From: Duganella sp. CF458
GTDB taxonomy: Bacteria; Pseudomonadota; Gammaproteobacteria; Burkholderiales; Burkholderiaceae_D
DNA: 64,000 nucleotides
Assembly: GCF_900113115.1 (NCBI RefSeq)
Contig: NZ_FOOF01000007.1
Location: forward strand, 124,001-188,000
Reading direction: 5' to 3'
Notes under the pieces: generated by a model
What the model was told of the DNA's origin: nothing
Seen by the model: only the letters and a program-made list of their open reading frames with translations
Database searches by the model: none
In this document: one piece after another, positions 1 to 64,000 of the stretch
How positions within the stretch are numbered: position 1 is the stretch's first letter
Layout of the letters: the number at the start of each line of letters is the position of its first letter
Program-made: the position numbers and the translations under genes

Positions 1-19
1 CATCAAGAAACACGGCTAA
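1..19 (+). CDS. 3' end of an unidentified gene
   Basis: The first 19 bases read in frame as Ile-Lys-Lys-His-Gly followed by TAA. A GC-rich hairpin with a T run follows 20 bases later, which fits the end of a transcription unit on this strand. Too little is present to assign a function. The basic tail is only a hint, and the frame could be accidental. Confidence 0.35.
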
Positions 20-38
20 GGAGCCTGCCCTCCAGCCG

Positions 39-62
39 GCCGGGCCCGCGTGCCCGGCTTTT
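39..62 (+). terminator. Intrinsic terminator of the upstream gene
   Basis: A 7-bp perfect stem (GCCGGGC at 39-45 with GCCCGGC at 52-58) encloses a 6-nt loop and is followed by TTTT. It lies between the stop codon at 17-19 and the regulator that starts at 95. It also argues against a start for that regulator at the GTG at 50, which lies inside the hairpin. Confidence 0.6.
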
Positions 63-74
63 ATTACGGCAAAC

Positions 75-94
75 ATTATACTTTTTTATATAAT
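75..94. promoter_or_regulatory. AT-rich inverted repeat, candidate operator of the ArsR/BigR regulator
   Basis: ATTATA at 75-80 and TATAAT at 89-94 form a perfect 6-bp inverted repeat with an 8-nt spacer, directly before the ATG at 95. TATACT at 77-82 could be the -10 box, giving a transcript start near 89 and an almost leaderless mRNA. BigR-type repressors bind AT-rich palindromes over their own promoters, so autoregulation is a reasonable inference. Confidence 0.5.
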
Positions 95-400
95 ATGAAG
101 ATTGATCCCGTTGCCTTGCAGGCCGCCGCTGGACGCGCATCCGGACTGTTGAAGTCCCTGTCCAACCAGGACCGCCTGCTGCTGCTTTGCCAATTGGTCG
201 ATGGCGAACATTCCGTGGGCGAACTGGAAGTGGCAACCGGCGTCGTCCAACCAACCCTTTCGCAGCAATTGACTGTGCTGCGCAACGCCGGACTGGTCGC
301 CACGCGGCGCGAAGGCAAGCAGATTTTTTATAGCATAGCCAGCGCAGAAGCGATGTCGGTACTACAAGTGCTGTACAAACTTTACTGTCCAAAGGAGTAG
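95..400 (+). CDS. ArsR-family sulfide/persulfide-type regulator (BigR/SqrR-like)
   Basis: The 101-residue product is a compact winged-helix ArsR/SmtB repressor (about residues 18-90; 'QPTLSQQLTVLRNAGLV' is the recognition region). Two cysteines, C32 in 'LLLLCQLV' and C98 in 'LYKLYCP', sit where BigR/SqrR proteins carry the redox pair that senses persulfides. No metal-binding ELCVCDL motif of arsenic sensors is present. ATG at 95 is preferred because it matches the usual family N-terminus and the upstream GTG at 50 lies in a terminator hairpin. The two downstream YeeE/YedE genes follow within 5 nt, the gene partners expected for BigR. Predicted role: repressor released when reactive sulfur accumulates. 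Confidence 0.8.
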   Translation: MKIDPVALQAAAGRASGLLKSLSNQDRLLLLCQLVDGEHSVGELEVATGVVQPTLSQQLTVLRNAGLVATRREGKQIFYSIASAEAMSVLQVLYKLYCPKE

Positions 401-404
401 GGAA

Positions 405-836
405 ATGAGTACTTACTATGCGCCGCTGATAGGCGGCATCATGATCGGACTGGGAGCGGCCATGCTTCTGCTGCTCAACGGACGTATTGCCGGCATCAGC
501 GGCATCGTCGGTGGCTTGCTTGGCCAGGCCTTTACACACCAGCCGGGTTCCGGCAGCGACGCCATGTGGCGCATCGCCTTCCTGGCAGGGCTGGTAGCGG
601 CGCCCCTGCTCTATGGCGCCTTCACGGTGCTGCCGGCGGCACAAGTCGACGCCGGTGCCGGCACCCTGGTGGTTGCCGGCCTGATGGTCGGACTAGGCAC
701 GCGTTACGCCTCCGGCTGCACCAGCGGCCACGGCATTTGCGGGCTGTCCCGCTTCTCGCCGCGTTCATTGGCCGCCACCCTGACCTTCATGGCAGCCGGT
801 TTCGCAACCGTCGCCGTGGTGCGAGGCCTGCTATGA
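405..836 (+). CDS. YeeE/YedE-family inner-membrane protein, first half (PmpA-like)
   Basis: This 143-residue protein has about four hydrophobic segments (near 6-26, 54-76, 85-99 and 122-143). It carries the family signature '[18 protein letters not shown]' with C105 and C112. In full-length YeeE/TsuA the equivalent cysteines pass thiosulfate through the membrane. Here the family is split into two genes, as in the PmpA/PmpB pair next to BigR. A strong AAAGGAG ribosome site overlaps the end of the regulator gene, and the next gene overlaps by ATGA. Probable job: uptake or movement of sulfur compounds; the substrate is not readable from sequence. Confidence 0.8.
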
Positions 837-1249
837 GCACGCTCGCTTCCTTGCTGGCCGGCCTGGTTTTTGGCCTGGGCCTGGTGGTCTCAGGCATGAC
901 GAATCCCGCCAAGGTGCTGGGTTTCCTCGATATCTTCGGCAAGTGGGATCCCGCAATGGCATTCGTCATGGCAGGGGCGCTGCTGGTCGGCACCGTCTCA
1001 TTTCATGTCGCAGGCAAGCGCACCCGCGCCATCCTCGGAGCTCCGATCAGCCTGCCGACAGCACGCGACATCGATCGCCGCCTCGTGCTGGGAAGCCTGG
1101 CCTTCGGGATTGGCTGGGGCCTGGCCGGCTACTGCCCTGGCCCGGTCATCACCTCGCTGGCGACGGGCGGCGGCAAGCCGTGGATTTTCTTCATCGCCAT
1201 GCTGGGCGGGATGGCAATCTTCGAACTCTTCGAACGGCGCAAAGCCTAA
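833..1249 (+). CDS. YeeE/YedE-family inner-membrane protein, second half (PmpB-like)
   Basis: The 138-residue product starts at the ATG of an ATGA overlap with the preceding gene, a sign of translational coupling. It shows the second-half signatures of the family: '[13 protein letters not shown]' (21-33) and '[11 protein letters not shown]' with C101. Four hydrophobic segments are visible. It probably pairs with the preceding protein to rebuild a complete YeeE-type channel with cysteines from both halves. Its 3' end overlaps the convergent binding-protein gene by 4 nt. Confidence 0.8.
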
Positions 1250-2022
1250 TTGACGGTGGGGCGGTCCGTGTCGAGGCGGCGCAAGTAGTCACGTTCGAAC
1301 TTGGGCAAGTCGACGTCGCGGGCCGCTTCGTTGAATGCACGTTGTTGCGCCTGACCTGCGGCGGTGCGCTGGAAGCAGATATGGACGCTGCGCTCGTGGA
1401 ACAGGTTCTCCGAGAACGCGATGCGTTCGCGCTCGGCACGGGTGAAGTGCGGGCCAGCGAGCAAATGGCGCAATACGCGCTTTTCAATCACCATCGCATC
1501 GAATCGTTTGCTGAGCAGCTTGCGCAGATTGGTCTCGTCGTTGACGCCCTCCTGCACGTGCAGCGCGCCGCGCCGCACCTGGCCATCGAACTCCTCGCCG
1601 TTCGAATATCCGGCCACGATGCCGATCCTGGCATCACGCAGTTCGCGCATGGTGGAGGCAATCACTGGCGCCTCCTTCAGGTACGCCAACACATTGATGG
1701 TGGAGCCGATCGGCGCGGAGAAGTGGCACTGGGTTTCGCGCTGCGGCGTACGCCAGACGGCCAGCAGGCCGGCATAGCGCGGATCGTTCATGCCCACTTC
1801 AAGGGTGCGCTTCCACGGGTAATAATCGATGCTGGCAGCGCTGCCCAGCCGGGCGAACACCGCCAACGAATAGGCGCCCGAAAGGCCGTTGTCCGGCAAG
1901 GAGGCAGACATGAACGGCGGCCATTCTTCCGATGCGAGCCGCACTGCGGAACCGGCGACAGCCAAGCCTTGCCAGCCAAGCAGCAAGCCAAGCCCCCAAC
2001 CGATCACCTGCACAACACGCAT
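1246..2022 (-). CDS. Periplasmic solute-binding protein-like (SBP_bac_3 type)
   Basis: The 258-residue protein begins with a signal peptide (basic start, hydrophobic 'VIGWGLGLLLGW', cleavage near 'LAVAGS'). The family opening 'LASEEWPPFMS' and the two-lobe pattern with 'GIVAGYSNGEEF' mark it as an extracellular solute-binding protein family 3 member. No ABC permease or ATPase gene is adjacent, so it may be an orphan binding protein or a single-domain sensor. ATG at 2022 is chosen because it gives the signal peptide its normal position; the frame stays open upstream. Ligand unknown. Confidence 0.65.
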   Translation of the reverse strand: MRVVQVIGWGLGLLLGWQGLAVAGSAVRLASEEWPPFMSASLPDNGLSGAYSLAVFARLGSAASIDYYPWKRTLEVGMNDPRYAGLLAVWRTPQRETQCHFSAPIGSTINVLAYLKEAPVIASTMRELRDARIGIVAGYSNGEEFDGQVRRGALHVQEGVNDETNLRKLLSKRFDAMVIEKRVLRHLLAGPHFTRAERERIAFSENLFHERSVHICFQRTAAGQAQQRAFNEAARDVDLPKFERDYLRRLDTDRPTVN

Positions 2023-2060
2023 GGTTACCCGCCTTGTGTAAAAAGGAGTAATGATCCCAT

Positions 2061-2084
2061 GGAAGTTGATGCAAAGCAACTTCC
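2061..2084. other. Perfect 8-bp hairpin in the divergent rsxB control region
   Basis: GGAAGTTG at 2061-2068 and CAACTTCC at 2077-2084 form a perfect inverted repeat with an 8-nt loop. It lies between the binding-protein gene (start 2022) and rsxB (start 2138), with GATAAT at 2106-2111 as a possible rightward -10 box. It could be an operator or an mRNA hairpin. No T run follows, so it is not a terminator. Confidence 0.35.
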
Positions 2085-2137
2085 GCAAAGGCAGCGCAGA
2101 TATTGGATAATAGCGCTTTACCGTATCGCCTCTGACC

Positions 2138-2815
2138 GTGACTGAACCGAAGACCCTGGCCGACCGCATCGAGGACGTGCTGCCGCAAACCCAATGCACG
2201 AAGTGCAGCTACAAGGGCTGCCGGCCGTATGCGGAAGCGATTGCGTCCGGTGAAGCAAACATCAATCAATGCCCGCCCGGCGGCGCTGAAGGCATTCGCC
2301 GTTTATCCAGTGTTACCGGGCGTCCCGTCATTCCACTGAATCCCGTCAATGGCTTCGAGCGCCCACGCGCGGTAGCCTTCATCGACGAGTCGCTGTGCAT
2401 CGGCTGCACGCTGTGCATCCAGGCCTGCCCGGTCGACGCGATCATGGGTGCGGCCAAGCAGATGCACACCATCATTCCGCAAGACTGCACCGGCTGCGAC
2501 CTGTGCGTTCCGGCCTGCCCGGTCGACTGCATCGTCATGTACCCGCTCACCGAGACCACCGGATGGGATGCCTGGACGCAGCCGCAGGCCGACGAAGCGC
2601 GCGACCGCCACGACTTCCGCCTGGCGCGCCTGATCCGCGAGCGCGAAGAGAACGATGCACGCCTGGCTGCCAAGGCCCATGCGAAAGCCGCAGCGGTGGA
2701 TCGCCTCAATCCGGAAAATGACCCCGAAGCGGCAGAGAAGGAACGCAAGCGCCAGATCATTGCCGCCGCCATGGCACGCGCCCGCCAACGCGGTGAAGGC
2801 AACCAAGACAAATGA
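2138..2815 (+). CDS. rsxB: Electron transport complex subunit RsxB/RnfB-like ferredoxin
   Basis: The 225-residue protein has an N-terminal four-cysteine cluster site (C20, C23, C28, C45) and two classical 4Fe-4S motifs (C87-C90-C93-C97 and C117-C120-C123-C127). It lacks the N-terminal membrane anchor of full-length RnfB, and its charged C-terminal tail ('[17 protein letters not shown]') is typical of the betaproteobacterial form. It starts at GTG 2138. No other rsx/rnf subunit is in the window, so it may act as an orphan ferredoxin. It overlaps nth by 4 nt (ATGA), implying translational coupling to an iron-sulfur DNA repair enzyme. Confidence 0.85.
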
Positions 2816-3459
2816 ATCCTGCAAAACGACTAGAGATCTTCACTCGCCTGCGCGAAGCCAATCCGAATCCCGAAACCGAGCTGGAATACACGACGCCCTT
2901 TGAGCTGCTGATCGCCGTGCTGCTGTCGGCGCAAGCGACCGATGTGGGCGTGAACAAGGCCACGCGCAAGCTGTACCCGGTGGCGAACACGCCGCAGGCG
3001 ATCCTGGACCTGGGGCTCGACGAACTGACTGAATACATCCGCACCATTGGCCTGTACAAGACCAAGGCCAAGAACGTGATTGCGACCTGCCAGATCCTGG
3101 TGGAGCAATATGGCGGCGAAGTGCCGCAGACGCGCGAAGAATTGGAGCAATTGCCAGGCGTAGGCCGCAAGACCGCCAATGTGGTGTTGAATACCGCCTT
3201 CCGGCAAATCGCGATGGCGGTGGACACGCACATCTTCCGCGTCTCCAACCGCACCGGCATTGCGCCGGGCAAGAACGTGGATATCGTCGAGCAAAAGCTG
3301 ATGAAGTTCGTGCCGAAGGAATTCCTGATGGACGCGCACCACTGGCTGATCCTGCACGGCCGCTACACCTGCATAGCGCGCAAGCCCAAGTGCTGGAACT
3401 GCACCATCGCCGACCTGTGCGAATTCAAAGGCAAGACCCCCGCCCCCGCCGACGCCTGA
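2812..3459 (+). CDS. nth: Endonuclease III, base-excision repair glycosylase/AP lyase
   Basis: This protein of 215 residues removes oxidised pyrimidines and nicks at abasic sites. The helix-hairpin-helix '[12 protein letters not shown]' carries catalytic K120, and 'VDTH' carries D138, the same numbers as in the Escherichia coli enzyme. The C-terminal cluster ligands are C187-X6-C194-X2-C197-X5-C203. Length and motifs are complete. It is translationally coupled to rsxB, and the convergent proB gene follows across a large inverted repeat. Confidence 0.95.
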
Positions 3460-3462
3460 GCC

Positions 3463-3563
3463 CGTGTCCCACCTTGGGGCCACACCCGAATCGGGACACG
3501 GCCTCTTCCATTTAATGGTCGAGCTCGTGTCTCATTTCGGGTGTGACCCCATGGTGGGACACG
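3463..3563. repeat. Long imperfect inverted repeat between convergent nth and proB
   Basis: Two 38-nt arms (3463-3500 and 3526-3563) are imperfect reverse complements of each other around a 25-nt centre. Each arm also begins with CGTGTC and ends with GGGACACG, so each is itself a small palindrome. The element fills the gap between two convergent genes and could stop transcription from both sides. Its structure suggests a mobile intergenic repeat (BIME-like). I recall similar GTGTCCCAC/GGGTGTGACCCC elements in Massilia-type genomes but cannot verify this here. Confidence 0.75.
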
Positions 3564-3567
3564 AGTT

Positions 3568-4686
3568 CTACAGTAAGACCATATTGTCGCGGTGGATCAA
3601 CTCGTGGCCCTCGACGTAGCCGAGAATCGCTTCAATCTCGGCGGAAGGCTTGCGCTTGATGCGGCGCGTCTCGGCGCTGGTGTAGTTGCTGATGCCGCGC
3701 GCGATGGCGTGACCGTCTTCGCCGACGCAGGTGATCACGGCGCCGCGGCCAAATTCGCCATGCACTTCGATCACGCCGATCGGCAGTAACGACTTACCTT
3801 CCTTCGCCAGCTTTTGCACCGCGCCGGCATCCAGCACGACCTGGCCTGCAGTGTGCAAGTGGTCCGCCATCCATTGCTTACGCGCCGTCAGGTGGCCGGT
3901 CTGCGCGGACAGTTCGGTACCAATACTTTCGCCGCCCGCCAGGCGGGTCAACACGTCGGCTTCGCGGCCGAAGGCGATCACGGTGTGCGCGCCGGACTTG
4001 GCGGCGCGCTTGGCCGCCAGGATCTTGGTCAGCATGCCGCCGCGCCCCAGCGAGGAACCGGCGCCGCCGGCCATGGCTTCCAGTGCCGGATCGCCGGCAC
4101 GGCCGTGGGTGATCAGGTATGCCGCCGGATCCTTGCGTGGATCGGCGCTGAACAGGCCGCGCTGGTCGGTCAGGATGATCAGCGCATCGGCTTCAATCAG
4201 GTTGGCGACCAGGGCACCCAAGGTGTCGTTATCGCCAAACTTGATTTCGTCGGTGACGACGGTGTCGTTCTCGTTGATGATCGGGACCACGCCCAGGCGC
4301 AGCAAGGTGGTCAGTGTGGAGCGCGCATTCAGGTAGCGTTCGCGGTCGGCCAGGTCGGCGTGGGTCAGCAGCACCTGGGCGGTGCCGATGCTGTGCTCGC
4401 GGAAGCTGGTTTCGTAGATCTGGGCCAGGCCCATCTGGCCCACGGCGGCGCATGCTTGGAGTTCGTGGATGTCCGTCGGTCGCTTGTCGAAGCCCAGGCG
4501 CAGCATGCCTTCGGCTACGGCGCCGGAGCTGACCAGCACGACTTCCTTGCCCAGCGCACGCAAGGCGGAAATCTGTGAGGCCCAACGGGCGATAGCGGCA
4601 TGATCGAGCCCACGGCCGTCATTGGTGACGAGCGAAGAGCCCACTTTGATAATAATGCGGGTGGAGTTCTGGATAAGCGAATTCAT
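3568..4686 (-). CDS. proB: Glutamate 5-kinase, first step of proline synthesis
   Basis: The 372-residue enzyme phosphorylates glutamate for proline synthesis. An amino-acid kinase domain spans about 1-260 ('[13 protein letters not shown]' near the start, '[18 protein letters not shown]' in the middle, '[13 protein letters not shown]' towards the end). A C-terminal PUA domain covers about 280-370, as in the long bacterial form. It lies downstream of obgE in the same direction with a 138-nt gap that contains a small hairpin (4776-4799) but no clear terminator, so read-through is possible. Confidence 0.95.
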
Positions 4687-4824
4687 AGGACGGCAAAAGT
4701 CTGATCAAACAAAAGGTGGTGAAACTTCTGGTGATGCACCGGGCGGGGTGATGCCGGCTTGCCGCAGACAATGCGCGCCCCCACGGTTGGCAGGGGGCGG
4801 CAAAGATAAGAGGTTGTCTCGATT

Positions 4825-6006
<1,182 letters not shown>

Positions 6007-6026
6007 TTACCTGTTAGCGCGCTGTA

Positions 6027-6287
6027 TTAAGCAGCAGCGATGACGGTAACGTACTTCTTGCTGTCCGGACCCTTGGTCACGAACTTCACAACGCCGTCCA
6101 CCAGTGCGAACAGGGTGTGGTCCTTACCGGTGCCTACGCCTTCGCCAGCGGACACTGGGGTGCCGCGTTGACGGATGATGATGCCACCAGCATTGATGGT
6201 CTGGCCGCCGTACACTTTAACGCCAAGGCGTTTTGATTCAGAGTCGCGACCGTTGCGGGTAGTACCGCCGCCTTTTTTGTGTGCCAT
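6027..6287 (-). CDS. rpmA: 50S ribosomal protein L27
   Basis: This 86-residue protein has the invariant L27 N-terminus '[16 protein letters not shown]' and the core '[19 protein letters not shown]'. The N-terminus reaches the peptidyl transferase centre of the ribosome. No extra N-terminal peptide needing cleavage is present. It sits 42 nt downstream of rplU in the usual rplU-rpmA order. Confidence 0.98.
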
Positions 6288-6329
6288 TTAGTTACTCCTT
6301 GATAGCTCGGTGAGTCTTGATAACAGCGA

Positions 6330-6641
6330 TTAGCCGTTGATCGAAACGATTTGGATTTCGGTGAAGTTTTGGCGATGGCCTTGACGCTTCTGGTAGTGCT
6401 TACGACGACGCATCTTGAAGATACGTACTTTGTCGTGACGACCTTGAGCGACTACTTTCACCAGAACCGATGCACCTGCAACCAGAGGAGCACCAAACTT
6501 GATGCTGTCGCCCGCGCCTACGGCGAGAACCTGGTCGATAGTGATTTCGGAACCAATGTCAGCCGGCAACTGTTCTACTTTAATTTTTTCGCCAGCAGCA
6601 ACTTTGTATTGTTTGCCGCCGGTTTTTATGACCGCGTACAT
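6330..6641 (-). CDS. rplU: 50S ribosomal protein L21
   Basis: The 103-residue product begins '[20 protein letters not shown]' and ends with the L21 signature '[19 protein letters not shown]'. It binds 23S rRNA in the large subunit. It is the first gene of the rplU-rpmA-obgE unit; a well-formed sigma70 promoter lies at 6722-6750, giving a leader of about 75 nt. Divergent ispB lies on the other side, the common arrangement in proteobacteria. Confidence 0.98.
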
Positions 6642-6721
6642 GATTGGAAACCTCTTAAATTGTTAATAAGTCCCACTTGCTCGACGCCCAAAAACAACAG
6701 GCAAAAGCCGGGGAACCGCTG

Positions 6722-6750
6722 ATTATACATAGTTCCTGGAAATCGGTCAA
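6722..6750 (-). promoter_or_regulatory. Sigma70 promoter of rplU-rpmA-obgE
   Basis: On the minus strand TTGACC (6745-6750) and a perfect TATAAT (6722-6727) are separated by 17 nt. Transcription would start near 6715, leaving a leader of about 75 nt before rplU. Confidence 0.75.
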
Positions 6751-6799
6751 AAGGTATTGTCGACGGGCGGCCGTCGTGGTATGTCGGCAACGAGTAACG

Positions 6800-6805
6800 T
6801 ATAAT
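6800..6805 (+). promoter_or_regulatory. Candidate -10 box of ispB
   Basis: A perfect TATAAT lies 64 nt before the ispB ATG in the divergent region. No convincing -35 box is seen at the right distance, so the call rests on the -10 box alone. Confidence 0.4.
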
Positions 6806-6868
6806 CGCGGCACTCTTACCAACCTTACCAGTAGGTTTGCCTTGTCGAACAACGCCCAGAACAACATC

Positions 6869-7819
6869 ATGAGCACCATTGCCGCCGATATGGACGCGGT
6901 CAATTCGGTGATCCGCCAGCGCCTGCACTCGGAAGTGGCGCTGGTCAACCAGATTGCTGAATATATCATCAGCGCGGGCGGCAAGCGTATCCGACCAGTC
7001 CTGGTCCTGCTGGTAGCGAATGCCTATAGCTATAAGGGCGTGGGCCACCATGAACTGGCCGCCGTGGTGGAGTTCATTCACACCGCCACCCTGCTGCACG
7101 ACGACGTTGTTGACGAATCGTCAATGCGCCGCGGCCGCCAGACCGCCAATGCGCTGTTCGGCAATGCCGCCTCGGTGCTGGTGGGCGACTTCCTCTACTC
7201 CCGCGCCTTCCAGATGATGGTGTCGCTGGATTCGATGCGCGTGATGCAGATCCTGTCCGATGCAACCAATGTGATCGCCGAGGGCGAGGTGCTGCAGTTG
7301 CTGAATATGCACGACCCGGACGTGTCCGAGGAAAGCTACCTGCAGGTGATCCGTTCCAAGACCGCCAAGCTGTTCGAAGCGGCGGCGGAACTGGGCGCGC
7401 TGGTGGCCGGTGCGTCGGACGCCGACATCGCGGCCGCCGGCGAATACGGCCGCTCGCTGGGTACCGCCTTCCAGTTGATCGACGACGTGCTGGATTACGC
7501 CGGCGATGCGACTGAAATCGGCAAGAACGTGGGCGACGACCTGCGCGAGGGCAAACCTACCCTGCCGCTGATCTGGCTGATGGAAAACGGCACCGAAGAA
7601 CAGCGCGCCCTGGTCCGCTCCTGCATCGAGAACGGCGACGAACAGCACTTCGACACCATCCTGGCCGCCATCACCAATAGCGGCGCACTCGATTACACCC
7701 GCCGCGCCGCCGAAGTAGCCGCGCAGCGCGCCATCGACGCGATTGCAGGCGTGCCGGACGGAGTCTATAAACAGTCCCTGCTGCACCTGGCCCGCTTCTC
7801 GGTGGACCGCAGCCACTAA
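6869..7819 (+). CDS. ispB: Octaprenyl diphosphate synthase (ubiquinone side chain)
   Basis: The 316-residue trans-prenyltransferase extends farnesyl diphosphate with isopentenyl units to make the ubiquinone tail. Both aspartate-rich motifs are intact: 'LLHDDVVDESSMRRG' (D78-D82) and 'FQLIDDVLD' (D205-D209). 'GGKRIRP' near 37-43 binds diphosphate. An in-frame TTG at 6842 has a slightly better ribosome site (AGTAGG) and would add nine residues; ATG 6869 is kept as the conservative start. A strong terminator follows the gene. Confidence 0.92.
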   Translation: MSTIAADMDAVNSVIRQRLHSEVALVNQIAEYIISAGGKRIRPVLVLLVANAYSYKGVGHHELAAVVEFIHTATLLHDDVVDESSMRRGRQTANALFGNAASVLVGDFLYSRAFQMMVSLDSMRVMQILSDATNVIAEGEVLQLLNMHDPDVSEESYLQVIRSKTAKLFEAAAELGALVAGASDADIAAAGEYGRSLGTAFQLIDDVLDYAGDATEIGKNVGDDLREGKPTLPLIWLMENGTEEQRALVRSCIENGDEQHFDTILAAITNSGALDYTRRAAEVAAQRAIDAIAGVPDGVYKQSLLHLARFSVDRSH

Positions 7820-7826
7820 AGAACAA

Positions 7827-7850
7827 GGCGCCGAAAACGGCGCCTTTTTT
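7827..7850 (+). terminator. Intrinsic terminator after ispB
   Basis: GGCGCCG (7827-7833), loop AAAA and CGGCGCC (7838-7844) are followed by six T. It separates ispB from the convergent gene ending at 7852. Confidence 0.9.
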
Positions 7851-7851
7851 C

Positions 7852-8661
7852 TTACTGCGCCTTGATCGCAGCAATACGCCGTTTGGCGAAATAGGCCTTC
7901 CACGCATGCGGCGCGACGGAGGGGTAGCGCAGCTTGCCCAGCGCCAGCCACGCATCGCGGTAGGCCAGCCAACCACGCTGCTTGTCAGGCGAGATTTTCA
8001 TCTGGCTCATTTCACGCTCGGCAGCGGCGGCATCTTCCGTTGTGAAGGACGGCAGCTTTCCGGCCTCGAAATCCAGCAGGGAGCTGAGGATCTCCTCAAT
8101 TTGCGCCGGTTCTGCCGCCTGGCGCCGCACCTGCTGCAGCGCGGATTTCTCGCCATCGCTCCAGCGCGTCGATATGGTGTCGATGCGTGCGTTGCGTTCC
8201 TGGTCGATCAAGTCCAGCCGGATCGCAGCACAGCGCGACTGCAGGTGGCTATTCGCCGCGTCATCGCACATATCGATCTTCGGTGACGGACCTTCCTTAC
8301 CGGTTTGCATACGTGCCAGCCTGGCCAGGCGCTCTTCAATCTCGGTCGGTTCGGAACGGCATGCGGCCATCTTCGCCACCGCATAGTTACGCGGAACACC
8401 CAGGCCGTTCGCGTACAGCATCATCAGGACATCCTGGCTATCCGCCGCAAAGGCGCAATGCCGCGCTTTCACATAATCGAAATGTACGCCGATGCCGTAG
8501 TACAGCTTGTCCGCGCTGCAGTCCTTCAGGGCCGCAGCCTGGTCCGCCGTCGGGCGATGCGGGAATGGGAAGGTGGCCAGCTTGTGGATCTCGCATTCCG
8601 AGCTATCGGCATGCGCACTGGCCGCCAGCGCAAGCAAAGTGGTAGCGAAGGCTTTGCGCAC
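7852..8661 (-). CDS. Secreted LprI/DUF1311-like protein with Sel1-like segment
   Basis: A signal peptide ('FATTLLALAASAHAD') precedes a cysteine-containing periplasmic protein of 269 residues in total. 'MLYANGLGVPRNYAVAKMAA' near 80-100 resembles a Sel1 repeat. The C-terminal half, with 'LQSRCAAIRLDLIDQERNAR' and 'GWLAYRDAW', resembles the LprI/DUF1311 domain found in a mycobacterial lysozyme inhibitor. The assignment is by motif only and the function here is unknown. It starts at GTG 8661 immediately after the arsC stop, so the two genes are probably co-transcribed. Confidence 0.5.
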   Translation of the reverse strand: MRKAFATTLLALAASAHADSSECEIHKLATFPFPHRPTADQAAALKDCSADKLYYGIGVHFDYVKARHCAFAADSQDVLMMLYANGLGVPRNYAVAKMAACRSEPTEIEERLARLARMQTGKEGPSPKIDMCDDAANSHLQSRCAAIRLDLIDQERNARIDTISTRWSDGEKSALQQVRRQAAEPAQIEEILSSLLDFEAGKLPSFTTEDAAAAEREMSQMKISPDKQRGWLAYRDAWLALGKLRYPSVAPHAWKAYFAKRRIAAIKAQ

Positions 8662-9009
8662 TTAAAGGATCTCTTTGACCGTTTCGGGTGGGCGGCACAG
8701 GCGCACGCCCTTGTCGGTCACCACGAAGGGGCGGTTGATCAATTCCGGATGCGCCATCATGGCGTCGACCAGCTTAACTTCCGGCAGCGATTCGTCGCCC
8801 AGGCCAAGCTGGTCATACAGCTCTCCCTTGTTGCGCATGGCGCCGCGCGCCGTCAGGCCGGCACGCGCGATCAGGTCGACCAGCACTTCGCGCGACGGAG
8901 GCGCTTTCAGGTATTCGACGATTTCCGGCTCAATGCCCGCCTCGCGGATCAGCGCCAGCGCGCCACGCGAATTGCTGCACGAGTTGTTGTGATAAATGGT
9001 GATTCCCAT
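8662..9009 (-). CDS. arsC: ArsC-family glutaredoxin-type arsenate reductase
   Basis: The 115-residue thioredoxin-fold protein has the ArsC active site 'IYHNNSCSNSRGAL' with catalytic C11. The arginine-bearing C-terminal signature 'INRPFVVTDKGVRLCRPPE' positions the oxyanion. ATG 9009 gives the standard family start; an upstream in-frame extension is unlikely. No arsenic efflux or ArsR gene is adjacent, so this could be a housekeeping ArsC/YffB-type protein rather than a dedicated resistance gene. A predicted promoter shares its -35 region with the divergent tRNA promoter. Confidence 0.8.
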   Translation of the reverse strand: MGITIYHNNSCSNSRGALALIREAGIEPEIVEYLKAPPSREVLVDLIARAGLTARGAMRNKGELYDQLGLGDESLPEVKLVDAMMAHPELINRPFVVTDKGVRLCRPPETVKEIL

Positions 9010-9037
9010 GGTGCAAATGAAGTTAATCCAAAGCCGC

Positions 9038-9065
9038 ACTATAGCATTTGCAAAGGTGTTGATAA
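9038..9065 (-). promoter_or_regulatory. Candidate arsC promoter, back to back with the tRNA promoter
   Basis: On the minus strand TTATCA (9060-9065), 16 nt, and TATAGT (9038-9043) form a plausible promoter. Its -35 box occupies almost the same bases as the -35 box of the rightward tRNA promoter, so the two could compete for RNA polymerase. Confidence 0.4.
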
Positions 9066-9088
9066 ATCCACAAAATTATGTGTAGAAT
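9059..9088 (+). promoter_or_regulatory. Promoter of tRNA-Pro
   Basis: TTGATA (9059-9064), an 18-nt AT-rich spacer and TAGAAT (9083-9088) precede the tRNA by 13 nt. Transcription would start near 9095. Confidence 0.6.
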
Positions 9089-9101
9089 TAATTACACCAG
9101 T

Positions 9102-9178
9102 CGGGGTGTAGCTTAGCCCGGTAGAGCGCTACGTTCGGGACGTAGAGGCCGGAGGTTCGAATCCTCTCACCCCGACCA
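9102..9178 (+). tRNA. tRNA-Pro (anticodon CGG)
   Basis: The 77-nt sequence folds as a cloverleaf: acceptor CGGGGTG/CACCCCG, anticodon stem CTACG/CGTAG around TTCGGGA (anticodon CGG, reading CCG), T arm with GGTTCGAATC, and an encoded CCA end (9176-9178). The C1-G72 end pair is a known proline identity feature. The GH31 gene ends 4 nt downstream on the other strand. Confidence 0.95.
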
Positions 9179-9181
9179 GAT

Positions 9182-11632
9182 TCACTGCATTGGTTTCCGG
9201 CTCGCCCGATAGCCGGCGCCAGGATTGATGACGACTTCCCCGCTGACGATGTCCGGCATCAGGATAACGGCTGCGTTTTGCGCCCGCTCCACCGAGGCGG
9301 CGAGTGCAGTGCCGTCGATATGGGCTTGCGGTGGCGTCTCGGCTTCCCACCCATGCACATGGAGCGCCACGCCGCTCCACCAGGGCTGCCAGCTCCCTTC
9401 GCGCGTCTCGAACAACAGCTTCAGGCCAGATGGCGATTCCTCACATCGAACGCGCTGGCGCAGGAACCTGCCTCGCTGATGGGCCATGGTGACGCCATCA
9501 TCTGCATAAATGTCACCGTGACAGTCGGTGCCGGGATAGACGTGAAGCTCCAGCCGCCCTTCAGGGACGATGGCAGTGCTTTGGACCAGGGGCTGTTTCG
9601 GGATGATCGCGCCAGGGCGCACGTAGACCGGGATGTTGGCGAGGTCCGGCGTGACGGTTACGCTTTTGCTATCCAGCCGCTGCCCGCTCCAGTAGTCGTA
9701 CCAGCCTTTGCCTGGCAGGTCCACTTTGTAGTCTCCCGGCGACTCCAGCGTTGGCGATGGCGCCACCAACAGGTCGCCGCCCACCATGAACTGGTCCTCC
9801 GATCCGCCAAGCCGGTCGCCATTCGCCAGCACGGCGGGGAAATTAAGGAAGACAGGCCGCAGCATGGGAATGCCGGTGCGGCTGTTCTCTTCCGCAGCGC
9901 CATACAGGTAAGGCATCAGCCGGTAGCGCTCCGAGATGAAGCGTCGGCGGATGTCGACGTGCGCAGCATCCCCCACCCATGGTTCCTGGTCTGGCCGGCC
10001 AGTTTCCGAATGGGCGCGGAACAGCGGCATGAAGGCGCCAAGCTGGAACCAGCGCGTCAAAAGCTCCGCGGACGGTCGTTCGCCAGCGTAGCCGCCTACG
10101 TCATTGCCGGCGTAGGAGAAGCCGCTCAAGCCAAGGTTGACCAGCTGCTGCACGCCCATTTTGAGATGCTGCCAGCTCGATACGTTATCGCCGCTCCACG
10201 TCGCGGCGTAGCGCTGGCCGCCGGCATAGGTGGCACGGGTCAGCACAAATGGGCGCGTATCGGGCTGCAGCCGGGCCAGTCCTTCGTAGGTGGCGCGTGA
10301 ATTGAGCTGGCCATAAACGTTGTGCAGTTCGGCATGGGAGGTGCGTCGCGGCGCGAAGTCGTCGCTTTCGATCCGGTGCTCGACGTCGAGCGGCATGGTC
10401 TTGCTTGGCACGTTGAAGATGGAAGGCTCATTCATATCGTTCCAGAAGCCTGCCACACCGTCGCGCACGAATCCGGAATACAGGTCGCCCCACCAGCGGC
10501 GGGCCTGGACGCGGCTGAAGTCGGGGAACACCGCGGCGCCGGGCCATACATCGCCCGAGTAATACTGGCCGCCCGGCAGTTTCAGAAACAGGTCTTGCGC
10601 CGCGCCGCTGTCGTAAGCTGCGTAACCCTGCCCGGGCGCGTTGGCGATATGCGGATCCGTTATCAAGACCAGGCGCATGCCCTGCCCGCGCAGGTCTGTC
10701 GCAAGCTGTCGCAGGTCCGGAAAGGCAGCGCGGTTGACGGTGAACGGGCGCGAGCGGTCCTGGTAATCGATATCCATGTAGATGACATCGGACGGAATCC
10801 GTTCACTGCGCAGGCGCTGCGCGATCGCGCGCACTTCGGAGTCGCTCTTGTAACTCCACTTGGATTGCTGGAATCCCAGCGCCCATTGCGGCATCAAGGG
10901 CGCGGTACCTGTCAGGTGCGCATATTGCTGCAACACTTCCTTCGGTGCAGGACCCGCCATCACGTAGTAGTCCACGGGGCCGCCTTCGCCGCTGATCGAC
11001 AGCACACCGCGTTCAGCCTTGCCGAAATCGAAGGTGGTACGCCAGGTGTTGTCGAGGAAAAGGCCGTAGGCTTGGCCACGGTCGCTCACCGTCATGAAAA
11101 ACGGAATGGTCTTGTAGAGCGGATCGGTCGCCTGGGTGAACTTGTAGGTGTCCGAATTCCACATGGTGTAGGCACCGCCCTTGCGGTCGAAGGTGCCGGT
11201 TTTGTCGCCCAGGCCGAAAATATGGTCGTCGCTGCTCAAGCGACCGCGCATGCGGAATCCGCCTTGCGGCGACAACGCGGCGCGGCCAGCAAGATCCGCC
11301 AGCAACAGCTTTCCGCCACCATCGAGCACGTCCGTCCGCAAAGTGCGCAGGTCGATGCGTGCGCCGATATTCTCGCTACTCACTTGCACCGCCTCGCCGT
11401 TGCGCGTGACCTTCAGCGGCAGCCGGGCGCGGCGCGCTGCGGCCGGCACTGCCCATGAAGCATCTTCCGGCAATTTCCCCCGTCCCATGCGGATGCGCAC
11501 GATGCCGCTTGCCGGCGCGGATACTTCGAGCACCACGCCGCCGCGCGACAGCACTATGCGGTCCACGGTTTCCGCGTGCAGCGCTCCCGCCGCACACAGT
11601 GCCAAAACCGCTACAACACTACTGGGCTGCAT
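9182..11632 (-). CDS. GH31 glycoside hydrolase, probable secreted alpha-glucosidase
   Basis: The 816-residue enzyme starts with a signal peptide ('[16 protein letters not shown]'). A GH31 barrel follows, with the nucleophile in '[12 protein letters not shown]' (near D399) and acid/base in '[10 protein letters not shown]' (near D482). GH31 enzymes release glucose or xylose from the non-reducing end. As the last gene of the mannoside operon it may remove the glucose caps of high-mannose glycans or work on alpha-glucan. It overlaps the permease gene by 14 nt. ATG 11632 is chosen because it starts the signal peptide. Confidence 0.88.
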
Positions 11633-12884
11633 ACATGGTCGAATACTTCGCGCCAAAGTAAAGGATGAAGGCATAGCAAGCGGCTGGCAGCATGAACGAT
11701 GCCTGCACGCCAATGGCGTCTGCCAGTGCGCCTTGTGCGAAAGGCACCAGCGCGCCGCCGACAATAGCCATGCACAGGATGCCCGAGCCCTGGCCGGTGT
11801 ACTTGCCCAGCCCGTGCAGCGCCATGCTGAAGATGGTCGGGAACATGATCGAGTTGCACAGGCCAACCGCGAGGATCGCCCACATGGCCACGCTACCCTT
11901 GCCGAAGGTCGCCGCGAGCACCAGCCCGATCGCCACCAGCGAGTTGACGGCCAGCGTCTTGCCGGGACTGGCCACGCGCATCACCGCGAACCCGATGAAG
12001 CGGCCTATCATGGCGCCGCCCCAGTAGATGCTGACGTAATGCGCCGCGTCGGCGTGCGCCAGGCCGGCGATATGCGACTCGCCGAGGAAGTTGATCAGGA
12101 AGCTGCCGATACTCACTTCGGCGCCAACGTACAGGAAGATGCCGATCGCGCCCAGCACCAGGTGGCGATGAGCCCAGGCCGAACCATGGCCCTCGCCGGC
12201 CAGCGACACATCTTCGCTGTCCGCAACCTGCGGCAGTTTGGCCACAAAGAACAGCACCGCCAGCAGTACCAGCGCAGCGGCCAGCGCCAGGTAAGGGCCG
12301 CGCACGGTGGCCGCATCGGCGACAGCCCCCACTGCCGCACCGGCGGTCGACAGGATCAGCAAGCCGCCAATGGCGGGGCCGATGGTGGTGCCGAGGGAGT
12401 TGAAGGCCTGCGTCAGGTTCAATCGGCTGGATGCCGTGCGCGGTGGGCCGAGCACCGTGACATACGGATTGGCAGCGACCTGCAGGACTGTGATGCCTGA
12501 TGCCAGCACGAAGAACGCCAGCAGGAACAAGCCATAGCCGCCGAACGAGGCCGGGTAGAAAAGTACGCAGCCTCCGGCCGCGATCAGCAAGCCGGCTACC
12601 GCGCCCTTCTGGTAGCCGATGCGGCGAATCAGGGCGCCCGCCGGAATCGATACAATGAAGTAGGCGCCAAAGAAGCAGAGCTGTACCAGCATCGCCTGGA
12701 AGTAGGACAGGGTGTAGATCGCCTTCAGGTGCGGGATCAGCACGTCGTTCAACGAGGTAATCAAACCCCACATGAAAAACAGCAGCGTGACGATGACCAG
12801 CGCGCTGGTGTTCGTTCCGTTCCGGGCGCCGCCTGCCGCTTGTGGCGGCGCAGCAGGCGTGGTGTTGGGTGCCATGGATGCCAT
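11619..12884 (-). CDS. FHS-family sugar/proton symporter (FucP/GluP-like)
   Basis: This major-facilitator protein of 421 residues has 12 predicted membrane helices. '[20 protein letters not shown]' and '[14 protein letters not shown]' are signatures of the fucose/glucose/galactose permease family. GAGGAGA upstream of ATG 12884 decides the start. Its place between the GH92 and GH31 genes makes it the likely inner-membrane importer of the mannose or glucose that these enzymes free in the periplasm. The precise substrate is an inference. Confidence 0.85.
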
Positions 12885-12907
12885 GATTGTCTCCTCAATT
12901 TTTATAG

Positions 12908-15310
12908 TTACATGCCGGCAGGTGGATGCGGCAGGTCGCGGCCATGCGTGCCCCATCCGGCGGTGTCAGGCTGCGGTGCAAGCTTGAACGACAGGGTACC
13001 AGCACTTTGCAGTTGTTCCCAATCCAGCCATACGCGCGACAACGGGCGACCGCTCCACTGTACCGACTGCACGAAGCGGCGTTCGCCCGGCTTGGCCTCC
13101 GGTGCTTCGATGCGCAAGGTGCGGCCCTGCGGCAGGTCGATTTCGGCCCGTGCAAAGCGCGGCGCGTGCAGCAGGAAGCGCCCGCTGCCCGGTGTGTCCG
13201 GATACAGGCCCAGTGCGCTGAACAGGTACCAGGCCGACATGGTGCCCAGGTCGTCATTGCCGGTGACCCCGCCTGGTCCGTTGCCGAACAGGGTTTCCGC
13301 TGCGCGCAGCACAGTGGTGGTTTTCCACGGTTGCCCCATCAGGGTATACATCCACGGCGCGTGCAGGTCCGGCTCGTTGTTCGGGTTGTAGCGGAACTGG
13401 CTGTAGTAGCTGTAGGCACCCACCACCCAGGACCTGCGTACGGCCGACGGATCGGCCAGCACGACGTCGTAATCGAAGAACTGGTCAAGGCGCTGCAAGG
13501 CTTTAGCCTGGCCGCCCATGGCCGCTGCCAGGCCTGGAACATCCTGCGGCACCAGCCATTGGTACTGCCAGGCCGTGCCCTCATGGAAGCCTCGCTCGGC
13601 ACGGGGGTCGTAACTGCCATTCAGGTCGGTGAACCAGCTGCCGTCCAACACGCGCGGACGCGGGAAGCCGCGTTGCCCGGTCGGGGCGTCGATCACCGAC
13701 GGGTCCCACACCTTGCGCCAGTTAAGGGCGCGCTGCTCGAGCAAATGGCCATCTTTCGCCTGGCCGAGCGCCTTGGCCATGATCGCCAGCGAACTGTCGG
13801 CCAAGGCATATTCCAGCGTGGCCGAAGCGCCGTGGTGGGGGTCGATGTCCATGCCTTTGGAGACGAAGCCGCGGTCATATTGGACGAAGCCCTGGCTCAG
13901 GTAGTTTGGATTGCCGGCCCGGCCTTGGGCGCGGATGCGCGATGGCGGCACGCCGAAAGCATTTTCGCGCAGCGCGACGTAGGCTTCGCGCTCACGGCCT
14001 TTCAGTGCGCCGAAGCGCCACAGGTCGACCAGGAACGGCGTGACCGGGTCGCCGGTCATCACATTGCTGTCGAAATTGGCGTAGCCCCAACGCGGCAGCC
14101 AACCACCCTGCTCGCGGATCTTCAACACCGAGTTGGCGATGTCGCGCGAGCGCTGCGGACGCAGCAAGGCAAGCAGCTGGTTCTGCGCGCGGTAAGTGTC
14201 CCACAACGAGAAGAACTCGTAGTAGGTCCAGTCGTTAGCGGCGTGCAGCTCCCCGTCATAGCCTCGATAGCGGCCATCGGCGTCGTTTCCTGTCAGCGGC
14301 TGCAGCAGTGCGTGATACAGGGCGGTGTAGAACACGGTGCGGTCGTCGTTGCTGCCGCCTTCAATGCGTACGCTGCCCAGCTCCTTCTGCCATGCAGCCT
14401 GCGCCTTTTCCCGCATTGCGTCAAAGGTAAGCGGCTTGGCGCCCGCCATGCCTTCGGCTTCCAGGTTGATGCGCGCGCCTTCCGCATCGACGTGGGAAAT
14501 CGCGCTGACCGCCGTCACCGCCTGGCCGTTCTTGAGGTCGAAGGTCAGCCAGACGCCGTGTGGGCGGCTGTCACCTTGCTGGCTCGGCCCCTTCAAGCCC
14601 GGCCACCCGCCGCGGTCGTCCCAGATGCCGTTGGCGACGAATGGCCGGTCGAACACCATGCGGAACCAGGTGGTGTATTGGGCACCGCCGCAGAAGCTTT
14701 TGGTGACGATCTTGCCTTCGACGCTGCGTTCGTCCAGCACGCGAACCTCGCTGCCAACCACGGAATGGCGTTCGTTGGCCTGGCCCAGGTTGAGCAGCAC
14801 ATGGCCGCTGGAGATGCCGGCGGCGAAGGTGTAGCGCTCGGCGGCGGCGCGGGTCAGCGCGGTGGCTTCGGCGGTAATCCCGCCATAACTGGTGAGCTGC
14901 ACCTTGTAGTAGCCGGCTTGGCCAACCTCACCCTCGTGGCTGTAGTTGGCGGCGTAGCGCTTGTAGTTGAAGCTCTCCGCCTTCTTGGTATCGAAATCGC
15001 CGCCGGGGCCGATGCTGCCGGTGACCGGCAATACCGAAAGCTGACCGCCCTGCTCCCAGCATCCGGCGCCGGACAGGAAGGAATGACCGAAGCCGCGAAT
15101 GCGCGCGTCGCTGTAGTGCCATCCGGCGTAATGCTCACCGGTCGGGCTGACCTGGATCATGCCGAAAGGAGCCGAGGCGCCGGGGAAAGTATTACCTTCG
15201 TCCTGGGTTCCGATGAAGGTATTGACCGGCATCTCGGCCGGTGCGGCGCCCAGCGGCAGCGCGAACGCAGCCAGCAGGACTGAGCAAAGTGTGAAGCGGA
15301 TTGCTTTCAT
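12908..15310 (-). CDS. GH92 exo-alpha-mannosidase
   Basis: The 800-residue protein begins with a signal peptide ('[19 protein letters not shown]'). It shows GH92 hallmarks: '[17 protein letters not shown]', '[12 protein letters not shown]', '[14 protein letters not shown]' with the likely acid Glu, and '[18 protein letters not shown]' with the likely base Asp. GH92 enzymes are calcium-dependent inverting alpha-mannosidases acting on N-glycan mannose. The usual DCGQMS motif reads DLGTMS here, which may mark a subgroup with another linkage preference. It shares a TAATG junction with the kinase gene. Confidence 0.92.
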
Positions 15311-16233
15311 TACGAGACCTCTCCTTCGAGCAATGCGAATAACTGCTGCATGGCGGCGGGCGGCGGCGGTGTTGCTCCGGACTGGAGGCAGGCGGCGGAA
15401 CCGGCAGCCAACGCAGCGTGCAGGTGGGACTGCAGCGCACGGCCCGGATGGCGCGCAAGGCTGTGCAACAGGCCGGCCACGCTGGCGTCGCCCGCGCCAA
15501 CCGTATCGACCACAGCGACCGCAGGCGCGCGGGCATCGGCGCGCTGATCGCCATGGAACAGGCTTGCGCCCTGGCCACCGCGCGTGAGCAGGCAGTACGC
15601 CGAGGGCGCGGCTGCACGCAGCTGCTGCAGCGCCTCGTCCAGCGGCACGCCGGGGAACAGGCCGCGCAAATCGTCGTCGGAGACCTTGATCACGTCGGCC
15701 AGTTCCGCCATGCTGCGCAAGGTCGGGGCATACCGCTCGTCCATCAGGTTGCGGTAGTTAGGATCGTAGCTGATCGCCACGCCCTGCTCCTTCAGCTTTT
15801 CAGCCAGCGCCACCAGGTTCGAAGCCAGGGGCTCGCGCGCCAGGCTGATGCCGCCGAAATGCGCCCAGCGCAGGTCGCGCGACCAGTATTCCGGCAGCAC
15901 CTCCTGATCAAAATGCAGGTCGGCGCTGTCGTCGCCGATAAAGAAATAGCGCGGCGGCTCGCCCTGCTCCACGATGGCCAGCAGCGGCGAGCGCTCAACG
16001 CGCTGCAACAGGCGCAAGTCCAGGCCCACAGCCTCGCTGGCCGCCCACAACGCATCGCCGAATCGATCGCGGCTGATGGCGCCGGCGAAGGCGGTACGTT
16101 CGCCCAGCACCGCCAGCGCACGCGCCACGTTCCACACCGAACCGCCGACGCGGCTGACCCAGCGCTCGTCGCCCTGGTGAATCATGTCGGTCAGCGCCTC
16201 TCCGGCGCACAGCATCAGTGGTGCGTCACGCAT
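15310..16233 (-). CDS. PfkB-family sugar kinase, probable fructokinase
   Basis: The 307-residue ribokinase-fold enzyme has 'GGSVWNVARALAVLGERTAF' (sugar site), 'SYDPNYRNLM' and the catalytic 'DTVGAGDASVAG' near residue 240. Next to a mannose isomerase that yields fructose, fructose is the most likely substrate, giving fructose 6-phosphate for glycolysis. ATG 16233 overlaps the end of the isomerase gene by 8 nt. A mannokinase or 2-keto-3-deoxygluconate kinase role cannot be excluded. Confidence 0.85.
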   Translation of the reverse strand: MRDAPLMLCAGEALTDMIHQGDERWVSRVGGSVWNVARALAVLGERTAFAGAISRDRFGDALWAASEAVGLDLRLLQRVERSPLLAIVEQGEPPRYFFIGDDSADLHFDQEVLPEYWSRDLRWAHFGGISLAREPLASNLVALAEKLKEQGVAISYDPNYRNLMDERYAPTLRSMAELADVIKVSDDDLRGLFPGVPLDEALQQLRAAAPSAYCLLTRGGQGASLFHGDQRADARAPAVAVVDTVGAGDASVAGLLHSLARHPGRALQSHLHAALAAGSAACLQSGATPPPPAAMQQLFALLEGEVS

Positions 16234-17440
16234 GATCGACCGCTCCCAACGCCGCCACGATGTCGTAGCAGGCACCCATGGTGTGGTAGTCCACTTTACC
16301 GGCCGGGCTCTTTTCGTCGCTCAGTTTGCGGTTGTCGCCGGACAGGATGCGGTACCAGGCACCATGCTCGTGGTCGACCAGGTGGGCCCAGCTATAGGAC
16401 CAAAGGCGCTGGTACCAGTCCCAGTACTCGGCCTTGCCGGTGCGAGTGGCCAGCATGGCCGCAGCAGCCGTGCTCTCGGCCTGCACCCAGAAATACTTAT
16501 GTGGATCGCAAACGGTCAGGTCCGGTGCCAGCGAGTAAGCCAGGCCACCGTGGACGACATCCCATCCGTTATTCACCGCAGCCTGGAACAGGCGCTCCGC
16601 GGTCGGCAACAGCCAGCCCGGGTCCTTGTTCAGCACCCCGCCGCGCGCTTCCAGTAGCAGCAGCAGCTTGGCCCATTCGGTGAAATGGCCTGGCTGGTAG
16701 CCCCATGGGCGGAACAGGTTTTCCGGATCGTCGATATTGAAGCGCCAGTCCGGCTGCCAGTTTGCGTCGTAATGCTCCCAGATCAAACCACCGCAACGTG
16801 CCGCCTGGCGCTGGGTGATGTTGAAAGCGACAGTGTAAGCGCGCTCCAGGAAGCGCTGCTCGCCGGTGGCCTGGTGCGCTGCCAGCAGTGCTTCGCAGGC
16901 GTGCATATTGGCGTTCTGGCCGCGGTAGCTCGAAAGCACGCTCCAGTCCGGAGAGGCTTCGTCGGCGTAAAGGCCGTCCTGCTCGTTCCAGAAGCGCTTT
17001 TCCATCAATTCGAACGTTTCGCCGATCCAGGCGCGCGCTTCTTCCAAACCCGCCATCGTGGCGTGCGCATACGCGAGCAGCACGAAGGCCTGGCCGTAGG
17101 CATGCTGGGTGCCGTCCTCCACTTCATGGCCGTTCAACATCCAGGCGTAGCCACTACCTTCCGGGTCGCGGTGTACGTCACGCAGGAAGCGCAGCGCATG
17201 GCGCGCGCCTTCCTGGTAGGCCGGGTCCTGGAAATGGCGGTAAGCCATGGAATAAGTGAACACGAAGCGCGTGCTGCTGACCAGATGCCGGTGCCGGGCG
17301 TCGTAGACAGTGCCGTCGTCCTTGAAGTAGTGATAAAGGCCGCCGGCCGGATCGATCGCGCGAGGGTGGTAAAAGCGCATGGTGTGGCGCGCGTGCTCGA
17401 GCAGGACGTTCGGGTCGCGGAAATTCGGGAGACTGGTCAT
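16226..17440 (-). CDS. AGE-family isomerase, probable D-mannose isomerase
   Basis: The 404-residue alpha/alpha-barrel protein belongs to the N-acylglucosamine 2-epimerase family, in the YihS/mannose isomerase branch. Histidines in 'NMHACEALLAAHQATG', 'QPGHFTEWAKLL' and 'VDYHTMGACYD' match the conserved active-site histidines. No signal peptide is seen, so it works in the cytoplasm, probably turning mannose into fructose for the neighbouring kinase. It follows lacI by 19 nt in the same operon. The alternative is cellobiose 2-epimerase, less likely given the mannosidases. Confidence 0.85.
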   Translation of the reverse strand: MTSLPNFRDPNVLLEHARHTMRFYHPRAIDPAGGLYHYFKDDGTVYDARHRHLVSSTRFVFTYSMAYRHFQDPAYQEGARHALRFLRDVHRDPEGSGYAWMLNGHEVEDGTQHAYGQAFVLLAYAHATMAGLEEARAWIGETFELMEKRFWNEQDGLYADEASPDWSVLSSYRGQNANMHACEALLAAHQATGEQRFLERAYTVAFNITQRQAARCGGLIWEHYDANWQPDWRFNIDDPENLFRPWGYQPGHFTEWAKLLLLLEARGGVLNKDPGWLLPTAERLFQAAVNNGWDVVHGGLAYSLAPDLTVCDPHKYFWVQAESTAAAAMLATRTGKAEYWDWYQRLWSYSWAHLVDHEHGAWYRILSGDNRKLSDEKSPAGKVDYHTMGACYDIVAALGAVDHA

Positions 17441-17459
17441 GTTGGGCCTGGTGGAAATG

Positions 17460-18491
17460 CTAGTCGTCGCAACTGCTTTCGCGCACGATCAGTTCGACTG
17501 GCATGGTTATCTGGGAGGTGTTTTCTTCGGGTTTCTGGAGTAGCAGTTCGATGCCCGCCCGTCCAAGGTCTTCCTTGTCCACGTGGATGGTGCTGAGCGG
17601 GGGAATGGCGGCGGCGGCGCTGCTGATATCGTCGAAGCCGACAATCGCAATGTCATGCGGGACCTTCATGCCCTCGTTCAAGCAATGCTTCATGGCGATC
17701 AGCGCTGTGCTGTCGTTGTAGCAAAACAGGGCGTCGGGCCGTTTAGGAAGACTGAGCAGGCTGCGCATGGCTTCCACCACGGCGTCGTCGCCCTCGCCCA
17801 TGGTGGGAACGATGACTTCCAGGTCCGGATCGGCAAATACCCTGGCATCGAACAGCGCCTGGCGGAAGCCGCGGTTGCGCTGCTGGATGCTGTAATGGGC
17901 CAGGGAGCCGGACATCATCGCGATGCGCTTGTGGCCGCAGCGCAGCAAGTGCTGGGTAGCCAGGTAGCCGCCACGCGCATTGTCAGGGTTAATCGAGGTG
18001 AAGCCGCGACGGTGCATGTCGACCAGCACGATAGGCTTGCCGGACTGCTGCAAGGCTGCCAGTACTTCCGGCTCGAAGAAGCCCGCGCACAGGATGGCAT
18101 CGGGCTGGTGCACGCGAATCAGGCCCTGCACCGGCTCGGCTGGTCCGACCGCGATAAAGGACAAGGCAATGCCCTCGCGCCGGCAGGCCGCTTCGGCGCC
18201 ATGCAGGACCGGGGAGTAGAACTGGCTTGATGCGAGCGTATTGTGCTGGCTGTGCAACAGGAAGGCGATACGGCGGATCCGCCCCTTCTTGAGCTGACCA
18301 AAGTCGTAGCCCATTTTCTCGGCGGCCTGGCGCACCTGGTTGCGGGTGACCTCGGTCATGCCGGCCTGGTTCTTCAATGCGCGCGAGACCGTGCCGATCG
18401 ACAGCCCGGTGGCTTCTGCGATGTCGCGCAAGGTCACCAGGCTCACGGCTGCACCCTTTGACGGGAATTCAAGTGCATGAAGAGTCTCCAT
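17460..18491 (-). CDS. LacI-family transcriptional regulator of the mannoside operon
   Basis: The 343-residue regulator has an N-terminal helix-turn-helix ('TLRDIAEATGLSIGTVSRAL', about 20-39), a hinge and a periplasmic-binding-protein-like effector domain ('AIVGFDDISSAAAAIPPLST' near 290). It is the first gene of the unit lacI-isomerase-kinase-GH92-permease-GH31, so it would control its own operon. A perfect palindrome GTTTAATAAAC lies 6 nt before the start and may be its operator. ATG 18491 is used; an in-frame GTG 15 codons later, just before the helix-turn-helix, is an alternative. Confidence 0.88.
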   Translation of the reverse strand: METLHALEFPSKGAAVSLVTLRDIAEATGLSIGTVSRALKNQAGMTEVTRNQVRQAAEKMGYDFGQLKKGRIRRIAFLLHSQHNTLASSQFYSPVLHGAEAACRREGIALSFIAVGPAEPVQGLIRVHQPDAILCAGFFEPEVLAALQQSGKPIVLVDMHRRGFTSINPDNARGGYLATQHLLRCGHKRIAMMSGSLAHYSIQQRNRGFRQALFDARVFADPDLEVIVPTMGEGDDAVVEAMRSLLSLPKRPDALFCYNDSTALIAMKHCLNEGMKVPHDIAIVGFDDISSAAAAIPPLSTIHVDKEDLGRAGIELLLQKPEENTSQITMPVELIVRESSCDD

Positions 18492-18496
18492 ATTCA

Positions 18497-18507
18497 GTTT
18501 AATAAAC
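18497..18507. promoter_or_regulatory. Palindrome in the lacI leader, candidate LacI operator
   Basis: GTTTAATAAAC is a perfect odd-length palindrome between the predicted transcription start (about 18565) and the lacI ATG. A near-copy, ATTTACTAAAC, lies in the TonB-receptor leader. These two lack the second CTAAA element seen in the upstream sites, so they may bind a different protein, plausibly LacI as a roadblock. Confidence 0.45.
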
Positions 18508-18571
18508 GCTTCTTTTGAGCGCTTTCAGACGGCTTGGCCTATGCCTTTTTTGCGTCTGTACATGGGTAGGT

Positions 18572-18645
18572 TTTATATCAGCCGCCTTTTACAAGCGTCA
18601 ACAAAAGCAGTAAAAATCGCAGTCTTTTAGCTTGTTTTAGTAAAC
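18572..18645 (-). promoter_or_regulatory. lacI operon promoter with upstream paired CTAAA activator site
   Basis: On the minus strand TTGACG (18596-18601), 18 nt and TATAAA (18572-18577) form a good promoter. Upstream, GTTTACTAAAA (18635-18645) is followed by CAAGCTAAAA (18625-18634), giving CTAAA twice with a 10-bp period. The 11-mer ends exactly 33 nt before the -35 box, the same spacing as at the TonB-receptor and CBM9 promoters. The site overlaps the last codons of the beta-mannosidase gene. Confidence 0.7.
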
Positions 18646-21345
18646 ACTGGCTTCGCCGGTTAGTGAGCGCAGGCGCAGCGATTTTCGCAGCGTCGCCAGG
18701 CTGGCTTTCGATGCAATTCGCAAGGTCACGGATTCTCCAGGCAGCAGGGTCATTGCGTTATCGGCAATCTCGGCGTCCACCCTGGCAAATTCGATCCAGA
18801 CAGCGCGGGCGAGCTTCGCCGCACGCATCTCGAGTACGAAACCGTTGCCGTCGCGGCGCAGCACTGCATGCAGGCCGGGATCGGGCCAGTGCATGTCCTT
18901 CGCAGCCTTGAAGTAGACCACGCGGCGCGAGGCCGGCTCACCCTCCGCCCGCAAGTCGAAGACCGCAACCGTTGATGCCGGATCGGCACCGCCCAGCAAA
19001 TCCCCGTCCGTGTAGCTGGCCAGCTTTGCCGCCGACAACGGGGTGAGTTCGACTGGCCTGCGCTCGTCGCGCAACACCCTGCCGTCAAGCGTCATCAGCC
19101 GCAAGCGGAGCTCGCCCCGCGCCTGATGCGTGCGGTCGTTGAGCAGGCTGATTTTTGTGTTGCCTTGCGCGTCTCGCAACGCGGCAACGGCAACCGGTGC
19201 GTAGAAGCGACGCGCATGGAACTGCAGTGCCTTCCAACGCCCAAACCAATCCACGCTCGACCACGAGGCGCCTGGCCAGACATCATTGAGCTGCCAATAC
19301 AGCGAGCCCATCGTGTAAGGCCGGCTGGCACGGTGATGCAGCGCCGCCAGTTCGATACCCTCCGCTTGCGCCGCCTGGCCAAGATAGACAAAATGGGCGA
19401 AGTCCTTCGGCTCACCGAACTCGTAATTCACGTACTTCATCAAGCGTTCATTACCTTTTCCGGCCATGAATTTCTGGTGCGCCTCGATGACGGGGGCGGC
19501 GATGCCTTGCTCGACATGCTTGGCGAAGGCATCGATCGTGCGTTGCACCGGCCAAGCCTGAAGGCCATACTCCGACATGAATCGCGGCGTGATCTCCAGG
19601 TACTTTGAAGGCGGATGCGCCGGGTTGCCCCAAACCTCCCAGTAGTGCATGTCGCCGCTGGCAGGCGTGTTGGCCACTTCGGCCAAGTCGTCGCTGGGCG
19701 AGCCGGCCCAGTAGGCGATGCCGCCGCCCTCTTCCGCCACGACCTGGCGCAGGTCGGTGCCGAAAAGCTGTACATAGCCGTTCCAGACTTTGGTGGCGAA
19801 GGCCGGATCGGCCTGCATCATTTCCTTGCCGGGGCCCCAGTATTTCCAGGCGATTTCCTCCTCGTTATTGCCGCACCACAGGGCAATGCTTGGATGGTTG
19901 CGCAGGCGCCGCACGTTGTCGCGCGCTTCCGCAACCACGTTGGCACGAAAGGCATCGTCATAGGCCGGCGGCATGCCGCCGCCGAACATGAAGTCCTGCC
20001 ATACCAAAAGACCCAGTTCGTCGGCGAGGTCAAAGAAATCCTCGCTCTCGTAATAGCCTCCGCCCCAACTGCGCAGGAAATTCATGTTGGCGTCGCGCGC
20101 CGACTGCAGCACGCGGCGCAATTGCGCCTTGCTTATGCGCGGCTGGAACATATCGAAAGGGATGCTGTTCGCGCCTTTGGCGAATACCGGAATGCCGTTC
20201 ACTTCGAAATAGAAGCTCTTGCCCTTGTCGTCCGGCTCACGCCGCAAGGCGATGCTGCGCAAGCCGGTGCGTGCGCTGGCCGCGGCTACCGCCGCCTTGC
20301 CATCGCCGATCTCAGCCTCAAAGCGGTACAGTGGCTGTGCGCCATACCCGTTCGGGAACCAGCGTTGCGGACGCTCGATGCGCACAGGGAGCTCGATGCG
20401 ATTGTCGCCCGCGCGCAATTCGACGCGGCGCAGCGCCGCCAGGGAGCGCTTTCCGCCAGGCGTGGTTTGCCACAGGCGCAAGTCGAACGCTCCGTCACGC
20501 ACAGCTTGCGCCGACACGACGGCCACGATGTCGGCGCGCGCTTCGTCGACGCGATCCTGCCGCAATTGCAGGTTGTCGATGCGCACCGCATCCCAACTCT
20601 CCAGCACGACCGGTTTCCAGATGCCGGCGGTAACGTAGCGCGGCCCCCAGTCCCAGCCATAGTGGTAGCCGGGCTTGCGGGCGAAGTTGCCGGTCATCGC
20701 ATCCGGCGGCTCATCGCCGTACGGCGAAGGATAATTCCCGGCCAGCTTGCGCGGCATGACCCGCACGGCCGGCAGCAGCCGTACGATCGGCGAACGCAAT
20801 ACGATGCGCAGTTCGTTGCCCTTCGCGCGCAGCTTGCCCTGTACCGGAATGCGCCAGGTGCGGAAGGCGTTATCGGCATCAAGCAGCTTTTCACCGTTCA
20901 GCCAGACCTCGGCAAAGGTATCGAGGCCTTCAAACACCAGGTCACTGCGCGCTGCCTGGCGCGGCGCATCGAAGCGAGTTCGGTATTCCCAGTCGGCGAG
21001 TCCTATCCATTGCAAGCCGGCTTCCGGCGCGCCTACGTAGGGATCTGGAATCAGCTTGTTCGCAAACAGGTCGGTGTGCACCGTGCCGGGCACCTTCGCG
21101 GCATGCCAGGGCAACGCTTCGGGATGCGCAGCCAATTGCGTGTTGCCTGGCATAAGGCGGAACGTCCAGCCGCTATCGATAACGGAACGCTGCGTTGTGC
21201 CTGCCCACGCGACTGCGGTAACCACCGTCAGGCACAGGCCCAATAGCAAGGCCATCATGGAACGCCAGTACAGGTGCGTACTCGTGGCGCCTTCGCCTTC
21301 CAATGCCGCGATTGTGCTCTTGCCGACTCGGTTGTGCAGGTTCAT
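18637..21345 (-). CDS. GH2 beta-mannosidase
   Basis: The roughly 900-residue enzyme has a hydrophobic N-terminal segment ('MALLLGLCLTVVTAVAWAG') and then the GH2 order: jelly-roll sugar-binding domain, beta-sandwich, barrel. 'LWCGNNEEE' holds the acid/base Glu and 'FMSEYGLQAWP' the nucleophile Glu; 'GYHYGWDWGPRYVTAGIW' is typical of beta-mannosidases. It would cut the single beta-linked mannose of N-glycan cores or beta-mannan oligomers. The start is uncertain: ATG 21345 leaves about 30 residues before the membrane segment, and ATG 21258 is an alternative. A terminator hairpin precedes it, so it probably depends on read-through. Confidence 0.88.
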   Translation of the reverse strand: MNLHNRVGKSTIAALEGEGATSTHLYWRSMMALLLGLCLTVVTAVAWAGTTQRSVIDSGWTFRLMPGNTQLAAHPEALPWHAAKVPGTVHTDLFANKLIPDPYVGAPEAGLQWIGLADWEYRTRFDAPRQAARSDLVFEGLDTFAEVWLNGEKLLDADNAFRTWRIPVQGKLRAKGNELRIVLRSPIVRLLPAVRVMPRKLAGNYPSPYGDEPPDAMTGNFARKPGYHYGWDWGPRYVTAGIWKPVVLESWDAVRIDNLQLRQDRVDEARADIVAVVSAQAVRDGAFDLRLWQTTPGGKRSLAALRRVELRAGDNRIELPVRIERPQRWFPNGYGAQPLYRFEAEIGDGKAAVAAASARTGLRSIALRREPDDKGKSFYFEVNGIPVFAKGANSIPFDMFQPRISKAQLRRVLQSARDANMNFLRSWGGGYYESEDFFDLADELGLLVWQDFMFGGGMPPAYDDAFRANVVAEARDNVRRLRNHPSIALWCGNNEEEIAWKYWGPGKEMMQADPAFATKVWNGYVQLFGTDLRQVVAEEGGGIAYWAGSPSDDLAEVANTPASGDMHYWEVWGNPAHPPSKYLEITPRFMSEYGLQAWPVQRTIDAFAKHVEQGIAAPVIEAHQKFMAGKGNERLMKYVNYEFGEPKDFAHFVYLGQAAQAEGIELAALHHRASRPYTMGSLYWQLNDVWPGASWSSVDWFGRWKALQFHARRFYAPVAVAALRDAQGNTKISLLNDRTHQARGELRLRLMTLDGRVLRDERRPVELTPLSAAKLASYTDGDLLGGADPASTVAVFDLRAEGEPASRRVVYFKAAKDMHWPDPGLHAVLRRDGNGFVLEMRAAKLARAVWIEFARVDAEIADNAMTLLPGESVTLRIASKASLATLRKSLRLRSLTGEASVY

Positions 21346-21363
21346 TGCGACACCCAAAACAGG

Positions 21364-21396
21364 AAAAAACCTCCCCAGCCGCGAGGCATGGGGAGG
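21364..21396 (-). terminator. Intrinsic terminator after the TonB-dependent receptor gene
   Basis: In the minus-strand RNA an 8-bp stem CCTCCCCA/TGGGGAGG with an 11-nt loop is followed by six U. It lies between the receptor stop (21410) and the beta-mannosidase start (21345). No promoter is visible between them, so the terminator probably leaks and sets receptor mRNA above enzyme mRNA. Confidence 0.75.
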
Positions 21397-21409
21397 AAGG
21401 AGGGAAGCA

Positions 21410-24400
21410 TCAGAACTTGTAGTTCAGGCCAAAGTAGGCAACGCGGCCGGCATATCCGTTGGAGTAGAAACGGTCCTTGGTGTCGTTGCCGAGGTGGGAG
21501 CGCGTTTCTTCCTTGGTCAGGTTCAGCACCGAGGCGGTCAGGCTCAGCTCCTTGGTGATGTTGTAGGCAACGTTCAGGTCGACCTGGTAGTACGGCTCTT
21601 CATACACGTTCAAGCCATTGACCAGTCCATCCACCACTTCGCCGCGACGGTTGTACGAAGCTCGCGCCAGGAACTTGTCGGTTTCGTAGAACACGGTCAG
21701 GTTCATCTGGTTCTTGGCGCTGCCGACCAGTGGCGACTCGCCGATCTTGGTGCCGTCCGCCATCGTGATGTCGGCCTGGTTGGTCTTGTTGTACGTATAG
21801 TTGAACTGCACGCCGAGCCCCATGTCCAGCGTATGCTGCGCGTACAGTTCCACGCCCTTGGACACGCCGTCGCGGCCACCGGCGCTGGTCGAGTAGCGCT
21901 GTACGACCACGTTCTGGCCGCCCACGTTCATGGTCACGTCGCGTACCACGGGCACGGCGAAGTTGCTGACGTTCTTGCGGAACAGGCCAAGGCCGAGCAC
22001 CGAGCCGCGGTGGAAGTACCACTCCAAGCCCAGGTCGACCTGCTTGGCCTTGTATGGCTCGAGCTGCTTGTTGCTGCCGGCGCCGAACCAGCCTTGCTGG
22101 TCGCCGCCGCCGATCAGGCGTCGGTCGTTGACGTATTCCTGGCTGTAGTACTGCAGGCCGCCGGGAAATGCGATGTCGTTGTAGCTTGGACGCGAGATCA
22201 CTTTGGATGCTGCCGCCCGCAGCAGCAGGTCTTTGGTCAGGTCATACGCGACGTTCAAGCTGGGCAGCACATCGTTATAGGTGCGATCAAGCGAACTGAC
22301 CACAAACGACGAGTCGCGCGCAATGCTGTCCGGCAGGCGGGTAAAGCCGCTGGTGCACCCGGAGCCGGCAGGCGCGCCCACAGCCGGCAGGCCGCCCGCC
22401 AGGCAAGGTGCCGGGCTGCCATTGGCGCCGTTGAAGAAGTAATCGTTGTAGCTTTCCACTTGGTCGGTCGAATCGGCATGCTGCCTGGTGCGCACGAAAC
22501 GCAGGCCGACGTTGCCCCGCAGGCGTTCGGTCTTCACGTTGGCCTGCAGGTAGGCCGAGGAGATTTTCTCGTCGACGTTGTAGACGAAATTGTCTTCGTT
22601 ACGTGTCTGCATCTGGCCGTAGCTCTGGTTCAGGAAGGAGATATAGGCCGGGTAGTTAATCGCCGGGAACGCGCTGGTGTTGATGCCCCCTGCCAGGTTG
22701 CCCAGGGATTGGCTGTACAGGAACTGCGGCTGGAACTTGTTCGCAGTCGGATCGCAGCCAGCCTGGTAGCGATTATCGTAGTCCGTGGGGTCGGCGCCCT
22801 GGCAAACCCAATAGTTGTTGCCGGTGGCGCGGTGGGTGCCGCCCTTGCGGTACTTGGCGCCGAACTGTAGCGAATCCAGCCAGCTGCTGTCGGTGTGCCA
22901 GGTCATGTCGGCCTGGGCGTATTTCTGCTGCGTGCTGTTCCTGGTCCACGAAGAGGAGGTGGAACCGAGATCGATTTCGCCGATGCCCTTGGCCAGGTTG
23001 GCCATCAGCTCCGGCGAGAACGCCATGGTCGGCGTGCCGGCCGTGCTCCAGGAACTGGCGTAGTTGCCAAGGGTCCAGCTACCGTCCGCATTTTGCACGC
23101 GCGGCTTGATCGGCATCGTCATCTGCATCCGCGGCCCGCCACTGGCCCAGGTACGGCCGAACTTGAAGATACCGTCCAGCGACTTGCCGCGCCATTCCGC
23201 TTCAAAGTCGGCGGTCTGGGACAGCGACTTTTCCTGGTTGTAGCTGCCGGTGATCTGCGGCGTCGGGATGGTGCAATCGTCAGGACCCCAGCCGCCTGGC
23301 TGCTGGCCGGCCGCCGCAGCTTGCGCTTCGCTGCAGTAGTAAGCCTTGCCGGCGTGGGCGCTGTACTGCGCGCCGGTGACCAGGGTGCCGCTGCGGTCGA
23401 AGGTCAGGCCGTCGAGCATGCGGCCGCCCGGCCAGTTGCCGTCGCCGTTGTAACGTGCCAAATTCCACTCGGGGACCTTCAGGATGTTTGTCTGCGAGTC
23501 CTGCGACAGGTTGAAGCGGAAGTAGTTGGCTGTCAGGATCAGGTTGCGGACCGGCTTGAACTGCAGGGTCATCTGGCCGCCCTTGCGCTCGCGCTCCTCG
23601 TTCTTCACGCTCAGGTTGACCGACGTCGGCATCATGAAGTTGGTGTAGTACTTGCCGCCCTGGTCGTAGAAGCCGGACTGGCCCCACCAGTAGGAGCTGA
23701 GGTCGGAAGGCTTGCCATTGACGTCGGTGGCCGGGTGGGCGTCGTAATCGTCGCCATACCATTGCCAGTTTTCGGTACTGGCGCCCATGGTGCGGGTGGT
23801 GCGCTTCTGCTTGGTCAGGCCGACCAGGATGCCGAAGCGGTTGTCTTCATCATGCCAGGCGTACTGGCCGGAGAACTGGCCGTCGGTCTTCTTGGTGGTG
23901 TCGGCCCAGGTCCCTTCGGCGGAAACAAAGCCGGAGCCGGACTTCACCTCCAGTGGACGACGGGTATGCAGGATCACGGTGCCGCCAACGCCGCCCTCGT
24001 CGATGCGCGCTTCCGGAGTCTTGAACAGCTCCGCGCTGGACAGCATGTTCGACGGCAGCAGCGTGTAGTTGAACGACCGCGATGGATCGCCGTTGGATTC
24101 GGCGGTGGCGATGTAATTGCCGTTCAACTGGGTCAGGGTCAGCTCCGACGACAGGCCGCGCACGCTGACGTTCTTACCCTCGCCGCCGCTGCGGGTCACC
24201 ACCACGCCCGGCACGCGCTGCAGCGCATCGGCCACGTTCTTGTCCGGGAATTTGCCGATGTCTTCGGCGGTGATCACTTCAACGATCGAGTTCGCATCGC
24301 GCTTCTGGTCGAGGCTCTTCTCGATCGCATATCGGTAACCGGTGACAACCACGGTATTCGGATCGGCCTTCTGGTCGGACGCGGTCTGCGCCTGGGCGCT

Positions 24401-24493
24401 TGCAAGGGAAAGCAGTGCCACGCTCACCGCCATGGCGATGGGTGTGGCGCGGCAGCCGCGCTGCCGTGAAGCGAGTTGGGTTCTGAACGTCAT
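21410..24493 (-). CDS. TonB-dependent outer-membrane receptor for oligosaccharide
   Basis: The 1027-residue protein has a signal peptide ('MAVSVALLSLASAQAQ'), a plug domain (about 45-170; 'VADALQRVPGVVVTRSGGEG') and a large beta-barrel ending in 'YFGLNYKF' with terminal Phe. It matches the carbohydrate-type TonB receptors of Xanthomonadales and Oxalobacteraceae ('VVVTGYRYAIEKSLDQKR'). It lacks a long N-terminal signalling extension. Co-location with mannosidases points to mannose-containing oligosaccharides as ligand. AGGAGA precedes ATG 24493. The leader is about 118 nt with one palindrome. Confidence 0.92.
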   Translation of the reverse strand: MTFRTQLASRQRGCRATPIAMAVSVALLSLASAQAQTASDQKADPNTVVVTGYRYAIEKSLDQKRDANSIVEVITAEDIGKFPDKNVADALQRVPGVVVTRSGGEGKNVSVRGLSSELTLTQLNGNYIATAESNGDPSRSFNYTLLPSNMLSSAELFKTPEARIDEGGVGGTVILHTRRPLEVKSGSGFVSAEGTWADTTKKTDGQFSGQYAWHDEDNRFGILVGLTKQKRTTRTMGASTENWQWYGDDYDAHPATDVNGKPSDLSSYWWGQSGFYDQGGKYYTNFMMPTSVNLSVKNEERERKGGQMTLQFKPVRNLILTANYFRFNLSQDSQTNILKVPEWNLARYNGDGNWPGGRMLDGLTFDRSGTLVTGAQYSAHAGKAYYCSEAQAAAAGQQPGGWGPDDCTIPTPQITGSYNQEKSLSQTADFEAEWRGKSLDGIFKFGRTWASGGPRMQMTMPIKPRVQNADGSWTLGNYASSWSTAGTPTMAFSPELMANLAKGIGEIDLGSTSSSWTRNSTQQKYAQADMTWHTDSSWLDSLQFGAKYRKGGTHRATGNNYWVCQGADPTDYDNRYQAGCDPTANKFQPQFLYSQSLGNLAGGINTSAFPAINYPAYISFLNQSYGQMQTRNEDNFVYNVDEKISSAYLQANVKTERLRGNVGLRFVRTRQHADSTDQVESYNDYFFNGANGSPAPCLAGGLPAVGAPAGSGCTSGFTRLPDSIARDSSFVVSSLDRTYNDVLPSLNVAYDLTKDLLLRAAASKVISRPSYNDIAFPGGLQYYSQEYVNDRRLIGGGDQQGWFGAGSNKQLEPYKAKQVDLGLEWYFHRGSVLGLGLFRKNVSNFAVPVVRDVTMNVGGQNVVVQRYSTSAGGRDGVSKGVELYAQHTLDMGLGVQFNYTYNKTNQADITMADGTKIGESPLVGSAKNQMNLTVFYETDKFLARASYNRRGEVVDGLVNGLNVYEEPYYQVDLNVAYNITKELSLTASVLNLTKEETRSHLGNDTKDRFYSNGYAGRVAYFGLNYKF

Positions 24494-24556
24494 GCGTGTC
24501 TCCTGGTTATGCCCTATTGCGGGCTCTATATGGCGGTAGCAAGCCTCGAATCACCG

Positions 24557-24567
24557 ATTTACTAAAC
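24557..24567. promoter_or_regulatory. Near-palindrome in the TonB-receptor leader
   Basis: ATTTACTAAAC differs from the lacI-leader palindrome GTTTAATAAAC at one arm end and in the centre. It lies in the predicted receptor leader, 64 nt before the ATG. It may be a LacI operator acting downstream of the promoter. Confidence 0.4.
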
Positions 24568-24616
24568 GATGTTGATGTTGTCTGCATATCGACGGGATCG
24601 CGTCCACTCAGGAGAA

Positions 24617-24689
24617 TTCTTACAAAGGAGACCATGGCACTTCAACAAACTTTCAAAGTTTGAATGAAGTTTAGTTTTGATTAGTAAAC
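24617..24689 (-). promoter_or_regulatory. TonB-receptor promoter with paired CTAAA activator site
   Basis: On the minus strand TTGAAG (24640-24645), 17 nt and a weak -10 box TAAGAA (24617-24622) are preceded by GTTTACTAATC (24679-24689) and AAAACTAAAC (24669-24678). The 11-mer ends exactly 33 nt before the -35 box. A 17-nt palindrome, CAAACTTTCAAAGTTTG on the plus strand (24646-24662), fills the space next to the -35 box. A weak -10 box fits dependence on an activator. Confidence 0.65.
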
Positions 24690-24743
24690 AAGAGTGCGGC
24701 AGAATTGCGACAGCGGCTTTTCGCCCTGGAGTGACGTGTGCCG

Positions 24744-25514
24744 CTATTTGTTTAGTGTGGAAGTATTTCCGGAGAAATGCAGATACCCCCAACGGCTCGG
24801 AACGTGCATGTCGATCACGCCTTGCGGCGACCATACCCAGTTGTCTTCCTTCGCCTGGCCCGCGGTCCATTCCACGCGGCTGAAGTTGATGCGCCAGATG
24901 GTTCCGTGAGCGGGAGGCGGCACTGCCTGGCGCGAGGCGAAGGCGCTTAGGGGATACGCCATTTCCACCGTCCAGCCGCGGTCCTTGTCATCGGGCTTAT
25001 TCAAGCTGCCCTGCACGGCAATGGCGGTCTTCAAGCCTTCAATGTCCCAACTGTTGTCCGGCTGGCCGTCTTCGTTGTAGGGCTTGGGCAGGAACAGGTC
25101 CCAGCCCGTGTTGAAGGCGTTGATCTCGAACTCGTAATAGCTCCTGGATGCCGGCAGCGGCTTGACGAAGACCTCGAAGTCGTTGTCCTTGAAGATGACG
25201 GAATCGCGCTGCGTCAGCGTGGCCTTCACTTCGGGCTCCTCCAATTCGGCCCCGATGTAGAGGTATTGGTCGTCCCACAGCATTTTCACGCGCGTGCGGA
25301 ACTTCGGACGCGGCCTGCTGTCGCCTTCGATGTCGACGAAGTCGGAAGTCCACGGCGCGTTTTGCCACGCCGGGTCGTCCAGCTTTCCGTCGACATGGAT
25401 AGGGCCCGCAGCCCGCAGACATTCATAGGCGAGCGGCGCGGAATCCTCAGCCGCAGCGGGAATGGCGGCCGCCAGTGCGGTCCCGAATACGACAGCAAAT
25501 ACCTTCTTCATCAT
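24744..25514 (-). CDS. Secreted CBM9-like carbohydrate-binding protein
   Basis: The 256-residue protein has a signal peptide ('VFAVVFGTALAAAIPAAAED') and a carbohydrate-binding-family-9-like domain: 'IHVDGKLDDPAWQNAPW' near the start, 'MLWDDQYLYIGAELEEP' and 'NDFEVFVKP' in the middle, 'WRINFSRVEW' towards the end. No catalytic domain is seen, so it probably binds or presents glycans in the periplasm or on the surface. GGAGGGG before ATG 25514 decides the start; the ATG three bases on is equally usable. It heads the locus and is divergent from the AraC regulator. Confidence 0.75.
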   Translation of the reverse strand: MMKKVFAVVFGTALAAAIPAAAEDSAPLAYECLRAAGPIHVDGKLDDPAWQNAPWTSDFVDIEGDSRPRPKFRTRVKMLWDDQYLYIGAELEEPEVKATLTQRDSVIFKDNDFEVFVKPLPASRSYYEFEINAFNTGWDLFLPKPYNEDGQPDNSWDIEGLKTAIAVQGSLNKPDDKDRGWTVEMAYPLSAFASRQAVPPPAHGTIWRINFSRVEWTAGQAKEDNWVWSPQGVIDMHVPSRWGYLHFSGNTSTLNK

Positions 25515-25540
25515 AGTCCCCTCCACATTTGAGCAAAAAA

Positions 25541-25613
25541 CTTATATCAAGGAGACAAGACCGGTTCAACAGGCCCGTAAATTTAAGCCGAACTTTAGCG
25601 AACTTTAGTAAAC
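25541..25613 (-). promoter_or_regulatory. CBM9 gene promoter with paired CTAAA activator site
   Basis: On the minus strand TTGAAC (25564-25569), 17 nt and TATAAG (25541-25546) form a good promoter. GTTTACTAAAG (25603-25613) and TTCGCTAAAG (25593-25602) lie upstream; the 11-mer ends exactly 33 nt before the -35 box. The site is also 33 nt before the divergent AraC-family start, so it could set both directions. Confidence 0.7.
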
Positions 25614-25646
25614 TTGTGGCGTCCTTCCAGCATCCCAGGTGTCACC

Positions 25647-26411
25647 GTGCCTATCATTCATCCGACTTTGGTCGACATCGACATCCGCAGCTACGGCGAG
25701 CGGTGGACGGCGGACCAGCACACGTTCGCCCAACTGGTGCTGCCGCTCTCGGGCGAAGTAGAACTCGATATCGAGGGCCGGGGCGGCCGCCTGAATCCAT
25801 TGAAGGGAGCCGTCGTCGTGGCAGGGGCATGGCATTCCCAGCAAAGCAATGTTGAAAATCACTCCCTCATTGTCGACGTGGACCAGGCAGCCGTGTGCCA
25901 GCCGATCTGGGAACAACTGGCAGACCGTCCCTTCCCGGACATCAGCCCGGCTGCGCGCAAGCTGGTCGAATTCATGCAGCTTTCGATCGCAGGGCGCGCC
26001 GCACCGCCTTCGCTGCTCCAGGGCTGGGTGCCGCTGCTGCTCGATACGCTTACGATGGAGCCGCCGCGCCTGCAATCGCGGCTGGCTGCGCTGCTGGCGC
26101 ATGCCGAAGCGAATCTTGCGCTACCCTGGACGACAGAGTCGATGGCGCAGCTTGCGCGAATGAGCGTAAGCCGCTTGCATGCCTTGTTCCGGGACGAACT
26201 GGAAACCAGCCCACGCGCCTGGCTTCTCTCGCGGCGGCTCAATCGTGCCTGCGAGTTGTTGCGCCATACCAGCCAGCCGATTGCGGATATCGCACTGAGT
26301 ACCGGTTTCGGCGACCAGAGCGCCCTCACCCGCGCCATGCGCGTCCAGCTCGACACCACGCCGGCGGCCTACCGTCGACTGGAGCAGGAGCCGGCGACAA
26401 AAAACCAGTAG
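25647..26411 (+). CDS. AraC-family transcriptional regulator, candidate activator of the mannoside locus
   Basis: The 254-residue protein has an N-terminal cupin-like sensing domain ('FAQLVLPLSGEVELDIEG', 'GAVVVAGAWHSQQS') and a C-terminal double helix-turn-helix ('WTTESMAQLARMSVSRLHALF', shown in part, and 'PIADIALSTGFGDQSALTRA'). GTG 25647, preceded by AGG 7 nt upstream, is the preferred start. It is divergent from the CBM9 gene across one of the paired CTAAA sites. AraC proteins place two helix-turn-helix motifs one helical turn apart, matching the 10-bp period of these sites, so it is the best candidate to bind them. Confidence 0.82.
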   Translation: MPIIHPTLVDIDIRSYGERWTADQHTFAQLVLPLSGEVELDIEGRGGRLNPLKGAVVVAGAWHSQQSNVENHSLIVDVDQAAVCQPIWEQLADRPFPDISPAARKLVEFMQLSIAGRAAPPSLLQGWVPLLLDTLTMEPPRLQSRLAALLAHAEANLALPWTTESMAQLARMSVSRLHALFRDELETSPRAWLLSRRLNRACELLRHTSQPIADIALSTGFGDQSALTRAMRVQLDTTPAAYRRLEQEPATKNQ

Positions 26412-26470
26412 ACCGCGCCAAGACCATTCGGCGCGCGACTGCCACCATATCCCTATTTGGGAGATGGTCG

Positions 26471-27388
26471 TTGAATATTTCACTTGGCATTATTGCCGGC
26501 ATCATCGCCGGCGCATTCTGGGGATTGGTGTTTCTCGCACCCGAGCTGACACGCGGCTTCACGCCGATCCAGCTTTCGGCGGGCCGTTACGTGGCTTACG
26601 GACTGATCGCCGCCATCCTGGTTTCGCGCTCGTGGCGCCGCCTGTTCGCCACGCTGACCTGGCGCGAATGGAAGGCACTGGCCTGGCTCAGTTTTACGGG
26701 CAATATCATCTACTACTTTTTCCTGGCGAAGGCCGTGCAGACGGGCGGCATAGCCATGGCCTCGATCGTCATCGGCTTGCTGCCCGTGGTGATCACCCTG
26801 GTCGGCAGCCGCGATGCCGGCGCCGTTCCCTTGCGCAGCCTTTTACCTTCAATTGCCCTCAGCACCGCTGGCCTGTCCTGCATAAGCTGGCAGCACCTGC
26901 AATCCGGTTCGCCGGCGGGCTTGCTGTACGCAAGTGGCGCTCTCGCCTCCTGGACGGCCTACGCAGTCGGCAACAGCCGGTGGCTGGCCCGCCTCCAGTC
27001 CGTCACGCCGCATGAATGGAGCATGCTCACCGGCCTGGTTACGGGTGCGGAAGCGCTCCTGCTCGCGGTGCCGGCACTGTCATCAGGTGCGCCGCAGCAC
27101 AGCGCTTCCGAATGGCTGTACTTCGCGGCCGTGGTCACCAGCGTGGCCATTCTCTGCTCGATCATCGGCAACGGCTTCTGGAACTACGCCAGCCGCGCCC
27201 TGCCGCTGACGCTGACGGGCCAGATGATCGTGTTCGAAACCCTGTTTGCCGCCCTCTATGGCTTCCTGTGGGAAGCGCGCTGGCCAACCATCGTCGAGAC
27301 CCTCGCGATGGGATTGCTGGTGTCCGGTGTCGCGTCCTGCGCCCTCGCCCATGGGCCGAAGCGCACGTCCGTGGCGCCCACCTTATAG
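26471..27388 (+). CDS. EamA/DMT-family transporter
   Basis: The product of about 305 residues has ten predicted membrane helices in two EamA repeats, opening 'ISLGIIAGIIAGAFWGLVFL' and with the second repeat from 'GLLYASGALASWTAYAVGN'. Members export amino acids, metabolites or drugs; the substrate cannot be told. The start is probably TTG 26471, with GGGAG placed 7-10 nt upstream. It follows the AraC gene by 59 nt in the same direction and could share its transcript. Confidence 0.75.
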   Translation: MNISLGIIAGIIAGAFWGLVFLAPELTRGFTPIQLSAGRYVAYGLIAAILVSRSWRRLFATLTWREWKALAWLSFTGNIIYYFFLAKAVQTGGIAMASIVIGLLPVVITLVGSRDAGAVPLRSLLPSIALSTAGLSCISWQHLQSGSPAGLLYASGALASWTAYAVGNSRWLARLQSVTPHEWSMLTGLVTGAEALLLAVPALSSGAPQHSASEWLYFAAVVTSVAILCSIIGNGFWNYASRALPLTLTGQMIVFETLFAALYGFLWEARWPTIVETLAMGLLVSGVASCALAHGPKRTSVAPTL

Positions 27389-27427
27389 TGATAAGATCTG
27401 GAGATTCGTCCACGACAAACGGCCAGC

Positions 27428-27985
27428 ATGACAAGCATCCGCCAGAACTTCTTCATGATCCTTGCGACAATGGTCATGTTCGGCGCTGCGCTGCTGATCA
27501 ACGAACTCCTGTTCAAGCAGCTGGAATTCGCGGAAGGTATCAACTGGATCTACCTCCCGGCCGGCGTGCGCCTGCTGGCCACCTTGCTGTTTGCCGAAGC
27601 AGGGGCGATCGGCCTGCTGGCGATCTCCTGGCTTTACTGCTTCCTGGTCCTGTTCCCGAATGAACCGGTGCGTGCTTTTGCGGGCGGCATCCTGGCCAGT
27701 GCCGCGCCCTACCTGGTCTACCTTGGCGCCAAGCGCTGGCTTGACCTGAAAGGCTCGCTGGCCAACCTGGCCGCCTGGCAGGTGCTGGTCTGTGCTATCG
27801 CATACTCCATAGCCAGCCCCTTGCTGCATCATATCTGGTTCGCCCTGTACGAGGGACGCGACCAGTTGCTGGGCAGCTTTGCCGTCATGGCGCTCGGCGA
27901 CCTGACGGGTACCGTGCTCCTGCTGTTCTTCACGAAATGGGTGATGCGGCTCTCCACCCAGGCGCCCCCGCAGCAGGAGCCCTAG
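27428..27985 (+). CDS. Integral membrane protein of unknown function (MASE1-like?)
   Basis: The 185-residue protein consists of about five or six hydrophobic helices. 'WIYLPAGVRLLATLLFAEAG' resembles the opening of MASE1 membrane sensor domains, but no cytoplasmic output domain follows, so the likeness may be shallow. It ends with a short proline- and glutamine-rich tail. The 3' end overlaps polB by 4 nt on the opposite strand. I do not recognise a specific function. Confidence 0.6.
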   Translation: MTSIRQNFFMILATMVMFGAALLINELLFKQLEFAEGINWIYLPAGVRLLATLLFAEAGAIGLLAISWLYCFLVLFPNEPVRAFAGGILASAAPYLVYLGAKRWLDLKGSLANLAAWQVLVCAIAYSIASPLLHHIWFALYEGRDQLLGSFAVMALGDLTGTVLLLFFTKWVMRLSTQAPPQQEP

Positions 27986-30285
27986 AACAAGGCCTGCTGC
28001 GCCGTGGTCAGCGCTGTGAAGCTGTCGTGCAGCGGCAGCAGGATGGCGTCCGCGATCGGCTGCAACTGCTTGTCGAGGTAGTGCTGGTAATCGATCGGCG
28101 AACGCTGGACTTCCAGCGGTTCCGGGCCGCTGGTGGTGATCACATAGCTGATGCGGCCGCCATTCTGGTAGCGCAGCGGCCGGCCTTGTGCCTTGTTGAA
28201 TTCATCGGCCAGGCGCGCCGCGCGCACCTGCGGCGGCACGTTGACCTGGTATTCGTCCAGCCGGTGGCGCAGGCGCTTGCGGTACACCAGCAGGTCGTCA
28301 TTTGCGCCGGACAGCGTATTGCGGGCGTATTCGCGCACGAAGTCCTGGTAAGGCTCGTTCCGGAAGATGCGGGCGAACAGTCCTTGCTGGAATTGCTGCG
28401 CCAACGGAGTCCAGTCGCTGCGCGCAACTTCGAGTCCGCGATAAATGATGTCGCCGTCGCTGGTCAGGCCCGCATAGCGTTTCTTGCTCCCCATGTCGGT
28501 GCCACGGATGGTCGGCATGAAGAACTTCCGGTAATAGGTATCAAACTCGATTTCCAGAAAGCTCTCCAGCTTGTACTTCTTGTGCAAGCGGTTGTTCCAC
28601 CATTTGTTGATCTTGGCGACCAGCGCGCGCGCAATGGCCAGCGCTTCTTCCGTTTCATGCGGGCGCTTGAGCCAGATGAAGATCGAGTCGGTATCGCCGT
28701 AAATCGCTTCATACCCTTCCTTTTCCACCAGCTCGCGCGTGAGCTTGAGCAGCTCGTGGCCGCGCAGCGTGACGGAAGAAATCAGTTGCGGATGGTAGAA
28801 ACGGCAGTCGGTGGAGCCAAGCACGCCGACGAATGAGTTCATCAGCAGCTTCAGCGCGGTCGACAGCGCATCGTTCTTTTCGCACTTGGCGGCATCGCGC
28901 CCTTGCCAGAGCTGGGTGGTGATGGCAGGCAGGCAGTGGCGCGTGCGCGAAAACTGGGCGCCGCGCATGCCCGGCACGGCGTCGTCATCGACCTCGCCTT
29001 CGACCATGCCAACAGGATCAACCAGGAAAGAACGGATGATGGACGGGTACAGGCTCTTGAAGTCCAGCACCACCACCGAGTCGTACAGGCCCGGACGCGA
29101 ATCCATCACGAAGCCGCCAGGCGATGCGACGGCCGGGATCTCGCCCACATTCGGTGCCACATAGCCTTCGCGATGCATGCGCGGCAGGTACTGGTGGCTG
29201 AAGGCGGCGATCGAACCACCCATATGGTCGGGCACCAGTCCCGTGACGTGGGAGCGCTCCAGGATGAAGTCCATCACGCGCGTCTTCTCGAAAATTCGCG
29301 TAACCAGCTCGCAGTCCTTCAGGTTGTAGGTGGCCAGGGCCGGCTTGTCTTCCCGGAAGCGGCGCTCAATCTCGGCCATCTTGTCGTAATCGCTGCCGAT
29401 GTCCTTGCCCTCCCCCAGCAAGGCTTGCGACACGTTCTCCAGGCTGAAGGACGGGAAGGTCCAGGACGCGGCGCGCAGGGCCTCGATGCCGTCGATGGCG
29501 ATGCGGCCCGGGATGGTGGCGAATACATAGCCGTCTCGCGCCTGGTGGGTGCGCCATTCGACCGCGCGGCCTTCGCGCCCAAGCAATAGCGGAACCTTGT
29601 ATTTGTCGGCGTTATTTTGCAGCGTTTGCAGGTCGAACTGCACCACGCTCCAGCCGATGATGGCGTCCGGGTCGTGCACACGGAACCATTCGTTGAGCTT
29701 TTCGATCACCCGGCGCGGCGTCGGGCAGTACTGCAGGTCGAAATCCACTTCGGGCGCCGCGCAAGGCTCTTCGCCCAGCATGTAGACCTGGCGCTGGCCG
29801 CAGCCTTCCAGCGCGATCGAATACAGGTCGCCGAAAGCGCTGGTCTCGATATCCAGCGACACCATGCGCAGGCGCGGGCGGTAGTCGGGCGCCGGCCGCA
29901 GCTTGCCGCCTTCGAATTCGACGCCTGCGGTGATGAAGCGCTCCATCAGGTAGCGCTCCGGCGGCTTGATGTCCGCCTCGTACAGGCGGATGCCGCGCTC
30001 GCCCAGCTTGCGCTCCAGCGCCAGCAGCTGCTTGTAATGACTGGCGTAGATGCCGACCACCGGCTCGCGCTGGAAAGTCTTGAGCGCCACTTCGCGCACA
30101 TCGATGCCAGGCATGTCGGCCACCAGGGTGGCGATCGTGTCGCGCAGCGAAGCCTCGGCGAAAGCCACCGAAGCTTGTGCTGTCAGCAATATTTTGCGGG
30201 GGCCGTCGTCGGTCGCGAGCCAGAACTCGATTTCCGTGCCATCGCGGGCATCGCGCCAGGCGCGGGTGAGGATAAAACCAGGCAT
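27982..30285 (-). CDS. polB: DNA polymerase II (family B), SOS-linked
   Basis: The 767-residue enzyme has all parts of a family B polymerase: exonuclease motifs 'SLDIETS', 'SVVQFDLQTLQNNADKY' and 'YNLKDCELV', and polymerase motifs 'DFKSLYPSIIR', 'KLLMNSFVGVLGS' and 'YGDTDSIF'. It takes part in DNA damage tolerance and replication restart. A LexA box adjoins its -10 box. With that -10 box, transcription would start at or next to ATG 30285, suggesting a leaderless mRNA; the upstream in-frame extension would run through the operator and is rejected. Confidence 0.93.
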   Translation of the reverse strand: MPGFILTRAWRDARDGTEIEFWLATDDGPRKILLTAQASVAFAEASLRDTIATLVADMPGIDVREVALKTFQREPVVGIYASHYKQLLALERKLGERGIRLYEADIKPPERYLMERFITAGVEFEGGKLRPAPDYRPRLRMVSLDIETSAFGDLYSIALEGCGQRQVYMLGEEPCAAPEVDFDLQYCPTPRRVIEKLNEWFRVHDPDAIIGWSVVQFDLQTLQNNADKYKVPLLLGREGRAVEWRTHQARDGYVFATIPGRIAIDGIEALRAASWTFPSFSLENVSQALLGEGKDIGSDYDKMAEIERRFREDKPALATYNLKDCELVTRIFEKTRVMDFILERSHVTGLVPDHMGGSIAAFSHQYLPRMHREGYVAPNVGEIPAVASPGGFVMDSRPGLYDSVVVLDFKSLYPSIIRSFLVDPVGMVEGEVDDDAVPGMRGAQFSRTRHCLPAITTQLWQGRDAAKCEKNDALSTALKLLMNSFVGVLGSTDCRFYHPQLISSVTLRGHELLKLTRELVEKEGYEAIYGDTDSIFIWLKRPHETEEALAIARALVAKINKWWNNRLHKKYKLESFLEIEFDTYYRKFFMPTIRGTDMGSKKRYAGLTSDGDIIYRGLEVARSDWTPLAQQFQQGLFARIFRNEPYQDFVREYARNTLSGANDDLLVYRKRLRHRLDEYQVNVPPQVRAARLADEFNKAQGRPLRYQNGGRISYVITTSGPEPLEVQRSPIDYQHYLDKQLQPIADAILLPLHDSFTALTTAQQALF

Positions 30286-30291
30286 GCCGAA

Positions 30292-30315
30292 ATTATACTG
30301 TATGAACACACAGTA
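30292..30315 (-). promoter_or_regulatory. LexA (SOS) box and -10 element of polB
   Basis: CTGTATGAACACACAG (30298-30313) fits CTG-N10-CAG and is flanked by TA on both sides, as in the best SOS boxes. The minus-strand TATAAT (30292-30297) directly abuts it, so LexA would cover the promoter. No clear -35 box is seen. Cleavage of LexA after DNA damage would release polB. Confidence 0.8.
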
Positions 30316-30318
30316 AAC

Positions 30319-30347
30319 TTGCAACATTAAGATAAGGTTGATAGAAT
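30319..30347 (+). promoter_or_regulatory. Promoter of the outer-membrane barrel gene
   Basis: TTGCAA (30319-30324), 17 nt and TAGAAT (30342-30347) precede the gene; transcription would start near 30354 with a leader of about 50 nt. The -35 box is only 3 nt from the LexA box, so LexA could also touch this promoter. Confidence 0.55.
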
Positions 30348-30403
30348 AGTATGTTGCCTTGTATCAAGAGCAGGCAACCTAACTAGAAATAGGAATACTT
30401 AAA

Positions 30404-30880
30404 ATGATCAAGCAAATCACCGCTGCCGCCCTGCTGGCAGTTACCTCCTTCGCAGCTTCCGCTGCTGAACCATCGTTCTACGTCGGTGGCGACGTAGGCT
30501 CCAGCAAGCCAAAAGACGTCAACAGCGAAACCAGCTACGGCGTGTTCGGCGGCTACAAGTTCGACGAGAACTTCGCTGTTGAAGCCGGCTTCCGCCGCCT
30601 GGGCAACTGGGAAGAAGACGGCATCGACGACAAAGTCACCCAGCTGTCCCTGTCCGTACTGGGCTCCGTCCCAGTAGCCGACCAAGTGGCCGTGTACGGT
30701 CGCCTGGGCTACAACCGCGTTGAAGAAAAGTTCGACGGCGATAAAGAGTCCAAGAACAAAGTCCTGTTCGGCCTGGGCGTGAGCTACCAGATCACCAAGG
30801 AAATCTCCGCACGCGTTGAATGGCAGCGTCCAGTCAGCCACTCGCGCAACATCAGCGTAGGCGTGGCTTACCACTTCTAA
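30404..30880 (+). CDS. Small outer-membrane beta-barrel protein (OmpA/OmpW-like fold)
   Basis: The 158-residue protein has a signal peptide ('ITAAALLAVTSFAASAAE') and about eight alternating strands beginning 'PSFYVGGDVGSSKP' and ending 'ISVGVAYHF' with C-terminal Phe, the insertion signal for the BAM machinery. There is no C-terminal OmpA peptidoglycan-binding domain. Codon use is strongly biased to preferred codons (many GGC, GAA, AAC), suggesting high expression. A promoter and a strong terminator bracket it as a single-gene unit. Function unknown. Confidence 0.8.
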   Translation: MIKQITAAALLAVTSFAASAAEPSFYVGGDVGSSKPKDVNSETSYGVFGGYKFDENFAVEAGFRRLGNWEEDGIDDKVTQLSLSVLGSVPVADQVAVYGRLGYNRVEEKFDGDKESKNKVLFGLGVSYQITKEISARVEWQRPVSHSRNISVGVAYHF

Positions 30881-30900
30881 GCTTTTGCTTTGCATGGAAA

Positions 30901-30929
30901 GCCGCCGGACCTGGTCCGGCGGCTTTTTT
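30901..30929 (+). terminator. Intrinsic terminator of the outer-membrane barrel gene
   Basis: A 9-bp stem GCCGCCGGA/TCCGGCGGC with a 5-nt loop is followed by six T. It lies against the stop codon of the convergent S41 peptidase gene. Confidence 0.9.
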
Positions 30930-32269
30930 CATTTGGGCTGCAGTGAAGCGAGGGCCGCTTCCAGCACTTCGTCGCGGCCGGCCCGCACGCCTTCGACCGT
31001 TTGCATGACCAGATGCTGCGGCTGCACGCCCACGCCGACGAAGGCGCGGCCATCCGGATAGGTATCCTGCTTGGTGCAGATGCGCGCACTACCGCCACCC
31101 GGCAGTTTGATGTGCAGCGGCTGGCCTGTGCTGCCGCCGGTAGCTTCGCCCACCAGGGTTCCGCGCTGCATGACGTCGAAAGCCACGGCAAAATCCTCGG
31201 CCGCCGAGAAGGTTGCCGCGCTGGTCAGTACCAGCACCGGCTTTTTGTACTGGCGCTGCGGGTCGGGCTGCACCGCATCGGGCGCCTCGGCATACATCGG
31301 CTGCGCCTTGTCCCAGGCGCGCCAGGTTGGCTTGTAATCGCGGGTGGACCAGCGGCTGGTCAGGAAAGCCTTGTCGTCCAGCGTGGACAGGATCTTGTAG
31401 CCCACATCCGAATTGCCGCCGCCATTACGGCGTACGTCGATCACCAGCGCCGAGGACTTGGCAATTTCGTCAAAAGCCGCCATCCACGCGTCGGCGGCAC
31501 TGTTGTCGTCAAAGCTATTCAGCGAGACGTAAGCCACGTCGCCCGGCAGCATGCTGAATTCAAAAGAAGGCGAGTTGACCGCGGCGGCCTTGCGGGCATC
31601 CCTGCCCACGCGCGCAACCTGCTGCTCGAACTGCTTGCCGGCGGCGTCGCGGAAAGTCACGCGTGCTGCCGAACCGACGGCGCCGCGCAGGAGCTGGCTG
31701 CCAAACGTGCGCAACGCTTCGTCCTGCGGTGTGGAGGCGCTCAAATACGGAGCGATCTCGCGTGCGGCGTAAGTCTTCACTTCGGTGCCATCCACCGACA
31801 CCACTTCCAGGCCAGGCATGATGCCTTTGGCGCGCAAGCCGGGATCCAGCACCTCGGTCACGATCACGCGGCCTTCGATGGGGCGCGTCACCAGCAGCGG
31901 CAGGCCGCCCATGCGTTCAGCCAGTTCCCCTGGCGGCATGACGTTCGTGTGGCCGTCTTTCAGCTTCGCCACCAGCTCCATCAGCACGCGGTAATACTCC
32001 TCGGTGCTGCGGGTCGCGCGTACACGCGGCAAGGTGTCCAGGTACAGCTTGTCCCAGTCCAGCTTTTCGAGGGTCCCGGTATCGACGAAGTTGTATTTCA
32101 CTTCCGACCATAACTTGGACAGGCCGGCGACCTTTTCGTCCTCGCTGATGTTTTCTTTATAAGATCCGGCCAGCGCTGCGGTCTCCCACTGCATGGCAGG
32201 CTGCTGCTGCGCCATCGCGCCGGTGGCCGCCAGTGCCAGGACCAGCGCCGCTACATGGCTTTTTGCCAT
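30929..32269 (-). CDS. Periplasmic S41-family (C-terminal processing) peptidase
   Basis: The 446-residue protein has a signal peptide ('VAALVLALAATGAMAQ'), an N-terminal helical part, a PDZ-like segment ('GLRAKGIMPGLEVVSVDGTE', near 150-170) and an S41 catalytic domain. 'ALVIDVRRNGGGNSDVGYK' and 'TSAATFSAAEDFA' carry the usual substrate-binding and catalytic Ser regions. It is divergent from an S9 peptidase, so the pair may degrade peptides in the cell envelope. Physiological substrate unknown. Confidence 0.85.
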   Translation of the reverse strand: MAKSHVAALVLALAATGAMAQQQPAMQWETAALAGSYKENISEDEKVAGLSKLWSEVKYNFVDTGTLEKLDWDKLYLDTLPRVRATRSTEEYYRVLMELVAKLKDGHTNVMPPGELAERMGGLPLLVTRPIEGRVIVTEVLDPGLRAKGIMPGLEVVSVDGTEVKTYAAREIAPYLSASTPQDEALRTFGSQLLRGAVGSAARVTFRDAAGKQFEQQVARVGRDARKAAAVNSPSFEFSMLPGDVAYVSLNSFDDNSAADAWMAAFDEIAKSSALVIDVRRNGGGNSDVGYKILSTLDDKAFLTSRWSTRDYKPTWRAWDKAQPMYAEAPDAVQPDPQRQYKKPVLVLTSAATFSAAEDFAVAFDVMQRGTLVGEATGGSTGQPLHIKLPGGGSARICTKQDTYPDGRAFVGVGVQPQHLVMQTVEGVRAGRDEVLEAALASLQPK

Positions 32270-32411
32270 TTTGTCTCCTGATTAAGCTGAATGCCCAGCA
32301 TTCTAGAGGCCCGGCGGCATAGACGCTACCCTGTTACAAGCCTGATACTTTTCGTACAGGGGACGGCTGTTAGAATCCATCCTCGAAGTTCTTCATTTTC
32401 CTTTCGAGACC

Positions 32412-34775
32412 ATGCGACGACTTGCACTTCCCATGCTGGCAGCCCTGCTGGCGGCCCCCGCGTTTGCGACTGCCCCTACCCCTATTACCCTCGACCAGGC
32501 CATGTCCCACCCGGACTGGATCGGTACACCCGTGGAAACCGCGTGGTGGAGCTGGGACGGCAAGCAGATTTTCTATAAGCAAAAGCGCATCGGCTCCTCG
32601 CTGCGCGACACCTTCCAGGCCGGCGACAAGCCACGCCTGGTGGCGGACTCCGAGCTGTCCAAGCAGGATAGCCCGAACATGGTGTTCAACCGCGAGCGCA
32701 CGCGCGCCATCGTGCTGCGCAATGGCGATTTGTTCGAACGCGACCTGAAATCCGGCGCCTTGCTGCAGATCAGCCGCGGCACCGCCAACGCTTCCACGCC
32801 GCAGTATTCGGCCGATGGCCGCAGCGTGCAGTTCAAGGTCGGCAACGACTGGTTCAACTGGAATCGCGCCGACCGCCTGGTCTCCCCAGTCGCCTTGCCG
32901 CGCGCTGCAAAAGATCCCTCCGCCGCACAGGATGAAGACTACCTGCGCGATATGCAGCTGCGCCTGATCACTACCCTCAAGCGCCAGAAGGATGAACGCG
33001 ACGAAACGCGCGCGCGCGCCAAGGCTGAACGTACAGCCGACGCCACCCGCGCTCCTACGCCGCTCTACTTCGGCGAGAAAGTCTCGATCGATGCTTCTTC
33101 CCTGTCGCCGGACGGCCGCTGGCTGGTGGTCGCCATTTCGCCGAAAAGCAGCGAGAACGGCCGCGTCGGCAAGATGCCGCGCTACGTGACCGAATCGGGC
33201 TACGAAGAATTCGACGACCAGCGCACCCGCGTTGGCCGCAACCTGCCGCTGGCTCTGTCGCTGAAACTGGTTGACCTGCGCACCGGCGTCATCAAGGACC
33301 TGTCGCTGGACTCGCTGCCGGGCATCGCCACCGACCCGCTGGCCAGCCTGCGTGAAGCAGCCAAGCAGCCGGCGCTGAAAGGCAATCGCGCCACCCGCCT
33401 GGAAGCCGATGAAGGCGACGGCATCGCCTGGAGCAACGATGGCGCCAAGGTCGCCGTCATGCTGCGCACTGTCGACAACAAGGATCGCTGGCTGGCCGGC
33501 ATCGACCTCGATGGCGCCAAGCTGAAGTCCCTGCACCGCCTGACCGACAACGCCTGGATCAATTACAGCTACAACGACTTTGGCTGGCTGCCCGACAACA
33601 GCACGCTGTGGTTCATGTCCGAAGAAACCGGCTACGCCCACCTGTACACCCTGGGCGCGGACGGCAAGCAGCGTGCCCTGACCAGCGGCAAATGGGAAGC
33701 CTCGAGCGTGAAGTGGAATGCCGACGGCACCCTGGCCTATATGCTGTGCAACCGCCGCACGCCGGGCGAATACGAGGTGTGCTCGACCTCGGCCAAGGAC
33801 GCCACCGTGCGCGAAGTGACCCAGCTCAATGGCGGTGTCGAACAGTTCGACCTGTCGCCGGACCAGCGCAAGCTGCTGGTGCACTATTCCTCCGCCTACG
33901 TGCCTTCGCAACTGGCGACCGTGCCTGCCGCCGGCGGCGCGGCGACCAAGCTGACCGATACCCGCAGCGCCGAATACAAGGCACGCGAATGGATCCAGCC
34001 GCAGATGGTGGCCGTGCCTTCGACCCACGGCGCCGGCCAGCCAATCTGGTCCAAGCTGTATCGCCCGGCTGCGCTGGAGCCGGGCAAGAAGTACCCGATC
34101 GTGATGTTCGTGCACGGAGCCGGCTACCTGCAGAACACCCACAACCGCTTCCCGAACTATTTCCGCGAACAGATGTTCCACAACCTGCTGGTTGAAAAGG
34201 GCTACATCGTGCTGGACATGGACTACCGCGCATCCAAAGGCTACGGCCGCGATTGGCGCACGGCGATCTACCGCCAGATGGGCCATCCTGAACTGGACGA
34301 TTATGTGGACGGCGCAAAATGGCTGGCAGCGAACCACCAGGGCGATATCGACAAAGTCGGCATCTACGGCGGCAGCTATGGCGGTTTCATGACCTTCATG
34401 GCGCTGCTGCGCGAGCCGGATTTGTTCAAGGCCGGTGCCGCGCTGCGTCCGGTGACCGACTGGACCACCTACAACCACGGCTACACCGCCAACATCCTGA
34501 ACACGCCGGACATCGATCCGGAGGCTTACCGCAAATCCTCGCCGATCGAGTACGCGGACAAGCTGAAAGGCCACCTGCTGATCGCCCACGGGATGGTGGA
34601 CGACAATGTGTTCTTCCAGGATTCGGTGCGCATGGCGCAGCGCTTCATCGAGCTGAAAAAGGATAACTGGGAACTGGCGGCGTACCCGCTGGAGCGCCAT
34701 GCCTACGTTCAGCCTGAGAGCTGGTACGACCAGTACCGCCGCATCTACAAGCTGTTCGAGAGCACCCTCAAGTAG
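32412..34775 (+). CDS. S9-family prolyl oligopeptidase-type peptidase
   Basis: The 787-residue enzyme has a signal peptide ('MLAALLAAPAFATAP'), a DPPIV-like beta-propeller (about 30-520) and an alpha/beta-hydrolase domain. The catalytic triad is visible: Ser in 'YGGSYGGFM' (near 655), Asp in 'GMVDDNVFF' and His in 'ERHAYV' at the end. It is expected to be a periplasmic dipeptidyl- or acylaminoacyl-peptidase. The gene is divergent from the S41 peptidase and overlaps the thioesterase gene tail-to-tail by 8 nt. Confidence 0.9.
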   Translation: MRRLALPMLAALLAAPAFATAPTPITLDQAMSHPDWIGTPVETAWWSWDGKQIFYKQKRIGSSLRDTFQAGDKPRLVADSELSKQDSPNMVFNRERTRAIVLRNGDLFERDLKSGALLQISRGTANASTPQYSADGRSVQFKVGNDWFNWNRADRLVSPVALPRAAKDPSAAQDEDYLRDMQLRLITTLKRQKDERDETRARAKAERTADATRAPTPLYFGEKVSIDASSLSPDGRWLVVAISPKSSENGRVGKMPRYVTESGYEEFDDQRTRVGRNLPLALSLKLVDLRTGVIKDLSLDSLPGIATDPLASLREAAKQPALKGNRATRLEADEGDGIAWSNDGAKVAVMLRTVDNKDRWLAGIDLDGAKLKSLHRLTDNAWINYSYNDFGWLPDNSTLWFMSEETGYAHLYTLGADGKQRALTSGKWEASSVKWNADGTLAYMLCNRRTPGEYEVCSTSAKDATVREVTQLNGGVEQFDLSPDQRKLLVHYSSAYVPSQLATVPAAGGAATKLTDTRSAEYKAREWIQPQMVAVPSTHGAGQPIWSKLYRPAALEPGKKYPIVMFVHGAGYLQNTHNRFPNYFREQMFHNLLVEKGYIVLDMDYRASKGYGRDWRTAIYRQMGHPELDDYVDGAKWLAANHQGDIDKVGIYGGSYGGFMTFMALLREPDLFKAGAALRPVTDWTTYNHGYTANILNTPDIDPEAYRKSSPIEYADKLKGHLLIAHGMVDDNVFFQDSVRMAQRFIELKKDNWELAAYPLERHAYVQPESWYDQYRRIYKLFESTLK

Positions 34776-35220
34776 GCTTGGCCACGCTGCTTGGCAGCGT
34801 CTGGAAATCGTCTGTCTGATACAGCGAGTGCCAGGCTGCCAGCAGCGCCGGCGGCGGCGTGACCAGCTTGCGCGCCGTCAGGTCCAGCCAGCCGCCCGAG
34901 CTGTTGATCCGGGCGGACAGCTTCCCATCACTGCGATACACATCGCTGCGCAGCATCCAGCGGCTGCCGTCCTGCGACATCCCGGCCAGCGCCAGCGTCA
35001 CGGTGATGGTATCCATCAGCAGCACTTCCTTGAAATACGCGATATCGTCCTTCATCACGACAGGACCGATGTTCAGGCGCTTGAATTCCGCCATCGGGAA
35101 ACCATTCTCACCCAGGAACATCATGCGGATATCGCCTGCCTTGTTCAGGTAAGCCGTGTTGGCCATATGGCTGTTGAAATCCATATCGCCCCAGCCAGCC
35201 AGCATCTTGCGTTCAAACAT
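34768..35220 (-). CDS. Acyl-CoA thioesterase, hotdog fold (4HBT-type)
   Basis: The 150-residue protein shows the hotdog thioesterase pattern 'GWGDMDFNSHMANTAYLNKA' with the family D-x-N-x-H segment, like 4-hydroxybenzoyl-CoA/YbgC thioesterases. It would hydrolyse an acyl-CoA in the cytoplasm; the acyl group is not evident. It lies 12 nt after the M20 hydrolase gene and probably belongs to the same transcript, the last gene of the puuD unit. Confidence 0.8.
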   Translation of the reverse strand: MFERKMLAGWGDMDFNSHMANTAYLNKAGDIRMMFLGENGFPMAEFKRLNIGPVVMKDDIAYFKEVLLMDTITVTLALAGMSQDGSRWMLRSDVYRSDGKLSARINSSGGWLDLTARKLVTPPPALLAAWHSLYQTDDFQTLPSSVAKPT

Positions 35221-35232
35221 TGCTACTCCCTT

Positions 35233-36462
35233 TTATTCGGCTGCGAGGAAGTCCAGCAAAGTCAGGGCCACGATCTTGGTTGCCTTGCGCAAGTCTTCCA
35301 GCAGCAGTTTTTCATCCGCCTTCTTGGCATTCGATTCGGGCACGCTACGCGGCCCAGCGCCATATAGTACTGCCGGAATGCCTTGTTCGCCGTACAGTCG
35401 CGCATCGGCGTACAACGGCGTGCCAACGGCAGGGATATCCTCCCCCAGCACCTGGCGTGCGTTCTTCTGCAAATTGGCCACCAGCTTTTCACCGGCCGGC
35501 AGCGGGCGCAAGGCGTGGGACAGCAGCAGGCGTTTGACCTCCAGGCGGATGCCGGGTTCGTCCTGCACCGCCTCTTCGATCAGCTTGCGCACTTGGGCTT
35601 CCACCGCGACCGGGTCTTCTTCCGGAATCATGCGGCGATCCATCTTCATCACGACCTTGCCCGGCACCACATTGGTATTGGTACCGCCGTCGATGCGGCC
35701 CACCAGCATGGTCGGCGAATCGATGCCAGGTACTTTGGACTTGATCTTTTTCAGTTCAGGCAACTGGCCGTAGATCGCGTTGAGGATTCTTGTTGCCGCC
35801 TGCAGCGCATCGTGGCCCGTTTCCGGCATGGCGCCGTGGCCGGATTTACCGTGCACCGTGATCTCCAGCTGGAGACAGGCATTGTGCGCGGTGACGATGT
35901 TGTAGCTGAAGCCTGCCGCAATCACGTAATCCGGCTTGGTCAGTTTTTCGCGCAGCAGGAAGCCTGGTCCCAGCAGGCCACCGAATTCCTCGTCATAGGT
36001 AAAGTGCAGCTCGACGCCGCCTTTCAGCTTGACGCCCAGCGCTTCCAGTGCGCGCACCGCGAAGATGTAAGTGGCGAAATCGCATTTCGACACGGCTGCG
36101 GCGCGGCCGTAGATGTAGCCGTTGTCGATCAAGCCGCCATAGGGTGGATAGGTCCAGCCTTCGCCCGGCGGCACCACATCGCCATGGGCGTTCAGCGCGA
36201 CGGTCGGGCCGCCTGCCGCATAGGGGCGGCGGATGATCAGGTTGGTGATCGATTCCATGCCGTAATCGCGTACTTCCTGCTCCGGCACGGCGTGCTTTTC
36301 CGCGTTCCAGCCATAGGCCTTCACCAGTTCCGCCACCGTTTCCGCATGCGGCGTGTTGTTACCGGGCGGGGTATCAGTTGGCACGCGCAGCACTTGCTGC
36401 AGGAAGGCCACTTCTTCCTCGAAGTGGTGGTCGATCCATTGGGTCAGTTTGTCGTTCATCAT
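35233..36462 (-). CDS. M20-family hydrolase with atypical metal site
   Basis: The product of about 409 residues has the M20 fold ('LNAHGDVVPPG', 'TYDEEFGGLLGPG', 'GKSGHGAMPETGHDAL'). The usual bridging-metal motif GR(G)AADMKGG reads 'GRAAAVSKCDFATY', and no His is seen near the C-terminus after 'YGAGP', so two canonical zinc ligands are missing or moved. It is translationally coupled to puuD (ATGATGA junction), implying a role with purine or ureide breakdown rather than general peptide cleavage. Substrate unknown; an ArgE/DapE-type deacylase is the nearest label. Confidence 0.75.
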   Translation of the reverse strand: MMNDKLTQWIDHHFEEEVAFLQQVLRVPTDTPPGNNTPHAETVAELVKAYGWNAEKHAVPEQEVRDYGMESITNLIIRRPYAAGGPTVALNAHGDVVPPGEGWTYPPYGGLIDNGYIYGRAAAVSKCDFATYIFAVRALEALGVKLKGGVELHFTYDEEFGGLLGPGFLLREKLTKPDYVIAAGFSYNIVTAHNACLQLEITVHGKSGHGAMPETGHDALQAATRILNAIYGQLPELKKIKSKVPGIDSPTMLVGRIDGGTNTNVVPGKVVMKMDRRMIPEEDPVAVEAQVRKLIEEAVQDEPGIRLEVKRLLLSHALRPLPAGEKLVANLQKNARQVLGEDIPAVGTPLYADARLYGEQGIPAVLYGAGPRSVPESNAKKADEKLLLEDLRKATKIVALTLLDFLAAE

Positions 36463-37667
36463 TTTGCTCCGGCAGCGAACCATGCGCCCAGTTCGGCACG
36501 TTCCGCTTCAGTCATATTGGTCAGGTTACCGATCGGCATATCCCTCTGCTCCACCGCGCGCTTGTGGATCTGGGCCGCACGCTGGTGGATCTGGTCGGCC
36601 GTGTCGAACATGACGCCAGCCGGCGCAGTGGCAAAGCCCGGCTGGGTTGGCGTCGCCGAATGGCAGGCCAGGCAGCGCTGGTCGACAATGGTTTTCACTT
36701 TCGCGAATTGCGCAGCCGGATCCGCCGCAGGCTTCACGGCGGCAGGCTTGGGCGGCGCAATCACCACGGCAATCGCCGCCAGCAGCGCCACACCGATCGC
36801 GGGATAGCGCCACTCGACACGTCCCTTGTGGCGCAGGTTGAAAAAGTGGCGGATAAAGACGCCGGCCGCCATGATGAAGCCGAGCACCAGCCAGGCATTT
36901 TTGTTCTGGTAAGTCATCGCATAGTGGTTGCTGATCATGATGAACAGCACCGGCAGCGTGAAGTAATTGTTATGCACGCTGCGCTGCTTGGCCTTGATCC
37001 CGTGGATAGGATCGGGCAGGCTGCCCGCCTGCATCGCCTGCACCATCTTGCGCTGGCCCGGGATGATCAGCATCGCCACATTGGCCACCATGATGGTGCC
37101 GATCATGGCACCGATATGGATGAAGGCCGCACGGCCGCTCAAGAGGTGCGTCAATGCATAAGCCGCAGCAACCAGCAGCAGGAACACCACCAAGCCAAGC
37201 CATTTCTCGCTCTTGCCCAGCGGGGAGCGGCACAGCGCGTCATACACCACCCAACCAGCAACCAGGAAGCCGATGCCGATGCCGACCGCCTGCAGGCTGG
37301 AGAGGTCGGCCACCTGTTTGTCCACCATCATCGCCTGCGCGTTGAAGTAATAGGCGATGGTCAGCAGTGCAATGCCGGACAGCCAGGTGGAATACGCCTC
37401 CCACTTGAACCAGTGTAGTTCCTTCGGCAGTTCGGCCGGTGCAACGAGATACTTTTGCGGATTATAGAAACCGCCGCCGTGCACCGCCCACAATTCGCCG
37501 GACACGCCCTTCTTCGCCAGGTCCGAGCCGGGTGCCGGCGGGCGGATCGAATTATCCAGCCATACGAAATAGAACGACGCGCCGATCCACGCTATACCCG
37601 TGATGATGTGCAGCCAGCGTACCAGCAGGTTCGCCCATTCCAGGCTGTAGGGCAGCAGGTATTCCAT
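36459..37667 (-). CDS. puuD: PuuD, membrane urate oxidase with cytochrome c domain
   Basis: The 402-residue protein has about eight membrane helices with conserved histidines ('LLVRWLHIITGIAWIGASFY', 'VHNNYFTLPVLFIMISNHYA') and a C-terminal cytochrome c domain with heme motif 'CLACH' near residue 340. PuuD oxidises urate to 5-hydroxyisourate and passes electrons to the respiratory chain instead of making peroxide. It is divergent from a LysR regulator and coupled to the M20 hydrolase; UraD-AllC lies beyond the regulator. Confidence 0.92.
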   Translation of the reverse strand: MEYLLPYSLEWANLLVRWLHIITGIAWIGASFYFVWLDNSIRPPAPGSDLAKKGVSGELWAVHGGGFYNPQKYLVAPAELPKELHWFKWEAYSTWLSGIALLTIAYYFNAQAMMVDKQVADLSSLQAVGIGIGFLVAGWVVYDALCRSPLGKSEKWLGLVVFLLLVAAAYALTHLLSGRAAFIHIGAMIGTIMVANVAMLIIPGQRKMVQAMQAGSLPDPIHGIKAKQRSVHNNYFTLPVLFIMISNHYAMTYQNKNAWLVLGFIMAAGVFIRHFFNLRHKGRVEWRYPAIGVALLAAIAVVIAPPKPAAVKPAADPAAQFAKVKTIVDQRCLACHSATPTQPGFATAPAGVMFDTADQIHQRAAQIHKRAVEQRDMPIGNLTNMTEAERAELGAWFAAGAK

Positions 37668-37739
37668 GTAAATCCTTGAGTTGAAGAAGTGGCAATCTAT
37701 CGAAGATACGCGTTTTCGAGCCCCCGCAACATGAAATAT

Positions 37740-37772
37740 GTCGTATATTCAAGATATTCGAATTCATATACG
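37740..37772. promoter_or_regulatory. AT-rich divergent control region of puuD and the LysR gene
   Basis: The 113-nt gap is far more AT-rich here than its surroundings and contains ATAT-N5-ATAT and the palindrome ATTCGAAT (37756-37763). Such dyads are typical LysR binding sites between a regulator and its target. No confident -35/-10 pair is visible. Confidence 0.4.
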
Positions 37773-37780
37773 TACGCAAG

Positions 37781-38713
37781 ATGTCCGGCCTGCCGCAACA
37801 CCTCGATATTCACCTCATCCGCATCCTCTACCTGCTGCTGGTCGAGAAGAACGTATCGCGCGTGGCGCTCAAGCTGAATCAGCCGCAGCCTTCGATTTCG
37901 GCTTCGCTGCGCAAACTGCGCGAACTGACGGGCGATCCACTGCTGGTGCGCGGCGCGCGCGGCATGGTGCCGACCCAGCACGGCGAAAGCCTGCTCAAGC
38001 CGGCCAAGCGCATCCTGGACGAGACGGAATCGCTGTTCGTGAAAAAGACGCCATTCGTGGCGCAGGAAGAAGCACGTACTTTCAATATCGCGGCCCCGGA
38101 CTACCTGGACAGCCAGTTCCTGCCGAATGTGGTGGCGATGCTACGTCGCGGCTCGCCCAAAAGCCGCGTGGTAATCCACTCGATCGGCCCCGGCACCGAC
38201 TACCTGCGCCTGCTGTCGGACGGCGACATGGACCTGGTCATCGCCAACTGGGACGAGCCGCCGCAGCACCTGCACATTTCCAAGCTGTTCGAAGATCCGA
38301 TCATCTGCGCCATGCATGCCGGCAGCCCCTACGCCAAGCGCACCGCGAGCGACGCGATGTCGCTGGACGACTATCTCACCCTGCCCCACGTCGCGCCATC
38401 GCAGATGGTGCCGGGCTACGGCGGCGTGATCGACTCCTTCCTGGAACGCCAGGGCATGCGGCGCAATGTGGCAGTGGAATCGGCCTATTTCAGCCTGATC
38501 CCCTACATGCTGGCGCAGACCGACCTGGTGCTGACCACGGGCCGGCAGTTCCTGCGCTTCTACGAGAATTCGCTGCCGCTCAAGGTGTTCACCCCACCGG
38601 TCAAGTTCCCGCCGATGCGCTTCTACCAGCTCTGGCACGAACGCGTGCACCAGGCCCCCGAGCACAAATGGCTGCGCGACCAGGTCACCGCCGCCGCCAA
38701 GGCTCTCTTATGA
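37781..38713 (+). CDS. LysR-family regulator of urate catabolism (inferred)
   Basis: The 310-residue LysR regulator has an N-terminal helix-turn-helix ('NVSRVALKLNQPQPSISASL', about 24-43) and a C-terminal effector domain ('DYLDSQFLPNVVAMLRRG' onward), closest in style to the PnbR/NodD-like branch. It is divergent from puuD and followed by uraD-allC, so purine degradation is the likely target and a purine or ureide the likely co-inducer; this is inference from context. Confidence 0.85.
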   Translation: MSGLPQHLDIHLIRILYLLLVEKNVSRVALKLNQPQPSISASLRKLRELTGDPLLVRGARGMVPTQHGESLLKPAKRILDETESLFVKKTPFVAQEEARTFNIAAPDYLDSQFLPNVVAMLRRGSPKSRVVIHSIGPGTDYLRLLSDGDMDLVIANWDEPPQHLHISKLFEDPIICAMHAGSPYAKRTASDAMSLDDYLTLPHVAPSQMVPGYGGVIDSFLERQGMRRNVAVESAYFSLIPYMLAQTDLVLTTGRQFLRFYENSLPLKVFTPPVKFPPMRFYQLWHERVHQAPEHKWLRDQVTAAAKALL

Positions 38714-38787
38714 CAGGTATATAGGGCTGCTTATGGTGGGCGACGCTGATCGGGATATGATCGATTGTTCAAGATAGGACAACTGCG

Positions 38788-40542
38788 ATGACCACCACTC
38801 TCCCTGAACTGAACTCCTGCGACCTGGCTGCTTTTGTTGAGCATTTGCGCGGCATTTATGAGCACTCGCCATGGATTCCCGAACGGGCGGCGGCTCAGCG
38901 GCCCTTTGCGTCGTTGCCCGCGCTGAAGCAGGCCTTGCAAGGTGTGGTCACGGGCGCTGCCGAAGCCGAGCAGCTTGGACTGATCCGCGCTCACCCGGAA
39001 TTGGCAGGCAAGGCCGCCATCGCCGGCGAACTGACCGCCGAGTCGACCAGCGAGCAAGCCAGGTCCGGCCTGAACCTGTGCAGCGCGGAGGAATTCGCGA
39101 CCCTGCACCAGCTGAACGCTGACTACAACGCCAAGTTCGGCTTCCCCTTCATCCTCGCCGTCAAAGGTCCTACGGGACAGGGCTTGACACGTGAGGCCGT
39201 CATCGCCACCTTTGCGCGCCGCCTGAAGAACCAGAAGGCCGACGAAATGGCGGAATGCCTGCGCCAGATCCACCGTATCGCGGAAATCCGCCTCAACGAC
39301 CTGCTGGGCGCGAAACTGGAATTCGGCCCGCAGATCATGCAATGGTCGGAAGACCTGGCGCAATGGAGCGATGACGAAGCCGCCCTCACCTGTGCCTACA
39401 TGACCGACGCTCACCGCGCCACCGCTGCGCAACTGGCCACCTGGATGCGCGACGCCGGCATGCAGGTCGAAATCGACGCTGTGGGCAACGTGGTCGGCCG
39501 CTACCTGTCCGATGCTCCTGGCGCAAGAACCATCCTCACCGGCTCGCATTACGACACCGTGCGCAACGGCGGTAAGTACGACGGCCGCCTCGGCATCCTG
39601 CTGCCGATCGCCATCGTGCGGCAGCTGCACGCCAAGGGCGAAAAGCTGCCGTTCAATTTCGAAGTGATCGGTTTCGCCGAAGAGGAAGGCGTGCGCTTCC
39701 GCAGCACCTTCCTGGGCAGTAATGCCGTCACCGGCAAGTTCGACATGTCCCTGCTGGATGCCGTGGACGCCGATGGAATCAAGATGCGCGATGCGCTGGC
39801 CGCAGCCGGCCACGATGCCGCCGCTATTCCATCCATCGCGCGGCGCCGCGCAGATATTGCCGCTTACGTCGAGGTCCATATCGAGCAAGGACCGGTGTTG
39901 CTGGAGCACGGCCTGCCGGTGGGCGTCGTCACCGCGATCGCCGGCAGTTCGCGCTTCCTGGTCGATCTGCAAGGCGTTGCCAGCCACGCCGGCACCACGC
40001 CAATGCATATGCGCAAGGACGCGGCTGCGGCAGCGGCCGAAGTCGTGCTGCTGGTCGAGCAGCGCTGCGCGCAAGGGGAAGCATTGGTGGGCACCGTTGG
40101 CCAGCTTCAAGTGCCTGGTGGATCAGTCAACGTCATCCCGGGCGCATGCAAGCTGTCGCTCGACATTCGCGCTGCCGACGATGCAGTGCGCGAGGCAGCG
40201 GTGCGCGATGTGCTGGACGGCCTGGCGGCAATTTGCGCGCGCCGCAATATCGAATTCAAGGTGGAAAAGATCGTCGAAGCCAACGCTGCACCATGCGCGC
40301 CATGGTTGATGCGGCAATTGGGCGATGCGGTCCAACGCAGCGGCCTGCCACGCTTCGACCTGCTGTCCGGCGCCGGCCATGATGCGATGGCGATTGCAGC
40401 ACTCACCGACGTATGCATGCTGTTCACACGCTGCGGCAATGGAGGCATCAGCCACAACCCGCTGGAAACCATGACGGCCGATGACGCTGAGATCGCCGCG
40501 CAGGTACTGCTCGACTTCCTGCGCAGCTTCAAACCGCAATAA
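38788..40542 (+). CDS. Fused OHCU decarboxylase (UraD) and allantoate amidohydrolase (AllC)
   Basis: The 584-residue protein joins two enzymes. Residues about 1-170 are UraD, with the catalytic His in 'RAHPELAGKAA', converting OHCU to S-allantoin. Residues about 175-584 are an M20 allantoate amidohydrolase with full metal ligands: 'GSHYDTVRNGGKYDGRLG', 'FAEEEGVRF', 'HIEQGPVLLE' and 'ISHNPLE'. The two steps are separated in the pathway by allantoinase, which is not in the window, nor is hydroxyisourate hydrolase. The reading frame is continuous through the join, so the fusion is not a sequencing artefact in this assembly. Confidence 0.9.
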   Translation: MTTTLPELNSCDLAAFVEHLRGIYEHSPWIPERAAAQRPFASLPALKQALQGVVTGAAEAEQLGLIRAHPELAGKAAIAGELTAESTSEQARSGLNLCSAEEFATLHQLNADYNAKFGFPFILAVKGPTGQGLTREAVIATFARRLKNQKADEMAECLRQIHRIAEIRLNDLLGAKLEFGPQIMQWSEDLAQWSDDEAALTCAYMTDAHRATAAQLATWMRDAGMQVEIDAVGNVVGRYLSDAPGARTILTGSHYDTVRNGGKYDGRLGILLPIAIVRQLHAKGEKLPFNFEVIGFAEEEGVRFRSTFLGSNAVTGKFDMSLLDAVDADGIKMRDALAAAGHDAAAIPSIARRRADIAAYVEVHIEQGPVLLEHGLPVGVVTAIAGSSRFLVDLQGVASHAGTTPMHMRKDAAAAAAEVVLLVEQRCAQGEALVGTVGQLQVPGGSVNVIPGACKLSLDIRAADDAVREAAVRDVLDGLAAICARRNIEFKVEKIVEANAAPCAPWLMRQLGDAVQRSGLPRFDLLSGAGHDAMAIAALTDVCMLFTRCGNGGISHNPLETMTADDAEIAAQVLLDFLRSFKPQ

Positions 40543-40548
40543 GACAAG

Positions 40549-41631
40549 CTACCGTCGCAGCGCCGCGAGAATTTCCTCGTTGTGCTGGCCGACGGCAGGA
40601 ATCGCATGTGGCGCCGCCGGCGTCGGCGTGGCGGAGAAACGCGGGGCGGCGTTCGCCTGCAATACCCCTTCGGTGGCATAGGTGCCACGCGCTTGCAGAT
40701 GCGGATGCCGCGCGGCCTCCGATGGCGCCAGCACCGGCGCGAAACAGGCATCCGTCCCTTCCAGCAACGCACACCATTCGTCGCGCGTGCGCATTGCAAA
40801 CAACTCCGCAAACGCTGCCCGCTGCAGCGGCCACTGGCCCGCCGCATGCTGGGATGCGAAACGCCGGTCTTCGGACAATTCGAGCTTATCCAGCAGCAGC
40901 TTGTAGAATTTTCCTTCCAGCGCTCCGACCGTGATGTCCCGCCCGTCCTTGCAGCGATAGGTGTTGAACCAATGCGGGCCATCCAGCACCGATGTGCCGC
41001 GCTGTTCGCGCATCAAGCCGACCGCCGACAAGTCGAGCAGGAGGTTCATCATGTGGGCCGAGCCGTCGACGATGGCAGCGTCAATCACTTGTCCCTTGCC
41101 GCCGCCGCGCGCGTGCAGGATGGCGGAAACAAGACCCAGTGCGAGATAAAGCGCGCCGCCGCCAAGGTCGCCCACCAGCGTTGGCGGCGTTACCGGCGGC
41201 GCGTCGCCCGCCCCGGCGTAATGCAGCGCACCGGAAAGTGCAATGTAGTTGTTGTCATGCCCTGCCGCCTGCGCCAGCGGTCCGTGCTGTCCCCAGCCGG
41301 TCATGCGACCGTATGCCAGACGGGGATTGCGAGCCAGGCAAACTTCCGGCCCAAGGCCAAGACGCTCCATTGCGCCGGGCCGCATGCCTTCGATCAAGCC
41401 ATCGGCATCTTCAATCAGCTGCAGCACGATGTCGATGGCGCCGGGGTCCTTGAGGTCCAGCGCCAGCGAGCGCTTGCCACGGCGCAGGATGCCGGCGGTC
41501 GGAATCTCCGCCGGTCCCGGGCGCTCGACCACGATCACTTCCGCGCCCAGGTCCGCCAGCAGCATGCCGCAAAACGGTCCCGGGCCGATGCCCGCAATCT
41601 CGACGATCCTGACTCCGGACAGCACGCCCAT
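40549..41631 (-). CDS. Class III CoA-transferase/alpha-methylacyl-CoA racemase family protein
   Basis: The 360-residue protein opens 'GVLSGVRIVEIAGIGPGPFC' and continues 'ADLGAEVIVVERP', the CaiB/BaiF signature. 'TLVGDLGGGALYLALG' carries the Asp found in alpha-methylacyl-CoA racemases, and the overall length fits racemases rather than longer CoA-transferases. It is the last gene of a beta-oxidation operon (1-nt gap), so it may invert 2-methyl-branched acyl-CoA to the form the dehydrogenase accepts. A CoA-transferase role remains possible. Confidence 0.85.
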   Translation of the reverse strand: MGVLSGVRIVEIAGIGPGPFCGMLLADLGAEVIVVERPGPAEIPTAGILRRGKRSLALDLKDPGAIDIVLQLIEDADGLIEGMRPGAMERLGLGPEVCLARNPRLAYGRMTGWGQHGPLAQAAGHDNNYIALSGALHYAGAGDAPPVTPPTLVGDLGGGALYLALGLVSAILHARGGGKGQVIDAAIVDGSAHMMNLLLDLSAVGLMREQRGTSVLDGPHWFNTYRCKDGRDITVGALEGKFYKLLLDKLELSEDRRFASQHAAGQWPLQRAAFAELFAMRTRDEWCALLEGTDACFAPVLAPSEAARHPHLQARGTYATEGVLQANAAPRFSATPTPAAPHAIPAVGQHNEEILAALRR

Positions 41632-41632
41632 C

Positions 41633-43765
41633 TCAACGCTCCGTGTAGTAAGTAGTCCCGGTGGCAGCCATTGCTTTCAACTGCGCCGGCACCGCAAAGC
41701 GGTCGCCATGGGCGGCCGCCAGGCGTTCGCACTGCGCCACAAAAGCTGCCGAACCGGCATTGTCGACCATGCTCAATGGACCACCGCGGAATGGCGGGAA
41801 GCCCCAGGCGAGGATAGCACCGACATCCGCGTCACGCGCGCAACGCAGCACGCCTTCGTCCATGCAGCGTGCGGTTTCCACGGCCTGCACGATAGTCAGG
41901 CGCTCCACCACCTCGCTCACGTCGGGCTGCACTGCGGCGCGCGGGAACAACTCCGCCAGGCCGCTCCAGAGCGCCTTCTTGCCCCCTTCCGGATAATCGT
42001 AAAAGCCCTTGCCGGCCTTCTTGCCGATGCGACCCAGTTCCACCATGCGCGCGGCGACTTCGTGGCCTGGACGTCCCTTGTATGCGTCGCCCAGGTCAAG
42101 GCGGGTTTGGCGGTCGATTTTCCAGATCAATTCGGACGACACTTCATCGGTCAACGCCAGCGGGCCGACCGGCATGCCGGCCTGCAGGCCGGCGTTCTCG
42201 ATCAGCGCAGGCGCCACGCCCTCCGCCAGCAGCGCCAGGCCTTCCAGTACATAGGTCGAGAATACGCGGCTGGTGTAGAAACCGCGCGAATCGTTGACCA
42301 CAATTGGCGTCATGCCCAACGCACGCACCAGGTCCATCGAACGCGCCAACGTCGCATCCGAGGTCTGCTTGCCGACGATGATTTCGACGATAGCCATGCG
42401 GTCCACCGGCGAGAAGAAATGCAGGCCGATGAAGTTGGCCGGGCGTGCGCTCGCCTCCGCCAGGCTGGTGATCGGCAAGGTCGAGGTGTTGGACGCGAAA
42501 ATCGCATCGGTGCCCAGGACAGCCTCCGCACGACGCGTCACGTCAGCCTTGATGCCGCGATCCTCGAACACAGCCTCCACCACGAGGTCAGCCCCGGCGA
42601 GCAGCGCGAAGTCGCTTGTCGGGGTGATGCGCGCCAGCAGCGCCTCCGCTTTGTCGGCGGAAACCTGGCCGCGTTGCTGCTGCTTGGCGAGCAGCGTCGC
42701 AGAATAGGCTTTGCCTTTCTCCGCCGATTCCTGCGCAGTATCGAGCAGCACCACCTCGATGCCCGCCTTGGCAGCGACATAGGCAATGCCGGCCCCCATC
42801 ATGCCCGCACCCAGCACGCCAATCTTGCCGTACTTCTGCTGCGGCACGTCTTTCGGACGCGATGCCAGCTTGTTTGCCTCGTTCATGCTGAAGAACAGCG
42901 TGCGGATCATATTCTTCGCTTCCGGCGACAACACCGTTTGCACGAAGTATCGGGCTTCCGTCATCAAACCGGTATCGAGGTCAGTGATCAGGCCTTCGTA
43001 TACGCAGGACAGGATATTGCGCGGCGCCGGATAGTTGCCGTAGGTCTTGGCACGCAACATGGCGTTGGCGGCCATGAATACCTGTTGCACGGCCGGCGAA
43101 GACACTGCGCCGCCAGGGATCTTGAATCCCTTGGCGTCCCACGGCTGCTGCACGCCACCCGCGGCAATTGCACTTTCCAGCCAGGTGCGTGCCGCCGCTG
43201 CTTCCGTGCCGGCCGCAACCACTTCATTCAGGATGCCCAACTCGCGCGCCGCAGCGGCAGTCAGGCGTTTGCCTTCCAACAGCAGCGGCAGTGACTTCTG
43301 GATGCCGACCAGACGCGGCAGGCGCTGCGTGCCGCCCCCGCCTGGCAGCAGGCCAAGCGTAACCTCCGGCAGGCCGAAACGCGCCTTGGGGTTATCCGCC
43401 GCCACACGATAATGTCCGCACAGCGCCACTTCCAGCCCGCCACCAAGCGTCGTACCCGGCAGCGCCATGGCGACCGGCTTGCCGCAGTTTTCCAGCTTGC
43501 GCAGCGCACGATCCAAGCGCACCACGCGCTCGAACAGTACCTCGGCGGTCTTGGCGGACAGCAGCCATTCCAGGTCGCCGCCGGCGATGAAGTCCGGCTT
43601 GGCGGACGTCATCAGCACGCCCTTCACCGCGGCATCGGCAACCACGCGGTCCACCAGCTCGCACAAAGCAGTGCAGCTTTCCTCATTCAACACATTCTGG
43701 CTGCGGCCCGGCATATTCCAGCTCAGGGTGGCAATGCCATGGGAGTCCAGGTTGTAATCAATCAT
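41633..43765 (-). CDS. Bifunctional enoyl-CoA hydratase/3-hydroxyacyl-CoA dehydrogenase (FadB/FadJ-like)
   Basis: The 710-residue protein has an N-terminal crotonase domain (about 1-190; 'GTTLGGGLEVALCGHYRVA' and 'LPEVTLGLLPGGGGTQRLP'), an NAD-binding domain starting 'IGVLGAGMMGAGIAYVAAK' near 313 and two C-terminal dehydrogenase domains ('GKKAGKGFYDYPEG'). It performs hydration and oxidation in beta-oxidation of acyl-CoA. It lies 12 nt after the thiolase gene, as in fad operons. Confidence 0.92.
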   Translation of the reverse strand: MIDYNLDSHGIATLSWNMPGRSQNVLNEESCTALCELVDRVVADAAVKGVLMTSAKPDFIAGGDLEWLLSAKTAEVLFERVVRLDRALRKLENCGKPVAMALPGTTLGGGLEVALCGHYRVAADNPKARFGLPEVTLGLLPGGGGTQRLPRLVGIQKSLPLLLEGKRLTAAAARELGILNEVVAAGTEAAAARTWLESAIAAGGVQQPWDAKGFKIPGGAVSSPAVQQVFMAANAMLRAKTYGNYPAPRNILSCVYEGLITDLDTGLMTEARYFVQTVLSPEAKNMIRTLFFSMNEANKLASRPKDVPQQKYGKIGVLGAGMMGAGIAYVAAKAGIEVVLLDTAQESAEKGKAYSATLLAKQQQRGQVSADKAEALLARITPTSDFALLAGADLVVEAVFEDRGIKADVTRRAEAVLGTDAIFASNTSTLPITSLAEASARPANFIGLHFFSPVDRMAIVEIIVGKQTSDATLARSMDLVRALGMTPIVVNDSRGFYTSRVFSTYVLEGLALLAEGVAPALIENAGLQAGMPVGPLALTDEVSSELIWKIDRQTRLDLGDAYKGRPGHEVAARMVELGRIGKKAGKGFYDYPEGGKKALWSGLAELFPRAAVQPDVSEVVERLTIVQAVETARCMDEGVLRCARDADVGAILAWGFPPFRGGPLSMVDNAGSAAFVAQCERLAAAHGDRFAVPAQLKAMAATGTTYYTER

Positions 43766-43777
43766 TCTCTGTCTCCC

Positions 43778-44983
43778 TTAAATGCGCTCGATGATGGTGG
43801 CAGTACCCATGCCCGCGCCAACACACAGCGTGGCCAGGCCGGTTTGCAGGTTGCGGCGCTCCATCTCGTCCAGCAAGGTGCCGAGGATCATGGCGCCGGT
43901 CGCGCCCAGCGGGTGCCCCATGGCGATCGCGCCGCCGTTCACGTTCATCTTCTCGTGCGGCACATTCATCACCTCCATGAACCGCAGCACCACGGAGGCA
44001 AAAGCCTCGTTCAATTCATACAGGTCGATGTCGGACGCCTTCATGCCGGCCCGCTTCAATGCTTTTTCGGCGGCGTAGCTTGGGCCGGTCAGCATGATGG
44101 ATGGTTCGCTGCCGATGGATGCAAAGGAGCGGATGCGGGCACGCGGTTTCAGCCCGGCGCGCTGGCCTGCTTCCCGGGTGCCGATCAGCACTGCCGCAGC
44201 GCCGTCCACGATGCCGGAGCTGTTGCCGGCGTGGTGTACGTGCTGCATCTGCTCGATCTGCGGATAGCGCTGCGTAATGACGGAGTCGAAGCCGAAGTTG
44301 GCGCCCATGTCGGCAAACGATGCCTTCAGCGCTCCAAGCGATTCGACGGTGGTCTCAGGGCGTACCAGCTCGTCGCGCGCCAGCATGGTCAAGCCGTTGC
44401 GGTCCACCACAGGAACGACAGAGCGCGTGAAGCGGCCCTCCTGCCATGCGCGATGAGCGCGCTGCTGCGACTCGACGGCATAGGCGTCCACGTCGCGACG
44501 GCTGTAGCCCCAGATAGTTGCAATCGCGTCGGCCGAAATCCCCTGCGGGACGAAGTAGGAATCGAAAGCGCTTTGCGGATCGACCGGCCATGCGCCACCC
44601 GAAGAACCCATCGGCACGCGCGACATGGCTTCGACGCCGCCGCCGACCACCATGTCGGACTGGCCGGACATCACCTGCGCCGCAGCCATGTTGCATGCCT
44701 CCAGGCCGGAAGCGCAGAAGCGGTTGATCTGCACGCCGGCGACCGATTCGGCGTAGCCGGATGCCAGCGCCGCCACACGGCCGATACAGGCGCCCTGCTC
44801 GCCGACCGGCTCCACGCAGCCCAGCACAACGTCGTCGATGATCGCGCTGTCGAAGTTGTTGCGGCTGACCAGCGCGCGCAGCGCGGTCTCCGCCAAACGC
44901 AGCGGCGTTACACCGTGCAGCGAACCATCCTTTTTTCCCTTGCCGCGCGGCGTGCGCACGGCATCAAAGATATAAGCTTCCAA
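43778..44983 (-). CDS. Acetyl-CoA C-acyltransferase (thiolase)
   Basis: The 401-residue thiolase has the acyl-accepting Cys in '[16 protein letters not shown]' (near residue 90), the His loop '[16 protein letters not shown]' and the C-terminal Cys in '[10 protein letters not shown]'. It cleaves 3-ketoacyl-CoA to acetyl-CoA and a shortened acyl-CoA. The start is TTG 44983, supported by AAAGGAG 6 nt upstream. It is second in the operon after the acyl-CoA dehydrogenase. Confidence 0.93.
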
Positions 44984-44994
44984 GCTGGTCTCCT

Positions 44995-46131
44995 TTACAG
45001 CGTGCGGCTGATCAGTTCTTTCATGATTTCATTGGTGCCGCCATATACGCGCTGCACGCGTGCGTCGGCCCAGGCGCGGGTGATCGGGTATTCCCACATA
45101 TAACCATAGCCGCCGTGAAGCTGCACGCACTTGTCCAGCACGCGGAACTGCATCTCGGTGGTCCAGTACTTGGCCATCGACGCGGTCGCGGCATCGAGCT
45201 TGTCTTCAATCAGCAGTTCCATGCAGCGGTCCACGAACACGCGGCACATCTGCACCTCGGTCTTGATCTCGGCCAGCGTGTGGGCGATGGTCTGGAATTC
45301 GGCAATCGGTCGCTTGAAGGCCTTGCGGTCGCGCGTGTATTGCACGGTCCATTCCAGGCCGGATTCGGCAGCTTGCACGGCCATGATGGCGATCTGCATG
45401 CGCTCCCATGGCAGTTCCTGCATCAGGTACTTGAAGCCCATGCCTTCCTCGCCCAGCAGGTTCTTGGCCGGCACGCGCACGTTTTCGAAGAACAGCTCGG
45501 AAGTGTCCTGCGCCTTCATGCCGGCCTTCTTCAGGCGCTTGCCTTTGCTGAAGCCTCCCATCGAGGTGTCGACCACGAACAGGCTGATGCCCTTGGCGCC
45601 GGCCGTTGGATCGGTCTTGGCGACCACGATCACGCAGTCGGCATTCCAGCCGTTGGTGATGAAGGTCTTGGAGCCGTTCATCACGTAATAGTCCCCGTCG
45701 CGGATCGCGGTCGTCGTCACGCCTTGCAGGTCGGAGCCGGTGCCTGGCTCGGTCATCGCAATCGCGCCGATCATTTCGCCGGTGGCCAGCTTGGGGATGT
45801 AGTGCGATTTCAGGAACTCGCTGCCGTAGTGCAGGATGTAGGGTGCGACGATTTCCGAGTGCAGCATGAAGCCTGGACCGGAGGCGCCTACGCGCGCCTG
45901 CTCTTCGATCAGCACCATGCTGTAGCGGCGGTCCACGCCCACGCCGCCGTACTGCTCGGGCATCGTAGGGCACAGGAAGCCTGCGGCGCCTGCCTTGAGC
46001 CAGGCATCACGGTCCACATAGCCCTGCTCTTCCCAGCGCTCGTGGTGCGGGGCGATTTCAGTTTCCATGAAGCGGCGCGCGGATTCGCGCAGCATGTCGT
46101 GTTCTTCAGTGAATAAGGTGCGAGGGATCAT
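44995..46131 (-). CDS. Acyl-CoA dehydrogenase
   Basis: The 378-residue flavoprotein has '[18 protein letters not shown]' (FAD and substrate contacts, near 125) and the C-terminal '[20 protein letters not shown]' and '[18 protein letters not shown]'. It starts beta-oxidation by forming the 2,3-double bond. It is the first gene of the operon and is divergent from a TetR regulator across a double operator, so it is very probably repressed by that regulator. Confidence 0.92.
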
Positions 46132-46157
46132 CAGGCAGGGTCTCCGTTGATGTTATA

Positions 46158-46192
46158 GGTCAGTTGACCGAAATAGTATCGGTCAGTTGACC
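46158..46192. promoter_or_regulatory. Tandem TetR-type operators
   Basis: The palindrome GGTCAGTTGACC (5-bp arms, 2-nt centre) occurs twice, at 46158-46169 and 46181-46192, 23 bp centre to centre. They lie between the divergent acyl-CoA dehydrogenase and TetR genes; the second covers the -35 box of tetR. This is the expected layout for an autoregulated repressor of the beta-oxidation operon. Confidence 0.8.
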
Positions 46193-46215
46193 TATTTGTC
46201 AATCGACGGGATAAT
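46187..46215 (+). promoter_or_regulatory. Promoter of the TetR gene
   Basis: TTGACC (46187-46192), 17 nt and GATAAT (46210-46215) lie just before the gene. Transcription would start about 3 nt before the ATG at 46225, so the mRNA would be essentially leaderless. Confidence 0.6.
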
Positions 46216-46224
46216 TCGTGTCTT

Positions 46225-46860
46225 ATGAAGAAAAAGTCAGACACGCCCCTGCAGGCAAAGGAATCCAACACCACCACCAAAGGATTTGAGCGCGCCAGTG
46301 CGATCCTGGAAGCGGCACGGTTGTTGCTGGCGCACGACGGTTATGCAGCGCTGGCCATGCGCAGCGTGGCGCAGCAAGTGGGCGTGAGCCTGTCGACGGT
46401 GCAGCACTATTACCCGAGCCGCGACGCCCTGATTGAAGCCCTGCTGGAGCAGACTTTCGCCCGCTACCAGGCCGGCATCGACGAACGCGTCGCCGCCACC
46501 GGCTCCGGACCGCGCGTGGAGCTGTTCGAATCGATCATCGATTACTTCCTGGCCGATCTGCGCGACCAGGTGTCAAGTGGACTGTTCTTCGAAATCGCAG
46601 CGCTGGCGAACCGTCATCCGGTCGCCACCAAGCTGTTCGACACCATGATGACCCGCGCCCGCAGGACGCTGCGCAACCTGATCCACGAAATCGACCCGGC
46701 TCTGTCGATGCAGCAGTGCGAGATCCGCGGCACGCTGATCGTGGCGCAGATGCTGGGTACCATGCTTTTCATCTCCGAAACCCGCCCGCAGCACAAAGAG
46801 CTGGAAGACCTGGCGCATGAAGCGACGCTCGCCATCACACGCATCGCTTTCGGCCGCTGA
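46225..46860 (+). CDS. TetR-family repressor of the beta-oxidation operon
   Basis: The 211-residue protein has an N-terminal TetR helix-turn-helix ('ALAMRSVAQQVGVSLSTVQH', about 45-64) and a helical ligand domain. It is divergent from the acyl-CoA dehydrogenase gene with two matching palindromes between them. The likely effector is an acyl-CoA or related metabolite, by analogy with PsrA/FadR-type TetR regulators. There is no ribosome site before ATG 46225, in line with a leaderless mRNA. Confidence 0.85.
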   Translation: MKKKSDTPLQAKESNTTTKGFERASAILEAARLLLAHDGYAALAMRSVAQQVGVSLSTVQHYYPSRDALIEALLEQTFARYQAGIDERVAATGSGPRVELFESIIDYFLADLRDQVSSGLFFEIAALANRHPVATKLFDTMMTRARRTLRNLIHEIDPALSMQQCEIRGTLIVAQMLGTMLFISETRPQHKELEDLAHEATLAITRIAFGR

Positions 46861-46878
46861 TCACATGGTTGGTTTTCG

Positions 46879-47232
46879 TTAGAAACGTGCAGCGATCGCG
46901 TTGCGTTGCTGCTCTACGGCTTTGCCATCGGCGCCGCCAACGGTGAAGTAGAGGAAAGAACCGCCCTGGATTTCGCCGCATTTCACGATAGCGCGGTTGC
47001 CGCCCAGATTTCCATACGCTGAATCATTTGCCTGCACCACATGGGTGTAATGGAGCGATTCCAGCACGAGCTTGGCCTTGTTGGCGCAACTGGCCAACGG
47101 CATATCGAGCACTTTATGATGGGACCACAGGTTGGGCGGTGCCACTGCTTCCGTGGCGACGTTCTTGCCGCCGGACTGGTGGCAAGCGGTCAATGCCAAA
47201 GCGACGAGAAGGACTGCAGGGTATTGGGTCAT
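46879..47232 (-). CDS. Small lipoprotein of unknown function
   Basis: The 117-residue product has a lipoprotein signal peptide with lipobox 'ALTAC' (lipidated Cys near residue 17). The mature part holds two further cysteines ('LASCANKA' and 'VKCGEIQGG') that could form a disulfide. ATG 47232 is chosen to start the signal peptide; an open frame runs further upstream without one. I do not recognise a family. Confidence 0.65.
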   Translation of the reverse strand: MTQYPAVLLVALALTACHQSGGKNVATEAVAPPNLWSHHKVLDMPLASCANKAKLVLESLHYTHVVQANDSAYGNLGGNRAIVKCGEIQGGSFLYFTVGGADGKAVEQQRNAIAARF

Positions 47233-47297
47233 GCGGAGCTTTCGTTGTAAAAAAGGATCCGCAGTATGGGTCGCCGGTTCTCCAAAATCAAGCAATT

Positions 47298-47330
47298 GCC
47301 GCGGTAATCGATGGCGTGATTTACCGCGGC
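47298..47330. terminator. Hairpin after the ureidopropionase gene
   Basis: GCCGCGGTAA (47298-47307) and TTACCGCGGC (47321-47330) form a perfect 10-bp stem with a 13-nt loop. It lies 8 nt after the stop of the pyrimidine operon (minus strand). The following tract is mixed (AATTGCTTGATTTT), so termination may be weak or Rho-assisted. Confidence 0.5.
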
Positions 47331-47337
47331 CCAGGTG

Positions 47338-48573
47338 TCACACGACGCCTGCGCGCTCAAGCATGGCGTGAAGCAGGACGTTGCAGCCGGCTTCGAGATG
47401 CTCCTTCTTTGCGTCTTCGATCTCGTTGTGGCTGATGCCATCCTTGCAGGGGACGAAAATCATGCCGGCTGGGGCGACGCGGGCGGCGTAGATGGCGTCA
47501 TGACCGGCGCCGGAGACCACGTCCATCGTGGAGTAGCCTAGTTTATCGGTCGCCTTGCGCACGGCACCAACGCAATCCGGATGGAACGGGCATGGCGGAT
47601 AGTAGGACACGCGCTCGATCTTGACCGGCAGGCCGGTTTCGGCGGAGGTCTTGTCGATGAAGGCCAGCATGTCTTCGTGCATCTTGTTCAGCAGCTCGTC
47701 ATTCACATTGCGCAGGTCGATGCTGAATTTGACCTCCCCGGGAATCACGTTGCGGCTGTTGGGGAAGACCTGCATCATGCCGACCGTGCCGCGTCCATAA
47801 GGTGGGTAGCGGTTGGCGATGGCGACGACTTCGGGAATGATCTGGGCTGCGACCTGCATCGCATCCTTACGCAAGTGCATCGGGGTCGGTCCGGCGTGTG
47901 CTTCCATGCCGGTCACGGTGCAGTCGTACCAGGAAAGGCCCATCACGGCAGGCACTACCCCGATCACCTTGTCTGCGTCCTCCAGCACAGGGCCTTGCTC
48001 GATGTGCGTTTCGAAGTAGGCGCCGATAGGGTGCTGGCCGGGCACTTCATCACCCTTGTAGCCGATGCGTTCAAGCTCCTCGCCTACCGTTTTGCCCTCG
48101 GTGTCTTTAGCGGCGTAGGCATGTTCCAGCGTGAAGGCGCCGCAGAACACGCCCGAGCCCATCATCACCGGCACAAAGCGCGATCCTTCCTCGTTGGTCC
48201 AGAATGCGACTTCGATTGGCGCGCGTGTTTTGATGCCTTTGTCGTTCAGGGTGCGGACTACTTCCAGGCCTGCCAGCACGCCGTAGTTTCCATCGAACTT
48301 CCCGCCCGTAGGCTGGGTGTCGATATGGCTGCCCGTCATGATCGGCGGCAGCGTGTTGTCTTCGCCGTCGCGGCGCATGAAGACATTTCCTATCTGGTCG
48401 ACCGTGATCGACAGTCCGGCATCGCGCGCCCAACCTGTCACCAGGTCGCGGCCCTGCTTATCAAGGTCGGTCAGGGTCAAGCGCTTGACGCCCCCTTTCG
48501 GGGTGGCGCCTATCTTGGCCAGCTCCATCAGCGAATCCCACAGGCGGTCGCTGTTAATGCGTAGATCGCTCAT
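47338..48573 (-). CDS. Beta-ureidopropionase / N-carbamoyl-beta-alanine amidohydrolase
   Basis: The 411-residue M20-family zinc hydrolase has metal ligands in 'GSHIDTQPTGGKFDGNYG', 'TNEEGSRF', 'HIEQGPVLED' and 'ISHNEIED'. Closely related enzymes cut N-carbamoyl amino acids or allantoate; here the operon with dihydropyrimidinase and PreTA fixes the role as hydrolysis of N-carbamoyl-beta-alanine to beta-alanine, CO2 and ammonia. It is the last gene of the pyrimidine operon. Confidence 0.88.
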   Translation of the reverse strand: MSDLRINSDRLWDSLMELAKIGATPKGGVKRLTLTDLDKQGRDLVTGWARDAGLSITVDQIGNVFMRRDGEDNTLPPIMTGSHIDTQPTGGKFDGNYGVLAGLEVVRTLNDKGIKTRAPIEVAFWTNEEGSRFVPVMMGSGVFCGAFTLEHAYAAKDTEGKTVGEELERIGYKGDEVPGQHPIGAYFETHIEQGPVLEDADKVIGVVPAVMGLSWYDCTVTGMEAHAGPTPMHLRKDAMQVAAQIIPEVVAIANRYPPYGRGTVGMMQVFPNSRNVIPGEVKFSIDLRNVNDELLNKMHEDMLAFIDKTSAETGLPVKIERVSYYPPCPFHPDCVGAVRKATDKLGYSTMDVVSGAGHDAIYAARVAPAGMIFVPCKDGISHNEIEDAKKEHLEAGCNVLLHAMLERAGVV

Positions 48574-48583
48574 GATGCACTCC

Positions 48584-49978
<1,395 letters not shown>

Positions 49979-51457
49979 TTACGCTTTCTCCGGAATCGGT
50001 GGTTGCACGGCCTTGGCCGCCCTGCCCTTCATCAAGATGCCGTACACCAGCGCCGCAATCGCGATGCCGACGAACCATGCATAGGTATAAATCAGCTTGA
50101 AGCCCTCACCCACATCGCCGAACGATGCCGGGAAGGCGGCATTCAGGAAGCCTGGCACGTTGGGCGCCACGCCGAACGCAAAGGCCAGCAAGGCGGCGGA
50201 GTTCCAACCGTTGGTGTAGCTGTATTCGCCGTTGTCGACATACAGCGCGCCAACGTTCAACTCGGTCTTGCGAATCAGGTAGTAATCGACGATCAGCACG
50301 CCCGCGATCGGACCGAGCAAGGCCGAATAGCCAATCAGCCAGGTAAAGATATAGCCTTGGGTGGTCTCCAGCAGCTTCCAGGGCATCATCGCCAGTGCAA
50401 TGCCAGCCGTGATGTAGCCGCCGGTGCGGTAGGAGATGTGCTTTGGCGCCAGCGCGGAAAAGTCATACGCAGGACCAACGAGGTTAGCCGCCAGGTTGAC
50501 CGAGATGGTGTCGATCAGCAGAACGATCAGCGCCACCAGCACGGCAATACCGGTCATGCGGCTGGCCAGGTCGACCGGATCCCAGATCGCTTTGCCGTAC
50601 AGGACGACGGTCGCCGAGGTGACGATCACCGCCAGCGCCGCCAGCAAGCCCATAGGCACCGGCAGGCCGACCGACTGCCCCAGCACCTGGTCGCGCTGCG
50701 TCTTTGCGAAGCGGGTGAAGTCCGGGATGTTCAACGCCAGCGTGGCCCAGAAGCCGATCATCGCCGTCAGCGAAGGCCAGAACGTCGGCCAGAACTGCCC
50801 GGCCTTCTTTCCGCCCTCAACGAATTGCGATGGCTGTTCCAGCAGGGTTCCGAAGCCGCCGGCCTTCTGGTACACCCAGCCAAGCAGCACGAAGCAGATG
50901 ATGATCTTCAGCGGCGCGGTATAGGTTTCCAGTTTGCGGATCGCATCCATGCCGTGCACGATGTACCAGAACTGGATCGCCCAGAAGGCTATAAAGCAAA
51001 GCAGCTGTGCGCCATTGATGCCAAGGCCGCCGATCTTCGCGCCGCCGATATCCCCGCCCATCATCACACCCAGCAGCGTATAGATCATCTGCCCGCCGAA
51101 CCAGGTCTGGATACCGTACCAGCCGCAGGCCACAATGGCCCGCATCAGCGCCGGCAGCCGCGCGCCGGACGTGCCGAACGAGGCGCGCGCCAGCACGGCG
51201 TATGGAATGCCGTACTTGGTGCCGGCATGCCCGATCAGCAGCATCGGCAACAACACAATGGTGTTGGCAAGGAAGACGGTGAGGACAGCCTGTCCCGCCG
51301 ACATGCCGCCCTCAATCAGGCTGGCGGCCAGCGTGTAAGCGGGGATGCACATGACCATCCCAACCCAGAGTGCAGCGAAGTGATACCAGCGCCAGGTGCG
51401 CTGCGATTCATTGGTCGGGGCCAGGTCTTCGTTCCACAGCTGGGAGTTGTCACTCAT
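49979..51457 (-). CDS. NCS1-family nucleobase:cation symporter
   Basis: The 492-residue protein has 12 predicted helices. Signatures include 'WVGMVMCIPAYTLAASLIEG', 'GIPYAVLARASFGTSGARLP' and 'FWATLALNIPDFTRFAKTQ' of the Mhp1/NCS1 family. In this operon uracil, thymine or their dihydro forms are the expected cargo; hydantoin-type substrates are possible. ATG 51457 is preceded by AAGGAG and overlaps preA by ATGA. Confidence 0.9.
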   Translation of the reverse strand: MSDNSQLWNEDLAPTNESQRTWRWYHFAALWVGMVMCIPAYTLAASLIEGGMSAGQAVLTVFLANTIVLLPMLLIGHAGTKYGIPYAVLARASFGTSGARLPALMRAIVACGWYGIQTWFGGQMIYTLLGVMMGGDIGGAKIGGLGINGAQLLCFIAFWAIQFWYIVHGMDAIRKLETYTAPLKIIICFVLLGWVYQKAGGFGTLLEQPSQFVEGGKKAGQFWPTFWPSLTAMIGFWATLALNIPDFTRFAKTQRDQVLGQSVGLPVPMGLLAALAVIVTSATVVLYGKAIWDPVDLASRMTGIAVLVALIVLLIDTISVNLAANLVGPAYDFSALAPKHISYRTGGYITAGIALAMMPWKLLETTQGYIFTWLIGYSALLGPIAGVLIVDYYLIRKTELNVGALYVDNGEYSYTNGWNSAALLAFAFGVAPNVPGFLNAAFPASFGDVGEGFKLIYTYAWFVGIAIAALVYGILMKGRAAKAVQPPIPEKA

Positions 51458-52740
51458 GCAGTCTCCTTGATTTCGGCGCGGGGATTGCGTGGATCCTGCG
51501 TCCAGTTCATGTAAGGTTTGCCCGTTGGGACTGCGACCATCGTAATACAACCTTGCACCGGACAGGTAATTTCGCACAGGTTGCAGCCGACGCATTCCTC
51601 GTCGTTGACCTTGTAGGTACGCGTGCCGGTGGCTTCGTTCACCAGTTGGAAGATGGACTGGTGCGACGTATCCTCGCAAGCCACATAGCAGCGGCCGCAC
51701 TTGATACAGTCGTCCTGGTTGATGTGCGCGATGGACTTGTAGTTCATGTCCAGGAACTTCCAGTCCGTGGTGTTTGCCACTGCCTTGCCCATGAAGTCGT
51801 CCAGCGTCTGGTAGCCTTTGGAATCCATCCAGCGCTCCAGGCCATCCTTCATCTCCTGCACGATGCGGAAGCCATGCAGCATCGCTGCAGTGCACACCTG
51901 CACACAGCCTGCGCCCAGCGCGATGAATTCAGCAGCATCCTTCCAGTTGCCGATGCCGCCGATGCCGGAGATCGGCAAGCCACGCGTTTCGGGGTCGCGC
52001 GCAATCTCCGCCACCATGTTCAGCGCAATCGGCTTGACGGCCGGGCCGCAATAGCCGCCATGCGTGCTGGCGCCGCCCACGTTGGGGAAGGCGACCATCT
52101 TGTCCAGGTCCAGCGAGGTGATCGAGTTGATCGTGTTGATCAGCGAAACAGCATCGGCACCGCCTGACTTGGCTGCGCGTGCCGGGCGGCGGATGTCGGT
52201 AATATTAGGCGTCAGCTTCACGATCACCGGCAGTTTGGTGTGCTTCTTGCACCACGCCGTCACCTGCTCCACATATTCAGGCACCTGGCCGACCGCGGAA
52301 CCCATGCCGCGCTCCGGCATGCCGTGTGGACAGCCGAAATTCAGTTCGATGCCATCGGCACCGGTGGCTTCCACTTTCGGCAGGATCGCGGCCCAGTAAT
52401 GTTCTTCGCAAGGCAGCATCAGCGACACCACGATGGCGCGGTCCGGCCAGGCCTTCTTCACCTCGGCGATTTCCTGGAGGTTCAGGTCCAGCGAGCGGTC
52501 GGTAATCAGCTCGATGTTATTGAAGCCGAGGACTTCACGGTTCTTGCCATAGATGGCGGAGTAGCGTGAAGACACGTTGACCGCCGGCGGATCTTCACCC
52601 AGCGTTTTCCAGACCACTCCGCCCCACCCTGCTTCGAAAGCGCGGATCACGTTGTATGCCTTATCGGTCGGCGGTGCGGAGGCGAGCCAGAATGGATTCG
52701 GCGCCTTGATGCCGCAGAAATTGACGCTCAGGTCGGCCAT
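51454..52740 (-). CDS. preA: NAD-dependent dihydropyrimidine dehydrogenase, PreA subunit
   Basis: The 428-residue catalytic subunit has an FMN-binding barrel with the active-site Cys in 'LNFGCPHGMPERGMG' and a C-terminal ferredoxin-like part with two 4Fe-4S motifs ('CIKCGRCYVAC' and 'CVGCNLCEITC'). It reduces uracil and thymine to the dihydro forms together with PreT. It overlaps preT by 1 nt. Confidence 0.95.
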   Translation of the reverse strand: MADLSVNFCGIKAPNPFWLASAPPTDKAYNVIRAFEAGWGGVVWKTLGEDPPAVNVSSRYSAIYGKNREVLGFNNIELITDRSLDLNLQEIAEVKKAWPDRAIVVSLMLPCEEHYWAAILPKVEATGADGIELNFGCPHGMPERGMGSAVGQVPEYVEQVTAWCKKHTKLPVIVKLTPNITDIRRPARAAKSGGADAVSLINTINSITSLDLDKMVAFPNVGGASTHGGYCGPAVKPIALNMVAEIARDPETRGLPISGIGGIGNWKDAAEFIALGAGCVQVCTAAMLHGFRIVQEMKDGLERWMDSKGYQTLDDFMGKAVANTTDWKFLDMNYKSIAHINQDDCIKCGRCYVACEDTSHQSIFQLVNEATGTRTYKVNDEECVGCNLCEITCPVQGCITMVAVPTGKPYMNWTQDPRNPRAEIKETA

Positions 52741-54107
52741 TATGCTGCCCCCTTCTTCGATTGAATGTCGGAATGGATTGCCATTGCGGCGCGCTTGCCG
52801 TGTTCCACGGCCTGCACGGTCAAATCCTGGCCGAGAGAGACGCAGTCGCCGCCGGCATAAATGCCCGGCAGGATTGTGCGGAAGCTGTCGTCCACATGGA
52901 TCTTGTCGCCATCGCGCTTCAACATTGCTGCCAATGGGTCGGTCAGTACGGCCGGCTCCATCGCCTGCCCTATCGCCTTGAAGATCGCATCGGCCGGCAG
53001 TTCGAAAGTAATGCCGGTGCCGATCATGCGCGTCCCCTCCATTGCGGTGCGCTCGAAGCGCATGCCGCGCACCCGGCCCGCTTCGTCCAGCAGTACTTGC
53101 TGCGGCTGCGCCCAGGTTTGCATGCGCACCTGGTTGGCCTTGGCGATGTCCTGCTCGTGATGCGTGGCGCTCATCGCATCGAAACCGCGGCGATACACCA
53201 TCGTCACTTCTTCCGCGCCCAGGCGCTGGATCTGCACTGCCATGTCGATGGCGGTATTGCCGGCGCCAATCACGATAGCGCGGCGTGGCAGCGGCAGCTT
53301 GGCAAGGTCGTCCGCCTGGCGCAGCTCGGCGATGTAGTCCACCGCCGCCATCAGTCCTGGAGCATCTTCACCGGTCAAGCCCAGCGCACGGCTGGCGCCT
53401 AGGCCGAGCCCGAGGAAGACTGCGTCGTATTGCGCGTGGAGGTCTTTCAGGTGCAGGTTAGCGCCCAGCTTCTGGCCGTGGCGCACCTCGATGCCGCCGA
53501 TCCCCAACAGGAAGTCGACTTCCTTTTGAGCGAAATTGTCGGTCAGCTTGTATTTCGCTATGCCGTACTCATTCAGCCCGCCCGATTTCTCGTGCGCCTC
53601 GTAGATCACGACATCGTTGCCCAGCATGGCCAGGCGATGCGCGCAGGACAGGCCCGCCGGCCCTGCGCCGACAACGGCCACTTTCCTGCCGGTCGATGGA
53701 GCGCGCTTGAAAGGGTGGCCGTCCAGCGTGGCGTTATCGAGCGCGAAGCGTTGCAACAGGCCGATCTTGACCGGCTGGCCTTCCGCATCGTGGTTGCGCA
53801 CGCAGGCGTCCTCGCACAGGATCTCGGTCGGGCAGACGCGAGAGCAGCTGCCGCCCAGGATGTTCTGCTGCAGGATCGTGACGGCAGCGCCGTTCACGTT
53901 CTTATCGTGGATGTTGCGAATGAAGCTCGCAACGTCGATGCCGGTCGGGCAGATGCGCGTACACGGCGCGTCGTAGCAATATAGGCAACGCGCGCTTTCA
54001 ATAGCAGCCTGGCGCCCATTCAGGGGTGGCGCCAGGTCGGTGAAATGACCGGCCAGCTCTTCGTTCGTGGCTTTCGGCTGCGGTATGTATTTGAGTGACT
54101 CGATCAT
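52740..54107 (-). CDS. preT: NAD-dependent dihydropyrimidine dehydrogenase, PreT subunit
   Basis: The 455-residue flavoprotein has an N-terminal iron-sulfur region ('CLYCYDAPCTRICPTGID' and a second cluster with 'CSRVCPTEILCEDAC') and FAD and NAD(P)H sites ('VAVVGAGPAGLSCA' and 'AIVIGAGNTAIDMA'). It moves electrons between NADH and PreA. ATG 54107 is preferred as it lies 9 nt after GAGG; the ATG at 54116 would abut that site. Confidence 0.93.
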   Translation of the reverse strand: MIESLKYIPQPKATNEELAGHFTDLAPPLNGRQAAIESARCLYCYDAPCTRICPTGIDVASFIRNIHDKNVNGAAVTILQQNILGGSCSRVCPTEILCEDACVRNHDAEGQPVKIGLLQRFALDNATLDGHPFKRAPSTGRKVAVVGAGPAGLSCAHRLAMLGNDVVIYEAHEKSGGLNEYGIAKYKLTDNFAQKEVDFLLGIGGIEVRHGQKLGANLHLKDLHAQYDAVFLGLGLGASRALGLTGEDAPGLMAAVDYIAELRQADDLAKLPLPRRAIVIGAGNTAIDMAVQIQRLGAEEVTMVYRRGFDAMSATHHEQDIAKANQVRMQTWAQPQQVLLDEAGRVRGMRFERTAMEGTRMIGTGITFELPADAIFKAIGQAMEPAVLTDPLAAMLKRDGDKIHVDDSFRTILPGIYAGGDCVSLGQDLTVQAVEHGKRAAMAIHSDIQSKKGAA

Positions 54108-54118
54108 TGGTTCCATCC

Positions 54119-55621
54119 TCACTTCATTTGTGGGAAAGCAAACTGTGCGCCAGCACTTGCCGTATTTGGCCAGCGCTCCATCACGGCCTTGTGGCGGGTG
54201 TAGAAACGCACGCCCTCCGGACCATAGGCGTGGTGATCGCCAAACAGGCTGCGCTTCCAGCCGCCGAAGCTATTGAAGGCCATCGGCACCGGCAGCGGCA
54301 CGTTGACGCCGACCATGCCGACCTGGATCTGGCGTACGAATTCGCGCGCCACGCCTCCATCACGCGTGAAGACAGCGACGCCGTTGCCGTACTCGTTCTT
54401 GTTAATCAGCTCGACTGCCGTGCCAACGTCCGGCAGGCGCACCATGCACAGCACGGGGCCGAAGATCTCTTCCTTGTAGATGGTCATGTCAGGCGTGACG
54501 TGGTCGAACAGCGTGCCGCCGATGAAGAAGCCGTTCGGGCGGTCGGCAACCTGGTAGTTGCGGCCATCGACCACCAGGGTCGCGCCCTGCTCCACGCCTT
54601 CGCCAATCAGGCGCTCGATACGCTGCTTGGCGGCCGACGTGACGACCGGCCCCATTTCCGCATCGGACGCCATGCCGTCGCGCACTTTCAGTGCAGCGGT
54701 GCGCTCTTTCAGTGCATTCAGCAGCTTGTCGCCCGCATCCCCGACCGCCGCGACAACGGAGATCGCCATGCAGCGCTCCCCAGCCGATCCGAAGGCCGCG
54801 CCCATCAGCGCGTCGACGGCCATGTCCATGTCGGCGTCCGGCATCACCACCATATGGTTCTTGGCGCCGCCCAGCGCTTGCACGCGCTTGCCGTGCTGCG
54901 AGCCGCGCGAATAGATGTACTCCGCGATCGGCGTCGAGCCAACGAAGCTGACCGCCTGCACGACCGGGTGATCCAGCAGCGCGTCAACCGCTACTTTGTC
55001 GCCCTGCACGACGTTGAACACCCCGTCCGGCAGGCCGGCTTCCTTCAGCAGGCGCGCGTGCAGCAACGACGGTGAAGGATCGCGTTCGGAAGGCTTGAGA
55101 ATGAATGTATTGCCGCAGGCGATCGCGATGGGGAACATCCACATCGGCACCATCACAGGGAAATTGAACGGCGTGATGCCGGCCACCACGCCCAGCGGCA
55201 TGCGCATCGACCAGGCGTCGATGCCGCGTGCGATCTGGTCGGTGTACTCTCCCTTCATCAGCTGCGGGATGCCGACCGCGAATTCCACCATCTCGATACC
55301 ACGCGCCACTTCACCCTTGGCGTCCGCGAACGTCTTGCCATGTTCGCGCGTCAGCATGGCGGCGAATTCCTCGGTGTGCTGGTGGCACAGCTCGAGATAC
55401 TTGAACAGCACGCGCGCACGGGTCAACGGCGGCGTGTTGGACCAGGCCGGGAAAGCCGCCTCCGCAGCGCGCACGGCCGCATCGACTTCATCCACCGTGC
55501 CTAGCGCCACGCGGGCTACCGGCTCGCCCAGCGCCGGATTGAAAACGTCGCCATAGCGCCCGCCGGCCGTATCGACCTTGGCGCCGTTGATAAAGTGGGT
55601 AATGGTATCGAGATTGCTCAT
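54119..55621 (-). CDS. mmsA: CoA-acylating (methyl)malonate-semialdehyde dehydrogenase
   Basis: The 500-residue aldehyde dehydrogenase has '[20 protein letters not shown]', the NAD-site '[13 protein letters not shown]' and the catalytic Cys in '[10 protein letters not shown]' (near 285), typical of MmsA. It turns malonate semialdehyde (from beta-alanine) into acetyl-CoA, or methylmalonate semialdehyde (from thymine) into propionyl-CoA, with loss of CO2. It lies between ald and preT in the operon and closes the route. Confidence 0.93.
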
Positions 55622-55636
55622 TTCAAGCCCTGAGGA

Positions 55637-56752
55637 TTAGGCCAGCAGCGATTCCGCCGGCACGTAGGTATAGCCAAGGTCGTGCGCCACCGCTTCATAG
55701 GTGACGTGGCCCTGGCAGACGTTAAGTCCATTGCGCAGGTGCGGGTTGGCCTTCATGGCCTTGGCCCAGCCCTTGTCGGCCAGCGCGACCGCATGGCCGA
55801 TGGTGGCGTTGTTCAGCGCAAAGGTGGAGGTACGGGCAACCGCGCCCGGCATATTGGCGACGCAGTAGTGCACTACGCCGTCGACGATGAAGGTCGGGCT
55901 TTCGTGCGTGGTGGCGTGCGAAGTTTCAAAGCAGCCACCCTGGTCGATGGCCACGTCGACCACCACCGAGCCTTGCTTCATGCGCGACACCATGCTGCGC
56001 GTGACCAGTTTCGGCGCCGCGGCGCCGGGCACCAGCACGCCGCCGATCACCAGGTCGGCATCGGTCACCGCATCGTCGATGGTGTGGGCGTTGGAGAACA
56101 TGGTCTGGATGCGGTTGCCGAACACCAGGTCAAGCTGGCGCAGGCGGTCGACGTTCTTGTCGAGCACCGTCACGCGCGCGCCCATGCCGACCGCAATCTG
56201 CAGCGCATTGGTGCCGACCACGCCGGCCCCGATGATCGCCACGTGGCCCGGCGCCACGCCAGGCACGCCGCCCAGCAGTAGGCCCATGCCGCCCTTGGAT
56301 TTTTCAAGATGGGCAGCGCCAGCCTGGATCGACATGCGCCCTGCCACTTCGCTCATCGGCGCGAGCAGCGGCAAACCGCCGTTCGCGCCGGTGATGGTTT
56401 CATACGCAATGCAGACCGCGCCGGATTTCACCAGCGCCTTGGTCTGCTCTGGATCGGGAGCCAGGTGCAGGTAGGTGTAAAGAATCTGGTTCTCGCGCAG
56501 CATCGCGCATTCCTGCGGCTGCGGCTCCTTTACTTTGACGATCATATCGGCCTTGGCGAAGATTTCCTCCGCGGTCGGGATGATCGTGGCGCCGGAGCCC
56601 ACATACATTTCGTCGGTCAGACCGATTGCAGCGCCCGCGTTGTGTTGCACCAGGACCTGGTGCCCGCGGAGTGTCAGTTCCTTTACGCTGGCCGGGGTAA
56701 GGCCAACGCGCGATTCCTGATTCTTGATTTCCTTCGGTACGCCTACCAACAT
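55637..56752 (-). CDS. ald: Alanine dehydrogenase
   Basis: The 371-residue enzyme has the substrate Lys in 'MIVKVKEPQPQE', the catalytic His in 'LYTYLHLAPD' and the nucleotide site 'IIGAGVVGTNALQIAVGMG'. It oxidises L-alanine to pyruvate and ammonia. Within this operon it would regenerate the pyruvate consumed by the beta-alanine:pyruvate aminotransferase, freeing the nitrogen as ammonia. AAGGAG upstream of ATG 56752 decides the start. A long hairpin precedes it. Confidence 0.93.
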   Translation of the reverse strand: MLVGVPKEIKNQESRVGLTPASVKELTLRGHQVLVQHNAGAAIGLTDEMYVGSGATIIPTAEEIFAKADMIVKVKEPQPQECAMLRENQILYTYLHLAPDPEQTKALVKSGAVCIAYETITGANGGLPLLAPMSEVAGRMSIQAGAAHLEKSKGGMGLLLGGVPGVAPGHVAIIGAGVVGTNALQIAVGMGARVTVLDKNVDRLRQLDLVFGNRIQTMFSNAHTIDDAVTDADLVIGGVLVPGAAAPKLVTRSMVSRMKQGSVVVDVAIDQGGCFETSHATTHESPTFIVDGVVHYCVANMPGAVARTSTFALNNATIGHAVALADKGWAKAMKANPHLRNGLNVCQGHVTYEAVAHDLGYTYVPAESLLA

Positions 56753-56780
56753 GGTTCGTCTCCTTTGGTTGTTGTATTTA

Positions 56781-56833
56781 AAACCGGTAAACCAGGGTAC
56801 GACCCATAGGGTCGGACCCAGGTTTACCGGTTT
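56781..56833. terminator. Long hairpin between the aminotransferase gene and ald
   Basis: AAACCGGTAAACC (56781-56793) and GGTTTACCGGTTT (56821-56833) form a perfect 13-bp stem, with inner pairs GGGT/ACCC and GACCC/GGGTC around ATA. In the minus-strand RNA it is followed by UUAAAUAC. It starts at the aminotransferase stop codon and could partly terminate or stabilise the upstream mRNA. Its inner part resembles the GGGTGTGACCCC core of the repeat at 3463-3563. Confidence 0.7.
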
Positions 56834-58149
56834 CAATCAAGCGTCTTCAACACCTTTCCGAGCTTCCCGAACAATTCGTCGATGTGCTTCTTCTCAAAGG
56901 TGAGTGGTGGCGACAACGCGACGATGTCGCCGGTGGTGCGGATCAACAGCCCATCCGCGAAAGCTTTCTTGAACGCGGCGTAAGCGCGCGTTCCGGGCGC
57001 ACCTTCACGCGGCGCCAGCTCGATGCCGGCTACCAGTCCGATGGTGCGAATGTCGATCACGTGCGGCAAGCCTTTCAGCGAATGCACCGCGTCTTCCCAG
57101 TACGGCTGGATCTCCTTGGCGTGGTCGAGCAGCTTCTGCTCCTTGAATACCTCCAGCGTGGCCAGCGATGCGGCGCAGGCCACCGGGTGGCCGGTATAGG
57201 TATAGCCATGGAACAGTTCAATACCGGCCGGGGCTTCCATGAAGGCGTCATGGATGAACTTTTTGCTGAACACAGCCCCCATCGGAATGGTGCCGTTGGT
57301 CAGGCCTTTGGCGGCGGTCATCATGTCCGGTTCGACATCGAAGTAGTCGGTCGCGAACGGCGTGGTCAAGCGGCCAAAGCCGGTGATCACTTCATCGAAG
57401 ATCAGCAGGATGCCGTGCTTGGTGCACAGTTCGCGCAGGCGCTTCAGGTAGCCCTTTGGCGGCACCAGCACGCCGGTGGAGCCGGCCACCGGTTCCACGA
57501 TCACCGCAGCGATGGTGGAGGCGTCGTGCAACGCGACGATGCGCTCGAGTTCATCGGCCAGGTGGGTGCCGTATTCCGGTTCGCCGCGCGTGAAAGCATT
57601 TTTTTCAATGTTGTGCGTGTGCGGCAGGTGGTCGACGCCCGGCAGCAGCGTGCCGTAAGGCTTGCGGTTGCCGGCAATGCCGCCGACCGAGATACCGCCG
57701 AAGCCCACACCGTGATAAGCACGCTCGCGGCCGATCAGGCGGGTGCGCGACGCTTCGCCGCGCGCCTTGTGATAGGCCAGCGCGATCTTCAGCGCGGTAT
57801 CCACCGCTTCAGAGCCTGAGTTGGTATAGAACACGTGGCCGAAGCGATGGTTGGTATATTCCATCAGTTTTTCGGCGAGGTCGAAGGCGGCCGGGTGGCC
57901 CATCTGGAAGGTTGGCGCGAAGTCGAGCTGGCCGACCATTTCGCTGACCGCCGCCACGATTTTCGGCTGGCGGTGGCCGCAGGGTACGCACCACAGGCCG
58001 GCAGTGCCGTCCAGGATCTGGTTGCCATCGACGTCCTTGTAATACACACCTTCCGCCGAAACCAGCAGGCGCGGATTGGCCTTGAAGTCTCGGTTGTTCG
58101 TGAACGGCATCCAGAAAGATGCCAGGGATTGCGGCCGGGCTTCGTTCAT
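56833..58149 (-). CDS. Omega-amino acid (beta-alanine):pyruvate aminotransferase
   Basis: The 438-residue class III PLP aminotransferase has 'YTNSGSEAVDTALKIALAYH' (cofactor phosphate site), 'IFDEVITGFGRLT' and 'MMTAAKGLTNG' with the PLP-binding Lys. 'ELFHGYTYTGHPVACAA' is typical of omega-amino acid:pyruvate enzymes. It converts beta-alanine and pyruvate to malonate semialdehyde and alanine. GAGGGAGA before ATG 58149 sets the start. It is the first gene of the pyrimidine operon. Confidence 0.92.
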   Translation of the reverse strand: MNEARPQSLASFWMPFTNNRDFKANPRLLVSAEGVYYKDVDGNQILDGTAGLWCVPCGHRQPKIVAAVSEMVGQLDFAPTFQMGHPAAFDLAEKLMEYTNHRFGHVFYTNSGSEAVDTALKIALAYHKARGEASRTRLIGRERAYHGVGFGGISVGGIAGNRKPYGTLLPGVDHLPHTHNIEKNAFTRGEPEYGTHLADELERIVALHDASTIAAVIVEPVAGSTGVLVPPKGYLKRLRELCTKHGILLIFDEVITGFGRLTTPFATDYFDVEPDMMTAAKGLTNGTIPMGAVFSKKFIHDAFMEAPAGIELFHGYTYTGHPVACAASLATLEVFKEQKLLDHAKEIQPYWEDAVHSLKGLPHVIDIRTIGLVAGIELAPREGAPGTRAYAAFKKAFADGLLIRTTGDIVALSPPLTFEKKHIDELFGKLGKVLKTLD

Positions 58150-58190
58150 TGCTATCTCCCTCGGTGGGTTTTTTACGATGCTCAAAAAAC

Positions 58191-58206
58191 TTTACCAGTT
58201 GGCAAA
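58191..58206. promoter_or_regulatory. RutR-like operator upstream of the pyrimidine operon
   Basis: TTTACCAGTTGGCAAA matches the RutR consensus TTGACCA-N2-TGGTCAA at 11 of 14 defined positions and keeps the central ACCA/TGG core. It covers a candidate minus-strand -10 box (TAAAGT, 58189-58194, with TTGCAT 18 nt upstream). A RutR-like TetR gene lies nearby at 59754-60410, making this its probable target. Confidence 0.65.
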
Positions 58207-58274
58207 ATCATGATGCAATAATAGACAGCAAGTTAACTATGGCACATATACACATACGCGGAAACGTTCCAACC

Positions 58275-58298
58275 GTACAGGTAGTAAAAACAGTACAG
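58275..58298. promoter_or_regulatory. Direct repeats GTACAG, candidate MocR binding site
   Basis: GTACAG occurs at 58275-58280 and 58293-58298, 18 bp start to start, just before the MocR gene at 58313. MocR/GabR-type regulators commonly bind direct repeats near their own start and the divergent target promoter. The second repeat is 15 nt before the ATG, so binding should also affect the regulator's own expression. Confidence 0.5.
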
Positions 58299-58312
58299 TT
58301 CTAGAGGCCCGA

Positions 58313-59767
58313 ATGGACGACAGCGCAACTCCCAACTCCGCATGGCCCGTGCTTTCCATCGAGCGCGCGAAGAAGGGCAGCCTGGTTGAACAGATCGTCG
58401 ATGCCATCAGCGCCATGGTGGCCAGCCGCGAGCTGCGCGTGGGCACAAAGATGCCCTCAGTCAGGCAATTCGCGAAGTGTAATGGCATCAGCACCTTTAC
58501 AGTTGTGGAGGCTTACGACCGCCTGGTCACCCTCGGACTGTTGTCGTCACGCCGCGGTTCAGGCTATTTTGTTGCTCGTCACGACGTTCCCGCCCTGCTG
58601 CCGCCGGCCGCCATGTTCGCCACGCCCGCCGCCGTCGACGCCCTGACGCCCGAACTGTATTCCGGCGCCTCCGAAGCGCTACCGGTCGGCGCCGGCTGGC
58701 TGCCGCCCGAGTGGTATGGCGAAGACACCATCCTTGACGCCGTGCGCCATGCCATGCGCATCCCCGCCAACCGACTGCGCGGCTACGGCCATCCGCTCGG
58801 TTTCCCCGGCCTGCGGCAATACATGGCGTCCACCTTGAGCGACGAATTGTTCGCCGTCGAAGCGGAGCAGGTTCTGCTCACGCACGGCGCCACCCACGCC
58901 TTCGACCTGATCCTGCGCACCCTGACCAAGCCGGGCGACACCGTCCTGGTGGAAGACCCGGTGTACAGCAATCTGCTGTCGCTGATCCGCCACCACGGCT
59001 GCCATGCCATCGGCATTCCACGCGACGAGCATGGCCTGGACATGGATTTCCTCGCGGCCCAGGCATGCGAGAGCCAGCCCAAGCTCATGTTCGTCAACAC
59101 CGTGCTGCAAAACCCGCTCGGCACCAGCCTGACGCAGGCCCAGGCCCACCGCCTGCTGGGCTTTGCCGAACAATTCGATTTCTGGCTGGTGGAAGACGAC
59201 ATCTACCGCGAGCTCACCGCGCGCGGCGAAGCCTCGCTGGCTGCGATGGATGGCCTGCGGCGCGTGATCCGCGTCGGCAGCTTTTCCAAGACACTGTCGC
59301 CGGTGCTGCGCGTCGGATCGATCTGTGCCTCCGCTTCGCTGCTGCCGGAACTGGTCCGCGTGAAGATGCTGGCCGGCCTTACCACATCGGAAGTGAACGA
59401 GCGCGCCGCCTACCACGCCATTACCGCGCGGCCCTACAAGCGCATGGTGGAAAAGCTGGTGTCGCAATTGGCCGAAGGCCGCGAGCGCACCATCGACCTG
59501 CTTGCACTGGCCGGCATGGCGCCGATCGCCAAGCCGCGCGGCGGCATGTTCGTCAGCGCCGGCTGGCAACAGGCACCGTCGCCGGAATGCAACGGCAAGC
59601 TGCTTGCCGACCAGGCGTTAAAGGCCGGCATCCTGCTCGCACCAGGCGAGTTTTTCCAGTTGCGGCTGCCGGCATCGATCTGGTTCCGCTTCAACGTCGC
59701 TTATTCGGACAGCCCACAACTGCGGAATTTCCTGCAGTCCATGAGGAGGGAATATGGCATCAGCTAA
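58313..59767 (+). CDS. MocR-family regulator (GntR domain fused to aminotransferase-like domain)
   Basis: The 484-residue protein has an N-terminal GntR winged helix ('GTKMPSVRQFAKCNGISTFT', about 43-62) and a C-terminal fold-type I aminotransferase-like domain with 'RVGSFSKTLSPVLRVG' bearing the PLP-binding Lys. Such regulators sense amino compounds through PLP. Divergent from the beta-alanine aminotransferase gene, it probably responds to beta-alanine or a related amino acid and activates the operon. It overlaps the next regulator gene by 14 nt. Confidence 0.88.
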   Translation: MDDSATPNSAWPVLSIERAKKGSLVEQIVDAISAMVASRELRVGTKMPSVRQFAKCNGISTFTVVEAYDRLVTLGLLSSRRGSGYFVARHDVPALLPPAAMFATPAAVDALTPELYSGASEALPVGAGWLPPEWYGEDTILDAVRHAMRIPANRLRGYGHPLGFPGLRQYMASTLSDELFAVEAEQVLLTHGATHAFDLILRTLTKPGDTVLVEDPVYSNLLSLIRHHGCHAIGIPRDEHGLDMDFLAAQACESQPKLMFVNTVLQNPLGTSLTQAQAHRLLGFAEQFDFWLVEDDIYRELTARGEASLAAMDGLRRVIRVGSFSKTLSPVLRVGSICASASLLPELVRVKMLAGLTTSEVNERAAYHAITARPYKRMVEKLVSQLAEGRERTIDLLALAGMAPIAKPRGGMFVSAGWQQAPSPECNGKLLADQALKAGILLAPGEFFQLRLPASIWFRFNVAYSDSPQLRNFLQSMRREYGIS

Positions 59768-60410
59768 ATTGCGCCGCGTGATCAACCGCGACCGGCTGGA
59801 AGCGGATATCGCCGCCGAAGCCGTGCGCGTGTTCGCGGAGTCGGGCTACGAAGGCGCCTCCGTCTCCAGCATCGCGGAGAACGTCGGCCTGTCGAAGCAG
59901 AACCTGATGTACTACTTCCCCACCAAGCAGGCGCTCTACCAGCGTGTGCTGGACGACGTGCTGGATGAATGGCTGGCGCGCATGGCCAATATCGCGGAAC
60001 CGGACGGCGAGCCGGCCGAAGTGCTGCGCGCTTACATCAAGGCCAAGCTGGATTTTTCGCGCGAACACCCCTGGGGATCGCGTGTCTACGCCATGGAAGT
60101 GATCAGCGGCGCGCCACTATACGGCGAGCAGATTCGCGCGCGCGTGGTACCGCTGGTGCGCAAGGATATCGAAGTGTTCCAGCGCTGGATTGCCGAAGGC
60201 CGCATCGCGCCCGTCAATGCCACCCACCTGCTGTTTGCCATCTGGGCCATGACGCAGTCCTACGCCGACTTCGCCGCGCAGATGCAACTGGTGCTTGGTG
60301 CCGGCCAACTGACCGGCACCGATTTCGCCGACGCCGAAGAGACCATCACCAGGCTGGTGATCGCCTCATTGGTTCCGGCCGCGCGCCGGGCCGATGGCGG
60401 CTCCGTTTAG
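59754..60410 (+). CDS. RutR-like TetR-family regulator of pyrimidine catabolism
   Basis: The 218-residue protein has an N-terminal helix-turn-helix ('GASVSSIAENVGLSKQNLMY', about 34-53) and the RutR-type C-terminal domain ('FSREHPWGSRVYAMEVISGA', 'IWAMTQSYADFAAQM'). RutR of Escherichia coli binds uracil and thymine and leaves TTGACCANNTGGTCAA sites. A matching site lies over the predicted promoter of the pyrimidine operon. The gene overlaps the MocR gene, so both regulators are made together. Confidence 0.88.
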   Translation: MASAKLRRVINRDRLEADIAAEAVRVFAESGYEGASVSSIAENVGLSKQNLMYYFPTKQALYQRVLDDVLDEWLARMANIAEPDGEPAEVLRAYIKAKLDFSREHPWGSRVYAMEVISGAPLYGEQIRARVVPLVRKDIEVFQRWIAEGRIAPVNATHLLFAIWAMTQSYADFAAQMQLVLGAGQLTGTDFADAEETITRLVIASLVPAARRADGGSV

Positions 60411-61486
60411 TCCAGGCTGACTTTGGCCGAGCAGCCAGGCTGTTCCAGCATTTTTCCGGACAGTTCGGTATATGGCGAAACCAGGCGAAGCTTGCTGTGG
60501 TCCAGTTGCACGGTGGTGACCTTGTTCAGCGTTTCCCAAGTGCGGTTCAGCAGGTCGCCGTATTGGCCGCGCGCGGCATCGGCGAAACGCTGCAACTCGC
60601 TCTCGCTCATATTCGGGGGCAAATAGCGCGTGATGTCATTCACCGCCAGGATGGCTTTGCCATCCCTGAACTCGGGACGGAACGAAATCGTGATGCGCTG
60701 CCCGTCGCTGGCCTTCATCAATACAGTAGCGCTGTGGAAGCGGCAAATACGGTCGACGCCTTTGCCAAAGCCTGCCAGCGTCTTGGCGTCGAACGTGCCG
60801 ATATTGGAGAATTCGACGCGGCTGCCATTCGGGGCAATCCCGTAGCTGTTACCCGACACCACTTTGGGACCGTACTCGAATTTGGGAACGCCGGCGGGCA
60901 ATTGCACGTCGAGCTTTGCCACTTCCTCCACCGTCATGCCCAGGCATGCCTTGGCCAGGCAAACTTTGCGCTCGGAACCGGATTGAACGATGGCGGCGCT
61001 CGAACCAGCGACCTGGCCGCCTGCGCTCTTTGCCGCCGGTGCCATCGGAGCTGCCGCAATCTGCTTGCGCAGGGACTCCGCAATCTTGCAGAAGTGGTCC
61101 TTGACCGCGCGTTCCGGCGAATTCACGCCGGCCGGATTGTCGTACACGATGGCGAACACCATGCCGTTGTCGGTCGCCGCAGTGGAAAAGGTCAGCTCTC
61201 CGGTCTTTCCGCTGGCAGTAACCTGGGAATTGCGCGCAAAGCCAGCGTTCTGCTCCGGAACGGTCTGGTAGACCTTCCACCCCTCCTGGCCAACCACTTG
61301 CTGCGAAAGTTGGAAGGCCTGGCCTACATTATTGCCGGGCAATTGGGCCAGCGCGCTGTATGAGGCGCCGCCGGCCTTGTTTTTGCCGACCTGGAAATTG
61401 CTCAAGCAATCCTGCGCCAATGCAGGTGCCGTGGCGCCGAAAAATGCCGCGACGATGGCCGCCTGGCGGAATGCACTTTGCCTCAT
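60407..61486 (-). CDS. Secreted protein of unknown function
   Basis: The 359-residue product starts with a signal peptide ('AAIVAAFFGATAPALAQD'). Cysteines in 'QDCLSNFQ', 'KDHFCKIAE', 'KVCLAKACLGM' and 'EQPGCSAKV' could form disulfides. A central alanine-rich linker separates two halves. ATG 61486 is chosen to start the signal peptide. I do not recognise a family; it may be periplasmic. It ends 4 nt inside the convergent TetR gene. Confidence 0.6.
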   Translation of the reverse strand: MRQSAFRQAAIVAAFFGATAPALAQDCLSNFQVGKNKAGGASYSALAQLPGNNVGQAFQLSQQVVGQEGWKVYQTVPEQNAGFARNSQVTASGKTGELTFSTAATDNGMVFAIVYDNPAGVNSPERAVKDHFCKIAESLRKQIAAAPMAPAAKSAGGQVAGSSAAIVQSGSERKVCLAKACLGMTVEEVAKLDVQLPAGVPKFEYGPKVVSGNSYGIAPNGSRVEFSNIGTFDAKTLAGFGKGVDRICRFHSATVLMKASDGQRITISFRPEFRDGKAILAVNDITRYLPPNMSESELQRFADAARGQYGDLLNRTWETLNKVTTVQLDHSKLRLVSPYTELSGKMLEQPGCSAKVSLD

Positions 61487-61568
61487 TTCTATCCTTGGGT
61501 AATAAAATTTTGGCAATATTAGCAGAACATTCCATCCATGCAACTTCATACGCAATCGAACGCGATAT

Positions 61569-62513
61569 TCAATCCGCCGCCCGTGCCATCGCCAACAGCT
61601 CGGAGATGGCCCTGCCATCTTCGGGATACAGCGCGCCGCCAAAGCGCAACGCCAGGTCGACTTTCGCCCCCTCCGGCAGCAGGAGCGGCTCTCTTGTAGC
61701 AGCCTGCTTGAAGCGCAGCACCTGGCTTTCCACGATGGAGCGCCGCGCGGCCACGCTCAGGATCACCCCGAATTCATCGACGCCCAAGCGTGCCAGCACA
61801 TCGCCCTCGCGGCATTCCCTGGCAAGCCGCCGCGCTATTTCCACCATCACTTCGCGCTGCTGTGGCCGCACGCGCGCCACCATCACGCCGACGTGGCCAC
61901 TGCGCGCTATCGCATCGTCCACGCGAACCCGCAATTGTTCGTAGAACGATGATCGGTTGGGCAGCCCGGTTGCAGGGTCTTGCGTCACCTTGCGCTGCAA
62001 GACTTGCGCGCCTTCTTGCGAAGCATGGAACATCAGCGCGGCAGTCATGTCGGCAATCGCCTGCCCAACCGTCACTTCATCTTCATCGAAAGGACGCGGT
62101 TCGCGCCATGCCAGTTTCAGCACGCCGCCCGCCTGTTCGCCAAACAGCAACGGCAGGATCGCCATCGAACGCAAGCCCACGCGGCGGCAGGCTTCGCGGT
62201 TCACGCGTTCGTCGATGTCGGAATCGGTGCAGGTGGCGGCCTGGCGCGAAGTCAGCACGAGTCCCGACAAACTGCCTTTGATCTGCATGCGCAGGCCAAG
62301 CTGCGCTTCCGCCAGGCCATGTGCCGCGCGGTAGACCACTTCGCTGCCTTCCACCAGTTCGATCACGGCACCATCCGCGCCGGTCAACTGCACGGCCTTT
62401 GCCGCGGCCAGGTCCATCAGGGCGCCGAAGGCCGGTCCAAGCCGCGCCAGTTCAAGCTGGGCATCGACAATGGCGACCAGCTTCGATTGGGGAAGATCCA
62501 GCCGGTCGCTCAT
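61569..62513 (-). CDS. GAF-domain protein with degenerate GGDEF domain
   Basis: The 314-residue protein has a GAF sensor domain (about 20-165) and a GGDEF-like domain opening 'DPATGLPNRSSFYEQLRVRV'. The signature reads GVDEF instead of GGDEF ('RLGVDEFGVIL'), and the stretch that normally holds the D-x-D-x-FK-x-x-ND-x-x-GH-x-x-GD substrate and metal residues is replaced by a short 'RVRPQQREVMVEIARRLARE'. It is therefore unlikely to make cyclic di-GMP and may act as a sensor or GTP-binding protein. It follows the NTF2-like gene by 3 nt. Confidence 0.75.
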   Translation of the reverse strand: MSDRLDLPQSKLVAIVDAQLELARLGPAFGALMDLAAAKAVQLTGADGAVIELVEGSEVVYRAAHGLAEAQLGLRMQIKGSLSGLVLTSRQAATCTDSDIDERVNREACRRVGLRSMAILPLLFGEQAGGVLKLAWREPRPFDEDEVTVGQAIADMTAALMFHASQEGAQVLQRKVTQDPATGLPNRSSFYEQLRVRVDDAIARSGHVGVMVARVRPQQREVMVEIARRLARECREGDVLARLGVDEFGVILSVAARRSIVESQVLRFKQAATREPLLLPEGAKVDLALRFGGALYPEDGRAISELLAMARAAD

Positions 62514-62516
62514 GAA

Positions 62517-62954
62517 TTACTCCTGTACCGGTGTGATTTGCACGCTTGCTACGCGCCACTTCCCTTCCTTGCGCACGTAGACGTCGATATAGCGGTAATA
62601 GCTGCCGAATGCCTTGCCGTCGTAACTGCCGGTCATGCGTGTACGGCCGCTCACCAGCGCAACGTCCTCGCCGTAGAAGCGTATATCCATGTCTTCCACG
62701 CCATAGGGATTGATGACCAGCTTGGGCGACATGATCGCGTCGAGGAAGGCAGCCTTGCCGGCCACGTCGCCGCGCGCGCTGATCTGGCGGAACTCTTCCG
62801 CCATGTTTTCCGCAATGGCGGCGCGGTCCTTGCGGACAATGGCCTTGTCCCAGGCGTCGGCCTGGCGCGCAAGTTCCTCGGACGGCGACACGGCGAACGC
62901 ACTCACCGCGCCCAGCGCCAGTGCGACTGCAATCATCGTTATACGGATCTTCAT
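62517..62954 (-). CDS. Secreted NTF2/SnoaL-like protein
   Basis: The 145-residue product has a signal peptide ('MIAVALALGAVSAFAVSP') and a DUF4440-type NTF2-like domain ('ADAWDKAIVRKDRAAIAENM', 'EEFRQISARGDV', 'YIDVYVRKEGKWRVASVQIT'). These small cone-shaped domains bind ligands or catalyse small reactions; the role here is unknown. The start shares 1 nt with the stop of the VOC gene (TGATG), so the two are probably coupled. Confidence 0.8.
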   Translation of the reverse strand: MKIRITMIAVALALGAVSAFAVSPSEELARQADAWDKAIVRKDRAAIAENMAEEFRQISARGDVAGKAAFLDAIMSPKLVINPYGVEDMDIRFYGEDVALVSGRTRMTGSYDGKAFGSYYRYIDVYVRKEGKWRVASVQITPVQE

Positions 62955-63325
62955 CAGATATGCTGGTCAATCAGGATAGGATTGCCGTCGGGGTCAACGG
63001 CGATGATATAGGCCGGGCCGCTAGTCGATTCGTCGGCGCGTGCGGCCAGCACCACGCCGTTTTCTTCAAGCCGGTATTGCAGCTGGCGCACATCGGTGTA
63101 GCCCGGCACGAGCTGGGCATTGCTGTCCCAGCCGGGATTGAAGGTCAGGGTGTTCTTCTCGATCATGCCCTGGAACAGGCCGATCACCTGTTCGCCGTTC
63201 TTCATGATGAGCCAATTCTGCTCGATGTTGCCGCCAAAGTCCTGGAAGCCGAACTTCGCGTAAAACTCGCGCGAAGCACGGATATCTTTGACGTTCAGGC
63301 TAAGGGAAAACACGCCGAGTTGCAT
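62954..63325 (-). CDS. VOC-superfamily (glyoxalase-like) protein
   Basis: The 123-residue protein has the VOC pattern 'FSLSLNVKDIRASREFYAKF' at the start and 'IIAVDPDGNPILIDQH' at the end. These proteins use a metal to act on or bind small molecules. GGAGGAG before ATG 63325 sets the start. It is the first gene of a small unit with the NTF2-like and GAF genes. Confidence 0.85.
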   Translation of the reverse strand: MQLGVFSLSLNVKDIRASREFYAKFGFQDFGGNIEQNWLIMKNGEQVIGLFQGMIEKNTLTFNPGWDSNAQLVPGYTDVRQLQYRLEENGVVLAARADESTSGPAYIIAVDPDGNPILIDQHI

Positions 63326-63370
63326 ACCGAACTCCTCCGATCGCTTGGACCATGCCAATCTAACATTGGC

Positions 63371-63973
63371 TCACATTGCCAGCAAGGCCTCGGGGACTTT
63401 GACGCCTGCTTGCTGGCACGCCTGCGCCACAGCGCGAATCTCCTGTTTCAGGCTGGCGGTGCTGCCCGACAGGCTACGCAGCATGAAGAAGGTTGGCGTA
63501 TCGACCTTGCTGATCTTGCGCACGGTATTCATCGCTGCCTTGGCTTCCGGCAAGTCTTTCAGCAACTGCTCGTATTGCGCAACCGCCTGGGCCAGCGAGG
63601 CCAGGCCCTGTTCAAGCTGTGCGGCTGGCACCTGGCCACCGGCGGCAAGCGCCTTGCTGGCCGACGTCATGCCGCGCAACTGCGCCTCCAGGGTTTCCTC
63701 AACAGCACGGCGCGACATCGCTTCGGACAATTGGCCGGCGCGCTCGCCCATCGCCGCCGCTTCCTGCGACTGGCCCAGGGCGCTCAGCAATTGCTGGTTG
63801 CCCGCCAGCGTCATGCGGCTGGCATCGATAAAGCGCACCATCATTTCCCTGGTCGGATCATTGGCCCGATCCATGCCGTTGAACGCCGCTCCGCCATTCC
63901 CGCTCGACATCTGGGCTTGCGCGACCGGGGCGAATAGGGATAAAACCAGGGCACTGGCCAGCAAAATACGCAT
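63371..63973 (-). CDS. Secreted helical protein of unknown function
   Basis: The 200-residue product has a signal peptide ('LLASALVLSLFAPVAQAQ') followed by an alanine- and glutamine-rich, mostly helical sequence with heptad-like spacing ('AQYEQLLKDLPEAKAAMN'). One Cys lies near the C-terminus ('AQACQQAG'). No known domain is recognised. It ends 45 nt before the VOC gene start and may share its transcript. Confidence 0.6.
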   Translation of the reverse strand: MRILLASALVLSLFAPVAQAQMSSGNGGAAFNGMDRANDPTREMMVRFIDASRMTLAGNQQLLSALGQSQEAAAMGERAGQLSEAMSRRAVEETLEAQLRGMTSASKALAAGGQVPAAQLEQGLASLAQAVAQYEQLLKDLPEAKAAMNTVRKISKVDTPTFFMLRSLSGSTASLKQEIRAVAQACQQAGVKVPEALLAM

Positions 63974-64000
63974 AACTGCTCCATTGATGGATGAATAAAT

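What the first reader, a model, noticed from the sequence alone, without database searches (positions are those of the whole stretch)
18572..25613. Shared activator-type promoter layout at three units of the mannoside locus
Reading the minus strand, the lacI, TonB-receptor and CBM9 promoters each carry GTTTACTAAnn followed by nnnnCTAAAn, so CTAA(A) recurs with a 10-bp period. The 11-mer ends exactly 33 nt before the -35 box in all three (sites 18625-18645, 24669-24689, 25593-25613). Identical spacing at three separate promoters, one with a weak -10 box, is hard to get by chance and points to one activator working from about 75 bp upstream. The AraC protein encoded next to the third site is the best candidate, since AraC proteins contact DNA through two helix-turn-helix motifs one turn apart. 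I know of no described regulon with this element.
Basis: partly seen in the sequence, partly recalled or inferred. Interest (0 to 1): 0.8.

Follow-up and report, generated by a model that had tools for sequence, protein, structure and literature searches.

The report
LacI-type switch upstream of mannoside promoters
Three sugar-scavenging promoters in a soil bacterium carry the same control site at the same distance, and comparison of related genomes indicates that it belongs to an unusual LacI-type regulator, probably working as an activator, and not to the neighbouring AraC protein.

Summary
The interpretation needs correcting. In relatives the element is an inverted repeat, GTTTA[G/C]-N8-10-CTAAA[C/A], next to a LacI-family gene. 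In 80 genomes the element and this LacI orthologue occur in the same 62 and are absent from the same 18; a close relative of the AraC protein is in 3 of 80. Position favours activation: 94 of 98 sites in 78 loci have a -35 (TTG[AC]) starting 24 or 25 nt after the site, at lacI, TonB-receptor, CBM9, GH92 and MFS promoters; 16 of 16 site pairs face outward. The LacI protein's hinge is four residues short, without the usual hinge motif, in 34 of 34 aligned orthologues, and the operator lacks the family's central CG. Best reading: a LacI-type dimer activating from about -70. Repression from the same site, perhaps with a second leader site seen at lacI and TonB-receptor promoters, is the main rival. 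There is no experiment.

The parts
18625..18645 (-). Site 1, GTTTACTAAAACAAGCTAAAA, upstream of the lacI-epimerase-PfkB-GH92-MFS genes; its TAA is also the stop codon of the GH2 gene
18596..18601 (-). -35 TTGACG, 23 nt after site 1
   Evidence: for relatives
18572..18577 (-). -10 TATAAA, 18-nt spacer
18497..18507 (-). second site in the leader, GTTTATTAAAC palindrome; a like site is in 21 of 46 lacI promoters of relatives
24669..24689 (-). Site 2, GTTTACTAATCAAAACTAAAC, upstream of the TonB receptor and GH2 genes
24640..24645 (-). -35 TTGAAG, 23 nt after site 2
24617..24622 (-). weak -10 TAAGAA, 17-nt spacer
24557..24567 (-). second site in the leader, GTTTAGTAAAT; a like site is in 19 of 21 TonB-receptor promoters of relatives
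25593..25613 (-). Site 3, GTTTACTAAAGTTCGCTAAAG, upstream of the CBM9 gene and abutting the AraC ORF as listed from a TTG start
25564..25569 (-). -35 TTGAAC, 23 nt after site 3
25541..25546 (-). -10 TATAAG, 17-nt spacer
17460..18491 (-). LacI-family regulator, the proposed binder of the element; hinge four residues shorter than in the other LacI proteins of this genome
16226..17440 (-). GlcNAc 2-epimerase-family protein, likely mannose to fructose
   Evidence: substrate inferred
15310..16275 (-). PfkB-family kinase, likely fructokinase
   Evidence: substrate inferred
12908..15310 (-). GH92 glycosidase (alpha-mannosidase family)
11619..12956 (-). MFS transporter
18637..21357 (-). GH2 glycosidase of beta-mannosidase type, downstream of the TonB receptor
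21410..24493 (-). TonB-dependent receptor
24744..25526 (-). CBM9-domain protein
25614..26411 (+).

Best explanation
The element is the operator of the LacI-family regulator encoded at 17460-18491. A dimer binds the two GTTTA[G/C] half-sites about 70 bp upstream of the transcription start, on a fixed face of the helix relative to RNA polymerase, and activates the lacI-epimerase-PfkB-GH92-MFS genes, the TonB receptor and GH2 genes, the CBM9 gene and probably a GH92 paralogue on another contig when mannosides are present. Shown by computation: the element, its inverted-repeat form in relatives, its polarity, its fixed distance to the -35 at several unrelated promoters, the co-occurrence with this LacI orthologue, and the shortened hinge. 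Inferred: binding by LacI, activation as opposed to repression, mannoside as ligand, contact with RNA polymerase, and the transcription units. At many lacI and TonB-receptor promoters a second GTTTANTAAAC site in the leader may add a brake or autorepression.
For: Co-occurrence: relaxed element in 62 of 80 genomes, LacI orthologue in the same 62, neither in the same 18 (140 element sites against 4 for the reversed pattern). 31 of the 80 were chosen for holding the exact element; the other 49, chosen for lacking it, give 31 with both and 18 with neither (Fisher 9e-14; not corrected for shared ancestry). Position: 94 of 98 sites have TTG[AC] 24 or 25 nt after the site end; 6 of the 94 have one at 22-27 nt on the other side too. 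Background for TTG at two given positions is 2.1%. The 90 sites with a single promoter-facing reading fall before lacI 46, TonB receptor 21 (all at 24), GH92 9, MFS 6, CBM9 1 and unassigned genes 7. Both offsets occur with half-site spacings of 8, 9 and 10. Pairs: in 16 of 16 loci with two sites within 170 bp, both outer sides (32 of 32) have a -35 at 24-25, the inner sides 4 of 32 at 22-27. Polarity: T[AG]A[AT] follows the distal half only in 47 of 63 distinct sites, the proximal half only in 1, both in 3, neither in 12. Precedent: CcpA, of the LacI family, activates with its site centred 31 or 21 nt from the -35 (PMC2329647, section 13 read); here the centre is 34-35 nt from the first base of the -35.
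Against: No binding or expression data. Core promoters are often good (-10 read as TATAAA or TATAAC in 20 of 46 lacI and 17 of 21 TonB-receptor promoters), so many may not need an activator; 14 of 46 lacI promoters have a weak AAGACT (best hexamer at 15-19 nt). LacI-family proteins are mostly repressors. Any gene of the locus would co-occur with the element; that LacI is the DNA-binding protein these loci share was only spot-checked. The 78 loci were fetched by LacI and cannot test co-occurrence. A second site in 40 of 90 leaders (0.3 expected) hints at repression or looping. 4 of 98 sites have no TTG[AC] at 22-27 nt; of 81 one-mismatch readings only 13 have TTG at 24 or 25; 11 of 78 loci have no exact site and 4 none at one mismatch.
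Confidence: 0.62

Rival explanations
1. Same LacI protein, but a repressor: bound about 70 bp upstream it holds RNA polymerase by contact, and with the second leader site it may form a loop as GalR does at gal (recalled); mannoside releases it.
For: Family habit. Second site in 19 of 21 TonB-receptor and 21 of 46 lacI leaders, on the far side of the promoter. Good core promoters in many cases.
Against: 0 of 23 of the CBM9, MFS, GH92 and unassigned promoters have the second site, yet keep the upstream spacing. The offsets of the second site (56, 80, 101-104, 114-120, 128 nt) share no helical phase (own arithmetic). 94 of 98 sites lie upstream of the -35 they are spaced to; overlap with other possible promoters was not examined.
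Confidence: 0.27
2. The neighbouring AraC protein is the activator.
For: It is encoded beside site 3 and has the AraC-type HTH domain. A weaker association exists: some AraC relative at E<=1e-30 in 43 of 62 element-bearing against 4 of 18 element-less genomes, p 0.0007.
Against: 19 of 62 element-bearing genomes lack any match at E<=1e-30; at 80% identity or more it is in 3 of 80. The site is an inverted repeat in relatives.
Confidence: 0.04
3. Another, unlinked transcription factor binds the element.
For: Other DNA-binding proteins of these genomes were not tested for co-occurrence.
Against: Element and LacI orthologue are missing together in 18 genomes; in spot-checked loci lacI keeps its site beside unrelated genes.
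Confidence: 0.06
4. Chance or leftover similarity by descent, no function.
For: Sites in orthologous promoters are related by descent.
Against: Non-homologous promoters share site and spacing with variable bases between; 152 oriented exact hits against 0 for the reversed halves at spacings 8-10.
Confidence: 0.01

Closest known systems
CcpA acting as activator (LacI family, Gram-positives)
   Same: LacI-family protein on an upstream site in helical phase with the -35 (PMC2329647, section 13 read)
   Different: CcpA sites have a central CG (same paper, passages) and centre 31 or 21 nt from the -35; here a local mannoside regulator, a CG-less site centred 34-35 nt away, and a short hinge
EbgR-like LacI-family regulators (LacR, GalR, RafR of Lactobacillus plantarum)
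   Same: Hinge residues and central CG pair are both missing (PMC2329647, passages read)
   Different: The passages read describe an insertion before helix 3 and lost residues, not a four-residue shortening; most L. plantarum members are expected to repress
GalR at the gal operon, two-operator layout (recalled)
   Same: An upstream site and a second one in the leader at many lacI and TonB-receptor promoters
   Different: Other promoters have the upstream site only; no fixed phase between the two
ManR regulons of the LacI comparative study (PMC4052901, passages read)
   Same: LacI-family control of mannose and mannoside genes; autoregulation common (72% in that study)
   Different: The motifs of those ManR groups could not be read here; that study found even palindromes for 1251 of 1303 regulators, 1173 with a central CG
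CRP class I activation (recalled)
   Same: Centre near -70 on a fixed helical face
   Different: Different protein family; polymerase contact not shown here

Membership tests
LacI/GalR family (protein) | LacI HTH plus periplasmic-binding-type domain | tested here: met
   PF00356 9.1e-11 and PF13377 3.5e-34; PDB relatives PurR, LacI, CcpA
LacI/GalR family (protein) | Hinge helix with the A[RQ]x[LM] motif after the HTH (usual, not universal) | tested here: not met
   34 of 34 aligned orthologues have a short hinge of one length without it; the 7 other LacI proteins of this genome have it. AF2 model: only a 3-residue helix at 64-66, block mean pLDDT 63
LacI/GalR family (operator) | Inverted-repeat operator | tested here: met
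   GTTTA[G/C]-N8-10-CTAAA[C/A], 98 physical exact sites in 67 of 78 loci; binding itself not tested
LacI/GalR family (operator) | Central CG pair (usual) | tested here: not met
   Base counts of the spacer show no fixed central CG
Repressor with operator over the core promoter | Site overlaps -35 to +1 | tested here: not met
   94 of 98 sites end 23-24 nt before a TTG[AC]; overlap with other possible promoters not examined
Class I activator | Site at fixed distance and face upstream of the -35 | tested here: met
Class I activator | Contact with RNA polymerase and loss of transcription without the regulator | not testable with these tools
   needs experiment
GalR-type looping repressor | Two operators around the promoter in constant helical phase | tested here: inconclusive
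   second site in 40 of 90 leaders, 0 of 23 outside lacI and TonB-receptor promoters; offsets not in one phase (own arithmetic)
AraC-family regulon | AraC gene co-occurs with the site | tested here: not met
AraC-family regulon | Direct-repeat binding site | tested here: not met
   Direct repeat in the window's three sites, but inverted repeat in relatives

The most novel reading that the evidence does not exclude
A clade of LacI-family proteins in Burkholderiales has lost the DNA-kinking hinge helix and become a dedicated class-I-type activator, with an asymmetric, CG-less operator locked at about -70 from promoters of mannoside genes, so that the promoter-proximal half-site sets the distance to RNA polymerase.
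Probability: 0.45. Interest if true: 0.68.

Novelty: new variant of a known kind. Interest (0 to 1): 0.56.

Why it matters
LacI is the textbook repressor. A whole clade with a cut-down hinge, a different operator and a strictly fixed upstream position would show how a repressor family can be turned into activators, and it gives simple predictions (loss of induction on deletion of lacI; 5-bp against 10-bp insertions). It also defines a mannoside regulon in Duganella, Massilia, Pseudoduganella, Roseateles, Paucibacter, Mitsuaria and Undibacterium records, which helps to annotate their glycan loci.

Tried and rejected
AraC as binder: rejected by presence and absence. Direct repeat with 10-bp period: rejected as the general form, since base 6 is C in only part of the sites. 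Looping with constant phase: not supported by the offsets of the second site (phase by own arithmetic). Wider spread of this LacI: at E<=1e-70, 1 of 274 genomes drawn from the class has it, the window's own; the 20 others listed are of other families, 253 were not listed. Literature: the letters of the motif are in 60 papers, 15 listed, none on a bacterial regulator by its title; Oxalobacteraceae with LacI, regulon and mannose, 0 papers; LacI family, transcriptional activator, TonB-dependent and mannosidase, 0 papers; LacI family, activator, class I and Massilia, 0 papers. Searches were wider and I saw only their listings.

A scan of 10 neighbouring ORFs in three loci (L078, L087, L109) used crude ORF picks, some of them probably in the wrong frame, and is only a spot check. 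Sites at one mismatch are noisy: at up to one mismatch, spacings 8-10, there are 234 oriented hits against 36 for the reversed halves, and of the 81 one-mismatch readings 13 have TTG at 24 or 25.

Dropped rows: L099 LacI has a stop inside the matched stretch and was left out of the alignment; that alignment holds 34 rows: the window's protein and 33 proteins from 32 of the 78 named loci (L064 gave two), so 46 loci are not in it. In the 80-genome test, 31 genomes were chosen because they hold the exact element and 49 because they do not; 30 further genomes of the two genera were left out by the 80-handle cap. The class, polarity and second-site counts use 90 of the 98 sites (4 without a -35 and 4 with one in both readings were left out).
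Full report
Check of the observation. The three elements are exact at the given places, and they are the only exact matches in the genome. The distance to the -35 is identical in all three. Site 1 may drive more than lacI: the epimerase, PfkB, GH92 and MFS genes follow on the same strand with small gaps or overlaps. Site 2 lies before the TonB receptor and, after it, the GH2 gene. The TAA of site 1 is also the stop codon of the GH2 gene.

Spread of the element. In 392 genomes of the family, the exact pattern occurs 48 times in 31 genomes, all in 2 of 44 genera, against 14 hits of the reversed control in 12 genomes of other genera. Of the 29 loci of 3 kb fetched around these hits (29 of the 48 sites, the window's genome counted apart), 28 hold a homologue of at least one gene of the window's locus; L026 holds none. 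In this genome a degenerate site (2 mismatches) lies before a GH92 paralogue on contig C28, with TTGCGA at the same 24-nt offset and TATAAA behind it, so the regulon probably has a fourth member. The other four 2-mismatch sites of the genome show no such layout by eye.

Which protein. A search for LacI orthologues in named genomes gave 78 loci. 67 of the 78 hold an exact GTTTA[G/C]-N8-10-CTAAA[C/A] site, and 74 of 78 one at up to 1 mismatch (none in L067, L068, L089, L105). These loci were chosen by LacI and cannot test co-occurrence, so I tested 80 whole genomes of the two genera. The relaxed element is in 62, the LacI orthologue (E<=1e-80) in the same 62, and the same 18 lack both. The AraC protein does not follow: 43 of the 62 and 4 of the 18 have some relative at E<=1e-30; only 3 of 80 reach 80% identity, and these lie beside an element, while the next best are 47-61% identical. 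Shared ancestry inflates the p-values. Any gene of the locus would co-occur with the element too. I prefer LacI because it is a DNA-binding protein whose gene keeps the site in front of it even among unrelated neighbours, such as thiamine genes in L078 and TctC and LysR genes in L087 (spot check).

Shape of the site. In relatives the site is an inverted repeat of GTTTA[G/C] half-sites with 8, 9 or 10 bases between; 152 oriented exact hits against 0 for the reversed halves. So the element has a direction.

Position. 94 of 98 physical sites have TTG[AC] 24 or 25 nt after the site end on one side; 6 of the 94 also have one at 22-27 nt on the other side, and 4 sites have none. The offset holds for lacI, TonB-receptor, GH92, MFS and CBM9 promoters and for all three half-site spacings, so it is the promoter-proximal half-site that is anchored. 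With a -10 usually 17-18 nt further on, the centre lies at about -70. In 16 of 16 loci with two sites within 170 bp, both outer sides carry the -35 at 24-25 nt, the inner sides only 4 of 32 at 22-27 nt; in nine of these loci the second gene is the divergent MFS gene. This is the layout of an activator that touches RNA polymerase. CcpA gives a precedent inside the family, with centres 31 or 21 nt from the -35 against 34-35 here (PMC2329647, section 13 read). The class-I comparison with CRP is recalled.

The protein. The LacI protein has the usual domains, but between the HTH and the first strand it is four residues short and lacks the A[RQ]x[LM] hinge motif; 34 of 34 aligned orthologues have this one length, while the seven other LacI proteins of this genome have the motif and the longer stretch (the difference of four counted by eye). 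The AF2 model shows three HTH helices and only a three-residue helix at 64-66, in a block of mean pLDDT 63. The operator lacks a central CG. Loss of hinge residues and of central CG go together in EbgR-like regulators (PMC2329647, passages read), so this correlation is known; the shortening and the upstream position are what differ.

Second site. A GTTTANTAAAC palindrome (up to 1 mismatch) lies in the leader of 19 of 21 TonB-receptor and 21 of 46 lacI promoters, and of 0 of 23 others; 0.3 were expected in all 90. In the window these are 24557-24567 and 18497-18507. It may be a brake or part of a loop. Its distance to the upstream site is not constant in phase (own arithmetic), and other promoters do without it.

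Verdict. The layout is real and shared by a regulon. The binder is very probably the LacI-family protein (my estimate 0.9). Activation is more likely than repression, but unproven. I found no description of this motif in the held library (listings only, apart from passages of PMC4052901 and passages and one section of PMC2329647); the library lacks most subscription papers.

Noticed in passing
window 18637-18645: The operator's TAA is also the stop codon of the GH2 gene (GTTTAC TAA), so the upstream gene ends inside the control site of the next unit.
   Followed up: partly
G000:C28:160545-160564, locus L006: A GH92 paralogue elsewhere in the genome has a degenerate copy of the site with the same 24-nt offset to a TTGCGA and a TATAAA -10: probable fourth regulon member.
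   Followed up: partly
L064, L065, L066, L079: Two lacI paralogues (75-77% and 58-59% identical to the window's) lie in one locus, about 9-10 kb apart, with epimerase, PfkB, GH92, MFS and CBM9 homologues between them.
   Followed up: no
window 27982-30327: A DNA polymerase of family B (Pol II type) lies close to the AraC gene and the mannoside locus.
   Followed up: no
window 32370-34700 and 37738-40982: Long ORFs (776, 328, 459 and 291 aa) without any Pfam match at 0.001; some may be wrong-frame.
   Followed up: no
window 36459-37667: A urate oxidase N-terminal domain protein overlapping an M20 peptidase gene.
   Followed up: no
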